Shown piece after piece: positions 1 to 57,882 of a stretch of 57,882 nucleotides of DNA (within the stretch, counting starts at the first letter, position 1; every line of letters begins with the position of its first letter). The position numbers and the translations under genes were made by a program. The stretch comes from a virus. The notes beneath the pieces are model-generated. The model was not told where the DNA came from and ran no database searches. It saw only the letters and a program-made list of their open reading frames with translations. Where the stretch lies: positions 1-57,882 of IMG/VR virus record IMGVR_UViG_3300035670_000247, one strand, 5' to 3'.

Positions 1-127
1 GTACCGTCTGTTGTACCGTCTGTTGTACCGTCTGTTGTACCGTCTGTTGTACCGTCTGTTGTACCGTCTGTTGTACCGTCTGTTGTACCGTCTGTTGTAC
101 CGTCTGTTGTACCGTCTGTTGTACCGT
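1..127. repeat. 12-bp tandem repeat, left contig end (coding)
   Basis: Ten and a half copies of the unit GTACCGTCTGTT run from the first base to about 127. The same 127 bases end the contig (57756-57882), so the ends overlap. On the minus strand the array is open in the frame of the replication protein and encodes repeated Asp-Gly-Thr-Thr, since 12 bp is exactly four codons. The true copy number is unknown because the contig breaks here. Confidence 0.95.
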
Positions 128-461
128 TGCCTTGGTATTTGTTCCAGTTAAGTATTGTTATTACGCTGGTTACGTGGTTTTTCTGTTGTATTATTTGCGG
201 CGTTTCTTGTCTTTCCAATTCTGCAAGAAATCTTCTCACCTTTCCGCGTGACCACTTCCATCGATCCGCGAAAAGGTCTTCCGACAACGCCAGTTGACCA
301 ACCCCCAAATCAACGCGGCAGCCACGTATTCTAACGTGTGCCTTTCTGTGAGCCGCCATCATCAGCATATCCACCCACGCCTGGCCGCGGGTGAAAGGTT
401 CCGCCAGCCATGCGTCATTGTCGGCTAGAGACCGCCATATTTTTATATAGCCATGTTTCAT
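1..461 (-). CDS. Replisome-organiser-like protein, N-terminal part (continues at 57882)
   Basis: The gene starts at the ATG at 461-459, with a GAGGG ribosome site a few bases upstream, and runs off the left contig end. The phase matches the frame entering from 57882, so both pieces form one protein of at least 304 residues. The N-terminus (MKHGYIKIWRSL...) has the look of the winged-helix domain found in phage replication initiators and replisome organisers (DnaD-like), about residues 1-110, ending in ITILNWNKYQ. After it comes the low-complexity (DGTT)n linker encoded by the 12-bp repeats. Its place in the middle of the early operon fits origin recognition or helicase loading, but no catalytic motif is present. 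The family assignment is inferred from pattern and context. Confidence 0.75.
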   Translation of the reverse strand, partial: MKHGYIKIWRSLADNDAWLAEPFTRGQAWVDMLMMAAHRKAHVRIRGCRVDLGVGQLALSEDLFADRWKWSRGKVRRFLAELERQETPQIIQQKNHVTSVITILNWNKYQGNGTTDGTTDGTTDGTTDGTTDGTTDGTTDGTTDGTTDGTTDG

Positions 462-463
462 AT

Positions 464-829
464 TTACCCTCTGCAAGCGAGATACCGGGCAAGAACAACT
501 GTCTCCGGCACATTGTAGTCAATACCCTCTTGAAGTTCCGGCACGTCCGGGGGCGCCGGATCGTCGATCATATCAAGCCGCCATTCCACAATCCTAACGA
601 TGTCAGCGTGGGACAGTCCGGCGGTCAGTCCGCGGAACACCGAACACTTCACCACCTGGCTGCTGTCCCGTGTCGTAGGTTCGCTTTGCCGCTCTGTTAC
701 GTCACGGGGACAGCCCTGATTGTGCCAGTGGCGCAGGCAGCGGCTGACGATCTCCCCGTGGGTGAAGCCCAGCGCATCATGGATGCGCCGCATCCGCTGT
801 ACAACTCTGTTTTTAAGCCGCAGATCCAC
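464..829 (-). CDS. Small early protein, unknown (121 aa)
   Basis: GTG start at 829, preceded by GAGGGAT inside the end of the upstream Xis-like gene. It stops just before the replication gene at 461, so the three are probably translated together. The first 40 residues are basic and helical (RLKNRVVQRMRRIHDALGFTHGE), which could be a small DNA-binding helical domain. The C-terminal half is acidic. I recognise no catalytic motif. Its position directly before the replisome-organiser-like gene suggests a role in replication or its control, which is inference only. Confidence 0.6.
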   Translation of the reverse strand: MDLRLKNRVVQRMRRIHDALGFTHGEIVSRCLRHWHNQGCPRDVTERQSEPTTRDSSQVVKCSVFRGLTAGLSHADIVRIVEWRLDMIDDPAPPDVPELQEGIDYNVPETVVLARYLACRG

Positions 830-832
830 GCC

Positions 833-1012
833 TTATCCCTCTCGAAAATTGCTTTTGATGAATGCTTCAAGGTCCTCCTGGCGGTATCTGGCATGACATC
901 CAATTTGCACATAGGGGATCTTCACGGCCTTGGTATACCGCCAATGGGATAGCGTTTGCGTGCTAATCCCGAGAATTCTCGCTGCTTCTTTGGTGGTCAG
1001 CAACTGTTCCAC
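833..1012 (-). CDS. Excisionase/MerR-type helix-turn-helix protein (59 aa)
   Basis: A short gene with a GTG start at 1012-1010 and an AGGAG site about nine bases upstream. The translation has the typical single-domain Xis/HTH_17 layout: TTKEAARILGISTQTLSHWR (recognition helix), then a short beta wing, then YRQEDLEAFIKS. Proteins of this fold bend DNA for excision or act as small regulators. It sits in the early operon rather than next to the integrase, so it may be the excisionase expressed on induction or a regulator. A second protein of the same type lies at 55438-55644. Confidence 0.7.
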   Translation of the reverse strand: MEQLLTTKEAARILGISTQTLSHWRYTKAVKIPYVQIGCHARYRQEDLEAFIKSNFREG

Positions 1013-1035
1013 GGTGATGCTCTCCTGAGAAAAGG

Positions 1036-1090
1036 GCCGGGCGGCTGGCTGGGAGGTTTGAGGGAGGGTTGGTAAGACCAGCCGCCCGGC
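1036..1090. promoter_or_regulatory. Perfect 13-bp inverted repeat (hairpin or operator)
   Basis: GCCGGGCGGCTGG at 1036-1048 is exactly complementary to CCAGCCGCCCGGC at 1078-1090, with a 29-base loop. It lies between the 47-residue membrane-protein gene and the Xis-like gene on the minus strand. No U-tract follows, so it is not a simple intrinsic terminator. It could be an operator, an RNA-processing hairpin or an attenuator. Confidence 0.6.
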
Positions 1091-1094
1091 AGAA

Positions 1095-1238
1095 CTATTG
1101 ATTCATCGCCTTGCTTATGTAGGGCAGGCGCGATATATGCCGCACCGCACGTCGGCGCGGCCTGCTGCTGATGCTATGCAGGGCTTCCCACCAGCCCGCG
1201 GCCAGCATTGCCGCCAGGATTATCATCAGAATGGTCAT
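1095..1238 (-). CDS. Small membrane protein (47 aa)
   Basis: ATG at 1238-1236 with GGGAGG eight bases upstream. It overlaps the 3' end of the preceding 83-residue gene in another frame. Residues 2-20 (TILMIILAAMLAAGWWEAL) form one hydrophobic membrane segment, followed by a strongly basic tail (RPRRRAVRH), which predicts an N-out/C-in bitopic protein. Such small early membrane proteins often interfere with host envelope functions or act in superinfection exclusion, but nothing here identifies the role. The strong ribosome site and operon position support that it is real. Confidence 0.55.
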   Translation of the reverse strand: MTILMIILAAMLAAGWWEALHSISSRPRRRAVRHISRLPYISKAMNQ

Positions 1239-1425
1239 GTTTCAGTCCTCCCTGTTGTTTGCTTACTATCCACTCTTCCAGGTCGTCTACATTGACCAGC
1301 GTTGTTGCCCGCTGGTCGTCGCCGGTCTTATACCAGCGTACGCTGCCGCTGGTGTACAGCCGCCGCGTGATGTGCGGCGGCAGCCCGAACATCTGTTTAA
1401 TCTGCTTGACCGTCGCGGTCCTCAT
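1174..1425 (-). CDS. Helix-turn-helix early regulator (83 aa)
   Basis: ATG at 1425 with GGAGG upstream, overlapping the end of the ribbon-helix-helix gene. The N-terminal 55 residues read as a winged helix or Xis-like fold: TATVKQIKQMFGLPPHITRRLY (helix-turn-helix), SVRWYKTGDDQRATTLVNVD (wing), then a helix. The C-terminal 30 residues are polar and Gly/Asp-rich and look disordered. As the second gene of the early operon it may be a Cro-like or early gene regulator. The family is not certain. Confidence 0.6.
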   Translation of the reverse strand: MRTATVKQIKQMFGLPPHITRRLYTSGSVRWYKTGDDQRATTLVNVDDLEEWIVSKQQGGLKHDHSDDNPGGNAGRGLVGSPA

Positions 1426-1588
1426 TTGCGTCCTCCATCGGGTTTCCGTTATTTTGCCGCAAAAATTTTTGCAGCTCCAGCCTGACCAGGCTGGAGGTGG
1501 TCAATTCCCGCTTGCGGGCCTCTATCTCCAGAGCCCGCTTGAGCTTGTGACTCATGCGGATTGCCAAGATTTGTTGCTCCATTGCCAT
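1397..1588 (-). CDS. Ribbon-helix-helix (Arc/CopG-type) repressor (63 aa)
   Basis: First gene of the early minus-strand operon. ATG at 1588 with GGAGG seven bases upstream. Length and pattern match Arc/CopG ribbon-helix-helix proteins: a short strand (QQILAIRMSH), then helix A (KLKRALEIEARKR), a turn (ELTTSS) and helix B (LVRLELQKFL), followed by an acidic disordered tail. It is transcribed divergently from the CI-like repressor at 1707, in the position of Cro in lambdoid switches, so it is probably the lytic-side regulator binding the 1589-1706 intergenic region. Confidence 0.72.
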   Translation of the reverse strand: MAMEQQILAIRMSHKLKRALEIEARKRELTTSSLVRLELQKFLRQNNGNPMEDANEDRDGQAD

Positions 1589-1706
1589 AGTGTCCTCCGT
1601 GAATATTGGATAACCTATAACGGAATTCCTGTACAGTCAAGTGCTTTGTATTGCTTTTTTCATATTTTTATTGTACGTTAAGTTATTAAAGAGCAAGGGG
1701 CATGTG
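1589..1706. promoter_or_regulatory. Divergent promoter/operator region of the lysis-lysogeny switch
   Basis: This gap separates the ribbon-helix-helix gene (minus) from the CI-like repressor gene (plus). On the minus strand a TTGACT box at 1640-1635 and a TATAGG box at 1619-1614 are 15 bases apart, a plausible early promoter. The plus side is A+T-rich (CATATTTTTATTGTA) before the repressor start. Short dyads around CCTGTACAG may be operators. No binding data can be read from sequence, so the boxes are candidates. Confidence 0.5.
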
Positions 1707-2066
1707 ATGAGCATTGGAGACAGAATAAAAAACGAGCGCTTGCGTCAAGGCATGACGCAGGTCGAGCTGTCCCGCAAAAGCGGCATATCACAGGCGCAGA
1801 TCAGCAGTTATGAGCGAGGCATAGATCATCCCCGGCTATACAGTCTGCAGTCCATAGCCAAGGCCCTCGGAGTGACCAGCGTGGACCTGGAGCCGGGGAT
1901 GGCTGGCGAGACGTTGCATGACGATCTTGGCATTTACGAGATTGATTCGGAACCGCTGCTGAGAGTCCTGGAAATCTGGCATGAGCTGACCAGCGTCCAG
2001 CGAACCCTGATAGAATCCATGTGCCAGAGCATATTGGACAACCACAATCAACCAGGAAACAAGTAA
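1707..2066 (+). CDS. CI-like repressor, XRE helix-turn-helix (119 aa)
   Basis: The ATG at 1707 is chosen because the conserved XRE domain begins right there (SIGDRIKNERLRQGMTQVEL) and GCAAGGGG lies upstream; longer in-frame starts would add an unlikely hydrophobic extension. Residues 2-60 form the HTH_3 domain, with recognition helix QAQISSYERG. The C-terminal half (EPLLRVLEIWHELTSVQRTLIE) is helical and probably mediates dimerisation. No LexA-like Ser/Lys protease motif is present, so induction would not be by RecA-stimulated autocleavage. Its gene overlaps the following membrane-peptide gene (TAATG) and is followed by attP and integrase, so it is the probable lysogeny repressor. Confidence 0.75.
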   Translation: MSIGDRIKNERLRQGMTQVELSRKSGISQAQISSYERGIDHPRLYSLQSIAKALGVTSVDLEPGMAGETLHDDLGIYEIDSEPLLRVLEIWHELTSVQRTLIESMCQSILDNHNQPGNK

Positions 2067-2188
2067 TGAGCAAAGAACTGAACAGCGGATGTCTGACGGC
2101 GCTTATGGTGTACGGTTTTGGGATATTGCAATTTGCCGGGGCCGTAGCCATTTGCGTTTTTATCCTCAAAGGCTGCGGTGTAATCTGA
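2066..2188 (+). CDS. Small hydrophobic peptide (40 aa)
   Basis: The start codon overlaps the repressor stop (TAATG), indicating translational coupling. The product has one membrane segment (residues 11-34, TALMVYGFGILQFAGAVAIC and onward) and ends in a short polar tail. It is co-expressed with the repressor and so probably made in lysogens. A superinfection-exclusion role would fit the setting but is inference. No homologous family is recognised. Confidence 0.5.
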   Translation: MSKELNSGCLTALMVYGFGILQFAGAVAICVFILKGCGVI

Positions 2189-2420
2189 CTGTAGACGAAC
2201 TGTAGACGAAAATACTGTAAACATGTGTTAAAATAGGAACGCCACGAAGCTGTTGTGCGTGGTTTTCCCGGTTTTGGTCCTGTTAGTCTTGGTTCAAATC
2301 CAGGTGGGGTAGCCATCTAAAACAGCCTCAAATCTGACAAAATTAGGGATCATTGCAGCAAGATTATATGTAGCCGAATTGTAGACGAGTCGGCAACCTT
2401 TTGAAATAGGAATATTCAAA
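2189..2420 (+). other. attP: attP-like attachment site region
   Basis: The gap upstream of integrase has the layout of a tyrosine-recombinase attP. A core at about 2288-2315 looks like the 3' end of a tRNA gene: T-arm stem CTTGG, loop TTCAAAT, stem CCAGG, acceptor strand and CCA. It is flanked on the left by TGTAGACGA at 2190-2198 and 2201-2209, and on the right by TGTAGCCGA at 2369-2377 and TGTAGACGA at 2380-2388. Both pairs have an 11-bp period, one helical turn, as expected for integrase arm-binding sites. No D-arm or anticodon arm is found, so this is a fragment, not a functional tRNA gene. Confidence 0.75.
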
Positions 2421-3476
2421 ATGGCTCTTTACCGGAGAGGTAAAGTATGGTGGGTCTATATTTACCGGGGAAGGGGACTGTCCCGGATTCAGCAATCGAC
2501 GGGCGAGACGGACAGGAACCGAGCCGCCGCCGTGGAGGCGGTGTTGCAGCAGGCGGTCACCACCGACATTCCAACGGAACGGCTGATCGATCAGATCCGG
2601 GCCATTCGCGGGGAATCCGCGCCGGGGGTACCGTGGGGTCGCGTGTGGGACATGTTTCTTCAGGAGCAGCGCCGCCGGGTGGCGGAGCGGACCCAGAGCA
2701 ACCGCAGGATTGCGCTGGAGCGGCTTGTCAAGTGGGTGGAAAACAACACGGCCTCCTCAACGATCAACGCCTTCACGCGCATACATGCGGCGATGTATTA
2801 TGAACACCTGCTGAAGTCCGGCCTGGCGCACAAGACCGCCAACAACATCAAGGGCGACCTGTCCTCGATATGGTCAACGATACTGGTCAGGGCAGATTTG
2901 GCGGAGAACGTCTGGACTGTTGTGCGGTCGGTCGAAAACCAAAGCCGTCATGGCCGGGCCTTCACCAGCGGCGAGGTCGAGGATATACTCAAGCAGGCGC
3001 GGGACGAGGGCGCACAGTGGGAAGAGGCGTGTCTGATCGCGCTGTACACCGGTTTGCGCCAGGGCGACATTTACGGGTTGCGCCCAGAGCACGTCCAGGG
3101 CGACATGTTTGTGCTACCGCCGTCGAAGACCAGACGGAGCAGCGGTGTCGTGGTCGCCGTGCCGATTCATCGGGAGATTACGGGCAGGATCCGAGAACTT
3201 GCGGACGCGGGCGGTGACTGGTTGCTGCCGGAGTTCAGGGAAAGTTTGGATCGCGACCGCAAGCGGTTTTCAAAAATTCTCCGTCGGGCGAAAATACGCG
3301 CAGACGGAGCGCACTTGACGTTCCACTGTTTCCGGCACTCGTTCAGGACTCGTCTTACCGCAGCCGGGGTGGACGAGGCGGTGATTCGGCGGCTGGCGGG
3401 GTGGACGACGGATGTGGCCGAGATATACAACCACGACGTGACCAGCCTACGCCGGGCGATTGACGTGCTGCTGTGA
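2421..3476 (+). CDS. int: Tyrosine-family phage integrase (351 aa)
   Basis: Catalyses site-specific recombination between attP, just upstream, and the host tRNA attB. Layout: N-terminal arm-binding beta domain (residues 1-50), core-binding SAM-like helical domain (about 70-165), C-terminal catalytic domain (about 175-351). The active-site set is complete: R213 (TGLRQGD), K236 (PSKT), H302 and R305 (HCFRHSF), W328 (AGWTTD) and nucleophile Y336 (EIYNHD). The ATG at 2421 follows the arm repeats closely. It is the last gene of the plus-strand lysogeny module and converges on the lysis cassette. Confidence 0.93.
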   Translation: MALYRRGKVWWVYIYRGRGLSRIQQSTGETDRNRAAAVEAVLQQAVTTDIPTERLIDQIRAIRGESAPGVPWGRVWDMFLQEQRRRVAERTQSNRRIALERLVKWVENNTASSTINAFTRIHAAMYYEHLLKSGLAHKTANNIKGDLSSIWSTILVRADLAENVWTVVRSVENQSRHGRAFTSGEVEDILKQARDEGAQWEEACLIALYTGLRQGDIYGLRPEHVQGDMFVLPPSKTRRSSGVVVAVPIHREITGRIRELADAGGDWLLPEFRESLDRDRKRFSKILRRAKIRADGAHLTFHCFRHSFRTRLTAAGVDEAVIRRLAGWTTDVAEIYNHDVTSLRRAIDVLL

Positions 3477-3477
3477 A

Positions 3478-3753
3478 TTATTGCAGCAGCTGCGCAGTGA
3501 CGGCAGAGATCACTGCCAGTGTGGCGCCGCCGGCCAGAAATACGGCGATCCGCGCAATCAGGCGGATGTCCTGCACATCGGCAACGATTCCTGGGCGACC
3601 GTTGCCATACAGCTCTTTAGCGTGATCCGACGTCTGTTCGTGATGCGCCTTGCAGCGCTCGCTCTGCGCAGCGATATACGTCTCCATGCGCATCTCCAAT
3701 CGCGCTGCTACCGCCTGGGCTATAGAGTTTATCTCATCGTTTGTCAACGTCAT
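3478..3753 (-). CDS. Small membrane protein, candidate holin (91 aa)
   Basis: Last gene of the late minus-strand operon, directly after the permuted papain-like hydrolase gene. ATG at 3753 with AAGGG upstream. The N-terminal 60 residues are polar and helical; the C-terminus has one membrane segment (RLIARIAVFLAGGATLAVIS and onward, about 64-88). A helical cytoplasmic part plus a C-terminal membrane anchor next to a cell-wall hydrolase fits a holin or pinholin accessory, but class-defining features are lacking. No other holin candidate is nearby. Confidence 0.5.
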   Translation of the reverse strand: MTLTNDEINSIAQAVAARLEMRMETYIAAQSERCKAHHEQTSDHAKELYGNGRPGIVADVQDIRLIARIAVFLAGGATLAVISAVTAQLLQ

Positions 3754-3757
3754 TGTG

Positions 3758-4456
3758 TTAACCCTTTGTCAAGTTAAAAATTCCGATTACGTAGAACCGA
3801 CGATCCACGAGAAACCTGGCCGGGTACCACGCCTCCGGGAATTCGTCATTGGTGCCGCTCGCATCCGCGAACAGTCCAGCCTGCCTATCCCATTGCCATA
3901 CAGCTCCGCTGCATACGTTATAGCGGTGATCTTTGAACATCTCAAAAAATGATCGGTCGCGCCAAAACGGAATGATCCGCCGCCACCGTTTGGTCACGTA
4001 CTTCAGGTAGTAAAGCAGTTCCTTGACCGGGTACCGGTCGCCGCGCATCACCGCCTCCCCGGCGCGGTTGGCCACCAGCTCCATCACGTCTTCCGGTGAC
4101 TTTCCCGTCGGGATGAACGCCTCTTCGCGGGGCAGTACCAGGGCAACCCTGTACCCCACCAGTTTGCGTAGCTCCCGGAACCGTGCCTTCGGCCTGTACA
4201 GCTCGGCGATGTGGTCCTCGTCGTAGAGGACTGCCGCATGGGTGTAGTGCCGGGCCGCCTCGACCTGAGCGTCGGTTGCGCCTCCCAGGTCTTTCAACGC
4301 GCAGCCCTGTGCCCAGGCGATGCCGTTGTTCAGCCCTTTGGCTTCACCGTTCATCGTCAGCATGTGCGTTCCGGCCCAGAACTCACCGGCGAGCACCAGC
4401 GACTTGAATTGGGAAATCGGCATCGTGATGATGGGGAGCTGATCGATGGTTTTCAT
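3758..4456 (-). CDS. Permuted papain-like (YiiX/NlpC-P60 type) hydrolase, candidate endolysin
   Basis: The protein (232 aa) has the circularly permuted papain-fold pattern: an early catalytic His (H73 in HYTHAAVLYD) followed by ELY, then the conserved LP(R/K) strand (ALVLPREE, 104-112), and a late catalytic Cys (C182 in YNVCSGAVWQW). YiiX-like enzymes cleave amide bonds in cell wall or lipids. Its position between lipoprotein genes and a putative holin favours a murein endolysin. There is no signal peptide. The ATG overlaps the preceding stop (ATGA). It begins MKTIDQL, as does the unrelated 113-residue protein at 14638-14979. Confidence 0.6.
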   Translation of the reverse strand: MKTIDQLPIITMPISQFKSLVLAGEFWAGTHMLTMNGEAKGLNNGIAWAQGCALKDLGGATDAQVEAARHYTHAAVLYDEDHIAELYRPKARFRELRKLVGYRVALVLPREEAFIPTGKSPEDVMELVANRAGEAVMRGDRYPVKELLYYLKYVTKRWRRIIPFWRDRSFFEMFKDHRYNVCSGAVWQWDRQAGLFADASGTNDEFPEAWYPARFLVDRRFYVIGIFNLTKG

Positions 4457-4953
4457 TTCGCTGGTTCGTTTTCGATGGTTCGATAGCCATAATCCAGCAG
4501 AGCGTCGTCAATGCCCTCGCGAAAGTTAGAGAGTATTGTCGTGTCGGCAAGCACGTCGATGTCTCCGAGTTCCGCTTTGATCCGGTTGCGCATAAGCGTC
4601 AGCGCTTGTGCGGCCAGCGATTGCAGCACTTCGGAACTTTCGGACTCAAGGTCTCGGCCGATTTCCGCCACCTCTTCGGCGATTGCCGTATCGATGTCGT
4701 CCTCCACGTCTTCGGGTACTTCGCCGTCGGTGATCGCGCAGATGACGCGGTACGCGATGACAATAGCTGTTCGAGTGGAAGGCGATTGAACATCCTCGGT
4801 AAGCATGAACGTCACCGCCGCGATTCGTCCGGCCTGGTATCCCGGCTTTTCCGCATTGCGGGAAAATGCGCATCCGCTGCTTATCAGCATCAGCAGTTGC
4901 AGGGTCATTGAGATTGTCAACAGAATTATCAGCGCAAATAATCTAGTCTTCAT
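4453..4953 (-). CDS. Lipoprotein, candidate spanin component (166 aa)
   Basis: The start is placed at the ATG at 4953, eight bases after AAGGAG. The N-terminus is a classic type-II signal: MKTR, a hydrophobic stretch, then the lipobox ISSGC. The mature part is acidic and helical (EDVEDDIDTAIAEEVAEIGR), suggesting a coiled-coil periplasmic domain. With the small lipoprotein upstream and the hydrolase downstream this looks like a Gram-negative lysis cassette in which lipoproteins act as spanins. The spanin role is inferred from context. Confidence 0.55.
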   Translation of the reverse strand: MKTRLFALIILLTISMTLQLLMLISSGCAFSRNAEKPGYQAGRIAAVTFMLTEDVQSPSTRTAIVIAYRVICAITDGEVPEDVEDDIDTAIAEEVAEIGRDLESESSEVLQSLAAQALTLMRNRIKAELGDIDVLADTTILSNFREGIDDALLDYGYRTIENEPAK

Positions 4954-5221
4954 CAGCGTCACTCCTTATTCTATAGTCAGTTCTGTCTGGCCTGACACAG
5001 GACACGATTTGTCCCAGCAGGCTGTCGGATTTTGTGTCTATGGACGCTTTGGTTCCGTCGGGGAACTCCCACGTCGAAGCCACTTTGCCGTTTGCCGAAC
5101 ACGAGAACACGCGCCCGTCCGGCGTCACGCACCACGTTTTGGTCACGCAGCTGGTCAGCATCGTGACTGCCGTCATCAGCAGCAGAATGTATCCACACTT
5201 ATTTTTCCATTTGTTGAACAT
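4943..5221 (-). CDS. Small lipoprotein (92 aa)
   Basis: ATG at 5221, overlapping the preceding gene by about 20 bases. The signal sequence KWKNKCGYILLLMTAVTML is followed by the lipobox LTSC. The mature domain has three further cysteines (TKTWCVT, FSCSANG, IVSCVRP), which may form disulfides in the periplasm. Its end overlaps the next lipoprotein gene. An outer-membrane spanin or a lysogenic-conversion lipoprotein are both possible. Confidence 0.55.
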   Translation of the reverse strand: MFNKWKNKCGYILLLMTAVTMLTSCVTKTWCVTPDGRVFSCSANGKVASTWEFPDGTKASIDTKSDSLLGQIVSCVRPDRTDYRIRSDADED

Positions 5222-5408
5222 TGTGCTGTCCTCGTTGCAATGCTTTGATCATATTCAGCATCTCTTCAAATTTCAGCGCGGTCTCCAACAGCTCCATGCC
5301 GATAAATTCGAGATCATGCCCATGCGTATCAGCTAAAGCTATTGCTCTGGTGCCGGCAGACGCAACATTCTTCCGCAGTTCTGTCAGTTTAGTCATAAAT
5401 TCGTTCAT
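5199..5408 (-). CDS. Small helical protein, unknown (69 aa)
   Basis: ATG overlaps the stop of the 249-residue gene (ATGA at 5408-5405). The whole sequence is predicted helical, with heptad-like hydrophobics (LETALKFEEMLNMIKALQRG). It lies between the secreted structural protein and the lipoproteins. Phage chaperone-like or lysis accessory roles are possible, but nothing defines one. Confidence 0.45.
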   Translation of the reverse strand: MNEFMTKLTELRKNVASAGTRAIALADTHGHDLEFIGMELLETALKFEEMLNMIKALQRGQHNVQQMEK

Positions 5409-6154
5409 GGCAGGTTAGCCCCGATCCACGTCAGCAGCGTGTTAAGAGTGATTCTACGGTGGGTTCCGTCGCTTGCGTCATACAACAGGAGGTAGTCGGT
5501 GCTGGCCAACGTCGTTCCCGCCGCGTAGGTGTTGATCAGATACAGCAGTTCTGCTGCGGACACATTGCCGAGCTGCAGCTGTCCGTCGTCGGCGCATTCC
5601 ACCGTCCATCCATCGATGGGATCGCCTATTGGGTCCATGCCCTCATTAATAGCTGCCACCAGAGCATCGACCTCATCTGCCGTGTAGTAAGCCAGTCCGG
5701 CTGACGATGGCAGGGTGTCGGCGGGGCGTTCGACGTTGTTCCACAGCGTCACCGAATAGTCCACGCTGTAGGCTGCGGTGGCGTCTGATATGTGGATCAT
5801 TACCGGTGCCCGTGGTTCATCCCCCAGATAGTTGAATGCTTCCGTCGTGTTAAGGTCAATGACCACCGAGAGCAGTGCTCCGTCAACATGAAATGCGGCT
5901 CCTGTGGCTATTGCAATGACCGTCTCGTAGTCGTCCTGGGGTTTGATGGTGCATTTGTAAACACCGCCATCGAACCATGCTCCTGATGCAAGGGCAAATA
6001 CCAGCGTTGGCTGCGTCCCGGCAACCAGCCTTCCGGCCTGCGTCATGTTGCCGGACGTCGCATTGACTGTAAATGTCACTGTAGGCGTCGCCGCGGCCGC
6101 TGCGGCCAGCAGTGCGATAGATAGACAAACCAGGCGTCGTATTATTATCATCAT
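5405..6154 (-). CDS. Signal-peptide-bearing virion or surface protein (249 aa)
   Basis: Starts at ATG 6154 after GGAGAACTG. The N-terminus has a Sec signal peptide (IIIRRLVCLSIALLAAAAAA, likely cut after AAATP). The mature part is beta-rich (TVTFTVNATSGNMTQAGRLV) and Thr/Asp-rich; the C-terminus (DYLLLYDASDGTHRRITLN) resembles modules at the ends of phage fibre proteins. It follows the 933-residue secreted adhesin-like protein and shares the same odd feature, an export signal on a late protein. Role unresolved: exported adhesin or fibre accessory. Confidence 0.55.
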   Translation of the reverse strand: MMIIIRRLVCLSIALLAAAAAATPTVTFTVNATSGNMTQAGRLVAGTQPTLVFALASGAWFDGGVYKCTIKPQDDYETVIAIATGAAFHVDGALLSVVIDLNTTEAFNYLGDEPRAPVMIHISDATAAYSVDYSVTLWNNVERPADTLPSSAGLAYYTADEVDALVAAINEGMDPIGDPIDGWTVECADDGQLQLGNVSAAELLYLINTYAAGTTLASTDYLLLYDASDGTHRRITLNTLLTWIGANLP

Positions 6155-6169
6155 TGCAGTTCTCCGTAT

Positions 6170-8971
6170 TTATGGGGTCACAGTAAATTCAGGACTGATC
6201 GCGATTAACTGCCCATCTGAGAGCGAGCGCACGCGAATTCGCGCTCTGGTGGTTGCCATTGCCGAGATTGTCACCTCCAGACTGTTGTTGCCGTCCACGT
6301 TCGCCGCGGCAGCATCGATGACAACCCACGTAGTCGGGTCTGTCCCCAGCGACACGCTCGTGGCGTATTCAACAGCTACGGCATTGCCAGCACCGTAACT
6401 GGTCCACGCAATGGTCATGGGATCTCCGTCTGCGACAGACACGCCGCCTGCCGGAGCGGATATGCGGATGCCCGCCAGAATTAATTCTGCGGCATCTTCA
6501 ATTTGATTATTCCATGGGTTCTGCAGCTTCAATGACACTGCTGCCGGAGTGTTTGGCATTAATACATCACACTCATTCTCGCCTGTGGCCGACGCTGTGC
6601 GTTTGGCGTAGGTCCAGTTAGCGCCGTCGTCCGTGCTGTAGAGAATATCCACCTGACCGGCCAGGCCGGCTGATGCCAGCCAGCTTACGGACATATACGT
6701 TCCCGCGTAGGTGCGAATCGGCACAGATATGTCATATCCCATGGCAATGTCAAACAGATTGGTGTCAGTGTAGTCTTCGTTGTCCAGGTCGCGGAATCGT
6801 ATTTCGACGTCTGTATAGCTGACGACGGGCACCGAGAACGGGCTCGACAGCTGCAGGTCCATGCCGTTGATGCCGTCGGCAATCACGACCCAGTTGCCGC
6901 CTGGCAGTCTGTAGTCAATCACGCAGTTGTCGGATAGGCTCAATCCGCCGCGCACAATCCACGTGATGTCATAGGCGACTCCGCTGAGAATTCGTTCCTG
7001 GTCATAGGGCGTCGCAAAACGCACTTCCGGGGGAATGATGGTCATAGAATCAGACACGTCTGCGATATTTGCATCTTCACTGTCGGCGATTTTAATCCTG
7101 GCGGCGGCAGATTCTGCCGCGGCTGGAATAGTCCATTCGTAGGAGCTGCCGGACACGCCTGTGGCTATGCCTGACCACGATACGCCGTCGTCAACAGAGA
7201 AGAACAAATCCCATGCGCCTGACACATTGCCGCCGGAACTCCATGTAATCGTCTTCGTGTCGTCAAATTCCCATATTGCGCCAAGCGCGGGCGAGGTAAC
7301 GACCAGCGTTGCATCGACATGCGCAATGCCGAGCTGGTCGATTTCGACATATTCGTAACCGGTGGACAATAGGAAACACTGCACATACAGATTATCCTCA
7401 TCACCAAACTCTTCGATCCAGGACGTAATGGCGTTCTGCATTTCCAGGGCAGTGTTCGTTGTTGTTGCGCCGTAGGTGCTGTTTGGTGACAGGCGCCATT
7501 GTCCCAGTGATTCGTCATAGTAATACCACAGCACTCGGTTCGGGCTGAGTCTAAATGCAGCTTCCCCCTCGTTGTCTGCCCCCATTTCCGCCGTGAGCGA
7601 TACCGGCATTCCGCCGCTGATCGCCGCCGCCGTGGACGGTATGACAAACGAGGCATCATCAGGATAGCGGCCATAAACAATATCGATGCCGCGGACATTT
7701 GGCGCATAACGGTAATCCGCCGTCGCCAGCCGCGTTTCAACCAGCAGCGTCTCACTGGCTGCGCCCAGGTCCAGGTTTGCAGGGTCGTAGATGTACCCCC
7801 CATCTATTCCGTTCTCGTCCGTCCACGTCGTGCCCCCGTCCCGCGATACCTGCATCACAACGGACGTTACCCCGCGCAGATACATGTCGCGCCGCTGCAC
7901 TTCTGTCGCTGCCACCGGCAGAATCACCAGTTCTTCGATGTCAAATGGCAGATCGCTGCAGTTGACCATCAGGCCGCTAACTGGTTCTGTCGGCAATGCG
8001 GCATAGTTGCTGAGCACCTCATGCCACACGGCTGTGCCGTTGCAGGCCGCCAGCAGCACGCCTGTGGCTGCATCATAGCTGAACCCGACGAGATTCCATT
8101 CGTCATTAATCAAACTGTCGATGCGGATCTGGTCTGTCGCTCCCTGCCACTGTGAATCGACGTAGCAGCGCATACCCATGTAGCCGGTTGAGTACAGGCA
8201 TATCTCCCAGGGGACGATGCTGCCGGGGCGCGATATGATCGGAGTTGTTCCGCTTGGTGTATCGGCGTTGTACAGGTCCGGCTTGATCCATGCCGCGACG
8301 GTGATGGATTCGGTCTCCAGGTCGGCCCACCAGGGCCAGATGATCGTGTCGCCGGAATCCAGTCCAGCAGCGTAGCTCCAGATGCCGGCCTCCTGATAGC
8401 TGATACCGGTCGGGACACCCATGGTCCCGCTGACTTTCTCCTCGATACTGCCGCTGGTCTCGTCGAAATGGATTACTGCTACCGCATGAAGTTCTGGCCG
8501 GGTTGCCGTGAAAAAGTTTTCGGGCTGGATATACACAGTGTTTGCGGCGGCGTTCGGGTCGGAATTGTCGTCAAGTCGAACATAGAGGCGACTGTTCACC
8601 GCGTCCCAGCCCCACTCGCCGACGGCCAGGCTGCCGACCGTTCCTTCCGTGGCCACTCCGGCGGCGGCGGCCATATCGAAGAACACCTCGTCCGGCGATG
8701 CTGTCAGCTCGGTCGTGTAGTATTCGTCGCCGTCGGCCGTCCAGTGCGTGCCCCAGCATTGCAGCTCTGTCTGGGTCCAGGCAGGGTCGGGGATTGTCCA
8801 TGATTCATCAAACTGCTGCCAGTTGCCCGATTCGTCCCAGTCAATGCTCATCCATCGGACAGTTTCGCCTGTGCCGGGATTCATGGTCACATGATAACTG
8901 CCTGAGTCCTCATCTCCAGCGGCTACTGCCGCTGCCAGTAAAAATGCTGCGGTTATCCATATACTGCGCAT
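6170..8971 (-). CDS. Large secreted LamG/Ig-like protein, putative adhesin or tail fibre (933 aa)
   Basis: Signal peptide MRSIWITAAFLLAAAVAAG at the N-terminus. Residues about 165-370 match a concanavalin/LamG-type sandwich (WAFLDSGD... ESITVAAWIKP ... DEWNLVGFSYD). From about residue 550 there are successive roughly 95-residue beta modules of the KRE9/KNH1-like or bacterial Ig-like kind, with the recurring pattern P-x-G-x-x-W, I-T-W-x-S, DDGxxW and Y-x-W-x-I-P (VTSPALGAIWEFDDTKTITW is one start). These are carbohydrate- or surface-binding modules. The ATG lies inside the sigma-factor gene end (19-base overlap). The late position suggests a receptor-binding protein, but the signal peptide implies export to the cell surface or periplasm. 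Confidence 0.65.
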   Translation of the reverse strand: MRSIWITAAFLLAAAVAAGDEDSGSYHVTMNPGTGETVRWMSIDWDESGNWQQFDESWTIPDPAWTQTELQCWGTHWTADGDEYYTTELTASPDEVFFDMAAAAGVATEGTVGSLAVGEWGWDAVNSRLYVRLDDNSDPNAAANTVYIQPENFFTATRPELHAVAVIHFDETSGSIEEKVSGTMGVPTGISYQEAGIWSYAAGLDSGDTIIWPWWADLETESITVAAWIKPDLYNADTPSGTTPIISRPGSIVPWEICLYSTGYMGMRCYVDSQWQGATDQIRIDSLINDEWNLVGFSYDAATGVLLAACNGTAVWHEVLSNYAALPTEPVSGLMVNCSDLPFDIEELVILPVAATEVQRRDMYLRGVTSVVMQVSRDGGTTWTDENGIDGGYIYDPANLDLGAASETLLVETRLATADYRYAPNVRGIDIVYGRYPDDASFVIPSTAAAISGGMPVSLTAEMGADNEGEAAFRLSPNRVLWYYYDESLGQWRLSPNSTYGATTTNTALEMQNAITSWIEEFGDEDNLYVQCFLLSTGYEYVEIDQLGIAHVDATLVVTSPALGAIWEFDDTKTITWSSGGNVSGAWDLFFSVDDGVSWSGIATGVSGSSYEWTIPAAAESAAARIKIADSEDANIADVSDSMTIIPPEVRFATPYDQERILSGVAYDITWIVRGGLSLSDNCVIDYRLPGGNWVVIADGINGMDLQLSSPFSVPVVSYTDVEIRFRDLDNEDYTDTNLFDIAMGYDISVPIRTYAGTYMSVSWLASAGLAGQVDILYSTDDGANWTYAKRTASATGENECDVLMPNTPAAVSLKLQNPWNNQIEDAAELILAGIRISAPAGGVSVADGDPMTIAWTSYGAGNAVAVEYATSVSLGTDPTTWVVIDAAAANVDGNNSLEVTISAMATTRARIRVRSLSDGQLIAISPEFTVTP

Positions 8972-9525
8972 TTGATGGCCTCCCGGGCTCTTGATAGTCG
9001 CGATCTGTATGTTCCCGCAGCCAGTCCGTCTGTCGGGCCGCTGTTATTGCCCCACGCAGCCCACCACGCATCGGCATACAGCGGCGGCAGCGCAGCTATG
9101 GCAGCTACGGCCTGGCGCAGATCATCGCGCAGCTCCGGGGTGGATGCAGCGGCGTCTGGCAGCATATCCCAGAGACAGCAGTTGTCATCTTCTGTTGTCG
9201 GCAGATGCCCTGAGATCAGCGAGTATTGGCTGCCTCGCTTCTGTGAGGTGCGCATACAATTCAGCGCGGCGCGATAGGTGATTGAGTGCAGCCATGTCTG
9301 AATTTTGGCAGAGCCGGCGAACTGGTTGGCATGTTGCCAGATTTTGGCAAACACGTCATTCACCAGTTCGTCAGCCACGTCTGCGTCTTGGACGATATTC
9401 ATTGCGACCGTGCGGACATATCGGCGATATTGTTGCCATAGCGCGTGAAACGCATCCTCATTCCGGGCGGCTACAGCTGCCATCAGGCGGCGCTCGTCGC
9501 AATCGTGTGCGGCAGTTGCAGTCAC
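8953..9525 (-). CDS. ECF-like RNA polymerase sigma factor (190 aa)
   Basis: The GTG at 9525 overlaps the metalloprotease stop (GTGA) and has AGGAGG eight bases upstream; longer starts would run through the neighbour. Residues about 20-85 are a sigma region 2: YRRYVRTVAMNIVQDADVAD, then ELVNDVFAKIWQHA, then TWLHSITYRAALNCMR. Residues about 140-188 form a short sigma region 4 ending in GTYRSRLSRAREAIK, the DNA-recognition helix of ECF factors. The linker is compatible with group IV (ECF). It should redirect host RNA polymerase. Five copies of a 17-bp element upstream of late-gene blocks are candidate targets. No obvious anti-sigma gene accompanies it. Confidence 0.78.
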   Translation of the reverse strand: MTATAAHDCDERRLMAAVAARNEDAFHALWQQYRRYVRTVAMNIVQDADVADELVNDVFAKIWQHANQFAGSAKIQTWLHSITYRAALNCMRTSQKRGSQYSLISGHLPTTEDDNCCLWDMLPDAAASTPELRDDLRQAVAAIAALPPLYADAWWAAWGNNSGPTDGLAAGTYRSRLSRAREAIKCAVYG

Positions 9526-9989
9526 CGGTAGAGCCTCCTGCGGATTATCCGTTGCGCATCTCTGAGATCGTCGCGCATCTTCAGCCCGGTCACGTCGGCA
9601 AACAGGTTGGCCCAGACTTCGGCGACGTTTTCGTGGTAATTGATTTCGCTGGCGCGGATGTCGCGTGATACCGCCTGCCGGTCGGCCATGCTCAACTGTT
9701 CCCATATTGCATGACCGAATTCATGCCGGTACACGTAGGCGATGACATCGGGCTGGCACGTTTCCAGTTCCGGCGCCAGCGAAATACAGCCGCGGTAATA
9801 CTTGCCAGCGGCACCACCGTTGCGCATAGATTCGTCCACCTGATATTGTACGTGGACATTAGACAGGCCGGGGAAAAGTAAGCGGAGGGAAGCGTCTGCG
9901 GCTGCGACTGCGTCGTCGATATTGCCGGCACAGGCCGTGCCGCACAACATGCCGCAAACTGCTAAAAAGATGAGTTTGTGATGTAACAT
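9522..9989 (-). CDS. Exported HExxH zinc metalloprotease (155 aa)
   Basis: Start at ATG 9989, seven bases after AGAGG. Signal peptide LIFLAVCGMLCGTACAG (residues 6-22). The catalytic motif is HEFGH at residues 89-93. E120 or E124 in ENVAEVWANLF are candidates for the third zinc ligand, giving a compact gluzincin-like core. Late position and export signal suggest a periplasmic protease acting in lysis, virion entry or maturation of exported virion proteins. It overlaps the sigma-factor gene and lies just downstream of copy 1 of the 17-bp element. No anti-sigma substrate is visible, so a regulated-proteolysis link is speculation. Confidence 0.62.
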   Translation of the reverse strand: MLHHKLIFLAVCGMLCGTACAGNIDDAVAAADASLRLLFPGLSNVHVQYQVDESMRNGGAAGKYYRGCISLAPELETCQPDVIAYVYRHEFGHAIWEQLSMADRQAVSRDIRASEINYHENVAEVWANLFADVTGLKMRDDLRDAQRIIRRRLYR

Positions 9990-10038
9990 ATCAAGCCTCT
10001 GTTGTTGCATTAACAATAAAGGCTCTGTCAGGTCGCGG

Positions 10039-10055
10039 CAGGGACATTTTTTTCA
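10039..10055 (-). promoter_or_regulatory. 17-bp late element, copy 1
   Basis: Minus-strand TGAAAAAAATGTCCCTG. The TGA is the stop codon of the 381-residue structural gene, and the element ends about 50 bases before the metalloprotease start. One of five identical copies, all in the same orientation relative to late transcription. Confidence 0.7.
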
Positions 10056-11198
10056 GGCTGGCGGAGATATGTCGCGATACATGCAGAACGGCCACGTCGG
10101 ATCGTCGATCTTGTACACAAAGCCGACTGCGCTTTTCTCGTACCATCCCGCTTGATCACCGTCAGGCCAGGTGGCGCTTTGCTCGAACATCGGCGGGCTG
10201 GTATATGCTCCGCCGCATGGCAGCGTCAGCCAGTCATTGATGTATGAATCTGGATGCGGCAAGGGCTGCCCTGTCCACGGTGGGTATTTAAGGGGCACAA
10301 GCGCAGTATAATCTGTTGCCATGCTCATGTTGTTGATAGGCGGGGCTGTCAGAGCAAGTGTGGGTATCGCCCGAAAACGCCAGTGGGGATCGTCATTGTT
10401 TTTCCAACATCCCCACGTCGTGCAGAAGTTGTTTATGTCGCGCTCGTCTTCTGGCAGTTGGGTGAATGAATATAGTGCTGGCAGCACACCGCCGCCCGGC
10501 AGCCAATGCACATAGGGCAACGCAAGGTCGCCTAGGGGTTGTTCCCAGTCGCCGTAGTACACTTTACAGGCGTCGATGGCGAGCGATTGGTGTCCGACAA
10601 ACTCATATACGGTTTCATTGCCAGTCGCCGGATCGGTCAGCGGAATTGCCGCCGGAGACTTGCTTAACGTTATATTGGCCACGCGGAGACTTTCTATTGC
10701 AATTCGAGCGCGGAAAAGCCTGTTTGGCAAGTGCCAGAAGTGTCCAAGCCCCTGGTTGACAATAAGCGCCTGCCATTCCGCGAGAGTCTGAGTATTCCAG
10801 TTGATTTCGTCGTTGCTCAGTGTGGCGAGGATGTTATGTTTCCATGACGGAAGACTGGTGCTGATTTTTCCCGGATAGTCGGAAAATGAATGCAGGTATC
10901 GTTTATATCCGCATTGCCTTATGTGATAAAAACCTGGGAACAGGGGGCGCCACCATACTTCGGGCAGCAGACTGCGGACTTTCGCCGCCAGCGCGTCTGA
11001 ATTCTGCCCCCAAGGAAACCAGTTGATCGTCACATGGACGCCAATCATCGCTTGCCTGATGGCCTCCAGGTAGGGCAGCGGCTGACGACACGATATAGCC
11101 GCTGGCGTTGACCAGTCGAGTGCTGGCCAATCATCAAATGGAGGATCGGCGGTGAATTCCTGCCAGTTCTGAAACTGAAAATTAAAGTTTTTCGTCAT
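10053..11198 (-). CDS. Late structural protein, unknown (381 aa)
   Basis: The start is taken at ATG 11198 just after the preceding stop; in-frame starts further up would overlap the neighbour. The protein is Trp- and Pro-rich (NWQEFTADPPFDDWPALDW; NWFPWGQNSDAL; WLPGGGVLPALYSF), which suggests an extended beta structure. It lacks signal peptides, membrane segments and enzyme motifs. It sits among tail genes and is probably a virion protein such as a tail appendage. Its stop codon is part of the first 17-bp late element. Confidence 0.55.
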   Translation of the reverse strand: MTKNFNFQFQNWQEFTADPPFDDWPALDWSTPAAISCRQPLPYLEAIRQAMIGVHVTINWFPWGQNSDALAAKVRSLLPEVWWRPLFPGFYHIRQCGYKRYLHSFSDYPGKISTSLPSWKHNILATLSNDEINWNTQTLAEWQALIVNQGLGHFWHLPNRLFRARIAIESLRVANITLSKSPAAIPLTDPATGNETVYEFVGHQSLAIDACKVYYGDWEQPLGDLALPYVHWLPGGGVLPALYSFTQLPEDERDINNFCTTWGCWKNNDDPHWRFRAIPTLALTAPPINNMSMATDYTALVPLKYPPWTGQPLPHPDSYINDWLTLPCGGAYTSPPMFEQSATWPDGDQAGWYEKSAVGFVYKIDDPTWPFCMYRDISPPA

Positions 11199-11203
11199 TA
11201 GTC

Positions 11204-12136
11204 CTAGTACAGCGAGCCGGTGAATGCAACCCACAGAAAGGTTTCCGTCTCGGCCACCAGCAGTTGGCTGCGCATTACCAGCAACTCAAACGCATACACG
11301 CGCTCACCGACGGCTGGGTTGTTGGGGAACTTGACATATTGCTGTGGATAATCAGTTGCGTTTTCGTTTACCGTGATGGGCCCGATGCCGCGGAACGACA
11401 CGCCCCCAATGCTGTAACTGGCAATCAGGGTTTCTACAGATGCGTCTGTCACATAGCCAAGCTGCGATATAACATTCGGGTTCACGATGATGCAGGCATA
11501 GAAATGGCCTTCATATCTTTGGCGCACGATCTGCATGAACTGAGTTCCCGCATTGCGCAGCATCGCCCAGGAATTAGCCTGAGTGCCATATACTTCGCCA
11601 CTATGAGTACTCGGTTCACTTTCTGTAGTCAGCGCGTTTATGCCGGGTGCTGTTCCGGGCAGGTATCCGATCCCGTATTTTGCCGCGTCAATCGGAATCG
11701 GGCCGTTGAACACGACTTCACGCACCGCCATGCCCTGTTTGTACGGCTTGCCGACCCACAAGCTGTTGTCGTTGATTTGGGAGTAGCGTAGCCACATTGC
11801 CGCGAACGGCGGGATTGTCTCGGAGGTCGTGTTGTAAACTAGCTTTGCGTTGACCATTTGTAAAGTTTTTACGATTTGCCGCAGGCTGTCGGCAGAGGCA
11901 GTCAGTTGTCCGTCGTGCTGCGACAGTTGCCTGGAGATGTCGGCAAAGCGGCGGCGCATTGCCGTAATGCTCATGTCAACTTCGCCCTGCCTGAGTTCCG
12001 CAATTTCCTGGCGCATAGACTCGATTTGGCTGGCCTGTTTTTCTGCATTTTGCTGCAGGTGTTCCACGATTCGGGCCAGCGCCATAGGATTGTCCGGCGC
12101 GGGTCGGTGTCTGGAGTTTGCTTTCGGCAGGCTCAT
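11204..12136 (-). CDS. Tail-associated protein with N-terminal coiled coil (310 aa)
   Basis: ATG at 12136. Residues about 15-95 are a long heptad helix (ARIVEHLQQNAEKQ, QIESMRQEIAELRQ, RQLSQHDGQLTASADSLRQIV), predicted to trimerise. The rest is beta-rich, with YGIGYLPGTAPGINAL and SIGGVSFRGIGPITVNE. This coiled-coil-plus-beta layout is common in phage tail fibres and whiskers. It follows the putative tail nozzle gene. Function is inferred from architecture and position. Confidence 0.55.
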   Translation of the reverse strand: MSLPKANSRHRPAPDNPMALARIVEHLQQNAEKQASQIESMRQEIAELRQGEVDMSITAMRRRFADISRQLSQHDGQLTASADSLRQIVKTLQMVNAKLVYNTTSETIPPFAAMWLRYSQINDNSLWVGKPYKQGMAVREVVFNGPIPIDAAKYGIGYLPGTAPGINALTTESEPSTHSGEVYGTQANSWAMLRNAGTQFMQIVRQRYEGHFYACIIVNPNVISQLGYVTDASVETLIASYSIGGVSFRGIGPITVNENATDYPQQYVKFPNNPAVGERVYAFELLVMRSQLLVAETETFLWVAFTGSLY

Positions 12137-12138
12137 AA

Positions 12139-13905
12139 TCAATGCAGCTCGACGGGGTGGGTTGCGATCATCACTTCATCCACCGTATAGGCGGAAACAA
12201 TTTCATAGCTCCAGCGCGTCTCGGCCCGCAGTACCGGCACCGCATAAATCTCATCTGCCGGCAAAGTCTTCTCGGCAACCTGCACGCTGTTGGCCAGCAG
12301 CCGCAGCGTCACCGGATACCCGGCGGCGCGGACACGGACATACACCCAGGCGACGGGCGAGGGCGCGATGAACTCACGGGAGCGCCATGTCAGGCTTACG
12401 CCGGTCAATGCTGTAAATGTCGAGACTCGCGCAAGGTCCTCGGTGAGATCCAGGCGGATGTTCGCTGTACCGCCCTCGATAAAAATTGTCTCGTCCTGAG
12501 ATTTGACCGTCATACTGGCCGGGGTAAGCGCCTGCCATTGTTTGCGGGTAAAATGGCTCTCTGTGACAAGTCCTGCTCCTGATCCAGCTCCGAAGGCCGC
12601 CACACCATCAGCGCACACCCAGTACACCTGCTGGTCAACCTGGGCCACGCCGAACTGATTGAGCAGCGGGCGACTGTCTGTCACCAGTGATTTGCTCATG
12701 TATTCCGGGTGCGACCCGGAAAACGCATACACATGATTCTGCGTGAATACAATTATTGTCGAGCCGGTTATCGCAAGAGCCTGGACACTGCTGTCAACTG
12801 GAATGACGTATTCCTCGGGCCATACCCAGAACCGGTAAAAATCCGAGAACCACACTTCGTCACCATTGAAGTTCACGGCGAAATGCGCCGGATGGATCAC
12901 GCTGCCGGACTTCGTCATGCCGGTCGGGTAATTGCCGTAGGGCGGAAGTGCGGTGGCCTGGGTGTACAGCAGTTTGTCATAGTAATAAGTCGCCGTAAGC
13001 TCATCCAGCAGATGAAACTCGCTCGATCCGCCAGTGCTGCGGTAGAGCCTGCCTTTCGATACGGTAGCCAAACTCGCATAGGTCCCCGGCATGACAGTAA
13101 TCATGTCGGATATTTCCGACGGCGGCCCTTCGTCCCCGGCGGAGTCAACGCGAGTCTGCACATAGTAGTAATTCCGCACCTGGCGATCTGTGTAGTTCAG
13201 CTCGACGTTGAATGTAATATCGCCGGAGTCGTACCAGAACGTCAACTTGATCCCTTCTGACTTAGAAGACACGATGGTTTCGTTGTAGCTTGGCCCTCTG
13301 ACATCCGTTACCTGGAAATAGCCGTAGGTCTGTCCGTCGTCGTCAGTCAGCTGGATCAATCCGGCGGGGATTTCGGGATCGTCAGGAGTGCAGGTTTCCG
13401 GCATGAATATGCCGCCGCCCCCGGCTATGCGGAACTGATAACGCGGGCCGATGATCTCGTATGGATCGATACTGTAAGGCAGCGTCCCTGTCTGCGGTTC
13501 AAAGCCGCGGATGGTTATAGTCAGCCCCGTGTCCGTCCAGTTGTAATTGGCAGTGCCCACACTGGCAATATTATACGTCACCAGCTCGGTCAGAATCTCG
13601 CCATCGACCAAATGGCGTATCCAGATATAAGCGCGGATCGACACATCCAGCGGGTCGAATAAATATTTAAGCTCGTTGAGAGAAACTTTGGCCGGGGATG
13701 AAATTTGTTTCCAGTCGGCCGTCGGGATGCCGGAATTTAGATTGGTGCCGTCGTTGTTTGCGACAAACGGCGCCGCCGCCGTTCCCGGCACCAGCTTTGA
13801 TGATGTCAGATCAACGTTCTGCGCAACCTGCGCCGCGCTCTCGGGCAGCGATTCAGGATCAAGCCGCGGGAATATGCCGCTGAATTGACTATTGCCGATT
13901 TTCAT
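12139..13905 (-). CDS. Podovirus-type tail nozzle/stabilisation protein (588 aa)
   Basis: The N-terminus (MKIGNSQFSGIFPRLDPESL ... AAQVAQNVDLTSSKLVPG) carries the AQxAxNVdLxSGxLxP signature I associate with podovirus tail-nozzle or stabilisation proteins; the rest is beta-rich, with repeated WVWPEEY and VYAFSGSHPEY-like strands typical of a propeller. Such proteins extend the tail from the adaptor ring. The adaptor-like gene is directly upstream in the operon, which supports the call. Family identity is from memory of the pattern and not confirmed by search. Confidence 0.65.
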   Translation of the reverse strand: MKIGNSQFSGIFPRLDPESLPESAAQVAQNVDLTSSKLVPGTAAAPFVANNDGTNLNSGIPTADWKQISSPAKVSLNELKYLFDPLDVSIRAYIWIRHLVDGEILTELVTYNIASVGTANYNWTDTGLTITIRGFEPQTGTLPYSIDPYEIIGPRYQFRIAGGGGIFMPETCTPDDPEIPAGLIQLTDDDGQTYGYFQVTDVRGPSYNETIVSSKSEGIKLTFWYDSGDITFNVELNYTDRQVRNYYYVQTRVDSAGDEGPPSEISDMITVMPGTYASLATVSKGRLYRSTGGSSEFHLLDELTATYYYDKLLYTQATALPPYGNYPTGMTKSGSVIHPAHFAVNFNGDEVWFSDFYRFWVWPEEYVIPVDSSVQALAITGSTIIVFTQNHVYAFSGSHPEYMSKSLVTDSRPLLNQFGVAQVDQQVYWVCADGVAAFGAGSGAGLVTESHFTRKQWQALTPASMTVKSQDETIFIEGGTANIRLDLTEDLARVSTFTALTGVSLTWRSREFIAPSPVAWVYVRVRAAGYPVTLRLLANSVQVAEKTLPADEIYAVPVLRAETRWSYEIVSAYTVDEVMIATHPVELH

Positions 13906-13918
13906 AAGCGCCTCTTGT

Positions 13919-14638
13919 CTAGCCTGAGATACAGAATCGTCTTGCCGTTCCTCGGCGGTACGCCTGCCGCGCCGCGTCCTCTTTGCAGTTATCCCATTTG
14001 GGGATCCATACGGCTGCGGCGGTGTTCTGGTCGGTCCATGGTTTGCCGGGCTGCATCATCAGTTCGGCCAGCGCCCCGGCGGCAATGCCCTCGCCAAACC
14101 GGTCGAGCAGCCAGCCGGGAATTTTAGAATCAAACAGCGGCGGCCGCAGCACTATGTTGCAGACAATGCCCTGGTCGTGTGTCTCTTGCCACTCCGTCCC
14201 ATCCCACGCCCCGGCGGCCACTGCATCCCGGGCCTGGTAGTATTTTGAATCGTAGCGGACATAATCCCCGGCGCTATAGGCTGCGCCTGCGTCAAAATCG
14301 GCGACATCTGTGTCTTCATCCGGGACATTGTGCGGATCAAACATCAGCGCAGTCTCATCTTCCATCCAGTAGTCAGCCTCGTGCTGCTCCACGCCGCCGC
14401 ATTTAAGCCACGCTATTTCATGCGGCACGCCGTCGTCGAGGTCGTCACCGCTGGGCAGCGTGTACTCTGTCTGGTACGCGACAATCGGCAGATGAATGTC
14501 CTTAGTCCAGATATGCGTCTGCATACAGAGTGTCCGCGCCGTTGAAATCAGCGTATGCAGCTGCAACGGCTGGGGACACCCAGAAAGCAGCGGATGCAGG
14601 ATCGGCAGCAGGTCGCGGAATGAATTGGCTCGGCTCAT
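13919..14638 (-). CDS. Head-tail adaptor (tail tubular A-like) with inserted carbohydrate-binding-like module
   Basis: Residues 1-60 (SFRDLLPILHPLLSGCPQPL ... ARTLCMQTHIW) match the start of the T7 gp11/tail-tubular-A-like adaptor family in podoviruses. Near residues 115-155 an extra module appears: AAYSAGDYVRYDSKYYQARD followed by GAWDGTEWQET, the hallmark of chitin-binding type 3 (CBM5/12) folds. The C-terminus resumes the adaptor pattern (IAAGALAELMMQPGKPWTDQ). The start overlaps the previous stop (TAATG). The adaptor call is moderate; the embedded sugar-binding-like module is clear by pattern. Confidence 0.62.
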   Translation of the reverse strand: MSRANSFRDLLPILHPLLSGCPQPLQLHTLISTARTLCMQTHIWTKDIHLPIVAYQTEYTLPSGDDLDDGVPHEIAWLKCGGVEQHEADYWMEDETALMFDPHNVPDEDTDVADFDAGAAYSAGDYVRYDSKYYQARDAVAAGAWDGTEWQETHDQGIVCNIVLRPPLFDSKIPGWLLDRFGEGIAAGALAELMMQPGKPWTDQNTAAAVWIPKWDNCKEDAARQAYRRGTARRFCISG

Positions 14639-14979
14639 TATCCAACAGCCTCCTGAAATATCTGTTTGTGCAGAGCGGCTGTCTGGTTGTCGCCTGCCAG
14701 TTTAGTCTCGGCAAGTGCGCGGAATATGACATAGGATGCCAGCGCGTCATGAAAAGACTCGACCAGACCGAGCTCATCGCCTGCCGCATAATCGTCCGAC
14801 ACATCTTCCGTATAGCGCACGGAGTCTGTATAAAGCGAGTGCGGCGCCTTGGCGGCGATAATGCGCCGTCCCTGGCTGGCATACGCCATCAGCGCGGCAT
14901 CGGACCACCGGTAGGTGGCAACCGTGTCGCCGATCACCGGGCGGATGTCGTTGGCGATGAGCTGGTCAATGGTCTTCAT
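14638..14979 (-). CDS. Head completion or adaptor-like protein (113 aa)
   Basis: All-helical pattern with RWSDAALMAYASQGRRIIAA and a C-terminal FHDALASYVIFRALAETKLAG helix, the layout of small podovirus head-tail joining proteins (as in DUF6682-type adaptors). It lies between the 193-residue protein and the tail-tubular-A-like gene, the expected place for a connector protein. It begins MKTIDQL, like the hydrolase at 3758-4456, without further similarity. Confidence 0.58.
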   Translation of the reverse strand: MKTIDQLIANDIRPVIGDTVATYRWSDAALMAYASQGRRIIAAKAPHSLYTDSVRYTEDVSDDYAAGDELGLVESFHDALASYVIFRALAETKLAGDNQTAALHKQIFQEAVG

Positions 14980-14982
14980 GGT

Positions 14983-15564
14983 TTAGAGTGCTGCCGACTC
15001 GACAGACTGCCGGGTCAGGCGCGTGCCTTCTTCTTTGAGTCTGAGAAATTCTTGTTCCGTTGCCTCACCGAGCAGATCGTAGGGAAATGTGCGCACTTCG
15101 CCTATCTGCTTGCGGGTCTGGCCCGGCAACTGCTTGAACTGAGGTGTCACCCCGTTGTCCGCGGCTTCTTTGAATCGATACGGAATGATAACTTCGACGT
15201 TGCGTGTTATCTGGAGCACCTCGCCATTGACAGACAGGATGACTTCATCAGGCTGGTTGGCATCGCTTTTCTGCTGAAATTTGACGCGGTAATATTTGTT
15301 GATGTCGATGGCTGCTGCCGGAGGCGGCGGCACGGCAGATACCACGGCTGCCGGCGCGGGCAGTGCGGTTGTGTCAAACGATTTCAGGACAGCGACAAAT
15401 CCGTCCTGATGCGGTTTGATGGTGTAGAGTGCCTCGTCCAGACCTCTCTGACGTATGGCCCTGCTGACGCTGGCTTCGTTGGCGAAAGGTTTGTTGTCCT
15501 TCGAGGCTAGAAATGCGGGAATGTCGGCGGCTGACTGCTCTTGGCTTGTATGCTCCTGGCTCAT
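14983..15564 (-). CDS. Virion-associated protein, unknown (193 aa)
   Basis: The start at ATG 15564 has GGAGAA eight bases upstream; the frame extends further but would read through the hairpin region. The N-terminus is Gln/Ser-rich and polar. Residues 20-65 (NEASVSRAIRQRGLDEALYT) form a small alpha/beta domain, followed by a Pro/Ala linker (AVPPPPAAAIDINKYY) and a second domain. It is between capsid and connector genes. It may be a capsid-associated or head-tail protein; nothing more specific can be said. Confidence 0.5.
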   Translation of the reverse strand: MSQEHTSQEQSAADIPAFLASKDNKPFANEASVSRAIRQRGLDEALYTIKPHQDGFVAVLKSFDTTALPAPAAVVSAVPPPPAAAIDINKYYRVKFQQKSDANQPDEVILSVNGEVLQITRNVEVIIPYRFKEAADNGVTPQFKQLPGQTRKQIGEVRTFPYDLLGEATEQEFLRLKEEGTRLTRQSVESAAL

Positions 15565-15602
15565 GTCAGTTCTCCATGTGTCTGATTTGTTTGATGAAAT
15601 AA

Positions 15603-15680
15603 ATCCGGCGGGAACGGGAGTTTTCCGCTCCCGCCGGGGTTTTTTCCGTTCCCCGGGGGAATTTTCGGGGACGGAAAGGG
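15603..15680 (-). terminator. Tandem hairpins between capsid and connector genes
   Basis: Two GC-rich hairpins follow the 233-residue gene on the transcribed strand. The first pairs CCGTCCCCG with CGGGGAACGG and is followed by AAAAAA. The second pairs CCGGCGGGA with TCCCGCCGG, perfect over nine bases, and is followed by ATTTATTT. The second has the form of a partial intrinsic terminator. It could tune the drop from capsid to tail gene expression or mark an RNA-processing site. Confidence 0.5.
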
Positions 15681-15685
15681 GTGGG

Positions 15686-16387
15686 TTAGTTGTCGTAGGT
15701 TCCGGCGATGAACATCTGCATTTCATCGTCCACGTTAACTACGCTTGTGATGTTGCATTTGATCCCGGCGGGCGTTATATCGCCGACCGCGAGCGGTGCA
15801 AGATCATACATCGGAGTGATGGCTTCGATCACCCCGCTCGGTGCGGCGCGGTCGAGGGTCACTTCATTGGCCGCCTCACCCTGACCAGCGGTCAGCGCGG
15901 TGATGGTGTACCACACGCCGTCGATGCAGATTTTCGAGCCTTCGCCGATCCTGCCGCCTGACGCCACATCCTCATTGAAGTGGCCGGTGCGGTTGCCCGC
16001 TGTGTCCAGGGTCCAGGTGCTGATGACTTCCGTCACCGCCGAACCGCCGTTGGCAGTCGAATTGCGCTCGTCGCGTGTCATCCGCTTGTCGAAGGCCAGA
16101 TACACGCCCTCGCCATAGTCCGCGCTGGTCTGCATTGCCGCAGTCAGTACCTCTCCGCCTTCATACGGCTCAAACCCGTTGCCGGCGGTCAGCAGACTCA
16201 GGGCTGTAGCCCCGTTGGTATCGAGAATACCGTTGATGCAGTCAGCGGCCCGCATATCGCGATTCCATGCCGCGTTGGCTCCGGCATCGTCCTCCAGGGC
16301 GAGCAGCTTGATGAAGTCGGGAATGAACCCGAGACACAGAAACACGGCTGCGCCTGTTCCGTTGAATGTACCAGTGACAACTTTCAT
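15686..16387 (-). CDS. Capsid-associated protein, unknown (233 aa)
   Basis: Directly downstream of the capsid gene, with AGAGG before the ATG at 16387. It is beta-rich (VVTGTFNGTGAAVFLCLGFI; VEVISTWTLDTAGNRTGHF; SKICIDGVWYTITALTAGQG), as in head decoration proteins. There is no signal peptide or membrane segment. Position next to the capsid gene favours a decoration or minor head protein, unproven. Confidence 0.5.
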   Translation of the reverse strand: MKVVTGTFNGTGAAVFLCLGFIPDFIKLLALEDDAGANAAWNRDMRAADCINGILDTNGATALSLLTAGNGFEPYEGGEVLTAAMQTSADYGEGVYLAFDKRMTRDERNSTANGGSAVTEVISTWTLDTAGNRTGHFNEDVASGGRIGEGSKICIDGVWYTITALTAGQGEAANEVTLDRAAPSGVIEAITPMYDLAPLAVGDITPAGIKCNITSVVNVDDEMQMFIAGTYDN

Positions 16388-16477
16388 TTTATTACCTCTT
16401 TATTTTTGAGTTGTGTTAGGGGGGATAGTCCGGGGCAGATTGATTCCGCCCCGGACGACAGCGTATGCACTGCCAGC

Positions 16478-17506
16478 TTATGGATTGGCTGTGCAGGCAA
16501 CCTCCAGCCGGTATACCCAGAGCTGGTTCAGGATGCCGCCGCCCTGCCATGTCTTCCAGGAGACGAAGCCGCGCTGCGCCAGCTCGTCGCCGTGGGTTGG
16601 TTTGGGGTTGACCACTGCCGGGGTCACGGGCATGTAGCCCGTCTTTTTGTTCGCCTGCATCGGGCAAATTCCGTAGGCGTTTTTTGCCAGAATCACCAGC
16701 GGATACACGTCCGCGGCGGCGGCACCGCTCACAGCAACGCCGTTGCTCAGGTATGTGGTGCCTGACGCTCCGGCGGCCAGCCACGGCTCGAACTGGTTGG
16801 TCAGCACGAACCGGATGTCCTCGACTTTGCCGATTTCGGTCGGCAGCGCCTTCATGTGGTTCGAGTAATTCTCGACCGGGACAAACCCGGCAATATCGCG
16901 CAGATCGCTGGCCAGATCGGTATGCCCGATGGCGAAGTATGCCGCGCCGACAGGTTCAGTGCCGACATTTGCCGTGGCGGAGATGATCTTGCTGATCATT
17001 TCAGCCTTGTTGCGGCGCAGTGATCGGACGGCGACGCGCAGATCGCCAGCCGTCGCCGGGCTGTTGACCAGAGTACGCGACGCCACGCCTGCGGCATAGC
17101 CGACATTGGTCCCGCCCTTCAGGAAAAACAGCCGCAGAAGTTCAACCGTCTGCGCCATCTGTTCGCCGCACAGATCGATGCTCTCCTGGAGCACCGGGTC
17201 TTCGTGTGTGTCGAGAATCACATCGGACAGCTCGACCTTATCGCCGTACTGCTCCAGATTGATTGTCACATCTTCGTGCCGCAGCTTCTGTCCGGCTGGG
17301 GTCACACCCTCGGCCAGCGGAGCGATGGCCGGAGCCAGGCTCTTGTACCTGCGGTATTTGCGCACAGTGCTGTTGTTTGCCGGGTGTGGGTCACTCTGGC
17401 CGAAGCGCTCCGTAACCATATCTGGCTGGCCGCGCTGCAGCAGACGTTTTACCGCGTAACCTGCGGTTCTGTCGGAGATGTCTCCGTACTTGGTGGTGTT
17501 AGGCAT
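16478..17506 (-). CDS. Major capsid protein, N4-gp56 type (342 aa)
   Basis: Builds the icosahedral head. The N-terminus (YGDISDRTAGYAVKRLLQRG) followed by the E-x-F-G-Q region and KYRRYKSLAPAIAPLAEGVT is the familiar opening of the N4-gp56 family of HK97-fold capsid proteins, and the length matches. GGAGGCTCAC lies upstream of the ATG at 17506. Scaffold gene upstream and head/connector genes downstream give the standard podovirus order. No delta-domain or protease is seen, so assembly uses a separate scaffold. Confidence 0.85.
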   Translation of the reverse strand: MPNTTKYGDISDRTAGYAVKRLLQRGQPDMVTERFGQSDPHPANNSTVRKYRRYKSLAPAIAPLAEGVTPAGQKLRHEDVTINLEQYGDKVELSDVILDTHEDPVLQESIDLCGEQMAQTVELLRLFFLKGGTNVGYAAGVASRTLVNSPATAGDLRVAVRSLRRNKAEMISKIISATANVGTEPVGAAYFAIGHTDLASDLRDIAGFVPVENYSNHMKALPTEIGKVEDIRFVLTNQFEPWLAAGASGTTYLSNGVAVSGAAAADVYPLVILAKNAYGICPMQANKKTGYMPVTPAVVNPKPTHGDELAQRGFVSWKTWQGGGILNQLWVYRLEVACTANP

Positions 17507-17587
17507 TGTGAGCCTCCTTGCAATGTTGGGGTTTCATCATTGCTCTGAGACTCACTGGTCTTCCGGCAACATGCAAATAATGATTAA

Positions 17588-17878
17588 TTACAGCCGTGTC
17601 CATGGAACGGGGAGTCCGCACCGCGTACACTTCATTTCGATGGAGCTTCCCGCTCCGAGATCGCCCTTGGCAAGCATACGGTGGCAGTTGGGACACCGCA
17701 TTTCCCGGCGGGATACCGCTGCATCGCCGAGATTGAACACCTCCTTGCACTTCGGGCACTTGACCGACAGGGACGTGCCTTTTTTGATGTCGCCAAAGGC
17801 AAATTTCCACCGGCAATGAGGGCATCGGTGAATCCTGTCCCTGTCCACCAGAAACGCTCTGGACTGGTATTCAGGCAT
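17588..17878 (-). CDS. Tandem zinc-ribbon protein, Com-like (96 aa)
   Basis: The ATG at 17878 is the most plausible start, because the zinc motifs begin soon after; its ribosome site is weak. Four CxxC pairs occur in regular spacing: CPHC, CPKC, CPNC and CTRC, forming two repeated units in which (R)CPxC ... F/LAxGD ... SxxxKCxxC recurs. This resembles two Com-type translational-activator zinc ribbons (as in phage Mu) fused in tandem. It lies between scaffold and capsid genes, so it might bind late mRNA to control capsid production. That role is inference. Confidence 0.6.
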   Translation of the reverse strand: MPEYQSRAFLVDRDRIHRCPHCRWKFAFGDIKKGTSLSVKCPKCKEVFNLGDAAVSRREMRCPNCHRMLAKGDLGAGSSIEMKCTRCGLPVPWTRL

Positions 17879-17903
17879 CCATTGCGTTTTGATTATTCTA
17901 GTT

Positions 17904-18842
17904 TTAATCGTCGTCTTCAATATCGAACCCTTCAAACAGGCTCTCGACTTCCGTTTTGCCGTTGTCATTATGACTGCGGCGCGGCGGCAGCCCGGTTTTG
18001 CGGCTGCTGTTGCCGTGCAGTTTTTGTTCGCGCCGGGCGCGGGTGCTGCTGTCTGAGCTTTGTCCGGTTTTGCGGCCGGCCTTGGCAATGAATGCGTTGA
18101 TCACCGCAATGCTGTCTGCCGGATTGCTGGACTCATCCAGCGCCTGAATGGCTTTAGGCTGTTGCTTCAGCCACTGCGAATATTCCGGCGACATCGCTAT
18201 GCGCCTGGCATTAGGCACACCTTCCACATAGCCGTTCTTGCCCACGTAGCCGTTGGTCACGTTATCCCAGAACGCTGTGTACTGCACCTGCTTCAGCAGC
18301 GTCTGCAGCGGCTGCTGAACGCTGGCTATGGCCTTCTGCATTGCAGCCCCTGCTATAGCGCGTGCATACGCGGTCTCTTCCGGCATTTCCTCTTCCAGCG
18401 CTTTCAGATCGATTGTCATGCCGTCTATATCGATGTTGCCTTCCGGCAGCAGGCGGGCAACGTCGGCGATCAGCGAGGCAATGTCCGTGTCGGCATCTTT
18501 CTCGTTCTCTTCGCCGCCGTCGTCGTCGCCGGTATCATCACCGTCGTCGCCTTCGGCATCTTCCTCATTATCTTTGCCGCCGTCGGTTTTGTCGCCAGCC
18601 AGATTCTGACCGCGTTTGAGCGCCTGGGAATAAGCGTCTCCGTCCGCATCTTCGTTTCCCGTGCCATCATCTTTATCTTCCTCGTAATTGTCAGCAGCGC
18701 CGTCATCGTCGCCGCTGTCATCTACGCTGTCGGGATCATCGGCATCGGGCTCGTCGAATCCGGCCTGGAATTCGCTCAGTTCCTCACTGTCCATGTTCTG
18801 CATTTCGGAAGAATGCTCTGGATTGTACATATCTCCGGCCAT
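17904..18842 (-). CDS. Scaffolding protein (312 aa)
   Basis: Directs capsid assembly. It is extremely acidic in the first 120 residues (long Asp/Glu/Gly runs such as DDPDSVDDSGDDDGAADNYE), followed by a helical mid part (ASLIADVARLLPEGNIDIDG) and a basic C-terminal tail (STRARREQKLHGNSSRKTG), as expected for scaffold proteins whose basic end contacts capsid. ATG at 18842 with AAGGAGAG upstream. Its place between the upstream portal gene and the downstream capsid gene is the classic scaffold position. Confidence 0.75.
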   Translation of the reverse strand: MAGDMYNPEHSSEMQNMDSEELSEFQAGFDEPDADDPDSVDDSGDDDGAADNYEEDKDDGTGNEDADGDAYSQALKRGQNLAGDKTDGGKDNEEDAEGDDGDDTGDDDGGEENEKDADTDIASLIADVARLLPEGNIDIDGMTIDLKALEEEMPEETAYARAIAGAAMQKAIASVQQPLQTLLKQVQYTAFWDNVTNGYVGKNGYVEGVPNARRIAMSPEYSQWLKQQPKAIQALDESSNPADSIAVINAFIAKAGRKTGQSSDSSTRARREQKLHGNSSRKTGLPPRRSHNDNGKTEVESLFEGFDIEDDD

Positions 18843-18871
18843 GTCTTCTCTCCTTGTTAATGATTAAATGC

Positions 18872-19762
18872 TTATGCCACGTCATCGAGACTGTTCAGTA
18901 CGGCATATACCAGGCGCACGCGCACCTCGCCGCCCGCCGTAAACTTCTCGGTCACGGCCGCACCTGCGTTATCCGCGGCTTTGACGGTGACGGTTTCTGC
19001 GCCCGCCAGGACAGCCCAGTCCGGGATGGTGTTGATCTTGGTGTTCTTAGCCAGGTCTGCGCTCAGCCCGTACTTGTCGGGGTCGGCGGTCACGCCGATA
19101 CCTACCTTGGTCAAGCCGTCATCGCCGCTGGCATCGCCGGTGACTGCGGTGGCAAGGTTTGCCTGGACTGACAGAATGACAGCCCCGGCAGGAACGGTTT
19201 CGGTCAGGTCCGTCTCGACCGCGTTGGTCAACGTGACGGTCTCGTCGATGACCTTGATTTCCAAACCTTCGGTCGCGGTCGCGCCTAGACGCAGCGCCAC
19301 GGCGGCCGCTGCCGCACCGGCGGTAATCGTGTTTGCCGCGGCGATGCTTTGACCGCCCTTGCTGTGCAGCAGATCCGCATCGGCGGCACCGGGATCGGGA
19401 ATTCCGATAACCGTCGCCTGGCCCATTGCCTCGGCTTTGAGGGCGACCGTCGTGTCGCCGGTCTGGTTTTCGCAGGTAATCGCCAGCTTGCCTTTGCTGG
19501 CCGTGCTCGGGAACACGTCAACTGAACCCGCTGTGCCGGACGCTCCGGCATCGATATTCTGTGCGCCTAAATTGCGAAATGCGCTGATGTCTTTATTGGC
19601 ATCAGCAATCACCACCTTGTTTGCCGCAACTGTACCGGCGGTGGCGCCGTCAAGTTTGGCGGCCTCTTCCCGCAGCGCGTCAAGGCTTACGCCTTTGATT
19701 GTCAGGCCATTTTTGAATTCATGATTTCCGTGATGCGTGACATGAGTGCGATAATCATTCAT
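18872..19762 (-). CDS. Virion structural protein, unknown (296 aa)
   Basis: The start overlaps the preceding stop (ATGA at 19762-19759). It is Ala/Thr/Gly-rich and beta-rich (VEVFPSTASKGKLAITCE; LEIKVIDETVTLTNAVETDL; VILSVQANLATAVTG), resembling head-fibre or decoration proteins. It lies between portal and scaffold genes. No enzymatic motif. A head appendage is the best guess. Confidence 0.5.
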   Translation of the reverse strand: MNDYRTHVTHHGNHEFKNGLTIKGVSLDALREEAAKLDGATAGTVAANKVVIADANKDISAFRNLGAQNIDAGASGTAGSVDVFPSTASKGKLAITCENQTGDTTVALKAEAMGQATVIGIPDPGAADADLLHSKGGQSIAAANTITAGAAAAAVALRLGATATEGLEIKVIDETVTLTNAVETDLTETVPAGAVILSVQANLATAVTGDASGDDGLTKVGIGVTADPDKYGLSADLAKNTKINTIPDWAVLAGAETVTVKAADNAGAAVTEKFTAGGEVRVRLVYAVLNSLDDVA

Positions 19763-20019
19763 TTCTCTTTTCCTTTTTGTTTTGCAGCTTCGATCAGCCT
19801 GTCAAGAAATTTGAGGCTTTCGATTTGAATACTCAAAGAGAAAACCGCATCTCTCGATTGCGGCGTAACATCATCCAGCAGTTCAGAGCGTTCCCGGCAT
19901 AGCAATTCGCCTTGCCGATGAAACGCCCGCTGGATTATTTGGACCGCCGCAAGTGATTCTGCGCTTGCTGCCAGGTGCATATCATCCGCGGCTATCAGTT
20001 TGTCGATATTCATGTGCAT
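19759..20019 (-). CDS. Small helical protein after portal (86 aa)
   Basis: ATG at 20019, about 33 bases after copy 2 of the 17-bp element. All-helical, with MHLAASAESLAAVQIIQRAF and a Lys-rich end (AAKQKGKEK). Its stop overlaps the next start. A head-assembly accessory is likely given the location between portal and structural genes; no family recognised. Confidence 0.5.
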   Translation of the reverse strand: MHMNIDKLIAADDMHLAASAESLAAVQIIQRAFHRQGELLCRERSELLDDVTPQSRDAVFSLSIQIESLKFLDRLIEAAKQKGKEK

Positions 20020-20028
20020 GATTACACC

Positions 20029-21993
20029 CTATCGTATCAGATCATTTTCGTCAGGGACATTTTTTTCAGCCGATTGTCTGCCCTTCTGCATTGACCTGAT
20101 TTTGGAGGCGATCTCGGCTCGGTCCAGCTTCAGTTTCTCGAATTCCAGTTCGAGCTTGCGCTGTTCCATTTCGATTTTAGCGCGGGTCGCTTCGGCTTCG
20201 GCTTTGGCTTTCTCTGCCTCGGCCTGAGCTGTCTGCAGTTCCAGCTGCCGTACAGGATCGCTGGCTCGCGCTTCGTCCCGCGCCTGCTTCTCATCGGCTG
20301 TCAAGAGCACGCTGTTCTCGCTGAATCCGTGCGCCTTCGCTATCTGTTCTGCCAGCGGCCGCCAGTCAATTTCATCCGCGAGCTGCGGACTGCTCGACAT
20401 CGCCTGTATAAACTGATTGATCTTGGTAATCAGCAACACGCGGTCCTGATACAGCGAATATCCTATCGGTGTGACGTTCCAGTCGCCTTTGGCCGGGCTG
20501 TTCGGATCGAGCATGTTGTACCGGTAGAAGTCGGCGACTATTGGTTCGGTGAGCATCTCGTCAATATTCCGCACCACCTTGGCCAGGTATTTGGCTCCTT
20601 TATCCGCCATCTGCGCGGCCTGGTACGCGGTCTGCACGTCCTGCCCGCTGGGGTTGACACCGTGGACGATATTAGGAATCAGGCTGGTCTCCTCCAGATA
20701 CCTGTCAGAATAATTCAGCAGAGAGATCAGACTGTCGCCGACATCCGTCACAACAAACTGCTGCATGGCCTGGCGGATGTCTTTACAGCTGTCCTCCAGC
20801 TCCATGGCCACACCGGGTTTGAATTTGCCGTCCCAGCCAGCCGGCATGTATCGTTTGACGGCGGCAAACATGACATTGCCGGACAGCTTCTTATTATCCT
20901 CGAACGCCCGCCAGCCGCCGTTGATCACCCGCTGCATATCCTGCACCGCGTCGGCCACCCCGTGCGCATCAATGCTGTCGATTGACTCTTCCCACTCCAG
21001 TCTGTAGTAAGGCCGGTCTTCCGGCTCGGTCAGAAACAGGCGAATGATACAGTTGTCAACCATGACGGCGTGGACCTCAATGTCATCGCCGTCGTCCTGT
21101 TCGTTTCGTTCGAGGTCAATCCCTGCGGATTTCCGTTCGTCCATAAACCGCCGGACGTACTCCCGTGGCACACGTCCCCAGAACTCTATGCGTTCAATGG
21201 AGCTTTCGCGTTCGGCCAGGTCGCGGTCTGTCGGTTTCCCGGTGGTGTTGCGTAATTTGGTTTTATCTGTGCGGTCATAGTCTTTCAGCAGACGGTCGAT
21301 GTCTTCTTTGAAATAGCCGTCCTCGTTGCGGAGCTGGCGCAGGCTGAATTTGCTGATCAGGCTAATTTCACATATCCCGGCGGAGTCGGTCAGATTATCT
21401 GTCTCCAGATCGCGGTATATGTCCCAGGTGCTGACCCACGCCAGGCCAGGGGCCCATTCCGATATTGAGTATTCCTCCCACTGGTCACTGTCTGGCACAG
21501 ATTTCCGCCAGCCGCCGCGGCGGATCTCGTGCATGTACCTCTTGCCGTAGCCCTCACCGTAGATTGCCGCGCTCAGAATGATTCTGGCATATTGCCGGTC
21601 GGCATGACAGGCCAGCATCTGCCTTTGAATGTTAGCCTTCATTTTTGCGCGGGCGTCGCGATTCACAGCCTGCATTGGTTCCGGGAGCTGTTCCTGTTCG
21701 ATGTCGGCCATAGGATTGTTGACCAGATCAAATGGAATACCGCCGCCGCTAAGCTCCATGTCCACTACGAGCGAAACCGCAGCCATGACTTTCATGCGAG
21801 TTACTTGGATAAATGTGTCGCTCCGCCATGCCTCGCCTTCTTCGGTTTTCCACTTTCTGTGTTCAGTATCATTGGCGCGGAAATAGTCAATGTTGAGGTT
21901 CCACTTGCTCTCCAGCGGCTGGCGGTTGTTGCGCCATGTCTGGCATTTCTCGCGGATAAATTCGGCAAGGCTTGTGGTCGGATTGTCCGGCAT
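20029..21993 (-). CDS. Portal protein (654 aa)
   Basis: Forms the dodecameric ring through which DNA enters and leaves the head. The N-terminus (SLAEFIREKCQTWRNNRQPL then W(N)LNIDYFRAN) matches podovirus portals of the P22/N4-like kind. An upstream helix region (ILSAAIYGEGYGKRYMHEIR) and a long C-terminal Glu/Lys/Ala coiled-coil (QTAQAEAEKAKAEAEATRAK) form stem and barrel. Size fits. GGAGAG precedes the ATG. The last codons read through a copy of the 17-bp element without a stop, unlike three other copies where its TGA is the stop. Confidence 0.85.
   Translation of the reverse strand: MPDNPTTSLAEFIREKCQTWRNNRQPLESKWNLNIDYFRANDTEHRKWKTEEGEAWRSDTFIQVTRMKVMAAVSLVVDMELSGGGIPFDLVNNPMADIEQEQLPEPMQAVNRDARAKMKANIQRQMLACHADRQYARIILSAAIYGEGYGKRYMHEIRRGGWRKSVPDSDQWEEYSISEWAPGLAWVSTWDIYRDLETDNLTDSAGICEISLISKFSLRQLRNEDGYFKEDIDRLLKDYDRTDKTKLRNTTGKPTDRDLAERESSIERIEFWGRVPREYVRRFMDERKSAGIDLERNEQDDGDDIEVHAVMVDNCIIRLFLTEPEDRPYYRLEWEESIDSIDAHGVADAVQDMQRVINGGWRAFEDNKKLSGNVMFAAVKRYMPAGWDGKFKPGVAMELEDSCKDIRQAMQQFVVTDVGDSLISLLNYSDRYLEETSLIPNIVHGVNPSGQDVQTAYQAAQMADKGAKYLAKVVRNIDEMLTEPIVADFYRYNMLDPNSPAKGDWNVTPIGYSLYQDRVLLITKINQFIQAMSSSPQLADEIDWRPLAEQIAKAHGFSENSVLLTADEKQARDEARASDPVRQLELQTAQAEAEKAKAEAEATRAKIEMEQRKLELEFEKLKLDRAEIASKIRSMQKGRQSAEKNVPDENDLIR
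20052..20068 (-). promoter_or_regulatory. 17-bp late element, copy 2
   Basis: Same minus-strand TGAAAAAAATGTCCCTG. Here it is inside the 3' end of the portal gene, read in the frame GAA AAA AAT GTC CCT, so sequence is conserved even under coding constraint. The next gene starts about 33 bases downstream. Confidence 0.7.
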
Positions 21994-22049
21994 GTTTTCG
22001 CTCTCCGGTGTTTTTTTTTACGTACAATCGCACCGGTTCATGCAGTTGG

Positions 22050-22066
22050 CAGGGACATTTTTTTCA
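22050..22066 (-). promoter_or_regulatory. 17-bp late element, copy 3
   Basis: TGAAAAAAATGTCCCTG on the minus strand; its TGA is the stop of the 202-residue gene, and the portal ATG follows about 57 bases later. Confidence 0.7.
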
Positions 22067-22672
22067 GCCGAGCGTAGCAACTGCGGCAATCAGGCACAGC
22101 AGAGCGTGTACTGCAGGCAGCAGAGCGGCATCGCCTGACACGTCGAAATCGCGCAGCTGGTCATGCACCATGCTGTCGCGGCGGTATTTCAGGCGGCCTG
22201 TACTGAGCATCAGGCGCAGCGCATTGACCGCATCGGCGGCGTGTATGTCAGGGATTAGGAATATTGGTTTCGGATTGATGAGAGCGCAGCGGTATGTCTC
22301 CAGTTCAAACGGTTCATGGATCGGATCACTCTGGTCGTAATAATACCGCCTGCACAGCCAGTTTGCATATACCCGGTTGAAGAACTCGCAGCATCCGGCG
22401 TATTCAATGTGATTGGTGCCAGGCTTGGTGATATGCGCCACACTGAGAAAGGTTTCCTGCCCGGTGATATACAGTATGCGTGTCGTAGTCTCGCAAATTG
22501 CCGACAGCACGACACCCGCCCGGGATGTGTAGCCGATTCCCGCCGACGGCCAGCACACGCCTCCGGCTGGGTAATAGTCGCCGGTGGGAATGGGATGGTC
22601 TTTCGGGAATACATAATGACCCGTGCGCTGGTCTGGGTTGACGTTTACGTTGCTCGGCGGCTGCATCTGCAT
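22064..22672 (-). CDS. Unknown protein between terminase and portal (202 aa)
   Basis: ATG at 22672, one base after the terminase stop, so translation is probably coupled. Mixed alpha/beta with many Cys and Tyr (VCWPSAGIGYTSRAGVVLSA; CCEFFNRVYANWLCRRYYYD). A hydrophobic C-terminal stretch (ALLPAVHALLCLIAAVATLG) could anchor to a membrane or pack into the virion. Position suggests a DNA-packaging or head-vertex accessory. No family recognised. Confidence 0.5.
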   Translation of the reverse strand: MQMQPPSNVNVNPDQRTGHYVFPKDHPIPTGDYYPAGGVCWPSAGIGYTSRAGVVLSAICETTTRILYITGQETFLSVAHITKPGTNHIEYAGCCEFFNRVYANWLCRRYYYDQSDPIHEPFELETYRCALINPKPIFLIPDIHAADAVNALRLMLSTGRLKYRRDSMVHDQLRDFDVSGDAALLPAVHALLCLIAAVATLG

Positions 22673-22673
22673 G

Positions 22674-24116
22674 TCAAATGGCTCCTTTGTCCGCGTAGGC
22701 GGCTACAATCCCTGTATTTTGCATTCCGGCTGAATCCGGCGGCAGCGAGCCGTCTGTCATCCCTTGTACCCACTTGAGCGGCCTCGTCATAAACATCAGT
22801 GCCGCCTCGTCGTAGATATGATCTTCGAGCTTCTTGTCAACATCTTCCGGCTTGTTCGGGTCGCTCTGCAGCAGGGGGATGGTGCGGATAAAATCGGCGC
22901 AGCAGTCGTACACCTGCAGCATTGGCGTTCCAATCCGGTTTTTGCGGTCATCTCTTGGGACGCGCAGGCGGGCGTGGAATTGTCTGATCTTCATTACGCG
23001 GTCGGGATTGCCCTGCTGCAGCGTGATTCCGTGCCTGGCAAATGTCGCAGCGGTGCTGGGACTCTGCCCGCCATGCACATAATCCGGCTTTTTCGCCCAT
23101 GCGTCCGGGGGGGCTATGCGGATTACCGGGCGGTCAATTCCGAGCGATTGTTCCTTGGCCGCGATCTCTTCTGCAATCTCGTCGTCGCCCTGGCGCAGCC
23201 CGGTATCGGGCTGGTTGGGCATACATCCATAAAGCTCGGCGAAACGATAGGCGCGGCCGTCCTCGTCGAACCACCACCAGCCGACGCTGTACGGGCGGGC
23301 AAACCCGAGATCGAGCGTCATATACAGCGGCGCAGTGTCCGGGATCGGGATTGGTTTGATAACATGATCCTTGCTGTTGAACTCAAACATCTGGCCAAGG
23401 AAAATATTCCAGTCGCCGTCCATATACGCGGTGCGGTACGGTTCCGGCAGCGCGTTCAGACGATTGATGTAATTGGGGTCGCGCTCCAGCAGGATCGGGT
23501 TATCCTGAAGCCGGCCGGGGATATACTGCCGCAGCATTCCGCCTTCATCGTCGGGGGCGCGTTTGCATTGATACGGCTTGGCGGTATCGATCCAGCGCCG
23601 CTTCACCCATGCGTGGCCGACGCCGCCTGGGTTGGAGCTTGTGTAGATGCCGGGGATTTTATGCTGAAATTGCGGCGGAATATCGAGCGTTGTCCGTGTT
23701 CTGCCGCGCAGATAATCATAGATGAATTCGGAAAAGGTCGTCAGCTCATCGATGGCCAGAATATGGATTTCAGCGCCCTGATATGAGAATACATCCTTTT
23801 CGTATTGACAATAGCCAAAGAAAATGATTGAGCCGTTATGCAGGTGCCACCGGTTCTTGTCCGATCGGTAGCGGCCTATGTCGCGGGGAAACTGCTGCAG
23901 TGACGGCAGGATATGGTTCTTCTCCAGCTCCGGCAGCGTCCGCCGAAAGATGTACGCCTGCAACCCCGGAATCAGCAGCGCCCATTTCAACACCTCGAAC
24001 CGCAGCGCATGACTCTTGCCCGGACCCGCCGCGCCGCCGAACAGTACCTCATTCGCCGGGCTGGCATGAAGCTCCTGCTGCTTTGGCTGCGGCGTATAGT
24101 CCAGTTCGATGTTCAT
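22674..24116 (-). CDS. terL: Terminase large subunit (480 aa)
   Basis: ATP-driven DNA-packaging motor and headful nuclease. Walker A-like GGAAGPGKS at residues 27-35 and Walker B ILAIDE with D123/E124 define the ATPase. The C-terminal nuclease begins near residue 265 (YMTLDLGFARPYSVGWWWFD, with the first catalytic Asp in the LDLG strand) and includes the DDEIAEEIAAKEQSLG helix. Length fits. ATG overlaps the previous stop (ATGA). Preceded by the small subunit two genes upstream and followed by portal. Confidence 0.92.
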   Translation of the reverse strand: MNIELDYTPQPKQQELHASPANEVLFGGAAGPGKSHALRFEVLKWALLIPGLQAYIFRRTLPELEKNHILPSLQQFPRDIGRYRSDKNRWHLHNGSIIFFGYCQYEKDVFSYQGAEIHILAIDELTTFSEFIYDYLRGRTRTTLDIPPQFQHKIPGIYTSSNPGGVGHAWVKRRWIDTAKPYQCKRAPDDEGGMLRQYIPGRLQDNPILLERDPNYINRLNALPEPYRTAYMDGDWNIFLGQMFEFNSKDHVIKPIPIPDTAPLYMTLDLGFARPYSVGWWWFDEDGRAYRFAELYGCMPNQPDTGLRQGDDEIAEEIAAKEQSLGIDRPVIRIAPPDAWAKKPDYVHGGQSPSTAATFARHGITLQQGNPDRVMKIRQFHARLRVPRDDRKNRIGTPMLQVYDCCADFIRTIPLLQSDPNKPEDVDKKLEDHIYDEAALMFMTRPLKWVQGMTDGSLPPDSAGMQNTGIVAAYADKGAI

Positions 24117-24562
24117 TCGGCATCAGCTCGCTTGTCTGGATTGATAACGCGAAACCTCCCCTTCTTGTCTTCCAGCTGTTCAACAATATCGCCCGGCTCA
24201 CAGTGCAGCGTTTCATATTTTTCATTTTCGAACATGATCATGCCGGGTTTCCCCGTTATTTCTATGTCATCCGTAGCACTTGGGGCACCATGTGTCTTCA
24301 GCCATTTTATCATTGCATCAGCCTGGCGTGGTTCGTATGCCATGAAATATGTAACGTTGAGTGTTTTCGCGGTCGGGTTGATCTTGGTTTTAGGTTCATC
24401 GGCTTTGTTCTTGATCGCGGTCAAAATTTCATCGGCTCTGCACCATGCTTCAGTGAGAGCATCGTGAAAGTCTGTAGCGTGAGGCATCTTGCAACCCTGG
24501 GCAAAAAGCCGTTCAATGTGGCGATTGGCTTCTTTGTAGGCTTCGATAAGTAGTTCGTTCAT
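24113..24562 (-). CDS. Unknown protein upstream of terL (149 aa)
   Basis: ATG at 24562 after GAGGTAATC. N-terminal helices (LLIEAYKEANRHIERLFAQG; CRADEILTAIKNK), then a small beta part (PGMIMFENEKYETLHCEPGD). It overlaps terL, so it is co-translated. Its pattern does not match a terminase subunit. May be a packaging accessory. No family recognised. Confidence 0.5.
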   Translation of the reverse strand: MNELLIEAYKEANRHIERLFAQGCKMPHATDFHDALTEAWCRADEILTAIKNKADEPKTKINPTAKTLNVTYFMAYEPRQADAMIKWLKTHGAPSATDDIEITGKPGMIMFENEKYETLHCEPGDIVEQLEDKKGRFRVINPDKRADAE

Positions 24563-24582
24563 GCTGGGATTACCTCGTCATT

Positions 24583-24617
24583 GAACAATGGAACCACGCG
24601 ACCGTGGATCACTGTTC
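24583..24617 (-). promoter_or_regulatory. Intergenic stem-loop
   Basis: GAACAATGGAACCACG at 24583-24598 pairs with CGTGGATCACTGTTC at 24603-24617 with two mismatched positions and a 4-base loop. It is between the zinc protein gene and the 149-residue gene in the late transcript. No U-tract follows. Possible RNA-processing or translation-control hairpin. Confidence 0.45.
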
Positions 24618-24627
24618 GGTTGTTGGG

Positions 24628-24777
24628 TTACTTAGATTGAACAACCCCAGTTCCATTGCATTTCTTGCAAATCCCGACAAATTCCTCGAACGGTGGCGTG
24701 TATTCGCATTGCTTGCATTTGCCAGTCCCGTTACAATTGTCGCACATTTCCACCTTGATTTTTACATTGATTTCCAT
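24628..24777 (-). CDS. Small DnaJ-type zinc-finger protein (49 aa)
   Basis: The start at ATG 24777 keeps the zinc motif (MEINVKIKVEMCDNCNGTGK). Three CxxC pairs: CDNC-NGTGK, CKQC and CKKC-NGTG, the DnaJ CxxCxGxG-type repeat in miniature. It may be an RNA- or protein-binding chaperone-like factor. A similar CxxCxGTG protein is at 49509-49676 in the plus-strand operon. Ribosome site weak (AAAGAAAAAGAT). Confidence 0.5.
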   Translation of the reverse strand: MEINVKIKVEMCDNCNGTGKCKQCEYTPPFEEFVGICKKCNGTGVVQSK

Positions 24778-24817
24778 ATCTTTTTCTTTTGTTAAAACCC
24801 AACAAGCCAAATCGAGC

Positions 24818-25024
24818 CTACTTGCTATTGCTGCGAGGCTCATTTGCAGCGTTGTAGTGGTCGTTCTTCTGGCACGCGAACACAACCAGGCTTATGTCTG
24901 GTCCGACATGCTTCAGCACCTTTCCCCTCGCACCGCTGAACGGCTTGAACCCGTCGCGGCAGTCGCAGCGGACGTAGCTGTCCAGCGGTGGAGGGGAGGG
25001 CATTTGCTCAACCTGCTGCGGCAT
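24818..25024 (-). CDS. Small protein, unknown (68 aa)
   Basis: ATG at 25024 overlaps the end of the RyR-domain gene in another frame, with AGGGA just upstream. It contains CDC and a further Cys (VRCDCRDGFKPFSGARG; VVFACQKNDHY). Possibly a small zinc or disulfide protein. Function unknown. Confidence 0.4.
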   Translation of the reverse strand: MPQQVEQMPSPPPLDSYVRCDCRDGFKPFSGARGKVLKHVGPDISLVVFACQKNDHYNAANEPRSNSK

Positions 25025-25805
25025 TGTCCCTGCCGTCCTCTGGAGAAAGGCCGTTGGTGGCCCATTGCAGGACGAATCCCATGGCAAACCACAGAGAACT
25101 CTTGATTCGTTCGTAGCCAACCTTCTTCCCGATCTCCTCGTCGTAGTTGTCGGGATCGACGCAACTGCTGGCTTCATGCTGCACGAATCCGGTTTGGGTC
25201 GTCACCGACACGAGGGCGGTTTTGGGGTCGATGCGCTGCAATGTCGGGCGCCCGGCAAAGCGTTCGACATCGGCTTCCGTGATTCTGTTCGGGTTTTCAA
25301 GCCGGAAGTACGCCGCTTCGAACACATTATTGGGCGACCACGATTCATAGCCGTCCGGGTATTTGACCAGGTATCCCATGCGCTCGTGCTGAGGCGACGG
25401 GATGTTGTGAGTGCTCCAGTATGCTCTTACGGTATTGACGAAAATGCTGTCCTTCTTTTTCTGTTCGCCCGGCAGTTGGTCATACGGAACCATGCACGGG
25501 TGTTCCTTTTTCTCCGGATCCTTGACCGGCCCGTACTTCCATCCGGTTTCCTGCTTGTGACGCAGCCAGTTTTCGTGACTCTGCACGGGGGAGTTGTTTC
25601 CATGCACAACCATGGAAACCCCGTCGATTACGCTGGCTTTCTGCCATTCGGGAGCCTCGTCCCATGGCGGCTGGCTGTCGTCGCCGATGCTCTGGCAATA
25701 CTCGCGGTTGGCTTCGTGGGCCGCCTTTGCCGCCTGGGCAATGTGAAAACCCAACTCCCCGCACGGAGTTGCTTCGATCAACTTTACACCGATGTACTTG
25801 TCCAT
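25008..25805 (-). CDS. RyR-domain / Gp49-like fusion protein (265 aa)
   Basis: ATG at 25805 with AAAGGAC eight bases upstream. Residues about 25-130 are a RyR domain: ANREYCQSIGDD...W, then SHENWLRHKQETGWKYGPVK, then HPCMVPYDQLPGEQKKKDS. Residues about 140-170 contain the short GYLVKYPDGYESWSP element, and about 180-260 match the phage Gp49/gp66-like domain (ITEADVERFAGRPTLQ ... CVDPDNYDEEIGKKVGYE). RyR domains in phages are proposed to bind nucleotide or modified bases; Gp49 is of unknown role. It lies between small and large terminase genes. Function is inferred only as an accessory protein. Confidence 0.7.
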   Translation of the reverse strand: MDKYIGVKLIEATPCGELGFHIAQAAKAAHEANREYCQSIGDDSQPPWDEAPEWQKASVIDGVSMVVHGNNSPVQSHENWLRHKQETGWKYGPVKDPEKKEHPCMVPYDQLPGEQKKKDSIFVNTVRAYWSTHNIPSPQHERMGYLVKYPDGYESWSPNNVFEAAYFRLENPNRITEADVERFAGRPTLQRIDPKTALVSVTTQTGFVQHEASSCVDPDNYDEEIGKKVGYERIKSSLWFAMGFVLQWATNGLSPEDGRDNAAAG

Positions 25806-25807
25806 TT

Positions 25808-25897
25808 TTACTTGTCCTTTATTTGTTTTGTTGAAGCAGTGCCGTTCTGTGCATTGCGTGGTGGCAGGTCGTTTATTGAAAACCGTGGGTTGCTCAT
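25808..25897 (-). CDS. Possible micro-protein (29 aa)
   Basis: ATG at 25897 with GGAG eight bases upstream gives MSNPRFSINDLPPRNAQNGT and nine more residues, ending just before the RyR-domain gene start. It bridges the terminase small-subunit stop and the next ribosome site. Too short for a family call; the only support is the ribosome site and the lack of another gene. Confidence 0.3.
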   Translation of the reverse strand: MSNPRFSINDLPPRNAQNGTASTKQIKDK

Positions 25898-25900
25898 CTC

Positions 25901-26443
25901 TCACACTCCATCCGGCGGCGGGTCAGGCATTGCCATTTTGGTGACCACGGTGATTTTTCCGGTGGTGGTGTGTTCGACCTCCTGGCGGTCGCGCCAGCTT
26001 TTCCCCCTGCGGTTGAACAGCCATATCCGGGCGGCCTGTACGTCGCCGGGGATATGCCTGGCTGTGCTTTTCACGGTTTTTTCTATGCCGGTCATTTTCG
26101 TGGACACAGTGGTTTCCACAACGGGGATGTCGTAGCCGATGGCTCGCTTGTACAGAGAGTTCTCGACGCGGTAATCGGCCAGATCGCGGCCTGTGGCCAG
26201 GGCCGATTCAAGTTCCGGGTGAGCTTTGCGGTAACGATAAAAAGTTACGCGGTTGATTCTCAGTCTGTCGCATATCTCATCTACCGTGAACCCGTCGCGG
26301 GTCCAGCCGCTGATCAGTTCGAGGATCGGGGCGACGCGCTCCTGATAGCGGTCGCGGCGCGGCCGGCCGGACTTGCTCTGGCGTTTTCTCGCCTTCGGCA
26401 TACTGCCAGCCGCCGCTTTAATTGGTTTTTTGTGTTCTGGCAT
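25901..26443 (-). CDS. terS: Terminase small subunit (180 aa)
   Basis: Recognises phage DNA and feeds TerL. The ATG at 26443 is favoured by GGAG ten bases upstream; earlier in-frame starts exist. After a basic N-terminus (KRQSKSGRPRRDRYQERVAP), residues about 45-80 are a helix-turn-helix (DGFTVDEICDRLRINRVTFY RYRKAH pattern), followed by helices typical of TerS oligomerisation and a tail ending MAMPDPPPDGV. Its position two genes before terL is consistent. Confidence 0.78.
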   Translation of the reverse strand: MPEHKKPIKAAAGSMPKARKRQSKSGRPRRDRYQERVAPILELISGWTRDGFTVDEICDRLRINRVTFYRYRKAHPELESALATGRDLADYRVENSLYKRAIGYDIPVVETTVSTKMTGIEKTVKSTARHIPGDVQAARIWLFNRRGKSWRDRQEVEHTTTGKITVVTKMAMPDPPPDGV

Positions 26444-26499
26444 AAAAATATGCTCCGACATTATTAAAATTACACTATGCTGCATACTGATGTCAGCTG

Positions 26500-26516
26500 C
26501 AGGGACATTTTTTTCA
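26500..26516 (-). promoter_or_regulatory. 17-bp late element, copy 4
   Basis: TGAAAAAAATGTCCCTG, whose TGA is the stop of the giant polyvalent protein. The terminase small subunit start follows within about 57 bases. Confidence 0.7.
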
Positions 26517-29500
26517 TTCTATTTCGCGCAGTCGCTCGTGCTTGGGCGCTCTGGCCATCTTGCTGAGCGTGGCCTTGAGCGTCGAACGGTTAATCAACGG
26601 GATCTCCCCGTTCGGATGTCGGGCATGGACTCTGATGTTGTATTCGTCGATCTGGTTGTACAGGTCAATCAGCCCGGCATGGTCGCGGCTGGATGCAGGC
26701 TGGAGCCAATACGCCCGGAACCGCGCCAGAATGTCGGAGCGCTTGTTGCTGTAGTTCGCCGCCACCTGGCGTTCATTCCACTGCCGTTCCCGGATGGCAG
26801 ACAGCCGCGCCGGGTTGAAGCCCAAACCGCGAATGATCGCGTCCAGTGCCGTCGGCCGCAGAGGCTCGTCGCCGTAGAACACCGGGGAATTGCTCCAGGT
26901 GGTTATGCCCTTGGTGTATTCCCGGTACGCCTTGACCGGCGCGGCGGCGAAGCGCGGCAGCAGTTGTTCCGCGCCCTTCAGCGTGTCGCCGCGCAGTATT
27001 GATTTGCCGCCGTAGTAGATGTCCTGCATCACGCCGCCGGGAGCTCCGAGAAATTCCATCCGGGTGCTCGGGATCACGTCCCGCAGCGAGATTCGCAGCG
27101 AGCCGGATATGTTGACGTTGGCGAACGAGAACACGCCCTGGCGGGCGAAGCGGCTTGCCGGTTCACCGAATTGCGCTTCCAGCCATTTGTAGAAATCCTC
27201 TTCCGGGTCGTCGCCGCCGGACACCATTTTGAGCAGCGCCAGAACCGCGCCCGACACCACCGACGCGCCAAGTCCGCCGAGAACCGCCGGACTGAACGCC
27301 ATGTACAGTGCCGCGCCGTACTGTTTTTCCTTCAATCCGAGTTCGGCCATGGTCTGAAGGTAGTTGTGCGTGAATGTCTTGAACATCCAGAACGAGCGCG
27401 GCAATGGGTGCCGCGCCCAGCTCGGCAGGTTGGCCTTGCCGTACACGCCGTGCGCACGGTCGCTTACCTTCTTCGCTTTTTCCATCGCCGCTTCGTGCGC
27501 GGCGTCTGTCCATTCGCCCTGATGTTTGGATTTGATTGCTTCATACGTCGCGGCAATGGTGGCCACACGGTTGATCTGCTCGGTCACGCTGAACGCCAGC
27601 ATCGACAAATCGACCGCCTTGGCCGTCGCCCGTCCCAGTTTGCCTTTCAACGCCGTGACCGCCTCCCGGTTGTACTGGGCTTCGTGCCAGCCCCGCGCCA
27701 CGATGTCGTGGATGGTCGAGGCATACGCCCCGGTGTATTCCTTCCCCTGCTTCATCGCCGCCATGTACTTGCCGTAGGCCGCGCCGGTTCTGCCGAGCAG
27801 CTTGAACGCTTGAAGCTCCGAGATTCCGGCATATCCCCGCATCGCGCCCGGAACGCTCGTCAGCAGCGCGGTCAGGTTGACCAGAGGCGAAGAGAAACTC
27901 GCCAGGTACTTCACCGAAGCCACGCCGCGCAGTATTCCGAACAGACGCTCCATCGCGTCCTCGTTCCGCAGCATGTATTGCAGCAGGTCCGTGCCCTGCT
28001 TCCAGGCAATCGGCTGTTGAGCCGAATCGATCCGGCGTTCGTTAACGAACTTGTGGTAGTCTTCCTTGGTCGGGTTCTCCGCCTGCTTCGCCCATTCGGA
28101 GTAGGGCACGTCCGTTCCCGTGATCGCCCGAGTCATGTTCCGCGCCAGCGTGTTCTTCGCCAGACCGCCCGCCGTTGACTTCCCGAGCAAGGTCACCGCC
28201 GTCTGCGGGTCCTCTTCGTACCCGGTCCACACGTTCTCGCCGGTTTCGTCGCCGCGCATGATCATGCTCGACCGGCTTCCGTGCTCCCGTACCACGTTGG
28301 CGATCTGCCGCGCCAGCGCCTGCGCGAACATCAGTTCGGTGTCCGGGTTCACCGCCTGGTCCTCCAGCAGCGCCCGCACCAGGTCGCTCTCGATGTTGGG
28401 CCGCCCCACGAAGTGCCAGGCTTTTCCGTGGCCGTCGTCCGCGTCGTAGAACCTGCCGCCTTGCTCCATGAAAATCGCCTGCATCCCCTTGCCGTAGGTT
28501 CCGGCGACAACAAAGTCGTACTGCCCGTCCGCGCTGGTCTCCCGGAAAGTGTCCTTGATCTTGAAGTCGGCCAGCGTGTATTGGTTGGGGTTGCGGTGAA
28601 TGCGCTCCAGGGTGTTGTTGATCAAGTCCTGCATGGCGATGTTCGGACCCGCGATGCTGTACACGTCCTCGCTCGGGGTCTGGCTCTTGGACGTGTTCAC
28701 CGTGTACCCCTGTTCCTCCAGCGTCGCCTGCCGTGCCGCCATGAACGGAGGGGTATCGAACATTTCAAGTATCGGGTTCGCGCCGTCCTTCGTGGCGCTC
28801 AGAACGAACCGGCCCGGCTTGCGGATACGCGGCATGTAGTAACCGCGCCTCTGTCCCATCGACGCGATGGCGGCCAGCAGGTCAACCTGGGCCACGCCGT
28901 CCTTCGTCTTCATCGCCACCGGCGGGAACTTCTCGCCGGTCTGGTCTTCGTACTCACTTGCTATCTGCCGCATCGACATCGACAGTTTGCCGTACACCGC
29001 ATCATTGATTGAGCGAATTGCATAAAGCGCGGCCACGGCCTGCTCGGAGAACCCTGCCGCTTGTGCGTCCCGGCCTTCGCGCAGATAAACCGCGTTCCAT
29101 GCTTCGGTGTCACTGGAGAAATCGCCGAGCTTTTCCTTGCTTACGCTGTATGCCGTGAACGTGCCGTCCCGGTTCTCCAGCACGCTGCCGCCGGTCTGGT
29201 TGCGGTCGTGCTTGACCAGGTATTCTTGCAGCCGTTTGTACTGCAGTGGACGCTGCTTGCGGAAATCATCGATCACCGCCAAGCGGCTCGTTGCGTCCGG
29301 CGCGTTGAAGATGTCGTTCTCGAACTGAAACCGCGTGTCGTGGTAGGCAATCGCATGGTCGTGCGCCCGTTTCAGCGCCGGGACCTTGTCCGCCGAGTGC
29401 GAAAGCGTCCGCAGCACCACGTCCACGCCGGACAAGTCCTGCCTGCCTGGCCGGGTCAGTCCGGCTTTCCACTTGCTTCCCGTCGCCCGCAGCAGATTCG

Positions 29501-32500
29501 CCGCCTGCTGTACATGCCTGGAGAACGCCTCGCCAGCCTCTTCAGCCGTGCGCGGCACCCTGTGCTGATACATCGGCAGCCCACGCAACGCCTCCCCGCG
29601 AATCGCCGGAGTGATCGGCACCGACCAGACTTCCGGGCCGGCGCTCTCATCCACCTGGCGGATTTCCCAGTTGGGCGACGCGGTCGGGTTGCCGGCCTGG
29701 CGGTTTACGATCTGCACGTCTCTTTCGGAATCGTACACGGCATCGCCGAAGTATTCCCCTGTGGTGGTATTGACTATGGCCCAGCCTGCCGGGAGGTCGC
29801 CTTCGAGTCGCGCCTTCTCGACTCCGGCGGTTTTGTCCAGCTTCTTGACAAACTTCCCGACCTCGTTCGGCAGAATCCGGTCGTAGAACCCCTTCATGCC
29901 CTCGCCGCCGACCTTCAGTCCGTCCTCGGAAAACGTCTGTCTGGATACGTGATTTTCACCGGGAGGCGGGATGTAACTGGCATCCATGTTCTCGCCGGCC
30001 GTGATTTTGGCGGCTAGTTCCTTGCCGACCGTTTCATCAAGCTTGCTGGCAGGAATTACCTTCTGCATGAATGCAGCTTGATTATGCCCGATGGCGGTGA
30101 CATAATACCCACCATCCTTCTGCATGAACGCATGAATCTCTTTCACCTGCTTGCTCAAGTCATACCGCTCCGCCTGCACCTCGCCCGGGGTCCACGCCAC
30201 CGCGTCGTATCCCTGTTCCGCCGCCATCCGCAGCACCCGCTTGAACGCCAGCATCGCCCAGGACTTCTTGAATGGGGCGCTGGGAACAATGCCATCTGGG
30301 CCGATGTGAAGTTTTCCGTTAAGTTCATCCAGCGCGGATTGAATTGCCTGTTCACGAATCGGCGAACGAAGACCATAGATTTCACCGTCTTTCATAACGG
30401 CGTAATTTTTCCCATCCGGCGAACTTTGCTCAATTACCTTATATTCGATTGGCAGTGCATTGAAAGGCTTGCGTGGAACATACCCCTGCTTCCGCCCCGC
30501 CTGGTGCCAGTCGCTCTGAATCTCCTCGACGAACAACACCCGGTTCCCGTCCGCATCCATCCGGTCGTTCAGGCGCATGTGGACGAGGACGTTCGGATCT
30601 TCGGACCAGTGGGAGGACTTGAACTGAGTCTGGTCGGCTGGAGGAAATTCTCTCTGATACTCGGCGACATGCTGCTGCCGATCCTGTATCCGATAGCCTT
30701 TGTCCCGCATCCAATCCGTAAACCGTGGGGCTGTGTCGGCGGACACCGGTAGCTTGATCAGCACCTCGCGGTAGTTCTCTTTTTCCCCTTCCATCTGCCA
30801 TTTAGCGTGTTTAACTGGCGAAGCAGTCGTAGGCGCTGAGATTGTTCCGCCAATTTCATCCGCTATGGCTCGTGCTTCATGTTCGCTTGTTGCATGTCGG
30901 ATGAGGTTGCCATCGGAATCCCAAACGCCCCACCTCTCACCCTTCACCACTTCCTCGATCCTCGGCCCGCCGTTCGCGATGAAGTCAAGCACCTGGTCCT
31001 TCGTCACTTTCCCGTCCACACCGTCCAGCCAGTCGAAGAACCCGAGGTCGTCGATCTCTTCCTGCTTCACGCTGGGGGCCTTGAGCAGCCGCGCCTTCAA
31101 CTGATCCGCCGGGATCGAGTTGAACTCCATACCCTCCACCGCATCCGCCAGCGGACTGAAAAAGCCCAGCATATCACGTCCGGTCCTGCTGTACCGGATG
31201 TCGTCGGACGCGGCATTAAACCGCTCACTTAGCGGGATGACGTTGCCCTGGTCATCACGGGTCACCGGATCGGCGGACTTGACCTGGGAGGGGTCATTTG
31301 CCATATACTCGGTAAAGTTTTCATTAAAATCATTGCCCTGTTTCTGCTGTACATCATTGCGAAGAAAGACCTCGTAAACTACAGGAGTCCCATTGGACAT
31401 TTTTGCCCATAGTTCAGCAAACCGCTTTGCTACTTTGCGGCTATCGGAAAAGTGAGCAAATCCAGTATGAGTAGAAGCGGTTTCAAAGGTTGTAATGCCG
31501 CTTTTGTCTGTTCCGTGATATGCCTTTATTACATACCCCGCCTTCTTCGCCGCTTCATCCACCATCTTCTGCGCAGTCTCCATGTCGCCGCTTTCCACCG
31601 CTTGCAGATATTCCGCATCCGCCTGCCCGCTATCAGAAGCAGCGCTCATGTCTAGCAGTGTGTTCAGCGCGTCGTTGAAGATGCGGGGATTGCGGATCGT
31701 GTCGCGCAGGGTCTTCGTCCGTTTGCCGTCCGCGAAGGTGTCGAACCCCGCATACAGTTCGGCGGCAATTTCTTCCGCGAGCAGGTGGTCGGAGTTTTGG
31801 AAATAGCCGGGGTCGGAAGATTCGATGAAGCGCCGGTAGGCTTGCGCCACCGGGTGGGTGATGTCGATCTGGTCGAGCATCGACACCGCCGGGGCTTCGG
31901 AGTCGAGCACGAACATGTGGAACAGTTCGTGGGCGAATGTCTCTTCCCAGGTCGCGTCGTTGGCGTTTCTTGGCGCGGCAGTGTTGACCAGGATGAACCC
32001 GTCCCAATGCGAACCGTGCCAGTTGTTGGACGGCGCGTGAACCGGGATCACCGCCGCTCCGACCGCTTCTCCTCGGCGGCGAATCTCGCTCCATTTCGGC
32101 GATGCCGCCGCCGCTTCGTCAACCGTCAGGCCAGCTATTTCCTGTCGAGTTCTTTCTTGCAGTCCGCTTGAAAGTCCTGAAAGCCTTTGCAGGGTTTCCA
32201 GGTGCCGTCGGCCTGCTTTTCCATTCTCGGAGTGAACCGCATTCCGCCCACCTTCACCGAAACCATCGGTGCGCGGTCGCGCCCGATCACTTTCTTGCTG
32301 CCGTTCGAGTTTTTCGTAGTTGACATTGGGGTCGCCTCCTGATTCGATTATCTTACTGATGAGTTCTTGCGCTGTCAAGTCCGGGTCCGCATATCCGTAT
32401 TCCAGAGCTTCCTGCCGAAGCTGGTCCATGGTGGTAATCTTGTGCTGCCGATCAATCTCCGCCTCCCGGATCGCGTCCAGCTTCTCGCCGTTGCGTTCAA

Positions 32501-35500
32501 GAAGGGCGATGCGGTCGAGGACGGATTGATCCCATATCACATATTTTGCGCCCGTGGCCCCCTGGCTTACGCCGCCGTGGGTGTTGCCGGGGATGCCTGC
32601 GCGAGCGAGAAATTCTGAGGCTTCTTTATCGGATGGCCAAAACACATCACCGCCAGCCTTCTCATTGAAATGTTCAGCTATAACTGCACTTAAATTGTTA
32701 TAGAAAGTGCCTCCCTTGCCAAGAGCGTAGCCAAGTCCTTCGTTATCGTTTAGGTCGTAAAGGGACGTGGAGCCAATGGTTAAATCTTTAATGTCTATGT
32801 TTTCACGCTCTGCTTGTCTCCTAATTTTGGCAGCATTTTCAGGAGACACATTCCGGTCCCAATCCAGCAGCTTTGGCATCACGTCGTCGGGGATGTCGAG
32901 TTTGTAGAGGGATTGCCCGCTTATTGCATGGGCTTTATCGTATTCAACTTTGTCGATCAAATTGCCGTTTTTGTAGAACGCCCCCTTTCCGCTGCGATTC
33001 GTCATTGAGGAATACGTTGCCCCATCGTGTTCAAATTGATGGTAGCCTTTGCGAGCGTTTGCATTGATGTACGTTTTCGCTACATCATCCCTCTCCGCAA
33101 AGTATATTCCATGCCCGTATGACTGATTCCCTTCCCCCGTCCCGATCATGTCCAGGCGTGGCCTGCCATGCGGGAAACCCGGCTCCGGCTGCCAGATATG
33201 CGGAGTGCCGTGGTTAACGTGCTGCCGACGGATGTCGTCGCTCAGTTCATTGAACCGTTCGGACAGCGGGATCACGTTGCCCGCGTCGTCGTAGGTCACG
33301 GGATCGGTGGAAATTATCGAAGATGCTGGAAGCGGCCTTTCATGGCGTTGTGAATCCGTTGTTTGTCTTTCCGCAATGAGTCGATCTCTTGCGGCTTCAA
33401 CAGACCGGTTTCGGAGTAGCCACCAGGCTTCGTTTTCGGAGAGAGCGGAGGGAGAGTTTCCGATTTTGAATTCTTTGATGAGTTGGTAGAGTTTAACATG
33501 GTCGAACTTCTCCAGAAGTTTTGACATTGTGTTTTTTGTCAATTCCAATGTAGTGCTGCCGTGCGATGCTGTCAAACAACAAGCATCAACCACTATGCCG
33601 CCGGATTGCTCGATGTATTGACGAAGAGCAGCAAGAGTACCGCCTGCTGTAACATGATCGTCAACAATAATGTATTCCCGATTTTGTTGAACTGTTCCGG
33701 CAAAAGTCGGGCGGTTGGCCAACCGATAGGCCGCGCCTTTGCCTCTGTGAAAAACTTTGGAAGCCTGCACGATTTCGCGATCAACCTCCAAATTGCCGAT
33801 CTGAGCGATGGCTTCTGCGAACGTCTGAGGAATTGCGTTTTTACCTGACGCTTCTTCGGCATGAACAGCGCACACGATTGCGTTCGGGTGGCGAGATGCA
33901 AGTTTTTTTATCTTGTCCGGTTTAATAGTGTTTTCAATGAGCCTGGCTGCCGCGTCTGCGTTTCCGGCTTTCGCTTTGTCAAAGTCTTCTTGATAATTGC
34001 TTGTCACGTAACGACGGGTCGTGTGGATTTGTATTTTTTCAACTCGTCCACGCGGTGCGAGGTCCGCAAATCTGGGATTGTCGGTGGCGTTCATCATCCG
34101 GTTCACGATCTTGGCCTGCAACCGTTCCGCCGTTGCGGAGTCCGCAAACGCCTTGCCCAGGTCGTTCCGCCCGGACAGATAGGCCATGGCGATTTCCTCC
34201 GCCACCGCACGGTTTGCCGCGTCGATCACCCGCTGCTGATTTGCGGTGTCCGCAATGTCCGCGTCGGTCAACCCCAGCCGGTTCATCGCGTCCCGATAAT
34301 ACCGCCGCTGGATGTCCCGGCTCTCGAACAAGCCACGGGCCACCTCGCGAAACGCCGGGCTGTTCTGATCAACCGCATCGATCAGCCGCGTCACGTCCCG
34401 GTCGCCGCGTTCGGCCAACACATGCCCCACCTCATGCACCAGGTAGTTCTCCGCCGCCGGAGTGTCGGCAATGAACACCGAGTCACCTTGGGCGAACCCG
34501 CCCTGGGCGGCAACCGGCAGAGTGACGGGCACGGCAGTCGCGCCGTTCCGCCGGGCGATGGAATCTAGTCCTCGGAAAGCCGCCGAAGATGCCCATCGCC
34601 CATCGAGTCGAACACGTGCAAGGTTGCCTTCGGTATCTCCTTGTTTTGCCTGCGCAAGAGCCTTCTGCCATGTCTGTCGGGCTTGCCGACGCTGTTGAGC
34701 GGAAGGTGCATCCGTGTTCCGTCCGGCGTATTCACGTGCAACTGTTTCAGAGATGTCTTGTTCATCGAGTCCTCCTTGTCTTGGTGTCAAATCCGCGTAC
34801 ATCATGACTCCGCGTTCCGTCTCGCGGGTCTTGATCGTGTCGAACAGCTTGTCGAATGCCTTGTTGATCGCCTGGCGTTCTTCGCCCTCCGGGTACGGTT
34901 TCAGCAAACCTTCCGGGTAGATGGGGACGAAGACCGTTCCATGGGCCTTGTAGACAAGGAAGTCGTTCTTCGCGCTGGCCGTCGTCAGCTTGTCTTCAAC
35001 ATACGCCGCGAACGCCCGTGCCGCCATTTCCGGGTTGCTCGACCAGTATTTATCCGTCCGCGCCTGATCCGCCGCCATGGCCTGCCGCCGGAACTCGGTC
35101 GGAACGTTCTTTTCCTTGACGACTTCCTTGCGACCTTCCTCCATGGTCTCGATGCGGTCCTGATAGCGGCTCATCACGCCACGCAGTCGGATGAACGTGC
35201 TGTCGCTGCTTTCGCTGAAGCCGGTCCTGCCGCGAACGGCCTTGTAGATCGCGCTCATCTCTTCGAGCACTTTGTTCGTGTGCCGTCCGGCGAAGTACTT
35301 GTTTTTTCGCCGCTTCGTCGCCGCGTCGTCCTCCATCCACTCCGTGTCCAGCGATTCACCGTTCAGCAGCGTCTGCGCCAGCTCGTCGAATCGCGCCAAC
35401 TGCTCCGGGGTCGCCGGGGCCGTGAACCGCTTGCCGTAGCGTTGTTCGGTCGCCAGGTTGTTGCGGATTCCCTGCAATTCCTCATCCAGTCGGTCTCTCG

Positions 35501-38500
35501 CCTTCCCCAGCCACTTTTCGGCCTTCTCCGTGTCCTCTACATAGGTTTCCGCCTTTGAAAGCATCGTCGCCACGACGTTATCGAACGCATCCCGAACTTC
35601 TGGCCGCACTTGGCTCGCCCCGCCCCGCCTCAGCTCTTCGGTCGCCATGCTCGATTTCTTGGGGTCGTATGTCATATCCCCGCGTTGGTTCGCGGTCTTT
35701 TCGCTGGTGGCGATTCCGTCCTGCCGGGCGAAGTAGTGATCCACCGCGTGCCACCATTCGTGCGCCAGATGCCCGGCCCCGGACATCTTGGTCAGGTTGA
35801 TCACGGCGTAGTCGCGCTCGTAGTGCGCCGCCGCCCCCTGCAAGCCATGCCCCCGCGCCCCGAACGCAATCGCCAGCTCGCCGTCCAGCGACATCGCCCG
35901 AGGCGGCACGTTCAGCAGCTCCGCCAAGTCCAGGAACGAGTCGAAGGCATGGTTCATCACTTCCTGCCGTTCCTCGGTCTTGCTCACCCAGTTCCCGAAC
36001 TCCACTCCACGGAACCCGAACGTCTCGTCGAACGCCTCGACCGTCGCATCGCCGGACCGCCGCACCTTGCCTTGACGGTCGACCGTCGTCGGCTTGAGCA
36101 GCACTTCCTCGCCGAAGCTCAGTCGAGCGTCCAGTATCTCGCCCGCGTGGAGCGCCATGTGTTTCATGGCATCTTCGCGGCTGTCGAACATCTCCGGGAC
36201 CGCCTGCACCATTCGCTTGTTGCTCAGTCTGCGGTAGATCGTGAACTTTCCGTCGCTTGCGCCGTAGACGCTGTGGTTCTGCGCCACCGCCGCCACCGGC
36301 AGAATCTCCTCCGCCTCTTCCCGAGTATCGAACTCCTTGCGCGAAATCTGCAACGGTTCGTTCGACAGGTACGAGTGGCTTTTCTTGCGCAGGTCGAGCA
36401 GCACCCACTTGCCGTTCCTCGGGCTGTCTTCCATTTCCCCAGTCGCCCGGTTCCGGCGCGTTTCGTTCTGGATTTGCTGAACCACGTATCGCGCCCGCCA
36501 GCCCGTGGGCTTGTCTTCGTCGGTCTGGCCTTTGCGCCGGACCTGCCGCCCGCCAGCCGTGTCTTTCCGCGCTCCGCCGATCTTCTCCCCGAAGTCCTCG
36601 ATCACGCCGGGCACCTGCCGCGCCGCCGCGCTGGCATTGGCATTCGCTTTCGATTGATTGTTCGCCGCCACATCGAACAGGTTCTGGTCTTCACCCAGAA
36701 GATTACCCTGGATGCCCTTTGTATTGTCCACGATCCGGGCGCGTTGCATTTCCCGAATCTTCTTTTGCTGCGCTTCCTTTCGCGCCTTCTCCGCCGCCTC
36801 CGCCCGTTCCCGCTTCACATCGTCCTCGGTATACGACTCCAGCTCCAGCGTTTCGCTGTCCGTCTTCGTCTCCGCCTCTGCCGCCTGGCTTTCCGGTGCA
36901 ATGGCCGCCACGATGTCGTCGGCCATCTCGTCGAGCTGCTGTTCGGAGTTCATGTCGCTGCGGTATTCTTCGTTTCCCGGCCAGTTCCTCGCGCCCAGGT
37001 ACCACGACTTCAGGTAGGGTCGCACCTTCTCGCCCAGGTCGTTGATCATCGCCTTCGCATACGCCGCGAACTTGCGGGTTCCCGCCTTCACATACAGCGA
37101 AGTCAACTCGATCCCGGCGGTCAGAATCTCCGGGTCGATCCCCGCCGTCGCTTGCCCGCCCAGCTTCCGCCGTAGCTTCTTCTGTAGTTCCGCCCCCCGA
37201 GCCTGATCTTCTTCCGATAGATTACTGAGAAACCCGGACTTCTCGGCGGGGGTGTCCTGGCTTTCTTCCGTCTGGGTTGTTGACTGCTGATATTGTTCTT
37301 CGAAAAGGCGATACGTGTAACCTTTTTTATCTGTGGCAACGTAGCGAATGTTGCTATGCAAAAATCCACCGTCTGCAAGCTCAATCTTGCCCGTGATCGT
37401 CAATGGCGTATTTGCAGGTATGGTTTGGTCTGACTTGACAGGGTTCCCGCGCTGGTTTTGGGTGTTTCGGGCTTGGACAAAAATGTCTTGTGTTGTTATG
37501 GTTTCTTTTGGAAATGTTTCGTTTGCCAGACCTTGATCGGGGGTCCGATGTTGGCTTAAATATTCGTCCGCCCAGGGTTCTCCTAAATAATCCGATACCA
37601 CTTCAGCTTCAACGCTTTCTCCGGCGGCGATTGCCTGTTGGACGCTTTGCTTGTGCAATATTCCGGCATCGTCTTCCGCCTTTCTAAGGGCATCTTGATT
37701 GTCCCTCCATTGATCTCCTATGTCTTGTCCGTTTTGGGTGGCGCTATACAGCTCATCGCCGCGACGGGTAAGCGTTTGCACGTCAGCATTGGTGCGTAAA
37801 AACGAGTCAAGCGTCATCTCCCACGGCTCTTTGGCCTGCGCCCGCCCGTCCGGCTTTTGTAGTTCCGGGTAGTCGGCGGCTGGGTTGGATGATTGCGATG
37901 GGTTCGGCACAGCAACGATTGATTCTTGATATGCCTTTTTCAACTTGTCGTAATCAATTAGTTGCCTACCATTTTCGTCTGCTTCTGAAAGCGCTCCAAT
38001 TTTGCTTAACGGGTCCTGCCATTTCCATGAAACCGCACCGTTGTATTTTTCTGAAACGCCTTCCAAAAAGTCAGACAGCTTGTCTCTGTTGTATGTGTTT
38101 TCGTCAGGAAGCAACTTTTTAACCCATGCTCCAGACGGCCTTGAGTCTGCTTTTGTTTCAAGATTTTGCTTGTCATTTTCTATTTGATTTTTTGTTTTAC
38201 CCTTGTTTTCAATCGTAGTTACATCTTGCGGGTTTTCTGTTGATGCGACTTTAAGGGACTTACGAAGTTGTCCTTCTTTATCAAGAGACCTTCTAAGCAT
38301 CTCTTCGTGCTTTCTCATCGCTGAAATGCTATTTCCTCTTGCGCCTGTTTCCTGAAGTTGCTTTGTCGTTTTTTTTGCGTTTTCTAACTTGCTAGAGATG
38401 ATTTCTTTTTCAGAAACTTTCCTTGCAACTTTAACAATATACCTGTTTTCGCTGCCGTCTTTGTCAATGGCAATGTATTCGGCAGACCGAAACGTCGTTC

Positions 38501-41500
38501 CGACATTACTTGCAATTCCATCATATTCCTTAAAGTTTTCAATCGTATCCCATGATATGTTGGCTAAGTCAGATATTTTCAGCGCGGCGGCGGCTGGGTG
38601 CGCCTTCTTTTGCAAGTCCGGGTAGTCGGCAAGCACCTCGGCGGGGACGGGCTTGCCTTCGGAGAGTGCTCTTTCGATTATTCTCTTGTGCATGGCTTCG
38701 CCCTTAAAGCCATAGAGGTCTACGGTATCTCCCTTTTTATACGTAGGCCGCTCTATGTTTAAGCGCTTTGCCAGTTCTGCCCCGGCTCCAGAATTGAGGC
38801 GGTCAGCTTCTACTTGGTCAAGGACAACCCTCCATAAATTCGTAGGCGCATATTCGGTGGGAGCATTGGTTTTCTTTTTCGTCATCTCCCACGGCTCTTT
38901 GGCCTGCGCCCGCCCGTCCGGATTCTCTTCCGCCTCCGGTCCTGTTGCGGCATCGGTATCCACCGCCAGCTCTTTCCCGTCGATGATCGCCGTGATCTGC
39001 TCCAGCTCCCACTGCATCCGGCCGTCGATCTCCCGATCAAGCGCCAGGTCAAGCTGCTGCCAGTAGTTCACCCGCTCCTGAAGCGCCGCCCGCTTCGCCT
39101 TCTGCTCGTCGTTCCAGGGCGTGGGGTTTCCGGCCTTGAACTGGTCGCGCTCAGTCTCCGCTCTTTCCAGGCTCTGGTCCACAATGCTCCGGGCATAGCC
39201 TTCGCCGGTCGTGATCTGGGCCGCTGAATACCGCGCCCGGTAGTCGCGCTGTGCGGTCTTCGCAAACTCGTCAACCGTCGGCTTCACGTCCGCATCGGGA
39301 TTCACCGCTTGGAAGAATTGCTGCATATCCCCGATCGTATCGAACTGGAACCCTGGCACAGCTCCGCCGGATGATGCCTTGGAATATCGTCCGCCGTTCG
39401 CTTTGGCCTGGGCAAGCAGTTTATCGAACACATCACGCGGAACCACTCTGTTCAACCGCACTACCAGCGCTTCACGCTTCCGCTCCGGGTTCCAGGCGCG
39501 GTACGCCGTCAGTTCCGGCGCGGCTGGAGTAGTTTCGGGCTGGGGTTCCGGTTCCGTTGCAGGTTTCGGCGGCTGGGTCGTCGTTTTGGGTTCACGCTCG
39601 GCAAGCGCGGCAATGGCCAGTTTTACGCCATATTCCGCGTCGCTTCTTACGCGCTCTATGGGCATGGTAAGATAGGGATTCGCTTGATCTGCCGGCCTTG
39701 TTGCCGGTTTTGCTGCTTCCGGTTCAACCGTTTGATTTGTTTTGATACTCGGCGTTCCATCGCCGGATTGACCTGTCTCATCGAGAACTGGAGTAGTCCG
39801 TCCACTGTTATCGGTACCATCCTGTCGCCTGAATTGTTTTTCTCGTTCTGCATTGCTTATTGCTCCTGTCAGTATATCAATCAGTGTTTCTTCGGGCACT
39901 TCGTTTTGGCTGAACAACATTGGTGTGCGCTCGTCGATGCTCTCGACAGACCGCGTATATGTGCCCAGCAAATTTTTAACGTCCTCGATCGCTTTGGACT
40001 CCAGCAACGCCAGCGTCAGGCGCTGCGCCGCGGTATCGTCTGCGCCGAACAGGCCATACTGCCGGAAATACGCATGTTCATTGGCGGCAGTGCCATTGTT
40101 CACGGACTGGCGGGCATGTACCAATTCCTTAATGGCTCGACCCAGCAGCGGGATTATGTCAAATTTAGCATGAGTTTTGGAAATTCGCAAGAGCCCGGGG
40201 GCGGCGGCTACTGCCCCTTTCGCCACGCGCTTGATCTGCGGGTCTTCATTGTTTTCCAGGATGAACGTCACCAGCTCGCGCTGGGCACCGCTGTGTTTCA
40301 ACAAAGCCGCCAGGGCTGCCCTGTTCATGCGTCGTTGAAATGATTCCACCGGAGTGCCATCCGTCGTGGTCATAGCCGCGCCGGCATCAGTCAACCGCAG
40401 AAACGCTCTCCAGAAGGCAGCGTTCTGCATAGCACCCATGTCGCCGTTGACGGGGACATCCAGCAATTTGGCCAGATTGTTCTCCAGGATTACGTCGGCG
40501 TCGAACCATGCCTGCTCAGTTTCAGACATTCCCTGCACAACAGGCCGATTTGACTCGTCCGCAAATTTTTTATCGTCACCGACATTGTCACCGTCATAAT
40601 CTTCGACAACCCTGACCAGCACAGGCTGCTCGACACTGCGCAACAATGCGCTGGGGATTCGTTTCTGTGCTGCAAATGCCTCCAACCATTCCATATACGC
40701 GAGGAACTGCGCACTTTCTGAATTGCTCAAAACCTTGGAGAGCAACCAGCGGCGGCCATATCCGGCGATGATCTCACCGCGTTTGTTGATGATGATTCCG
40801 CCCTGGTCACTCATTGCGCTATCCCCGAGCGCTTCCGGGAAAAAGGTGCGATACATCTCTTCGATTCGTTCTGCACTGGCCTGTCTGTTGCGGTCGCGCT
40901 GCTGCAATCCATCGCCGCCGGTTAAACTGCCCAGATCAACAACTGCCCAATAGCCTTTGGCTACCGTGTGCTTGCGTATATCAGCCGTCTTTGCCCGCCA
41001 CTGCCTTTCCGGTCGTTTCGACTGCTGCCGATTGATGAACGGGTTGACCTTGACTTCATTTTCACGCCCGGACACTCCTTCAGGTGCTTGTGTCTCCTGC
41101 CTGCCTGGCACGTTCTGCACCGGCATCGATACATCTGCCGCACTACGTTTCCGCTGTGCGGTTGAATCGTCGTCCTGTGGTCGTTGCTCGTCCTGTAGGT
41201 ACTGCTCATCGGCTCTCTCCTGCGCTTGTTGCGCTCTCTTCTGTCCGCGCAACGCCTGGATCACTCGCCGCCGCAGCTGCGATCTGTTGCCCGTCGGGTC
41301 CAGCCCCATTTGCTCCGCTTCCTGGCGAAGCTCTTCCACCGACATGTTGTTGATCCGCCGCTTCACGTCACCTATGGTCACGCCAGCCGTCTTCCGCGCT
41401 GTCTTCAGCAGCTCCATCGTCAATTCGCCAGCCGTCTCGAAATCGTCCTGCTGCAATGCCTCGTCGATCTTCTGCCGCGTCTCCGCCGTATCTTTGCGCC

Positions 41501-43595
41501 ACTGCTGGTCCTGCAATGCCCCGGACTGCTCCAGCAATCCGAACACCTCGTCCGCCAGGGCATCGAACGCCGCTGCCGTCGCCATTCTGGCCTCTGCGCT
41601 TTCACGTCGGGAAACCGCAGTGCTCAACAGCACGTTCTGCCGATGCTCGATTTTTTCTCGTACCATGCGGGCAAACGCCCGGCGCTCAGACCGGTTCCAG
41701 CGGTGCCCCGTGCCCAATAGTTCAGTAAGCTGCTTCCGGCTCGGAGTCTCCAGACGCGCCAGGCGCTCGGCGGCGCCGGGGTTGCTATCCAGAAACGCTA
41801 CTGCATCTGTAGCCGTCGGCGCATTGGATCGTGGTTGATTCTGGCCGCGCATGAAATTGTCTATGTCATCTGCATTGTCCTCGTCCGTCCCCAGCGCATC
41901 CTCGCCGGATTCCGGCGGAATAAGCCGTTCAGCATAATTCGCGAGTTCAACATCTGTCATCAGTCCTTCGTTGTACAAGTCGCGGATTTGATCCAGCTCG
42001 CTTCGTGTCCCCGGCACCTGGTCCACCGGTATTCCCAGGCGTTCGGCAATTTCCAGCTTCTGGTCGTCGCCCAGTTCTTCTGCCGGCCGACCGCGCCGAC
42101 CGATAATAACAAACGCTAAATCCACTGTTTCAGCCGGAAGTTTTTCCCCGGATTCACTTTCCGGCGTCTCTCCCATCATCAACGCCATATCGCGCTTTTC
42201 CATTGCATCGTTCAGCGCCTTCAGCTCATTACGCTGTTCGTCCGTCATAGCCGGGCGACCTGTCACCTTGTCTGCAGCATACCCAAGAACCGCCGCGCCG
42301 CCGGGGATCAGCATAAAGCCGCCCAGTTCCGTGATGATCTGCTCCGGCGTCAGGTCGCGCCGCGCCGCTGCCCACAGCCTGGACAGCACGTTCTTCGGGT
42401 TTTCCGATCCGAAATCCTCATTGCCCGTCAGCGCATTAAGGAAACTCGCCGCCCGCTCCTCCGTCCATTCCTCGAACAGATTACCACGGGCTGCCCGTCT
42501 CAGCAGCTGTTTCCCAAACGTTTCGATTGACCCTGTTCGGTCCACCGTCTTCCATGCGTTGTAAACCGCCTTGCGAAAAAGCGCCGCGCCACTCTTTGCC
42601 GCATTCACTGCGCTCGCGCCGCCAGGCAGCTTGGATACGGCTGCGCCCGCGCCGCGCATCAGATAGCCACCCATCAACTCGCTGGACCGCTCAAACGCTT
42701 GTCCCATAAATGCCCGCAACGCGCTTTCAGCTTCGCTTTCGGCGGCATTGCCCAGCGTCAGCTTCCCGTCATTGTCAGATTCGAGGCGACTCTGCCATTG
42801 CCGTCGAACATAATCCTCATACGTCCGGTGTGGCGTCACCGCCGCCAGCACCGTGCCTTTCAGCGCTAGATTTGTTCCCAGCGTCACGCCTTTCTTGATC
42901 TTGGGGGCGTTGGTCAGAATCTTTGCCAGTCCCGGGGCCAGCTTTTTCGTCGCGGCATCCGCCAGCCGTCTGCCGGCAACCATTTCGCCGATGTACGGCA
43001 TCGAGTCCAGCCCGATGTCAACCATGTTAGCCAGCATCGACTTGCTTCGGCTTGCCTGTTCTTTGTCGGCCTGTAATTGTTTGTGAATAAATTCAAACTG
43101 ATCAGGCGTGGCCGTGCCGGCCGCATACGCATCCATCGCCCGCTTCTTGTATCCTGCTTTTATCCCCTTTTGGCCGGCGTTGGCCGCCAGCGCGGCATAG
43201 CCGATTGTTTTGCGCAGGGGGTTATTTGCGGCCGTCAGTGTGCTGGCCGCGCCCAGTACGGTTTCGGTTTTATCCCGGCGGAGCAGCGCTTCGCCCAGGC
43301 CGATATTGCCCTGGCGACGAGGATCATGCGTGTCTGCAAACGCATCCTCGCGTCTGTCGGCCCATAATACCGCAGCGTCGAGCAGATCAGCAAGCACAGG
43401 CTCTGGCCTTGTGTCAGCCTTGAACACGGCATGGTCTTTGCCCAGTGCCGCGCCACGTTTGATCGCCGAATCCAGAATGTATTGATCGTGCCGCTGCCTG
43501 AGAATTTTGGCCTGGAGCGTTTTGACGTCGAGAGTTCCGTCTATGGATGGGACACCGGTGGCATCGTTACTGCGGGAGTCGCGTAGAGAGGGCAT
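26514..43595 (-). CDS. Giant polyvalent virion protein (5,693 aa)
   Basis: One uninterrupted 17-kb gene, ATG at 43595 with GAGGATG upstream. Domains seen, approximate residues: N-terminal Ala-rich helical region (1-450); SAP (750-785, MSVEELRQEAEQMGLDPTGN); DdrB/ParB-like (855-1250, GEIIAGYGRR); an EPWEMT linker used twice; LPD5-like zincin with HEWWH at 2612-2616; zincin HEVGH at 3054-3058; phosphoribosyltransferase-like (3190-3400, IVDDHVTAGGT); ADP-ribosyltransferase-like (3461-3692, HGTPHIW ... YGHGIYF); zincin HELFH at 3889-3893; second ADP-ribosyltransferase-like (4025-4127, AYHGTDKS); EEIQSDW domain (about 4360); and a C-terminal LPD38-like region (5190-5690). Polyvalent proteins of this kind are injected with phage DNA to counter host defences. 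Here it probably travels in the virion. Confidence 0.9.
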   Translation of the reverse strand: MPSLRDSRSNDATGVPSIDGTLDVKTLQAKILRQRHDQYILDSAIKRGAALGKDHAVFKADTRPEPVLADLLDAAVLWADRREDAFADTHDPRRQGNIGLGEALLRRDKTETVLGAASTLTAANNPLRKTIGYAALAANAGQKGIKAGYKKRAMDAYAAGTATPDQFEFIHKQLQADKEQASRSKSMLANMVDIGLDSMPYIGEMVAGRRLADAATKKLAPGLAKILTNAPKIKKGVTLGTNLALKGTVLAAVTPHRTYEDYVRRQWQSRLESDNDGKLTLGNAAESEAESALRAFMGQAFERSSELMGGYLMRGAGAAVSKLPGGASAVNAAKSGAALFRKAVYNAWKTVDRTGSIETFGKQLLRRAARGNLFEEWTEERAASFLNALTGNEDFGSENPKNVLSRLWAAARRDLTPEQIITELGGFMLIPGGAAVLGYAADKVTGRPAMTDEQRNELKALNDAMEKRDMALMMGETPESESGEKLPAETVDLAFVIIGRRGRPAEELGDDQKLEIAERLGIPVDQVPGTRSELDQIRDLYNEGLMTDVELANYAERLIPPESGEDALGTDEDNADDIDNFMRGQNQPRSNAPTATDAVAFLDSNPGAAERLARLETPSRKQLTELLGTGHRWNRSERRAFARMVREKIEHRQNVLLSTAVSRRESAEARMATAAAFDALADEVFGLLEQSGALQDQQWRKDTAETRQKIDEALQQDDFETAGELTMELLKTARKTAGVTIGDVKRRINNMSVEELRQEAEQMGLDPTGNRSQLRRRVIQALRGQKRAQQAQERADEQYLQDEQRPQDDDSTAQRKRSAADVSMPVQNVPGRQETQAPEGVSGRENEVKVNPFINRQQSKRPERQWRAKTADIRKHTVAKGYWAVVDLGSLTGGDGLQQRDRNRQASAERIEEMYRTFFPEALGDSAMSDQGGIIINKRGEIIAGYGRRWLLSKVLSNSESAQFLAYMEWLEAFAAQKRIPSALLRSVEQPVLVRVVEDYDGDNVGDDKKFADESNRPVVQGMSETEQAWFDADVILENNLAKLLDVPVNGDMGAMQNAAFWRAFLRLTDAGAAMTTTDGTPVESFQRRMNRAALAALLKHSGAQRELVTFILENNEDPQIKRVAKGAVAAAPGLLRISKTHAKFDIIPLLGRAIKELVHARQSVNNGTAANEHAYFRQYGLFGADDTAAQRLTLALLESKAIEDVKNLLGTYTRSVESIDERTPMLFSQNEVPEETLIDILTGAISNAEREKQFRRQDGTDNSGRTTPVLDETGQSGDGTPSIKTNQTVEPEAAKPATRPADQANPYLTMPIERVRSDAEYGVKLAIAALAEREPKTTTQPPKPATEPEPQPETTPAAPELTAYRAWNPERKREALVVRLNRVVPRDVFDKLLAQAKANGGRYSKASSGGAVPGFQFDTIGDMQQFFQAVNPDADVKPTVDEFAKTAQRDYRARYSAAQITTGEGYARSIVDQSLERAETERDQFKAGNPTPWNDEQKAKRAALQERVNYWQQLDLALDREIDGRMQWELEQITAIIDGKELAVDTDAATGPEAEENPDGRAQAKEPWEMTKKKTNAPTEYAPTNLWRVVLDQVEADRLNSGAGAELAKRLNIERPTYKKGDTVDLYGFKGEAMHKRIIERALSEGKPVPAEVLADYPDLQKKAHPAAAALKISDLANISWDTIENFKEYDGIASNVGTTFRSAEYIAIDKDGSENRYIVKVARKVSEKEIISSKLENAKKTTKQLQETGARGNSISAMRKHEEMLRRSLDKEGQLRKSLKVASTENPQDVTTIENKGKTKNQIENDKQNLETKADSRPSGAWVKKLLPDENTYNRDKLSDFLEGVSEKYNGAVSWKWQDPLSKIGALSEADENGRQLIDYDKLKKAYQESIVAVPNPSQSSNPAADYPELQKPDGRAQAKEPWEMTLDSFLRTNADVQTLTRRGDELYSATQNGQDIGDQWRDNQDALRKAEDDAGILHKQSVQQAIAAGESVEAEVVSDYLGEPWADEYLSQHRTPDQGLANETFPKETITTQDIFVQARNTQNQRGNPVKSDQTIPANTPLTITGKIELADGGFLHSNIRYVATDKKGYTYRLFEEQYQQSTTQTEESQDTPAEKSGFLSNLSEEDQARGAELQKKLRRKLGGQATAGIDPEILTAGIELTSLYVKAGTRKFAAYAKAMINDLGEKVRPYLKSWYLGARNWPGNEEYRSDMNSEQQLDEMADDIVAAIAPESQAAEAETKTDSETLELESYTEDDVKRERAEAAEKARKEAQQKKIREMQRARIVDNTKGIQGNLLGEDQNLFDVAANNQSKANANASAAARQVPGVIEDFGEKIGGARKDTAGGRQVRRKGQTDEDKPTGWRARYVVQQIQNETRRNRATGEMEDSPRNGKWVLLDLRKKSHSYLSNEPLQISRKEFDTREEAEEILPVAAVAQNHSVYGASDGKFTIYRRLSNKRMVQAVPEMFDSREDAMKHMALHAGEILDARLSFGEEVLLKPTTVDRQGKVRRSGDATVEAFDETFGFRGVEFGNWVSKTEERQEVMNHAFDSFLDLAELLNVPPRAMSLDGELAIAFGARGHGLQGAAAHYERDYAVINLTKMSGAGHLAHEWWHAVDHYFARQDGIATSEKTANQRGDMTYDPKKSSMATEELRRGGASQVRPEVRDAFDNVVATMLSKAETYVEDTEKAEKWLGKARDRLDEELQGIRNNLATEQRYGKRFTAPATPEQLARFDELAQTLLNGESLDTEWMEDDAATKRRKNKYFAGRHTNKVLEEMSAIYKAVRGRTGFSESSDSTFIRLRGVMSRYQDRIETMEEGRKEVVKEKNVPTEFRRQAMAADQARTDKYWSSNPEMAARAFAAYVEDKLTTASAKNDFLVYKAHGTVFVPIYPEGLLKPYPEGEERQAINKAFDKLFDTIKTRETERGVMMYADLTPRQGGLDEQDISETVAREYAGRNTDAPSAQQRRQARQTWQKALAQAKQGDTEGNLARVRLDGRWASSAAFRGLDSIARRNGATAVPVTLPVAAQGGFAQGDSVFIADTPAAENYLVHEVGHVLAERGDRDVTRLIDAVDQNSPAFREVARGLFESRDIQRRYYRDAMNRLGLTDADIADTANQQRVIDAANRAVAEEIAMAYLSGRNDLGKAFADSATAERLQAKIVNRMMNATDNPRFADLAPRGRVEKIQIHTTRRYVTSNYQEDFDKAKAGNADAAARLIENTIKPDKIKKLASRHPNAIVCAVHAEEASGKNAIPQTFAEAIAQIGNLEVDREIVQASKVFHRGKGAAYRLANRPTFAGTVQQNREYIIVDDHVTAGGTLAALRQYIEQSGGIVVDACCLTASHGSTTLELTKNTMSKLLEKFDHVKLYQLIKEFKIGNSPSALSENEAWWLLRNRSVEAARDRLIAERQTTDSQRHERPLPASSIISTDPVTYDDAGNVIPLSERFNELSDDIRRQHVNHGTPHIWQPEPGFPHGRPRLDMIGTGEGNQSYGHGIYFAERDDVAKTYINANARKGYHQFEHDGATYSSMTNRSGKGAFYKNGNLIDKVEYDKAHAISGQSLYKLDIPDDVMPKLLDWDRNVSPENAAKIRRQAERENIDIKDLTIGSTSLYDLNDNEGLGYALGKGGTFYNNLSAVIAEHFNEKAGGDVFWPSDKEASEFLARAGIPGNTHGGVSQGATGAKYVIWDQSVLDRIALLERNGEKLDAIREAEIDRQHKITTMDQLRQEALEYGYADPDLTAQELISKIIESGGDPNVNYEKLERQQESDRARPRTDGFGEGGRNAVHSENGKAGRRHLETLQRLSGLSSGLQERTRQEIAGLTVDEAAAASPKWSEIRRRGEAVGAAVIPVHAPSNNWHGSHWDGFILVNTAAPRNANDATWEETFAHELFHMFVLDSEAPAVSMLDQIDITHPVAQAYRRFIESSDPGYFQNSDHLLAEEIAAELYAGFDTFADGKRTKTLRDTIRNPRIFNDALNTLLDMSAASDSGQADAEYLQAVESGDMETAQKMVDEAAKKAGYVIKAYHGTDKSGITTFETASTHTGFAHFSDSRKVAKRFAELWAKMSNGTPVVYEVFLRNDVQQKQGNDFNENFTEYMANDPSQVKSADPVTRDDQGNVIPLSERFNAASDDIRYSRTGRDMLGFFSPLADAVEGMEFNSIPADQLKARLLKAPSVKQEEIDDLGFFDWLDGVDGKVTKDQVLDFIANGGPRIEEVVKGERWGVWDSDGNLIRHATSEHEARAIADEIGGTISAPTTASPVKHAKWQMEGEKENYREVLIKLPVSADTAPRFTDWMRDKGYRIQDRQQHVAEYQREFPPADQTQFKSSHWSEDPNVLVHMRLNDRMDADGNRVLFVEEIQSDWHQAGRKQGYVPRKPFNALPIEYKVIEQSSPDGKNYAVMKDGEIYGLRSPIREQAIQSALDELNGKLHIGPDGIVPSAPFKKSWAMLAFKRVLRMAAEQGYDAVAWTPGEVQAERYDLSKQVKEIHAFMQKDGGYYVTAIGHNQAAFMQKVIPASKLDETVGKELAAKITAGENMDASYIPPPGENHVSRQTFSEDGLKVGGEGMKGFYDRILPNEVGKFVKKLDKTAGVEKARLEGDLPAGWAIVNTTTGEYFGDAVYDSERDVQIVNRQAGNPTASPNWEIRQVDESAGPEVWSVPITPAIRGEALRGLPMYQHRVPRTAEEAGEAFSRHVQQAANLLRATGSKWKAGLTRPGRQDLSGVDVVLRTLSHSADKVPALKRAHDHAIAYHDTRFQFENDIFNAPDATSRLAVIDDFRKQRPLQYKRLQEYLVKHDRNQTGGSVLENRDGTFTAYSVSKEKLGDFSSDTEAWNAVYLREGRDAQAAGFSEQAVAALYAIRSINDAVYGKLSMSMRQIASEYEDQTGEKFPPVAMKTKDGVAQVDLLAAIASMGQRRGYYMPRIRKPGRFVLSATKDGANPILEMFDTPPFMAARQATLEEQGYTVNTSKSQTPSEDVYSIAGPNIAMQDLINNTLERIHRNPNQYTLADFKIKDTFRETSADGQYDFVVAGTYGKGMQAIFMEQGGRFYDADDGHGKAWHFVGRPNIESDLVRALLEDQAVNPDTELMFAQALARQIANVVREHGSRSSMIMRGDETGENVWTGYEEDPQTAVTLLGKSTAGGLAKNTLARNMTRAITGTDVPYSEWAKQAENPTKEDYHKFVNERRIDSAQQPIAWKQGTDLLQYMLRNEDAMERLFGILRGVASVKYLASFSSPLVNLTALLTSVPGAMRGYAGISELQAFKLLGRTGAAYGKYMAAMKQGKEYTGAYASTIHDIVARGWHEAQYNREAVTALKGKLGRATAKAVDLSMLAFSVTEQINRVATIAATYEAIKSKHQGEWTDAAHEAAMEKAKKVSDRAHGVYGKANLPSWARHPLPRSFWMFKTFTHNYLQTMAELGLKEKQYGAALYMAFSPAVLGGLGASVVSGAVLALLKMVSGGDDPEEDFYKWLEAQFGEPASRFARQGVFSFANVNISGSLRISLRDVIPSTRMEFLGAPGGVMQDIYYGGKSILRGDTLKGAEQLLPRFAAAPVKAYREYTKGITTWSNSPVFYGDEPLRPTALDAIIRGLGFNPARLSAIRERQWNERQVAANYSNKRSDILARFRAYWLQPASSRDHAGLIDLYNQIDEYNIRVHARHPNGEIPLINRSTLKATLSKMARAPKHERLREIE
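37812..37853. repeat. 42-bp perfect direct repeat, copy A
   Basis: Identical to 38880-38921. Encodes the end of the linker (S)DGRAQAKEPWEMT in the giant gene. The two copies are 1,068 bp apart, which is 356 codons, so recombination between them would delete or add an in-frame module. Confidence 0.9.
38880..38921. repeat. 42-bp perfect direct repeat, copy B
   Basis: Second copy of the repeat at 37812. The 1-kb segment in between is conspicuously A+T-rich compared with the rest of the giant gene and encodes a Lys/Glu-rich domain without recognised motif (SEKEIISSKLENAKKTTKQL region). Confidence 0.9.
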
Positions 43596-43622
43596 GGTAC
43601 ATCCTCGTGGTTCGTGTTGGGT

Positions 43623-44756
43623 TTAGAGTTTTTGCCGCACGGCTATGCGGATCTCTTCGGGGGTCGCTCCTGTCGCCAGCAGCGTTGCCACTGCCTCTAT
43701 GTTGGCTGCGGTTTCTGATTGGCCTATGCGTTGCAGCAGGCTTGTCGCCTGGGATTGATAGCGTTGGTATCGTTCGGTATTTAGATCGTCTTTGGCCCGC
43801 TTGACGCCTTTCTTGTCGCCGATGGCTTCCAGAGCACGCACTTTTTGCTCAAGCTGCGCCAATTTGTCGCCACCCGCTTCGGCAAGCACGAACTGTTCCC
43901 ACTCACCGGGAAATTGCTCCATCAACTCGTTTTCCGTCAACGTTGTCGCGCCCTCGCCAAGCGATGGCCGCAAGCGATCTCGGAAACGGTCCATTAGATC
44001 GAGTTTTTCCTGCGGCGAGAACTGCCCATAAATTTCGTTGTACTCTTTCTGTGCCGCTTTGGCTTGTTCCGCGTCGGCAACCGCATCACCTATTGCGTTG
44101 CTTTGAATTTCCCTTTGATACAGGTCGTGCTCGAACAGCTTTCCGCTCTGGTACTGCTGCTGCCGCGCCCCGGCGATGCTCACCGTTCCCAGTTCGTTAT
44201 TGATCTTCGCTTCCTTCACTCGTTCCGGGTGCATCTCCGCGCTCTGCTCTTGCGCTTGCCGCGCCCCGGCGATGCTCACCGTTCCCAGTTCGTTATTGAT
44301 CTTCGCTTCCTTCACTCGTTCCGGGTGCATCTCCGCGCTCTGCTCTTGCGCTTGCCGCGCCCCGGCGATGCTCACTCTTCCAGCCTCGTTTGTGATCTTC
44401 GCTTCCTTCACTCGTTCCGGGTGCATCTCCGCGCTCTGCTCCCGGTTTTGCCTTGACCCTGCGATGTTTTCTTTCTCGATTGCGTCTGTTCGCCGCTCGC
44501 TGCGCGTTGTGATGTCGTTCTGGAACTGTTGCTGTTTCACCGCGGACGCGTCCAGCTTGTTCTGGCGTCGCATCTGATGCGCCATGAGAGAGTAGTTGCG
44601 CAGATTGGCAGCGCCTTCCTCCCGGCGGCGCATGTCCATCAGGCCGCTGTGCGTAGTCTGTACGGTATTACCGCCGAGCGTCGCCGCCCGCGCCGAGGCC
44701 AGCCCATACTGGCGTTGGTTATCGAGTCCTCGCGTCCGTTTGCTGAACGTCGCCAT
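43623..44756 (-). CDS. Virion protein with 32-residue tandem repeats (377 aa)
   Basis: ATG at 44756 with GGGAGAACG upstream. Gln/Arg/Glu-rich and helical throughout (QQQYQSGKLFEHDLYQRE), typical of internal or ejected podovirus proteins. Residues 104-198 hold three 32-residue units of the form EQSAEMHPERVKEAKINNEL + GTVSIAGARQAQ. It lies directly upstream of the giant gene, suggesting an internal virion or ejection protein that works with it. Confidence 0.6.
   Translation of the reverse strand: MATFSKRTRGLDNQRQYGLASARAATLGGNTVQTTHSGLMDMRRREEGAANLRNYSLMAHQMRRQNKLDASAVKQQQFQNDITTRSERRTDAIEKENIAGSRQNREQSAEMHPERVKEAKITNEAGRVSIAGARQAQEQSAEMHPERVKEAKINNELGTVSIAGARQAQEQSAEMHPERVKEAKINNELGTVSIAGARQQQYQSGKLFEHDLYQREIQSNAIGDAVADAEQAKAAQKEYNEIYGQFSPQEKLDLMDRFRDRLRPSLGEGATTLTENELMEQFPGEWEQFVLAEAGGDKLAQLEQKVRALEAIGDKKGVKRAKDDLNTERYQRYQSQATSLLQRIGQSETAANIEAVATLLATGATPEEIRIAVRQKL
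44162..44449. repeat. Three 96-bp tandem repeats (coding)
   Basis: Units at 44162-44257, 44258-44353 and 44354-44449; the first two are almost identical, the third slightly diverged. Period 96 bp equals 32 codons, keeping frame in the 377-residue protein. Confidence 0.85.
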
Positions 44757-44782
44757 TGTCGTTCTCCCTGTGCGTTTAGATA

Positions 44783-45919
44783 TTACCGCAGCCGGTAGTT
44801 GATCTGCATCTTAAACGTCGCGCCCGACAAATCATCCGGGCCCGAGCTGCCGTCGTCGAGCTGGTCGATTCTAAGAACCACCTCGTCGCCCGTGTCCAGG
44901 TCCGCGTTCTGATCGGCGGTGACCAGGGTCGAGGCGTATTGTGCCACCCCGGCCTGTAGCGACACGTTCGCCGCCAGCAGTTCAGCCGCGCCGGTCTTGT
45001 CGTACAGATTGAGCAGGTAGCGATTGGTCGCATCCCCCGCGCTGATGGCCGCGTCGCACGACACATACGCTGAAACCACCGTGACATTCGCCGGGGCAAT
45101 CCAGCCCCATACCGCGTCCTGGTCGGCGATGTCAGAACCCGTCGGACTGGCTGTTGGACTGTCCAGAACAATAACCGCCGTCTGCAACCGCGCCGCAGTT
45201 GCAATCTTCGCGACCGTGATTCCGGCATCCTTTAGCTGCAGCGTCCCGGTAGCAATCTCGACTGACGAATTATCCACTGCTGCCGTTGCGGCCGCCGTCA
45301 GGCCCAGCGTTGTCCGCTGCGCTGATGCGTCCGCATCGTCCAGCAACGCCTCGCCCGCCGCTGTCACTGTCACCGCTGAACTGGCGCCGCCAGTGATTTT
45401 GATTAGCCCGTTGTACGCCGAAACATCCGCCTCCAGACCGCCGCGCTCGTGGTCGATGACTGACCCCTGCCATGTCCCGGTGCCGATGGTTCCCGTGGTG
45501 ATGACGTTCGTCGTCCCAGCCCACGTCGATAGCGCCGTGTTCTCCACGTTGTTGAGCGAGAGGTCGGTCTTGACCTCCGCATAGTCGGCAGCTCCCAGCA
45601 GGCTCAGCACATTCGTGCTCGGGGTGATTTCCGCATAGGCGGTCAGGTCCGCGTCGTATGCCTGCACCGTAACGCCGATGTCCGTGTCGAGCACCGCATC
45701 TGTATCTGTCGTGGCCGCATTGATCTCAGCCATTGTGTCCCATTCGGTGTCGAGCGTCACCCCGGATGTCAGCGTCAGCGTCGCCCCGGACAGGTCTAGC
45801 GTTCCCGTGAACTCGATGTCCTGACTGCATACACCGTCGCCCATTTCCAGAAATTCATAACTGGCCGCGTGTGCGTACACCGCCGCCATGATTGCGAGCA
45901 TCGCAAAAAACCGTCTCAT
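44783..45919 (-). CDS. Signal-peptide-bearing tail-fibre-like protein (378 aa)
   Basis: ATG at 45919 with GAGGTGACG upstream. Signal peptide MRRFFAMLAIMAAVYAHAAS, then beta-rich fibre modules: the phage fibre repeat NTALSTWAGTTNVITTGTIG + TGTWQGSVI at about 130-160, and a C-terminal jelly-roll-like part (VVSAYVSCDAAISAGDATNR). Fibre repeats argue for a virion appendage; the signal peptide argues for export. It is the third phage protein here with this combination. Confidence 0.6.
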   Translation of the reverse strand: MRRFFAMLAIMAAVYAHAASYEFLEMGDGVCSQDIEFTGTLDLSGATLTLTSGVTLDTEWDTMAEINAATTDTDAVLDTDIGVTVQAYDADLTAYAEITPSTNVLSLLGAADYAEVKTDLSLNNVENTALSTWAGTTNVITTGTIGTGTWQGSVIDHERGGLEADVSAYNGLIKITGGASSAVTVTAAGEALLDDADASAQRTTLGLTAAATAAVDNSSVEIATGTLQLKDAGITVAKIATAARLQTAVIVLDSPTASPTGSDIADQDAVWGWIAPANVTVVSAYVSCDAAISAGDATNRYLLNLYDKTGAAELLAANVSLQAGVAQYASTLVTADQNADLDTGDEVVLRIDQLDDGSSGPDDLSGATFKMQINYRLR

Positions 45920-45923
45920 TGCG

Positions 45924-46244
45924 TCACCTCACTGATTGCCTGTTGACTGTCATTATGTATTCGGTCTCGCCTGGAACGATTCGTATGGCATCGCCCCAGT
46001 TCTCCAGCGTGATCGAGTCCGTCACTCCGTTCCATGTGTCCGTGCCGTCAGGCGATACCGTGACCGAGTTCGCCGCCGCGCCCTTGACAATGGTCATCCC
46101 CCCGTTATCCGAGGAAAACGGAGGAACCGTCAAGGCCAGGCTTTTATCTGCGGAGTCCGCAATGATAAACTGCCGGCCTGGCGCCGCTGGCAGTCGGATC
46201 GAATCGGTGATCACCTCGATGGTCTGCGGCATGTATCGGCTCAT
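45924..46244 (-). CDS. Small virion protein, paralogue of upstream gene's C-terminus (106 aa)
   Basis: Start overlaps the preceding stop (ATGA). The C-terminal half (IVKGAAANSVTVSPDGTDTW and the end YIMTVNRQSVR) is clearly homologous to the end of the 263-residue protein at 46241-47032 (IVKGAAANSLTVTPATDTTF ... FLMLVYRNYVR). A gene duplication followed by loss of the N-terminal part explains it. It resembles tail-fibre C-terminal domains that bind or chaperone. Confidence 0.55.
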   Translation of the reverse strand: MSRYMPQTIEVITDSIRLPAAPGRQFIIADSADKSLALTVPPFSSDNGGMTIVKGAAANSVTVSPDGTDTWNGVTDSITLENWGDAIRIVPGETEYIMTVNRQSVR

Positions 46245-47032
46245 CGGACATAGTTCCTATAGACGAGCATCAAAAAATTACCGGCACCGAACGGAATGAA
46301 CTCGACCGCGCTGCCGACTTCCGTCAGCGTCACTGTTTCCGCGACTCCGTTGAACGTCGTGTCCGTCGCCGGGGTCACCGTCAGGGAGTTCGCCGCCGCG
46401 CCCTTCACAATGATCAGGTGCTGCGTCGCGTACTCGTCTGGATCCGGCGCCGTCAGCGCAACATTGCCGCTGCTGGTGTCGCCGATGACCGTCCGGTCGC
46501 CGCGATAGGCCGTCAGTTCCGTGTTCGCGTCGATTGTGTCGATGCTGCTGGTGATGTCCCGGCTCTCCGGCATTCGGTCGATGTTGCCGATGGGACCGCG
46601 CACGAACAGGTACTGCCCCGCGCTCCGCTGCGTCGTTGTCCCGGTGACCTCGAAATACAACACGCATTCCTGATTGGCCTGGAACGAGTCCGGGATGGCA
46701 TCGGCGGCCACGCCGAAGGTCAGCCGGTCGTAGCCCTCGCCCGTCGCGCTCTCGGTGACAGTGCCGGTGGACAGCAGCGTTGGTTCGTCGCCCATGTTGC
46801 GGAACGTCAGGTAGAGTTTGGCCGTTGCGCCTTCCATGTTCGACTTCACCCGGTCGGCGGCCACGTCGCTCCAGAAGTCGAAGCTGTCAACCTGCAGGAT
46901 GAATGAATCGCCCGCCCAGAGGTCGGGGAGGGTGGCGACATAGCCCGTCGCCAGGTCCGTGCCCGTGATCGTACCGAAAAAATGCCCCAGATTGAATGCG
47001 TGTTGCAGATAGAATGTCAGTTCTGTGTTCAT
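46241..47032 (-). CDS. Virion protein, first gene of late operon (263 aa)
   Basis: The ATG at 47032 is preferred over an upstream TTG; ribosome site weak. Beta-rich (WAGDSFILQVDSFDFWSDVA; YFEVTGTTTQRSAGQYLFVR) with the shared IVKGAAANS domain at the C-terminus. The 17-bp element is about 32 bases upstream. Likely a fibre or head accessory protein. Confidence 0.5.
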   Translation of the reverse strand: MNTELTFYLQHAFNLGHFFGTITGTDLATGYVATLPDLWAGDSFILQVDSFDFWSDVAADRVKSNMEGATAKLYLTFRNMGDEPTLLSTGTVTESATGEGYDRLTFGVAADAIPDSFQANQECVLYFEVTGTTTQRSAGQYLFVRGPIGNIDRMPESRDITSSIDTIDANTELTAYRGDRTVIGDTSSGNVALTAPDPDEYATQHLIIVKGAAANSLTVTPATDTTFNGVAETVTLTEVGSAVEFIPFGAGNFLMLVYRNYVR

Positions 47033-47063
47033 GCTGCACAATATCGCAGCTCTGGCAGGGGTG

Positions 47064-47080
47064 CAGGGACATTTTTTTCA
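47064..47080 (-). promoter_or_regulatory. 17-bp late element, copy 5
   Basis: TGAAAAAAATGTCCCTG at the head of the late minus-strand operon, about 32 bases before the first ATG at 47032. This copy is not part of a stop codon, so the element is independent of gene ends. Confidence 0.72.
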
Positions 47081-47400
47081 GAGCGCATATCCGAGATCAA
47101 ATCGCCGTCGGGAAGATGGGCTATAGGCGTTGCCCCGGCGGCAGCGCAAAATAAATGCAACATAATGCAACATCGAAAGCCGGCGTTAACACACGTTGAC
47201 ACTCGTACACTCTCGTATCACTCCCCCCCCACTATGCTCAATGTCGGTGAACTGTTTCACCGATTTTGGCATTTTTTTTGATTTTTTATGATTTAGCCTC
47301 AAACTTTTTTTGAAAAACCGCTTGCAATACCTACGCTGTAGGGATATTGTATAGACATGGACAGGAAAAACCGGGCAAACAAAAACAAAAACAAGGAGAA
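47081..47400. promoter_or_regulatory. Divergent intergenic region with promoter and hairpin
   Basis: Separates the late minus operon from the plus operon. It has direct repeats TGCAACAT(A), a C8 run at 47223-47230, and a perfect 8-bp inverted repeat TCGGTGAA-CTGT-TTCACCGA at 47244-47263 followed by T-rich sequence (TTTTGGCATTTTTTTT). A sigma70-like promoter for the plus operon has TTGCAA at 47322-47327 and TATTGT at 47345-47350, 17 bases apart; the spacer holds the dyad CCTAC-GCT-GTAGG, a possible operator. RNA from the 47244 hairpin would resemble a terminated small RNA. Confidence 0.6.
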
Positions 47401-47913
47401 ATGAACATGACAACAAGAATTGAAGCTAACGCGGCCAGCCCAGACGAGTTGATCGCAGACCTGTTTGAGCAGCCGGCGGTATGCCCGGTCTGCGAACGGC
47501 AGGCAACGGCCTCCAGCGCCAACCATGTCCCGTTTTGGGTGGCGTGCAGCTGCGGCTGGGAAGGAGACCGCGAGCAGGCGATGACGGCGGCAGACCAGCG
47601 GATGCTCGCCCAACTGCGCGGCCGCCGCGAGGCCGAACGCCGCGAACTCGCCGCCAGGATCGAGGCCGACAGGCAGGCTGAGGCCGAGAATCAGCGGCGA
47701 CGCATGGAATTTCTGCGCAGGATCGAGGCCGACAGGCAGGCTGAGGCCGAGAATCAGCGGCGACGCATGGAATTTCTGCGCAGCCCCCAGGCCGACGCCC
47801 ACCTGGCCGCAGTCAACGCCGAAGCGGCGCGCATCAGCAGCCAGACGACCGCCCGTCGCCTGCGCCAGGCGGCCGATCGTCTGGCCGCGGAAATCGCCGC
47901 CGCCCGCGCTTGA
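47401..47913 (+). CDS. Zinc-motif protein with helical repeats (170 aa)
   Basis: First gene of the plus operon; AAGGAG six bases before the ATG at 47401. N-terminal zinc ribbon: CPVC and CSC (AVCPVCERQA ... WVACSCGWEG). The rest is a charged coiled coil containing two identical 21-residue repeats (RIEADRQAEAENQRRRMEFL + R), encoded by exact 63-bp tandem copies at 47656-47718 and 47719-47781. Ends with an Ala-rich helix. Role unknown; a nucleic-acid-binding scaffold is possible. Confidence 0.55.
   Translation: MNMTTRIEANAASPDELIADLFEQPAVCPVCERQATASSANHVPFWVACSCGWEGDREQAMTAADQRMLAQLRGRREAERRELAARIEADRQAEAENQRRRMEFLRRIEADRQAEAENQRRRMEFLRSPQADAHLAAVNAEAARISSQTTARRLRQAADRLAAEIAAARA
47656..47781. 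repeat. Two exact 63-bp tandem repeats (coding)
   Basis: 47656-47718 is repeated at 47719-47781. The period is 21 codons, so coiled-coil phase (three heptads) is kept. Recent duplication is implied by the identity. Confidence 0.9.
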
Positions 47914-47967
47914 ACAGAACGGCGGGCGCGGTGTAAAAGTTGGCAAGACAAAAAAGGAGAAGGAAAA

Positions 47968-48300
47968 ATGGAAAACAAAACATGGTTTGTTGCCAATAAT
48001 GCCGGCGATCTTGCCGGTCACGACATGGAGCAGAAATCTGCCGAGAGCTGTGCCGCGAGAATGGCGGAGCAGGAGCCGGACGCCGGATGGGAGGCGTTGA
48101 GCGAAGATGATGACGAGGAGGATCATCGCCGCCAGGAACTGCGCGACCTGATTGCCGCGGCTGGGATGACCCAGGCCGCCGCCGCCGAATACATCGGCGT
48201 GTCTGAAAAAGCCCTCCAGCATTGGCTGGGAGGGCGCCGGGCAGTGCCGCAGTACGCCATCAATGCGCTAGGACATGTTACGCGCATGTCCAACACCTGA
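47968..48300 (+). CDS. XRE/antitoxin-like helix-turn-helix protein (110 aa)
   Basis: ATG at 47968 with AAGGAGAAGG upstream. The N-terminal 50 residues are acidic; residues 55-105 form a helix-turn-helix: LRDLIAAAGMTQAAAAEYIG, then VSEKALQHWLGG. This is like phage XRE regulators or MqsA/HigA antitoxins. It could control its own operon through the dyad in the promoter spacer. No toxin partner is evident. Confidence 0.6.
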   Translation: MENKTWFVANNAGDLAGHDMEQKSAESCAARMAEQEPDAGWEALSEDDDEEDHRRQELRDLIAAAGMTQAAAAEYIGVSEKALQHWLGGRRAVPQYAINALGHVTRMSNT

Positions 48301-48364
48301 GAGAGAAAAGGCGTCACCTGCCTGTGAGTGGTGAGCGGCCCGGCAAGGCGTAGGAGATCGGAAC

Positions 48365-48811
48365 ATGACTAAGATCGAAGACGCGAAGAAAGTGACCGAG
48401 GCGGAACGGGCGGCAGCCGAGGCCGCGATTGCCGAGCGGCTGGGGCCGGATGCCCCAAAGCCCGCGAGCGGGGCGGCGGGCAACAGCCCGTACTCGCCGG
48501 AGACGGTGGTGTTTCTCGCCGTCGGGGCGAGCGAGCACGGGGCGCGGGTGGCGCTGGCAGCCGTGTGTCAGAGCCATGACGGTGCTGGCCACTACAAGGG
48601 CCGGGGCCGGTGGCGCACGGTGTGCGTGTGCGCTTTGAAAGCGGACGGCGACCTTGCCGTCTGCGCGGCGTCCGACAGGGACGCGGCGGAAGTCGGATCG
48701 TCCGGATTCTACGTGCGCCCGTGGGCGACCCACGAGGCGGAGCAGGCAAGCCGTGGGCTTGGACTGGCGCAGGACGCGATGGCGTCCGCGTTTGCGGCGT
48801 TGGGATTGTGA
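48365..48811 (+). CDS. Unknown protein (148 aa)
   Basis: ATG at 48365 with TAGGAGATCGG upstream. N-terminal 30 residues helical and Ala/Glu-rich, then an alpha/beta domain (VVFLAVGASEHGARVALAAV; VCVCALKADGDLAVCAASDR). Contains several Cys but no zinc spacing. No family recognised. Operon context: between HTH and the SRH-type gene. Confidence 0.5.
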   Translation: MTKIEDAKKVTEAERAAAEAAIAERLGPDAPKPASGAAGNSPYSPETVVFLAVGASEHGARVALAAVCQSHDGAGHYKGRGRWRTVCVCALKADGDLAVCAASDRDAAEVGSSGFYVRPWATHEAEQASRGLGLAQDAMASAFAALGL

Positions 48812-48830
48812 ACCAAAAGGAGATAGAGAC

Positions 48831-49238
48831 ATGAAAAAAGCAATCTGGTTTTCGCGCCACGCGCCGAGCGCGGCGCAGGTGGCGGAAGTGGCGGCGATGG
48901 GATTCGAGATCGCCGCGCAGGATGATGGCTTCCGGCTGGGGGCCATGAACCTGGCCGATGACGGCGACCTGAACGCCGTCCTGTCGGCGTTGCTGGGCCT
49001 GGCAGCCGAGCACGGGGCCGAGGCGTGCTTCGGCGTGTTCGCCGCGCCGGTGCAGGAGTGCCTGCACCGCACGGCCAATGACGCCGTGCAAGCCGGAGAG
49101 TGGGGCAAGCCGCTGACCTGTTACGCGGCGTGGAACGTCCATCGGTCCACGGACGGCGGAAAGCCGACGTTCGCGCACCGCCGGTTCTGCTGCGTTGGAG
49201 CGTTGACCGACGCGGCGTTGCGGTGGGTGCGGCGATGA
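48831..49238 (+). CDS. Small phage protein with WFSRH start (135 aa)
   Basis: ATG at 48831 with AAAAGGAGATAG upstream. Begins KKAIWFSRHAPSAAQVAEVA, a pattern seen in a widely spread small phage/bacterial family. The rest alternates strand and helix (LGLAAEHGAEACFGVFAAPV), as in a Rossmann-like or CARF-like half-fold. A link to CRISPR ring-nuclease or Csx-like families would be speculation. Stop overlaps the next start (ATGA). Confidence 0.5.
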   Translation: MKKAIWFSRHAPSAAQVAEVAAMGFEIAAQDDGFRLGAMNLADDGDLNAVLSALLGLAAEHGAEACFGVFAAPVQECLHRTANDAVQAGEWGKPLTCYAAWNVHRSTDGGKPTFAHRRFCCVGALTDAALRWVRR

Positions 49239-49297
49239 GCCGCGCCGTCTGCCCGCAGTGCGGGCGCATCCACACGGTAGAACGCCAAACGAGATGA
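49235..49297 (+). CDS. Micro-protein with CPQC motif (20 aa)
   Basis: Start ATG overlaps the stop of the preceding gene (ATGA), and its own stop overlaps the next start (ATGA). Sequence MSRAVCPQCGRIHTVERQTR contains a CPxC knuckle. Two consecutive ATGA overlaps suggest genuine coupled translation, though it could be only a coupling device for the next gene. Confidence 0.4.
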   Translation: MSRAVCPQCGRIHTVERQTR

Positions 49298-49512
49298 TGG
49301 AACATGATCGAGCCGAATGGCCTGGCGGGTGCATGTGCGGTTTCATCGTCTGGATGTCGGAACAGAAGCAGGCATTCTGGAAAGCGTGCCCCGCCGCGTT
49401 CCTGGATCGCCACACGATTCAGGACCAGGGCGCATGGACAGCGTTTCTCCAGTCTGTCGCTAGTCTGCAATCACTTGTTGGGTGTTCCGAAAACAAAGGA
49501 GAAAGACGATGA
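49294..49512 (+). CDS. Small protein, unknown (72 aa)
   Basis: ATG at 49294 is coupled to the micro-protein. Trp/Cys-rich (EWPGGCMCGFIVWMSEQKQA; FWKACPAAFLDRH). Could bind metal (GCMCG). The stop overlaps the next ribosome site. No family recognised. Confidence 0.45.
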   Translation: MMEHDRAEWPGGCMCGFIVWMSEQKQAFWKACPAAFLDRHTIQDQGAWTAFLQSVASLQSLVGCSENKGERR

Positions 49513-49676
49513 AATGCGAAGCTTGTAAGGGAACGGGCGAAGGCGGCAAGGGGAAGCCGTGCTTCGAGTGCGACGGCACCGGGAGCAAGTGCGACGTGTG
49601 CGGCGAGGCGTGCGACGCCGGGGCGGATCTGTGCGCCGAGTGCGAGCGCGAGGCGGAAGAGGATGGCAATGAGTAG
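49509..49676 (+). CDS. DnaJ-type zinc-finger protein (55 aa)
   Basis: ATG at 49509 with AAGGAGAAAGACG upstream. Five Cys pairs or clusters (CEACKGTGEGG, CFECDGTGSK, CDVCGEAC, CAEC), matching DnaJ CxxCxGTGxG knuckles plus a further ribbon. Related by pattern to the late protein at 24628-24777. Last gene of the plus operon, facing the early operon end. Confidence 0.6.
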   Translation: MKCEACKGTGEGGKGKPCFECDGTGSKCDVCGEACDAGADLCAECEREAEEDGNE

Positions 49677-49718
49677 CGGCAGCCGTACCGCAATGTCGGA
49701 CAATATATTGCTTATTGT

Positions 49719-50516
49719 CTAGCCGATTAGATCTGCGGCAGGTGCCTTCGGACAGAACGCGGATACCATCTGCACCGCCAGATCATGTCCTGTCACTAAT
49801 TCCGAAGGGATTCTCGCAACCTCGTGGAACACCGTCTCTTCTGCAATCTTCAATTTTTCAATCTCCGCCTTAAACAGCTCCTGTCTTCGCATGGCCTCTC
49901 GCCTTACGAAAGCGTTGAGGGTGTTGCACAACGAGGCAGCCTCTTCCATTGTCAATTGGATATGCCCCTCTTCCTGCATCTGCTGAGGTACTGTGTCACA
50001 TATTTTCACAGAGTCGGTTGCCGTTATCCGCAAACATACTCCTCGATTATCCCCTCCCCAGAACTCCGTGGCTGTATGCGTTGTCATTTTTGTTTCGATC
50101 TCGGTGCTCATTGTTCTTGCTCCTTTGCTTTCTGTTGGCGGGTCATTGATAATAATGGTTTTCCCGCGTTTGTAAAGCTGCGGGACATATTCAGCAGGAA
50201 TATCCATATAGACAGAGATTTCTCTTGCATAATATTCCAGTGTCGCTTTGCTTAGCCTGTATGGTCTTTCGTCATCTGCATAGTGGCTGTGTGTCACGTA
50301 TTTAGTGTTTGACGGATTAGTTTTTTCTGTGTCTATAACAACCAAGAGGCCATGTTTATAAGCATAGCCTGTCAATCTGTCCTGCCATGCCGAATGTCCG
50401 GGTATCCATACCAGTTTCAAAGAACCGTGTACGGCAAGCACGTTTCGTTTGATGCCGTAGTCGATGCCTTTTTCTATTCGTGGCAATGTTTGCTGCTCAG
50501 TTATATGCAGTATCAT
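49719..50516 (-). CDS. Fused early protein, possibly two coupled genes (265 aa)
   Basis: ATG at 50516 overlaps the previous stop (ATGA). The first 130 residues (LHITEQQTLPRIEKGIDYGI ... VDMDIPAEYVP-like part) form one alpha/beta domain; the second part, from an internal ATG at 50111 (STEIETKMTTHTATEFWGGD), has its own strong ribosome site AAAGGAGC nine bases upstream and looks like a separate small phage protein (RGVCLRI ... IQLTMEEAASLCNTL). Either a fusion or a full-length plus a 130-residue internal product. Last gene of the early operon. Confidence 0.55.
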   Translation of the reverse strand: MILHITEQQTLPRIEKGIDYGIKRNVLAVHGSLKLVWIPGHSAWQDRLTGYAYKHGLLVVIDTEKTNPSNTKYVTHSHYADDERPYRLSKATLEYYAREISVYMDIPAEYVPQLYKRGKTIIINDPPTESKGARTMSTEIETKMTTHTATEFWGGDNRGVCLRITATDSVKICDTVPQQMQEEGHIQLTMEEAASLCNTLNAFVRREAMRRQELFKAEIEKLKIAEETVFHEVARIPSELVTGHDLAVQMVSAFCPKAPAADLIG

Positions 50517-51187
50517 GACCATTTCTCCCTTTGTTGATTGTTGTGCATAAGTGTTGCTAAATGTTCCTTCGCCAGTTCCTTGCGGATGAGTGCCGTCCAC
50601 GTTGCGCGGATTTCGGCCTGTATCTCAGCGTCGATCTGCTCCCACTCCTGCCGGAGTCCGCGGCGGTCGGTGAAATCGTCCTCGATTACCTTCACGATCC
50701 ATTCTGCTGTGTCCATCGTCGTCTCCTTTTGTTGCGGAGCGCTAACAAGGCGACCGGACGTACAAAGAAAACCGCGCCTGTCAACTTGGCCGTTCGGCCA
50801 ATGATCTGTAACAGCTGTAAAGGTGCCGTCGTCCTCTTGTTCAACGCGAACCACATTGAGACTCGTTGATCCGTGAACGATTCCATCTGAACATTCGCAG
50901 CGAATATTGACACGAGGTAAACCCGAACAATCAGATTCAGTAGACTTCGTACCGCCGTCCTTTATTTCTGGGCTCGGCAAAGGAGGTAGCGGCATCTTCC
51001 TTGCGCCGGTGTACAGGCTGATTTGTATAGTCCAGCGCAGCCAGCCGATCGATATCCAAACACAACCGGGATAGCCCCAGCATCCTGGTTCACGGTCGCA
51101 TGCTAAATGTGGAAACACGTATATGCAACCTTTGAACCACCTTACGGAAAGACGGCGAATTAAATTATCCCATCTGTATGTTTTCAT
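50513..51187 (-). CDS. Fused early protein, possibly two coupled genes (224 aa)
   Basis: ATG at 51187 after GGAATTATTATC. Part one is Cys/Trp-rich (CYVFPHLACDREPGCWGYP-like region) ending in RRGFLCTSGRLVSAPQQKE. Part two from ATG 50717 (MDTAEWIVKVIEDDFTDRRG, 67 residues) follows a GGAGACG ribosome site. The join lies in a 60-bp segment duplicated at 52427-52491, where a one-base difference leaves a stop and the genes separate. So this copy appears to be a fusion by stop loss. Confidence 0.5.
   Translation of the reverse strand: MKTYRWDNLIRRLSVRWFKGCIYVFPHLACDREPGCWGYPGCVWISIGWLRWTIQISLYTGARKMPLPPLPSPEIKDGGTKSTESDCSGLPRVNIRCECSDGIVHGSTSLNVVRVEQEDDGTFTAVTDHWPNGQVDRRGFLCTSGRLVSAPQQKETTMDTAEWIVKVIEDDFTDRRGLRQEWEQIDAEIQAEIRATWTALIRKELAKEHLATLMHNNQQREKWS
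50721..50780. repeat. Duplicated 60-bp gene-junction segment, copy 1
   Basis: TCTCCTTTTGTTGCGGAGCG and the following 40 bases recur at about 52431-52491 with few differences. The segment carries the end of one gene, a ribosome site and the start of the next. Confidence 0.8.
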
Positions 51188-51209
51188 GATAATAATTCCA
51201 GTTAATTGC

Positions 51210-51911
51210 CTATTCACCAAGTATTCGTGCAAGATTGCTTTTCTTGCGGATTTCTATCCCTGCCGATTGCAGTGCGTCTATTAAGCTAATTACATCAGTA
51301 CGTGACGGTTCAGGCAGGTTGGTCTTCTTGCTGTCTGCGCCAATGTTTATCCATGTCGGATTTGCTGTCAAGATTAGTTTCATTAATCCATCAAGACTGA
51401 ATTGCATGATTGGCTCAATGGTAATGTATGTTTCGCATATCGACCGCCACCGTTGCAAGCCGTTTATTCGCTCTTGTGGTGTAGGCGCATAACTTAACAC
51501 TTTAGATAACAACGAATAATCCGTTTCAAGTGTTGTCCCAACCGTGAACAGTGGCGGCATTGTGCAACCTTCCAGGAAAAATAATCGTCCTGGGTCACGT
51601 GTCTGAAAAACATAATGATTATCTGGATATGCGTTGCAATGTGCCATAATCTGCCTAATCCAATCATCAGCTACGCCATCGCTGCACAAATCATTACAGT
51701 GTTCAATGAAAATTTTGCGACCCTTGCCGTAATTAATATGAAGTTCCTTCTCAATCAAGTGCGTTTCGCCCGAATACTTACCAGTGCGAAACCGCTTCTC
51801 CATTGCTTGGACATAGCAATAGCTACATTGATTGGCACATTGTCCTGCCAAATGCGCATGGGTATGTGTTACCCAGTCGTACATATTCCCTTTTGCTTTA
51901 GTCATTGCCAT
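51210..51911 (-). CDS. Radical SAM protein, Gp37/Gp68-like (233 aa)
   Basis: ATG at 51911 with AAGGAGTAAGAG upstream. Iron-sulfur motif CANQCSYC (CxxxCxxC) at residues about 25-32, followed by the family pattern GKYSGETHLIEKELHINYGK, IFIEHCNDLC and YITIEPI. Such phage radical SAM proteins resemble the Gp37/Gp68 (DUF5131) family; the substrate is unknown. The pattern TWINIGADSKKTNLPEPS near the end matches the family core. A role in nucleotide or tRNA modification is possible but unproven. Confidence 0.7.
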   Translation of the reverse strand: MAMTKAKGNMYDWVTHTHAHLAGQCANQCSYCYVQAMEKRFRTGKYSGETHLIEKELHINYGKGRKIFIEHCNDLCSDGVADDWIRQIMAHCNAYPDNHYVFQTRDPGRLFFLEGCTMPPLFTVGTTLETDYSLLSKVLSYAPTPQERINGLQRWRSICETYITIEPIMQFSLDGLMKLILTANPTWINIGADSKKTNLPEPSRTDVISLIDALQSAGIEIRKKSNLARILGE

Positions 51912-52200
51912 TGTCTCTTACTCCTTTTTTGTTCAGTTCGGAAGCAGCAGAGTAGTCTTCCAATATCTCGCGCTCGTTAAGCCCTTGTAGCACGCCACGA
52001 TTGTCCAGCTGTCCGAAATACACAGACCATTTCTGCGTGTACGCACCAAAATGCAGCCCTACCCACACATTACGCGGCAGTAGCAGACTGCAAACGCCCT
52101 TTACAACAGCCAACCGCAAACGCATAACAAATCGGCCACGCCGCTTTGCCATCGTCATTGCTTTTTTCTCAATCCCGCCGCCGTAGTATTTGCCGATCAT
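51898..52200 (-). CDS. Small basic early protein (100 aa)
   Basis: ATG at 52200, seven bases after GGAG. Basic N-terminus (KKAMTMAKRRGRFVMRLRLA) then a mixed fold with WVGLHFGAYTQKWSVYFGQL. It overlaps both neighbours. Nucleic-acid binding is possible from charge. No family recognised. Confidence 0.45.
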   Translation of the reverse strand: MIGKYYGGGIEKKAMTMAKRRGRFVMRLRLAVVKGVCSLLLPRNVWVGLHFGAYTQKWSVYFGQLDNRGVLQGLNEREILEDYSAASELNKKGVRDNGND

Positions 52201-52426
52201 GTTCATTCTCCATGTTTGTTCCGCCTGTATGGCGGATTAATGTTACTGTTGCTGAATGTCTATGTTCGACGTATCCACAAACACACGACGCCCCATTTGC
52301 GCTCCTACGCCACGCCCGGCGGGGTTTCCTGCATCGCCCATCTTCGCGTTGATGCTCGCAACCGTCGCAGGCACGGCGAACAAGCCCATCGACGGGACGG
52401 CTCATAGCGCGGTTTCTCGTAGTCAT
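52169..52426 (-). CDS. Zinc-motif early protein (85 aa)
   Basis: ATG at 52426 overlaps the stop of the CTPC peptide gene (ATGA) with AAAAGGAGACG upstream. Pattern C-x2-C-x8-C (ACDGCEHQREDGRC) followed by SCVCGYVEH looks like a small zinc-binding domain of phage early proteins. Its last 37 bases overlap the next gene. Function unknown. Confidence 0.5.
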   Translation of the reverse strand: MTTRNRAMSRPVDGLVRRACDGCEHQREDGRCRKPRRAWRRSANGASCVCGYVEHRHSATVTLIRHTGGTNMENEHDRQILRRRD

Positions 52427-52539
52427 GGCGTCTCCTTTTGTTGCGGAGCGCCAACAAGGCGACAGGGCGTACAGAGAAAACCGCGCCTTTGTTTCGCCTT
52501 GCGTGGTTGTGGTATCTCTGGTCTTGCGTCTATGCTCAT
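52423..52539 (-). CDS. Small CTPC peptide (38 aa)
   Basis: ATG at 52539 with AAGGAG eight bases upstream. Basic Pro/Lys/Arg-rich sequence ending RRGFLCTPCRLVGAPQQKET(P). The last 22 residues match the internal join of the gene at 50513-51187 (RRGFLCTSGRLVSAPQQKET), so a cassette was copied. The stop overlaps the next start (ATGA). Confidence 0.5.
   Translation of the reverse strand: MSIDARPEIPQPRKAKQRRGFLCTPCRLVGAPQQKETP
52427..52491. repeat. Duplicated gene-junction segment, copy 2
   Basis: Second copy of the 60-bp segment at 50721. Here the reading frame of the upstream peptide closes at TGA overlapping the next ATG, while in copy 1 an extra base keeps it open. Confidence 0.8.
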
Positions 52540-52593
52540 GGTTAGTTCTCCTTGTTTTGTTCTGCCTTTAAGGGCGGGTTAAAACAACTGTTG

Positions 52594-52851
52594 CTAAATG
52601 TCTATGTTGGCCTCTTGAGCCCTCAACGTCGCTTCGTCGATAAGCGCTTCCAGGAACTGCCAGTGAAACGGATGTCCGTTGGCTGGGCCAGCCCCGGCGT
52701 CAACATATCGACGTAGTCGCGTCAAGTCGCCAAGCACGTCGGTCGTGGCGTGCGGGATCATCAGTTCGACTGCCGCTTCGTATAATGCGTCCAGTCGGCG
52801 CACGACAAGCGGCACATCAATTTCGATTGTAGCTTTAGGCATAGTCGCCAT
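52594..52851 (-). CDS. Early protein, unknown (85 aa)
   Basis: ATG at 52851 with GAGGATC upstream. Strand then helices (ATIEIDVPLVVRRLDALYEA; DLTRLRRYVDAG), reminiscent of small phage proteins of the ribbon-helix or MazE-like size, but no motif is decisive. Tightly packed in the early operon. Confidence 0.45.
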   Translation of the reverse strand: MATMPKATIEIDVPLVVRRLDALYEAAVELMIPHATTDVLGDLTRLRRYVDAGAGPANGHPFHWQFLEALIDEATLRAQEANIDI

Positions 52852-52863
52852 GATTTTTGATCC

Positions 52864-53037
52864 TCACATTACGATTAGCCAAAACGCCAGAGCCGCCCCG
52901 GCTGCAAATAATGCTACGAGCGGTCCAAGCACAAACCAAACGGCACCTACGGACGTTGCCAGCATCACCGCGTACCCGGCCCGCCGTCGCCGTCTTTGCT
53001 GTTCTTCTTTGTCTCTTAGCCATTGCGGTTTTTGCAT
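52864..53037 (-). CDS. Small double-membrane-segment protein (57 aa)
   Basis: ATG at 53037 follows AAGGAAAACG. After a basic N-terminus (QKPQWLRDKEEQQRRRRRAG) two hydrophobic stretches (YAVMLATSVGAVWFVL and LVALFAAGAALAFWLIVM) form a membrane hairpin. Likely an inner-membrane early protein with cytoplasmic ends. Role unknown. Confidence 0.5.
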   Translation of the reverse strand: MQKPQWLRDKEEQQRRRRRAGYAVMLATSVGAVWFVLGPLVALFAAGAALAFWLIVM

Positions 53038-53095
53038 CTCGTTTTCCTTCCGCCAGGCCAGCCCATCGGCCAACCAGGCGATGGAGACGGACGGG

Positions 53096-53407
53096 CTATC
53101 GCCCGCCGCTCATCTCGTTGTTCGCAGAATCAATATGTGCAGTCTCTCCTGCTGTCACCGATATGCTACCGGTGGGTACGCGCCCATTGTTCCGGCCAGC
53201 GGCTACGGTCGCCGATCTCCACCAGTCCTCGAACATGCCTTCGACGCTTTCCACGTCAAAGCCGTCCGTCGGCCCGACGGTCTGTTGTGGATTCAACGCG
53301 ACCCATGCGGCAAGTGCACGAAACGGCACTTCCCCGAAGTTCAGCACGGTAGCGCCGGGCCACTTCTCCGCCATGTCGGCGGCGTCCTTGATCTCTTCCA
53401 ACGTCAC
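53096..53407 (-). CDS. Early protein, unknown (103 aa)
   Basis: GTG at 53407 overlaps the preceding stop (GTGA) with GGGAGG eight bases upstream. Helical start (LEEIKDAADMAEKWPGATVL) then FGEVPFRALAAWVALNPQQT. No motif. Conserved spacing within the early run suggests co-translation. Confidence 0.45.
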   Translation of the reverse strand: MTLEEIKDAADMAEKWPGATVLNFGEVPFRALAAWVALNPQQTVGPTDGFDVESVEGMFEDWWRSATVAAGRNNGRVPTGSISVTAGETAHIDSANNEMSGGR

Positions 53408-53685
53408 AGCGTACCTCCCTGCGAACAATCGGATGGAGAGGGACGCGGAATACCGCGCCCCTCATCCGTCGCGTTGGCGGCAGCAAACTCCCGCAGTCCT
53501 TCGCGCACAATCAACCACGGATCGCCGATGAACGCGGTCAGCGTCTCGACAGAAAACGCCGCAGTCTGTGCGATGTCCTGTCCGCCATGGCGGGCCATCA
53601 CGGTCACGCGGGCTTCTTTGCCTGCCACGCAGACTGCTATGGCGTCCGCGCCCAGGTCTTCCTTCAGTTTAAACAGGCATCTCAT
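53404..53685 (-). CDS. Early protein, unknown (93 aa)
   Basis: ATG at 53685 overlaps the previous stop (ATGA). Beta-rich half (CLFKLKEDLGADAIAVCVAG KEARVTV pattern), then a helical region (ETLTAFIGDPWLIVREGLRE). Disordered end. No family recognised. Confidence 0.45.
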   Translation of the reverse strand: MRCLFKLKEDLGADAIAVCVAGKEARVTVMARHGGQDIAQTAAFSVETLTAFIGDPWLIVREGLREFAAANATDEGRGIPRPSPSDCSQGGTL

Positions 53686-54047
53686 CGTTGATCCTTTCCG
53701 CCAACCACGCCTCCGACCGTACCGGCGGAAGCCGCCGGCCGGTCAAGGCTGGCGTTCGGCTTCTTGCCGCGCCCGACAAACACGTAGTCTTCCGGCCCCA
53801 ACGTGCAGACGCAATGCGTCCCGCCGTCGCCGCAGGTGAACAGCTTTTGCGGCGCCCGCGCCTTTGGCTCCGGCCCCGGCCAGAACAGCGTGAACCACTC
53901 CATCCCCGGCGCAGTCCACGGGATTGTCGCCTCTGCCCGCTTCACCCGTTCTTCAAGTTCCGCGATCCGGCGTTGCGCCCACTTCGGAAGCCGAACCAGC
54001 GGGTCGAGCGTACCCGAAACCCGCGCTTGCGTTGTCTTCGATTTCAC
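53682..54047 (-). CDS. Early protein with coiled-coil and zinc-like end (121 aa)
   Basis: GTG at 54047 overlaps the previous stop (GTGA), GGAGG upstream. Basic helix (WAQRRIAELEERVKRAEATI) then a compact region with FTCGDGGTHCVCTLGPEDYV, whose Cys/His spacing could bind metal. Gly/Ala-rich tail. Function unknown. Confidence 0.45.
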   Translation of the reverse strand: MKSKTTQARVSGTLDPLVRLPKWAQRRIAELEERVKRAEATIPWTAPGMEWFTLFWPGPEPKARAPQKLFTCGDGGTHCVCTLGPEDYVFVGRGKKPNASLDRPAASAGTVGGVVGGKDQR

Positions 54048-54673
54048 GTGTCCTCCGAGCGGGTTTCGGGCCGCTCACCCGTAGCGTTGTGCTTACTGCA
54101 TCTCCGCGCCAGTTCCACCAGCCAGGCGGCGAACGCCGGCGGCGTGGCCTCGCGCTCCTTGTGCGACACCCACGGCAACAGGCCCGCGCTGTTCGGCCTC
54201 TCGGCCTTCCGTGCGCGGCCGGGCCGGTCAACAACGTGCGTCGGCTTGCCGGCGCGGCGCGGCATGGCTGGAACGTCTCGCGTGCCGACCACGTACAGCA
54301 GCGTCCGCTTGCGCGCCTTGTGTTCCCAATGGAACTGGTCAACCTCCAGCGTCATGCCGCCCCATTCGTCTGGCAGTCCACCTGGGAGTGCGCAGCCGCA
54401 CTCCCGGAAGAGCGTGCTGCCCTTCGGGTGCTCCAGCACGCCGCCCCACTGGCGCACCTGGTCAATCGCCCACGGCCCCAAGGCGTGCTCGTGGGCAGGC
54501 GCGGCGGTCGCAAAGTGCTTGAGGCATCCCCATGTCCGACACGGCGGATGCGCCACCACCGGGCAACCGCCAGGCCACGTCCGGGCGTCGCGCTCGGCGT
54601 CGTAGCAGTCCACGCCGGGCAGCGTCTTGTAGATGCTGTCGGCACGGACAAAGAGCACAACAACAGGGTCCAC
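54044..54673 (-). CDS. DNA C5-methylase-like phage protein (209 aa)
   Basis: GTG at 54673 with GGAGG nine bases upstream. Residues 1-60: VVVLFVRADSIYKTLPGVDC, then VVAHPPCRTWG, with a PPC motif like motif IV of C5-cytosine methylases; later EHPKGSTLF, AWGGMTLEVDQF and LLYVVG strands. This is a frequent phage family; the methylase relation is by fold pattern and a full catalytic set is not evident. It may be a modified or inactive methylase, perhaps anti-restriction. It ends over the next gene start. Confidence 0.55.
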   Translation of the reverse strand: MDPVVVLFVRADSIYKTLPGVDCYDAERDARTWPGGCPVVAHPPCRTWGCLKHFATAAPAHEHALGPWAIDQVRQWGGVLEHPKGSTLFRECGCALPGGLPDEWGGMTLEVDQFHWEHKARKRTLLYVVGTRDVPAMPRRAGKPTHVVDRPGRARKAERPNSAGLLPWVSHKEREATPPAFAAWLVELARRCSKHNATGERPETRSEDT

Positions 54674-54674
54674 G

Positions 54675-54917
54675 TTATTGCCCCTCCGCTTCGCTTCGGG
54701 TCAAAACGTGACCCTGAGCGTTAGCCTTTAAGGCATCGTCCACTGCCTTGCGATCTTCCTTGGTCGCAGATGGGAATACCATGTCATCCACCCATGACTT
54801 GCGGAAATCCAAGCTGACTTGGTGGTGCAAGATTCCGATATTCCAGATGCGCCCTCCCCACGGCCACGTGTCGAGGTAGAACCGGCGTTTGAAGCAAGTC
54901 TCCCCCAGCCTGGTCAA
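54675..54917 (-). CDS. Early protein, unknown (80 aa)
   Basis: Likely starts at TTG 54917, overlapping the preceding stop (TTGA). Trp-rich N-terminus (FYLDTWPWGGRIWNIGIL) and an acidic C-terminus (KEDRKAVDDALKANAQGHVL). Start uncertain because no clear ribosome site exists. No family. Confidence 0.4.
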   Translation of the reverse strand: MTRLGETCFKRRFYLDTWPWGGRIWNIGILHHQVSLDFRKSWVDDMVFPSATKEDRKAVDDALKANAQGHVLTRSEAEGQ

Positions 54918-55261
54918 GCTGCATCATCCGTATCTCCTGTGTTCTCGACGACGATCTTAGCTGGCCCCTGACACAGCTGACAGCGCGGCGACGGCGGCGG
55001 CTCAGCGCCGTAGGATTCGCGCCAGACATGCAGGCACGACTCGCACGCCAGCAGCCGCTCGCCCACGAACAACCCGCGCTCCAGCACCAGCATGTGCCTG
55101 TTGGTTCTGGAGCATTTGCGGTAGGAGAGAGCCACTTTGGCGCCGCATTTGATAACATGACACGCCATGCGGAACAGAAACTCTGCGTCATCGATCGTCA
55201 ACGGATCTAATACTGGCCACTGCGTCCGCCTGACACTCTCTTCATACCGTGCTGTTTTCAT
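54914..55261 (-). CDS. Early zinc-ribbon protein (115 aa)
   Basis: ATG at 55261 with GGAGGCGCACA upstream. Helical first half (IDDAEFLFRMACHVIKCGAK), then two CxxC knuckles: ACESCLHVW and RCQLCQGPA. Fits a small zinc ribbon that may bind RNA or DNA. Part of the early operon. Confidence 0.55.
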   Translation of the reverse strand: MKTARYEESVRRTQWPVLDPLTIDDAEFLFRMACHVIKCGAKVALSYRKCSRTNRHMLVLERGLFVGERLLACESCLHVWRESYGAEPPPSPRCQLCQGPAKIVVENTGDTDDAA

Positions 55262-55451
55262 TGTGCGCCTCCATTGCCGCCTTGAGTTTGCGTTTCAGCT
55301 CAATCACTACATCCTTGATAGCCTGTTGCCGCGCAAACATGGCTATCCTGAATTCTGCCTTTGTCAACATCGGCATACCGACGCTGCGGGTGCGCACCGG
55401 CCGGTTTTCCTGCCGGGCCGCCACTTCATCGATCAGATTATCCCAATTCAC
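55242..55451 (-). CDS. Small helical early protein (69 aa)
   Basis: Starts at GTG 55451, seven bases after AGGAGG; it overlaps the end of the Xis-like gene. Basic C-terminal helix (RQQAIKDVVIELKRKLKAAM). The longer frame upstream is rejected, since it would run inside the Xis-like gene. Function unknown. Confidence 0.5.
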   Translation of the reverse strand: MNWDNLIDEVAARQENRPVRTRSVGMPMLTKAEFRIAMFARQQAIKDVVIELKRKLKAAMEAHNENSTV

Positions 55452-55644
55452 TTGCGTCCTCCTGGCGTTTGGTGATGCAGCACCTGCGATCCCAGTCAGC
55501 CGCATCCTGCGGAGTAATCCGCAATGCGCGTCCATACCGGTGCGCTCTCAGAGTGCCGGCAGCAATGTGCCGGTACACGGTCATGCGGCTGATCTGCCGC
55601 TCTTCCGCCACATCGGCAACGGATAAAAATGTTCTCATTCGCAT
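55438..55644 (-). CDS. Xis-like helix-turn-helix protein (68 aa)
   Basis: ATG at 55644 with GAGGAG upstream, overlapping the recombinase stop. LSVADVAEERQISRMTVYRH followed by a beta wing (RYGRALRITPQDAADWDRR) is the HTH_17/excisionase layout. Adjacent to the second tyrosine recombinase, so it may be its directionality factor. Confidence 0.7.
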   Translation of the reverse strand: MRMRTFLSVADVAEERQISRMTVYRHIAAGTLRAHRYGRALRITPQDAADWDRRCCITKRQEDASELG

Positions 55645-56426
55645 AACAGGCTCCTCACGACATCTTCAATGGCATCCAATGCGCCATTCTGAATCTCTTC
55701 ATCTGTCTGCACATAGCTGGTGGTCGATGTTATTTTCGCGTGCCCGAGAAGCTTCTGCATCTCAAGCAGAATATTGACCGGGGTGCCTGATGCCTTGAGA
55801 CTTTTCAGGTGATCGTGTGCTATGCGGGCATACGTCTTGCGCAGGCCGTGAGTGGCGAGCCCGCTGTCATCCAGCCCGGCGCGGCGATACGCAGACCTAT
55901 ACGCCTTGTATGCGCCGACACGACTCAGCCTCTTGCCTGTTGTCGTGCAAAAAAACGGCCATGTTTTGAGTATTTGCCCCTGCGCCCGGATCTGTATCCA
56001 CCAGGCATCCAATGCCTCCCAGGCCATCGGCATTAGCCGGAACGTGCGGGAATCAATGCTGACGGTCTTTTTGCCCCGGATTTGCCGGGCGGCCGAACGG
56101 CAAATCCGATCCAGTTCTGTGCCGGGGATAACATCCGCCAGCAGCATATCAAGATTCTCCTCGACGCGCCTGATAATGTGCTCGATATTGCCAGGGCGGG
56201 GGGCAGATTTTTTGCCGTTCTTGAGGTTGTGCCGCTCTATCGTGATAACGTCTCGGACGCGGTCGGCCGCAACCACGTCACCTACGTTCAGCGACAGCAC
56301 CTCGCTGATGCGCAGCCCCGTTGTGGCCTGCATGATCATCAGCGCACGGTTGCGGGCGCGGGCAGAGCCGCTGAACGCCGCCAGCACGTCTCTCAATTCG
56401 TCGTTGGTCATTGCACGGGTTCTCAT
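55635..56426 (-). CDS. Second tyrosine recombinase, catalytic domain only (263 aa)
   Basis: The ATG at 56426 overlaps the previous stop (ATGA); the longer frame would overlap the zinc gene fully. The protein begins almost directly with the catalytic domain: R in TTGLRISEVLSL, H-x-x-R in HGLRKTYARIA, LGHA, and Tyr in TSTTSYVQTDE. Residues before it (RTRAMTNDELRDVLAAF) are only a short helix, so the usual core-binding domain is missing. It could be a XerC/D-like resolvase for phage multimers or a second integrase. It lies in the early replication operon, unlike the lysogeny integrase. Confidence 0.75.
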   Translation of the reverse strand: MRTRAMTNDELRDVLAAFSGSARARNRALMIMQATTGLRISEVLSLNVGDVVAADRVRDVITIERHNLKNGKKSAPRPGNIEHIIRRVEENLDMLLADVIPGTELDRICRSAARQIRGKKTVSIDSRTFRLMPMAWEALDAWWIQIRAQGQILKTWPFFCTTTGKRLSRVGAYKAYRSAYRRAGLDDSGLATHGLRKTYARIAHDHLKSLKASGTPVNILLEMQKLLGHAKITSTTSYVQTDEEIQNGALDAIEDVVRSLLCE

Positions 56427-56752
56427 TCGACAATTCTCCCGCACTCGGTGCAGAACATGTTTTCGCAATCGGCGGCGATAATGCCGCCGCACTCGCAATA
56501 CAGCGCGGCGGCAGAAGGGTGGTTGCTGATCGCAACGTGTTTTTCCAGGCGAAAAAGTGTTTTTAGAATTTTTTTCAGGAGATTCATCTTTTTTTTCCGC
56601 TGTTGCTGGTGGCATTCACTGCATAACATACGGCCTGTAACTGTCCGTCTGCAGACTCTGACTAATCTGCATTTGCCACAGTCTATTATCATCAGCCTCC
56701 AGCTTGGCCACGACAGACACAGCCCCGCTGCAAACTCCCACAGGCGCCTCAT
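56423..56752 (-). CDS. Zinc-ribbon early protein (109 aa)
   Basis: ATG at 56752 overlaps the previous stop (ATGA). Cys pairs at about 25-28 (CGKC), 44-47 (CSEC), 86-88 (CEC), and 99-102 (CTEC), giving two zinc ribbons joined by a Lys-rich linker (QQRKKKMNLLKKILKTLF). Typical of phage or transcription-associated zinc proteins. Could bind single-stranded DNA next to the replication proteins. Confidence 0.55.
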   Translation of the reverse strand: MRRLWEFAAGLCLSWPSWRLMIIDCGKCRLVRVCRRTVTGRMLCSECHQQQRKKKMNLLKKILKTLFRLEKHVAISNHPSAAALYCECGGIIAADCENMFCTECGRIVE

Positions 56753-57315
56753 GCCGCATATCCGTTGTTCATGAATTTATAGAACTGCACCGGCGAAACC
56801 CTGGCATCGAATGCCAGGTCAAGGATTTTCTGCGAGACATCACGAAACGCCTTGTGCTGCGCTGCCCTGCCCAGGCCGCAGTTCTTGCATGGATACACGA
56901 ATACATCGATGTTCCACCCCCGGCTCTGGTGATAGTGAGCCTGCTCCTGCTTGACAATGAAGGCGTGCTGTTTGGTGCCTTCCCACTTGAACGCCACCGG
57001 CGCGTACAACAGGCCGGTATGATCGCAGCAGGAGCAGCCTTCCGCCGCCTTGCCCGCCGAATAACCGGCGCCGCCGTTGGCCTTGGCGTAGGCGTCCTTC
57101 ACTGCAAAGAGGCTTGGATAATTCTTATCCGATCCTGCCTGGCGGCGCAGATCGTCCAGCACTTCATTCATCTTGTCCTGCTTCACCCAGTCATGGTTCA
57201 GCCACTTGCCGAAATGCACCAGCGGACTTTCCCCGCTGGCAATCTTCTCTTCCGTCCAGTTTCGCGGCAGCACAAAATACTGACACCAGAGACTCTGAAA
57301 ATCATTGACCGACAT
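56749..57315 (-). CDS. Zinc-containing replication accessory-like protein (188 aa)
   Basis: Start uncertain: ATG 57315 has AGG five bases upstream, ATG 57327 is an alternative. Follows the replisome-organiser gene directly. Helical N-terminus (VNDFQSLWCQYFVLPRNWTE; LDDLRRQAGSDKNYPSLFAV) and two CxxC pairs (CSCCDHTGLL and CKNCGLG), a DnaJ-like zinc hairpin. The position after the initiator suggests a helicase loader or partner, an inference. Confidence 0.6.
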   Translation of the reverse strand: MSVNDFQSLWCQYFVLPRNWTEEKIASGESPLVHFGKWLNHDWVKQDKMNEVLDDLRRQAGSDKNYPSLFAVKDAYAKANGGAGYSAGKAAEGCSCCDHTGLLYAPVAFKWEGTKQHAFIVKQEQAHYHQSRGWNIDVFVYPCKNCGLGRAAQHKAFRDVSQKILDLAFDARVSPVQFYKFMNNGYAA

Positions 57316-57882
57316 ATTTGCCTGCATCTTCCATCTCCTTGATTTTGAGCATGACTAATTCTCCAGTGGACAGCTTTTTGCCATTCCGTCCCGTCGGCAG
57401 CTGCGCCGCTGGTGCGCTGCGGTCCGCATACTGGATGTACCGTCGCAGCATCTTGCCGGGGTTTGGGATTGAGTCCACACTTCCAATCACGTCCATGGCA
57501 AACTCATTCCAACCTCTGGATCTCATAGCCGGATCGGATTGTCCTTGCAGCGCGTTGATGATCACCTGTTCTGACAAAACCTGAAACGCAGGTTCAAGAT
57601 TTTTCGTGGCTTCGATGTACTGCTCGTATGTCCAGTCCGGCCTGGCGGTCGGCACGTCGCCGCCGAATCTCGCGCCCGCCCGCGATGGGGGGGGGTTATT
57701 TTTATCTTCTTTCCCTTCTTTATCTTCTTTACATTCTTGTATGTGTCCGTCTGTTGTACCGTCTGTTGTACCGTCTGTTGTACCGTCTGTTGTACCGTCT
57801 GTTGTACCGTCTGTTGTACCGTCTGTTGTACCGTCTGTTGTACCGTCTGTTGTACCGTCTGTTGTACCGTCTGTTGTACCGT
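57302..57882 (-). CDS. Replisome-organiser-like protein, C-terminal part (continues from 461)
   Basis: Same gene as 1-461, continuing in phase across the contig junction. After the (DGTT)n array comes a Lys/Glu-rich linker (GHIQECKEDKEGKEDKNNPP) containing a nine-base G run at 57687-57695, then a helical C-terminal domain (PDWTYEQYIEATKNLEPAFQ; RRYIQYADRSAPAAQLPTG; LKIKEMEDAGKYVGQ). The stop overlaps the next gene start region. With an exact 127-base overlap the protein would be 304 residues. Confidence 0.75.
   Translation of the reverse strand, partial: GTTDGTTDGTTDGTTDGTTDGTTDGTTDGTTDGTTDGTTDGTTDGHIQECKEDKEGKEDKNNPPPSRAGARFGGDVPTARPDWTYEQYIEATKNLEPAFQVLSEQVIINALQGQSDPAMRSRGWNEFAMDVIGSVDSIPNPGKMLRRYIQYADRSAPAAQLPTGRNGKKLSTGELVMLKIKEMEDAGKYVGQ
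57687..57695. repeat. Nine-base G homopolymer in coding sequence
   Basis: G9 on the plus strand (C9 in the coding strand), inside codons for NNPPPS of the replication protein. Such runs slip easily, so frame switching of the C-terminal domain is possible. Confidence 0.7.
57747..57882. repeat. 12-bp tandem repeat, right contig end (coding)
   Basis: 136 bases of the CCGTCTGTTGTA unit, 11.3 copies. The last 127 bases equal the first 127 of the contig. The left edge at 57747 is where the unit first deviates (T instead of A before CCGTCTGTT). Confidence 0.95.

What the first reader, a model, noticed from the sequence alone, without database searches (positions are those of the whole stretch)
26514..43595. 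A 5,693-residue polyvalent protein with three zincins, two ADP-ribosyltransferase-like and one phosphoribosyltransferase-like domain
One gene takes about 30% of the genome. HEWWH (2612), HEVGH (3054) and HELFH (3889) are three separate zincin motifs; HGTPHIW/YGHGIYF and AYHGTDKS mark two ADP-ribosyltransferase-like domains; IVDDHVTAGGT marks a PRPP-binding fold; GEIIAGYGRR a ParB-like nuclease or CTPase relative. Polyvalent proteins (as defined by Iyer and colleagues) combine such effectors for injection. Its location with ejection-type genes and its length suggest a virion-carried multi-effector, comparable in role to the N4 virion polymerase. Central AT-rich parts hold unrecognised domains.
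Basis: partly seen in the sequence, partly recalled or inferred. Interest (0 to 1): 0.75.

Follow-up and report, generated by a model that had tools for sequence, protein, structure and literature searches.

The report
Mosaic giant protein of a podovirus
A bacterial virus spends almost a third of its genome on one 5,693-residue protein of the known 'polyvalent' type, probably carried in the particle and injected into the host; its gene is visibly stitched together from modules of different origin, and two of its supposed toxin-like enzymes look damaged.

Summary
In detail: one uninterrupted 5,693-codon ORF (minus strand, 26514-43595, 29.5% of a 57.9-kb podovirus-like genome), with every quoted motif in place. 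The class call, 'polyvalent protein' (Iyer et al. 2017), is right and not new: proteins with 1-5 zincins, up to 12 ADP-ribosyltransferases (ARTs), phosphoribosyltransferases (PRTases) and ParB domains are described, and a 4,515-residue podoviral counterpart was found in virions. Zincin 1 is well supported, and its probable third zinc ligand lies in the separately named LPD1. Zincins 2 and 3 rest on motif and weak profile signal. The PRTase fold is confirmed. Both ARTs keep His/Tyr motifs but have lost the Asp-bearing element of most relatives, so may be inactive. Missed: SAP, the C-terminal PLxRFG domain, two integrases. No RNA polymerase, methylase or helicase was detected. New here: the gene is a mosaic with sharp seams. 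Scaffold parts (aa 2107-2934 and ~4560-5690) share one codon signature; the PRTase and other inserts do not. Blind change-point analysis cuts at aa 2934/2937 (the homology breakpoint in the nearest relative) and 3425/3426 (between the PRTase and an ART-tail peptide left without its ART).

The parts
26514..43595 (-). giant gene, 5,693 aa
41247..41354 (-). SAP DNA-binding domain, aa 748-783
   Evidence: Pfam PF02037 E 2.7e-8, above cut-off
40605..40949 (-). ddrB-like ParB domain, aa 883-997 (GEIIAGYGRR at 940)
   Evidence: Pfam PF18763 E 9.4e-15; PHROG 5143 extends to aa 1139
38880..38921 (-). first copy of a 42-nt exact direct repeat encoding PDGRAQAKEPWEMT (aa 1559-1572)
   Evidence: hinge AKEPWEMT recurs in 29 IMG/VR stretches
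37812..37853 (-). second copy of the 42-nt repeat (aa 1915-1928), 1,068 nt apart, in frame
37911..38435 (-). segment aa 1721-1895 of foreign codon composition (fourfold-site GC 0.19), lying between the two repeat copies
   Evidence: blind change-point analysis
34794..37277 (-). scaffold part 1, aa 2107-2934: DarB-associated small domain, pre-zincin, zincin 1 and LPD1
   Evidence: fourfold-site GC 0.863; 54% identity to Desulfospira L145 over 2321-2934
35748..35762 (-). zincin 1 HEWWH, aa 2612-2616
   Evidence: NCBIfam CLCA_X; H, E, H and Asp three residues on invariant in 16 sequences
34824..35072 (-). Pfam LPD1, aa 2842-2924; carries invariant Glu2856, the likely third zinc ligand of zincin 1
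   Evidence: Pfam PF18796 E 2.6e-23; alignment A1
34059..34562 (-). putative zincin 2, aa 3012-3179 (HEVGH 3054, AEEIA downstream)
   Evidence: motif; weak profile signal above shuffled-flank controls; fold not resolved
33321..34001 (-). PRTase domain, aa 3199-3425 (IVDDHVTAGGT at 3310)
   Evidence: 31-39% identity to locus homologues and about 37% to plasmid PRTases; Foldseek ComF E 6.8e-6; ShosT profile 3.2e-4
33222..33320 (-). cap 1, aa 3426-3458: ART-tail peptide (DPVTYDDAGNVIPLSERFNELSDDIR) with no ART before it
   Evidence: composition seam at aa 3425/3426
32451..33221 (-). ART1, aa 3459-3715; His and Tyr motifs kept, YLD element of relatives lost
32286..32450 (-). confident helical domain after ART1, SAP/Rho-N-like in appearance (aa 3716-3770)
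   Evidence: pLDDT about 80-91 over aa 3720-3769; no Pfam match
31641..32198 (-). putative zincin 3, aa 3800-3985 (HELFH 3889, LAEEIAAE downstream)
   Evidence: motif; weak profile signal; low-confidence model
31272..31640 (-). ART2, aa 3986-4108 with its N-terminal helical lead; compact, no GYDG-type Asp
   Evidence: Pfam ART-PolyVal E 8e-7 over profile 3-59 of 140 only, just below cut-off; BFVD ART-PolyVal E 4e-10
31182..31271 (-). cap 2, aa 4109-4138: the same tail peptide in its usual place after an ART
29676..31163 (-). conserved uncharacterised domains aa 4145-4640, with invariant H4329, R4341, E4358, Q4360, S4361 in the EEIQSDWHQ region
   Evidence: 12-sequence alignment; PHROG 7348
26526..29534 (-). 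scaffold part 2, aa 4688-5690: conserved C-terminus; aa 5218-5659 is the PLxRFG 'tail-700' domain with one hydrophobic stretch at 5429-5455
   Evidence: NCBIfam NF032893 E 4.8e-31, above cut-off; 28-37% identity to L145

Best explanation
The gene encodes a phage polyvalent protein, most likely packaged in the head of a temperate podovirus-like phage and injected with the DNA. It is built on a scaffold, zincin 1-LPD1 plus the ~1,000-residue C-terminus with the PLxRFG domain, into and before which cargo modules from several sources have been inserted, some at hinge peptides. Inferred working: the C-terminus serves packaging and passage into the cell; zincin 1, and zincins 2/3 if real, cut the chain into working pieces; SAP and ParB parts act on or at DNA; the PRTase acts on a nucleotide or PRPP; the two ART modules are probably catalytically impaired and may bind rather than modify. 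Shown here: architecture, homology, compositional seams, loss of the ART Asp element. Inferred: packaging, injection, cleavage, targets.
For: Family matches to polyvalent-specific domains. PRTase fold. Co-directional late-gene setting next to the small terminase, with large terminase, portal and major capsid on the same strand. A giant counterpart, JC1 gp69 (4,515 aa, 22% of its genome), was found in CsCl-purified virions with 51 unique peptides (PMC9144972). Scaffold: L145 (Desulfospira) matches at 2321-2934 and 4688-5690 with 722 residues between; L217 has 244; this protein has about 1,753. Fourfold-site GC 0.86 in both scaffold parts against 0.455 (PRTase, P 2e-19) and 0.536 (ART2, P 4e-8). 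Blind segmentation cuts at 2934/2937 and 3425/3426, and finds no segment boundary in 20 shuffles. 42-nt exact repeat at a hinge. Two integrases.
Against: No virion proteomics for this phage, host unknown. The closest relative by packaging genes (L001, terminases and portal 64-86% identical) does not have the giant gene next to its small terminase, so the neighbourhood is not fixed. Fourfold-site composition can vary for reasons other than origin. The C-terminal seam is blurred (change point at 4560 or 4445, homology start at 4688 or 4718). Zincins 2 and 3 unproven.
Confidence: 0.75

Rival explanations
1. A fully active multi-effector weapon: three working proteases and two working ADP-ribosyltransferases, acting on host proteins.
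For: All HExxH motifs and the ART His/Tyr motifs are present; Iyer et al. describe proteins with up to five zincins and twelve ARTs (PMC5512222).
Against: ART1 lacks the YLD element present in four of five relatives, the fifth having YLN; ART2 matches only the first 59 of 140 profile positions and has no GYDG-type Asp, which a strict pattern finds in 45 of 63 relatives; zincins 2 and 3 have no relatives or confident model.
Confidence: 0.15
2. A mainly structural or ejection protein (head-tail conduit or internal core) whose enzyme-like domains are carried-along or decayed, without a role as injected effectors.
For: The C-terminal PLxRFG domain is shared with several relatives; both ARTs look decayed; the gene lies among late genes.
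Against: PRTase, zincin 1 and ParB motifs are intact; PRTase and zincin 1 residues are conserved across many phages, which decay does not explain.
Confidence: 0.1
3. A DarB-like antirestriction protein, as such relatives are commonly annotated, protecting incoming DNA by a methylase-helicase module.
For: PHROG 10089 'DarB-like' matches aa ~1739-2277; Bcep22-like DarB proteins share aa ~2140-2229.
Against: No methylase or SWI2/SNF2 helicase domain matched anywhere in the protein; the shared part is one small accessory domain.
Confidence: 0.03

Closest known systems
Phage polyvalent proteins (Iyer et al. 2017, PMC5512222)
   Same: Many disparate domains in one chain: zincins, ARTs of the HYD2 kind, PRTase, DdrB-ParB, LPDs; late-gene setting; phage-type set
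   Different: Scaffold-plus-cargo layout traced here to seams of one or a few codons; ARTs apparently degenerate
JC1 gp69 / Bcep22 gp75 giant DarB-like proteins
   Same: Podoviral giants (gp69 4,515 aa), found in virions (JC1); relatives of this group share the small domain at aa ~2140-2229
   Different: A Bcep22-like homologue (phage DC1) is annotated as lytic transglycosylase/helicase/methylase, none of which is detected here
PLxRFG 'tail-700' proteins (NCBIfam NF032893); nearest architecture L145 in Desulfospira joergensenii
   Same: Zincin 1-LPD1 followed by the same ~1,000-residue C-terminus
   Different: Only 722 residues between the two parts against about 1,753 here; no PRTase or ART match there
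Pseudoalteromonas phage vB_PunP_Y3 ORF30/31
   Same: Nearest isolate by capsid (42%); 3,421-residue DdrB-ParB protein with zincin 1-LPD1, followed by a separate ART gene
   Different: No match to this protein's C-terminus or cargo; different gene order
Phage P1 DdrB/DarB
   Same: DdrB-type ParB plus zincin; virion-borne antirestriction set
   Different: No DarB methylase-helicase here
Phage N4 virion RNA polymerase
   Same: Very large protein expected to be injected
   Different: No RNA polymerase domain found

Membership tests
Polyvalent protein | Several biochemically disparate domains in one polypeptide, drawn from the polyvalent set | tested here: met
   ddrB-ParB, SAP, LPD1, PRTase, ART-PolyVal, CLCA_X, PLxRFG
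Polyvalent protein | Encoded by a phage near late genes | tested here: met
   29 bp upstream of small terminase, same strand as terminase, portal and capsid
Polyvalent protein | Carried in the virion and injected | not testable with these tools
   precedent only: JC1 gp69 by mass spectrometry (PMC9144972)
Zincin (domain 1) | HExxH plus downstream Glu and family match | tested here: met
   CLCA_X 2.5e-42; His/Glu/His, Asp and Glu2856 invariant in 16 sequences; fold itself not modelled
Zincin (domains 2 and 3) | HExxH plus zincin fold | tested here: inconclusive
   motif present; best profile score just above 30 shuffled-flank controls in each case; model confidence low in these regions
HYD2-type ART (ART1) | His in strand 1 and Tyr in strand 2 | tested here: met
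   HGTPHIW, YGHGIYF aligned with five relatives
HYD2-type ART (ART1) | Asp in strand 5, taken here as the YLD element | tested here: not met
   GIPGNTH---GGVSQ where relatives read GIxGxrYLDxxSR
ART-PolyVal (ART2) | Curated Pfam score and full-length domain | tested here: not met
   30.3 bits against a cut-off of 31.2, profile 3-59 of 140; fold search still finds ART-PolyVal proteins first
PRTase | PRPP motif and fold | tested here: met
   IVDDHVTAGGT; ComF E 6.8e-6, APRTs E 2e-4 and weaker, nearly all listed hits at probability 1.00
PLxRFG tail-700 protein | NF032893 above curated cut-off | tested here: met
   107.9 bits against 100
DarB-like antirestriction protein | Methylase and SWI2/SNF2 helicase | tested here: not met
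   no such match in Pfam or NCBIfam
N4 virion RNA polymerase | Single-subunit RNA polymerase domain | tested here: not met
   no match in Pfam, PHROGs or, for the two stretches searched (aa 1101-2300 and 2201-3400), PDB sequences

The most novel reading that the evidence does not exclude
Phage polyvalent proteins are assembled, and perhaps cut, at a small set of conserved hinge peptides: the ART tail 'QIKSADPVTYDDxGNVIPLSERFNxxxxDIRYS' and the pair 'AKEPWEMT ... GKPVPxEVLxDYPDL'. The first is held constant at protein level across about 90 distinct phage sequences, with all six Ser, Leu and Arg codons in use, and persists in this protein where its ART is gone. The second shows exact 27-42-nt repeats wherever two copies sit in one gene (4 of 4). 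Hinges would thus be module joints for recombination, and possibly the unknown cleavage sites of the embedded zincins.
Probability: 0.25. Interest if true: 0.7.

Novelty: new member of a known kind. Interest (0 to 1): 0.47.

Why it matters
Polyvalent proteins are widespread, among the largest phage proteins, and almost untested. This one gives a readable record of how they grow: a constant scaffold and foreign modules with seams resolved to a few codons, some on recurring hinge peptides. It also warns that motif counting overstates the arsenal, since two of the six advertised zincin, ART and PRTase domains appear to lack a catalytic element and two more are unproven. The hinge peptides make an open question directly testable: where, if anywhere, the embedded metallopeptidases cut.

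Tried and rejected
Relatives of zincins 2 and 3: pattern scans of viral and genome collections, tblastn against phages at E up to 1 and samples of two phyla gave nothing; the few hits were chance, two of them to an elongation-factor-like protein (my reading). PDB sequence search with the zincin-1 and ART2 profiles gave only chance hits, and the PDB fold search of the zincin3-ART2 model gave nothing significant. First ART alignment A2 laid ART1 relatives onto ART2 and was not used for modelling. A reversed-sequence control for HExxH matches was biased and was replaced by shuffled flanks that keep HExxH. Simple binary segmentation found only one change point; optimal partitioning was used instead. 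DNA-level copying as the reason for the conserved ART tail was rejected: all synonymous codons occur. Peptidase_M78 absent. Relatives by C-terminus in viral contigs: none found.

Full report
What is there. The window is a phage record of 57,882 bases. Both ends lie in the same 12-bp repeat and a single 323-codon frame with (TDGT)n reads across the junction, so the record is effectively a complete circle. On the minus strand, 26514-43595 holds one 5,693-codon frame starting at ATG. All motifs named in the finding are at the stated residues. Three HExxH in a protein of this composition are not expected by chance (0.13 expected). Downstream, 29 bp away, is a small terminase, then a RyR/gp49_66 fusion, large terminase, portal and major capsid, all on the same strand; an internal-virion-protein homologue lies further on. 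By capsid the nearest isolate is Pseudoalteromonas phage vB_PunP_Y3 (42%). Two tyrosine integrases suggest a temperate phage.

Domain by domain. SAP (748-783) and ddrB-ParB (883-997) are above Pfam cut-offs. Region 1141-2117 has no Pfam or NCBIfam match; PHROG hits around it are to accessory parts of DarB-like and 'endolysin' giants, by my reading not to catalytic domains. Zincin 1 belongs with NCBIfam CLCA_X (2.5e-42; below that model's whole-protein cut-off). In a 16-sequence alignment HExxH, the Asp three residues on and Glu2856 are invariant. Glu2856 falls inside Pfam LPD1 (2842-2924), so LPD1 is best read as the second half of this zincin; that is inference from conservation, not a structure. 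Zincins 2 and 3 have the motif and a plausible downstream Glu, but no relatives and no confident model. Their best profile scores against other HExxH segments exceed all 30 shuffled-flank controls only narrowly: 11.4 against 9.5 bits, and 6.5 against 6.1.

The PRTase (about 3199-3425) is secure: relatives in phages (31-39%) and plasmids (about 37%), and a fold match to H. pylori ComF at E 6.8e-6 and to many APRTs. A weak profile match to the defence toxin ShosT (3.2e-4) and a ShosT structure among the fold hits make a nucleotide-targeting role worth testing.

The two ARTs. ART1 (3459-3715) aligns with L107, L108, Methanosarcina virus MetMV, L225 and L160. Four relatives read GIxGxrYLD, the fifth YLN; this protein reads GIPGNTH with three residues missing. 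ART2 (3986-4108) is a short version: it matches profile positions 3-59 of 140, just under the curated cut-off, and has no GYDG-type Asp, which a strict pattern finds in 45 of 63 relatives. Fold search in viral models still puts ART-PolyVal proteins first (E 4e-10). Iyer et al. give the active site of this clade as His, Tyr and a strand-5 Asp (PMC5512222). I take the missing Asp to be that residue; by comparison of the two families this is likely but not proved.

The ART tail. The peptide QIKSADPVTYDDxGNVIPLSERFNxxxxDIRYS was found through its core in 103 IMG/VR stretches, mostly after ARTs. Flanking positions outside the search pattern are also strongly conserved, while codons vary freely, Ser using both TCN and AGY; the constraint is on the peptide. 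In this protein it occurs twice: after ART2, and directly after the PRTase with no ART before it (3426-3458). The other PRTases examined lack it. The first copy therefore looks like the remnant of a lost ART module. Its core string does not occur in the paper library.

Scaffold and cargo. The nearest protein in layout, L145 from Desulfospira joergensenii, matches aa 2321-2934 at 54% and 4688-5690 at 28-37%, with 722 residues between; L217 has 244; here there are about 1,753. Some relatives carry other HExxH segments in that bay. The C-terminus holds the PLxRFG domain (NCBIfam, above cut-off). At fourfold-degenerate sites both scaffold parts have GC about 0.86, the PRTase 0.455, ART2 0.536 and aa 1141-2117 0.598. 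Optimal partitioning without domain knowledge cuts at 1714/1721, 1895/1896, 2106/2107, 2934/2937, 3010/3012, 3179/3180, 3425/3426 and 4559/4560; shuffled sites give no boundary in 20 of 20 runs. The cut at 2934/2937 equals the homology breakpoint in L145, and that at 3425/3426 the start of the ART tail. The most foreign piece (1721-1895, GC 0.19) lies between two exact 42-nt copies of a hinge encoding PDGRAQAKEPWEMT, 1,068 nt apart. AKEPWEMT recurs in 29 other stretches, often followed by GKPVPxEVLxDYPDL; three of those genes have two copies, each with a 27-33-nt exact repeat. With four genes and uncontrolled codon bias this is suggestive only.

Comparison with the known. Iyer et al. defined polyvalent proteins and reported one to five zincins, up to twelve ARTs, PRTases with ComFC-like features, DdrB-ParB, and the idea that zincins free the domains (PMC5512222). 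JC1 gp69 shows that such giants are in podoviral virions (PMC9144972). This protein is a new member of that kind. By the tests run it is not a DarB (no methylase or helicase) and not an N4-type virion RNA polymerase.

Limits. Two structure jobs only, both with shallow alignments; ART1 and zincin 1 were not modelled. No host, no proteomics. No library of predicted cellular structures was available.

Noticed in passing
window 2421-3476 (+) and 55635-56615 (-): Two different tyrosine integrases (Pfam 6.8e-18 and 6.8e-16) in one phage genome.
   Followed up: no
window 1-127 and 57747-57882: Genome ends sit in a coding 12-bp repeat; the frame across the junction encodes about eleven TDGT repeats in the middle of a 323-codon frame that looks like a replication-type protein.
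   Followed up: partly
window 25008-25904 (-): RyR domain fused to Phage_gp49_66 between small and large terminase genes; no gene of that size lies there in the close relative L001.
   Followed up: partly
window 8953-9705 (-): Sigma-70 region 2 protein (7e-11) beside a 933-residue unassigned, fibre-sized protein.
   Followed up: no
window 51210-51911 (-): DUF5131/radical-SAM-like protein (1.3e-7) that also matches two PADLOC candidate defence models.
   Followed up: no
window 44161-44441: Three 96-bp tandem repeats in the gene just upstream of the giant gene, giving a 32-residue coiled-coil-like repeat.
   Followed up: no
giant protein aa 4321-4640 (window 29676-30635): Uncharacterised domain with invariant H4329, R4341, E4358, Q4360, S4361 in 12 phage and prophage-like proteins, enzyme-like in appearance.
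   Followed up: partly
L105 and L106: Other IMG/VR phages with stop-to-stop frames of 4,684 and at least 5,213 residues carrying PRTase-type or other shared segments: giants of this size are not unique.
   Followed up: partly

Follow-up and report, generated by a model that had tools for sequence, protein, structure and literature searches.

The exact 42-bp direct repeat in the giant gene of this phage encodes the front end of a small unit that recurs in many virus proteins, and the similar bordered slots with unrelated contents found in those proteins suggest that parts are swapped by ordinary recombination. In our preferred reading, which we put at a probability of roughly 0.6, the conserved ends of the unit serve both as a protein scaffold and as homology for recombination, so that ordinary recombination would add, remove, or replace modules, and the repeat in the window (the whole 57,882-bp stretch analysed, an IMG/VR virus record) would be its trace. 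The initial annotation had described the repeat and read it as a built-in cassette-exchange site for effector domains; the observation itself is confirmed and the cassette reading is partly supported.

Nested repeats around an AT-rich core in a giant phage gene

The window encodes terminase, portal, head, and internal virion proteins, and its giant gene (26514–43595, minus strand; 5,693 aa) appears from its domain matches to encode a phage polyvalent protein, a class of phages and conjugative elements defined by Iyer et al. (2017, PMC5512222). The protein joins several disparate domains in one phage-encoded polypeptide and resembles those described there in carrying ddrB-ParB, SAP, and LPD1 domains, all matched above the Pfam cut-off, and ART-like domains. 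Matches below the cut-off were obtained for ART-PolyVal and Pribosyltran (PRTase), and the PHROG matches include a DarB-like antirestriction family.

Recomputation bore out an exact 42-bp identity between positions 37812–37853 and 38880–38921, which stops exactly at these limits (98% identity when the copies are stretched to 45 bp), and a copy-to-copy distance of 1,068 bp, or 356 codons, in the reading frame of the giant gene. It is the longest exact repeat of the window outside the tandem repeats, which form a 12-bp array at the contig ends and further stretches at 44.1 and 47.6 kb. Both copies encode the same peptide, PDGRAQAKEPWEMT, in agreement with the initial view of a linker used at both borders, and their codon identity points to a recent common origin. 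Chance is countered by the probability of about 1.5e-5 that all 14 codons match, given the same 14 residues and the gene's own codon usage. An assembly artefact might be considered for an IMG/VR record judged without its reads, but common reads are longer than this repeat, which lies in frame and belongs to a type present in 15 genes; artefact and chance together are hardly credible.

All elements of the module lie on the minus strand. In coding order it opens with copy 1 of the 42-bp repeat (38880–38921), which is matched by the N-motif HMM as the start of unit 1, followed by a 53-aa insert between the N and C motif matches (38697–38855, GC 0.50), the C motif of unit 1 (HKRIIERALSEGKPVPAEVLADYPDLQK; HMM match of 55 bits to AMHKRIIERALSEGKPVPAEVLADYPDL at 38613–38696), and an AT-rich, Lys-rich core (37887–38590). 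The peptide ADYPELQK comes next and leads into unit 2 (37587–37853, HMM matches), composed of the second 42-bp copy as N motif (37812–37853), a 42-aa insert, and a degenerate C motif (ILHKQSVQQAIAAGESVEAEVVSDY). The borders are nested, with the 42-bp repeat outside and two shorter in-frame direct repeats around the core: a 24-nt repeat whose copies are 88% identical (ADYPDLQK, 38607–38630, and ADYPELQK, 37854–37877; spacing 753) and the 11-nt repeat ACCCAGCCGCC at the two edges of the core (38589–38599 and 37875–37885; spacing 714, or 238 codons). The single unrecognized domain initially placed between the 42-bp copies resolves into two parts, since the first ~110 aa of the module are one recurrent unit and the AT-rich core comes after it.

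The segment was also correctly described as richer in A/T and Lys than its surroundings. GC content is 0.41 (0.408) at 37887–38590, 0.51 at 38631–38879, and 0.58 for the whole gene, and Lys makes up 11.5% of the module vs 5.7% of the whole protein. Only 0.05% of gene windows equal in length to the 254-aa stretch between the two units have a GC content that low, and the codon usage of the 233-aa core within this stretch falls in the lowest 0.2% of the gene. The sharp AT shift lies between the two DYPxLQK copies and not at the 42-bp copies themselves. The core, of ~235 aa, would most likely have been inserted after unit 1, which ends in DYPDL, and before unit 2, which starts with KEPWEMT, and the module may be a recent acquisition; the 42-bp repeat could then be the trace of one event that brought, or accompanied, the AT-rich module.

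No Pfam or PHROG match was obtained for the module enclosing the core, a PDB sequence search with the core returned no match, and a scan of viral contigs found no relative of it, in agreement with the initial view of an unrecognized domain. AlphaFold, run on the single sequence, gave a poor model of the core (pLDDT 48), which was not used. The "effector" part of the initial annotation was not borne out, as no effector activity was recognized in the module by Pfam, PHROG, the PDB search, or the core model. Going by the polyvalent family alone, our guess would be an early-acting domain, and the parts of such proteins would presumably act in the host cell.

The KEPWEMT-DYPDL unit and its inserts in other virus proteins

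The unit consists of KEPWEMT, a variable insert, and then H..V..ALSEGKPVPxEVLxDYPDL. The EPWEMT-linked domains that were expected elsewhere proved widespread: with two HMMs, we found at least 171 motif-bearing ORFs, at least 143 of them non-redundant and nearly all viral, including at least 15 with two or more N motifs. A search with a five-unit alignment returned 48 loci from viruses and 3 from archaeal or bacterial assemblies, and a degenerate DNA pattern added at least 120 further stretches, partly from contigs already in the set. The unit type is also carried by plasmids, in 17 records, and by one archaeal virus on record, Methanosarcina virus MetMV.

Among the members scanned, the unit did not match a curated family in Pfam (including the LPDs) or NCBIfam. 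For 23 minimal units, no match was significant (best E 0.027 in Pfam and 0.032 in NCBIfam, each family in one or two members), and Pfam matches on 65 longer units were to single-member families, including one GNAT domain and one weak ParB_N; three of these 65 matched a PHROG ParB C-terminal family. One between-unit module matched ART-PolyVal, and a Pfam scan of the sequence surrounding the units in 10 multi-unit genes gave no named domain. The 57-aa minimal unit is predicted to form a compact helical domain (pLDDT 82, pTM 0.64) without a Foldseek match in the PDB, and the model is least confident at the site where inserts enter. The 42-bp repeat would be coding DNA for the conserved front end of a helical frame domain that occurs twice in the giant protein.

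Across the 115 N-to-C units listed (two of which, L130 and L098, are mis-anchored at their end points and add noise only), the gap between the N and C motif matches ranges from 4 to 161 aa, with a median of 52. Most inserts are mutually unrelated, only 9 of the 90 with at least 25 aa having a relative among the others, and in 83 of 94 units the insert has a lower GC content than its flanks (mean difference -0.064). Within single multi-unit genes, all 14 insert pairs are unrelated, as are the two inserts in the window. The L156 and L187 proteins are 68% identical over 1,356 aa with conserved motifs, but their inserts share only 17%. Such frames would appear to accept, between two conserved ends, inserts that vary widely in length, and often have further modules after them.

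Border DNA within and between genes

At positions with the same residue, codons within one gene are identical far beyond the expectation from codon usage, in 90 of 112 cases for the N motif (46.8 expected) and 94 of 122 for the C motif (45.2 expected). The signal is weak in L107 and L135, and the N motifs of L059, L172, and two of the three L200 pairs show little or no match beyond codon bias. In a census of 140 genes for exact direct repeats of at least 20 bp with a spacing of at least 60 bp, 22 of the 37 repeats had both copies at motifs, vs 1.5 expected from circularly shifted motif positions. All 22 are in frame, as are the remaining 15, and the 42-bp repeat of the window is the second-longest of those sited at motifs. 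These 22 involve 15 genes; 27 genes have two or more motifs of one kind, and about 12 of the 27 lack an exact repeat of this length at their motifs.

Between genes, the synonymous identity is only 0.46 for the N motif and 0.40 for the C motif, and every gene thus has border DNA of its own. Such privacy speaks for recombination by homology rather than by a site-specific system and disfavours a universal DNA site. Among the matches listed, only two other virus contigs contain an exact 22-base core of the 42-bp repeat, and in both it codes for this motif within large, unrelated proteins. A recombinase or programmed switch acting on the 42-bp sequence, as implied by the built-in exchange site first proposed, could draw on the two integrase genes of this phage and would suit repeats that are exact and in frame, but no recombination site sequence is common to the different genes and nothing points to a site-specific enzyme. 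In addition, no orphan cassette with a unit border lies beside the giant gene or elsewhere in the record, all three unit matches falling inside the giant gene. We consider such a dedicated site very improbable.

The edges also bear on a plain recent segmental duplication of the unit whose inside later diverged or was overwritten. Tandem adjacent units do occur in L037, L039, L165, and L200, and the first 100 aa of the module are 35% identical to unit 2 (E 9e-6), but in all 14 pairs the insides are unrelated, while synonymous sites at the edges mostly agree. Plain duplication cannot account for such a contrast between edges and insides, and we regard it as improbable.

The main rival is gene conversion without exchange, in which old duplicated frames are kept alike by conversion or by selection at the DNA level while the inserts diverge in place. 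Border identity with divergent inserts fits this equally well, and close Pseudomonas plasmids retain the same modules: for a P. aeruginosa plasmid gene with C motifs, no module difference was found in the 6 records compared of 7 matches, five being collinear with 0–11 mismatches in 6,081 bp and one having a reading-frame break. However, the inserts have done more than diverge, given their range of lengths, the small number with relatives, and their composition shifts, and a replacement beside a frame is seen in the archaeal virus group described below. Concerted evolution alone is thus unlikely, and recombination that exchanges modules would be the more probable cause of the border identity.

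Relatives, known systems, and a proposed exchange by ordinary recombination

A crossover close to a frame is visible in three related sequences. G010, which is MetMV (identical over 16,156 bp), and the metagenome contig G011 are 98% alike through the beginning of a 245-bp island, and from this island onward G011 is 99.96% like G012 across 10.8 kb. The crossover lies inside a 29-bp exact run, 85–113 bp beyond the DYPEL that closes unit 1. The pattern in these alignments is the one expected from homology-based exchange next to a frame. G011 may be chimeric, though final assembly k-mers tend to be longer than 29 bp. The breakpoint is near a motif and not in one. A scan for further relatives of the MetMV-like group returned only the two known contigs.

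The comparison with related phages that was to show the module present, absent, or replaced found no such relative in phage, plasmid, and viral contig searches. The closest relative found of this phage, G008, has only three short segments in common with it, and these are ordered differently; the motif was absent from the G008 loci scanned. No DNA relative of positions 36300–40400 and no protein relative of the module were found among phages, plasmids gave one match to the linker only, and the upstream region had no relative in the scan of viral contigs. With no relative found that carries or lacks the module, we infer deletion or exchange in the window. The cassette idea draws support from the in-frame, AT-rich, Lys-rich module and its recently shared linker, from the wide occurrence of EPWEMT-linked domains, and from other viruses, in which DNA identity within genes, unrelated inserts, and one visible crossover fall at the ends of the linker; the programmed exchange site is not supported, the border DNA being gene-specific.

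Among known systems, polymorphic toxins (PMC3482391) are similar in that a constant body carries variable domains replaced by recombination with cassettes, but as described there the variable domains form the C-terminal tip and come with standalone cassettes and immunity genes, whereas the slots in the window are internal. For polyvalent proteins, recombined cassettes were raised as a possibility for one kinase-bearing group (PMC5512222), but the KEPWEMT-DYPDL frame and DNA-level border identity were not found in that account, whose main text contains no occurrence of "linker", "swap", or "shuffling". A study of fragment shuffling in phage proteins (PMC10684548) likewise reports domain mosaicism within proteins, but the frame unit was not found in it and its main text does not mention polyvalent proteins or linkers; further comparison literature is available (PMC7164591). 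A full-text literature search for KEPWEMT, or for DYPDL with phage, returned no paper in the collection searched, and the papers listed for polyvalent proteins with modules, recombination, linkers, or repeats showed nothing on the unit in title or abstract.

In the reading that we prefer, the conserved frame ends put short stretches of homology on offer, and general homologous or short-homology recombination, within a gene or between co-infecting phages, would alter the contents between or beside the frames and leave near-identical in-frame border DNA behind. More tentatively, the KEPWEMT-DYPDL unit may be a general slot in virus polyvalent proteins, common to bacterial and archaeal viruses, in which one small fold is both the scaffold for foreign AT-rich inserts and the homology for trading them, without a dedicated recombinase. 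Domain gain and loss in giant phage proteins are known from their architectures, while the mechanics have not been visible. The recurring frame, with its recognizable ends, offers a handle for listing inserts, a source of uncharacterized and possibly anti-defence domains, and a way to ask whether short in-gene homology drives insert exchange. If the proposal is true, viruses of bacteria and archaea would share one grammar by which early-acting domains are reshuffled.

Contig ends and integrase genes

The same 12-bp tandem repeat makes up both ends of the window (1-127 and 57747-57882), and comparison of repeats within the window yielded a 127-bp exact match between the two ends. Given these shared ends, the contig either is a circle, carries terminal repeats, or closes at a simple repeat. 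The phage encodes two integrases, at 2421-3476 (plus strand) and 55635-56615 (minus strand), assigned by PHROG families common to both genes.

Further repeats in and near the giant gene

Within the giant gene, the repeat search and translation identified 83-nt repeats (31195-31277 and 33229-33311, 75%) by which the polyvalent protein encodes a DPVTxDDxGNVIPLSERFNxxSDDIR-like stretch twice. An ART-PolyVal match below the Pfam cut-off falls in this part of the protein. The repeat search of the window also revealed three tandem 96-bp repeats (44144-44466) within ORF 43623-44756, which adjoins the giant gene, and a 66-bp exact repeat at 47655/47718.

Frame units in other elements

In the unit-bearing ORF L062, a 36-bp exact direct repeat (ORF nt 631-666 and 1165-1200) borders one complete frame unit on both sides. 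The large gene of the Pseudomonas plasmid pF065 (L218, 6921-13000) is annotated as two ORFs, whereas the other five fetched copies contain a single ORF. Compared with L208 of Methanosarcina virus MetMV (G010) and L207 (G012), locus L209 on metagenome contig G011 is an apparent hybrid of two Methanosarcina viruses, with the crossover adjoining a frame unit.
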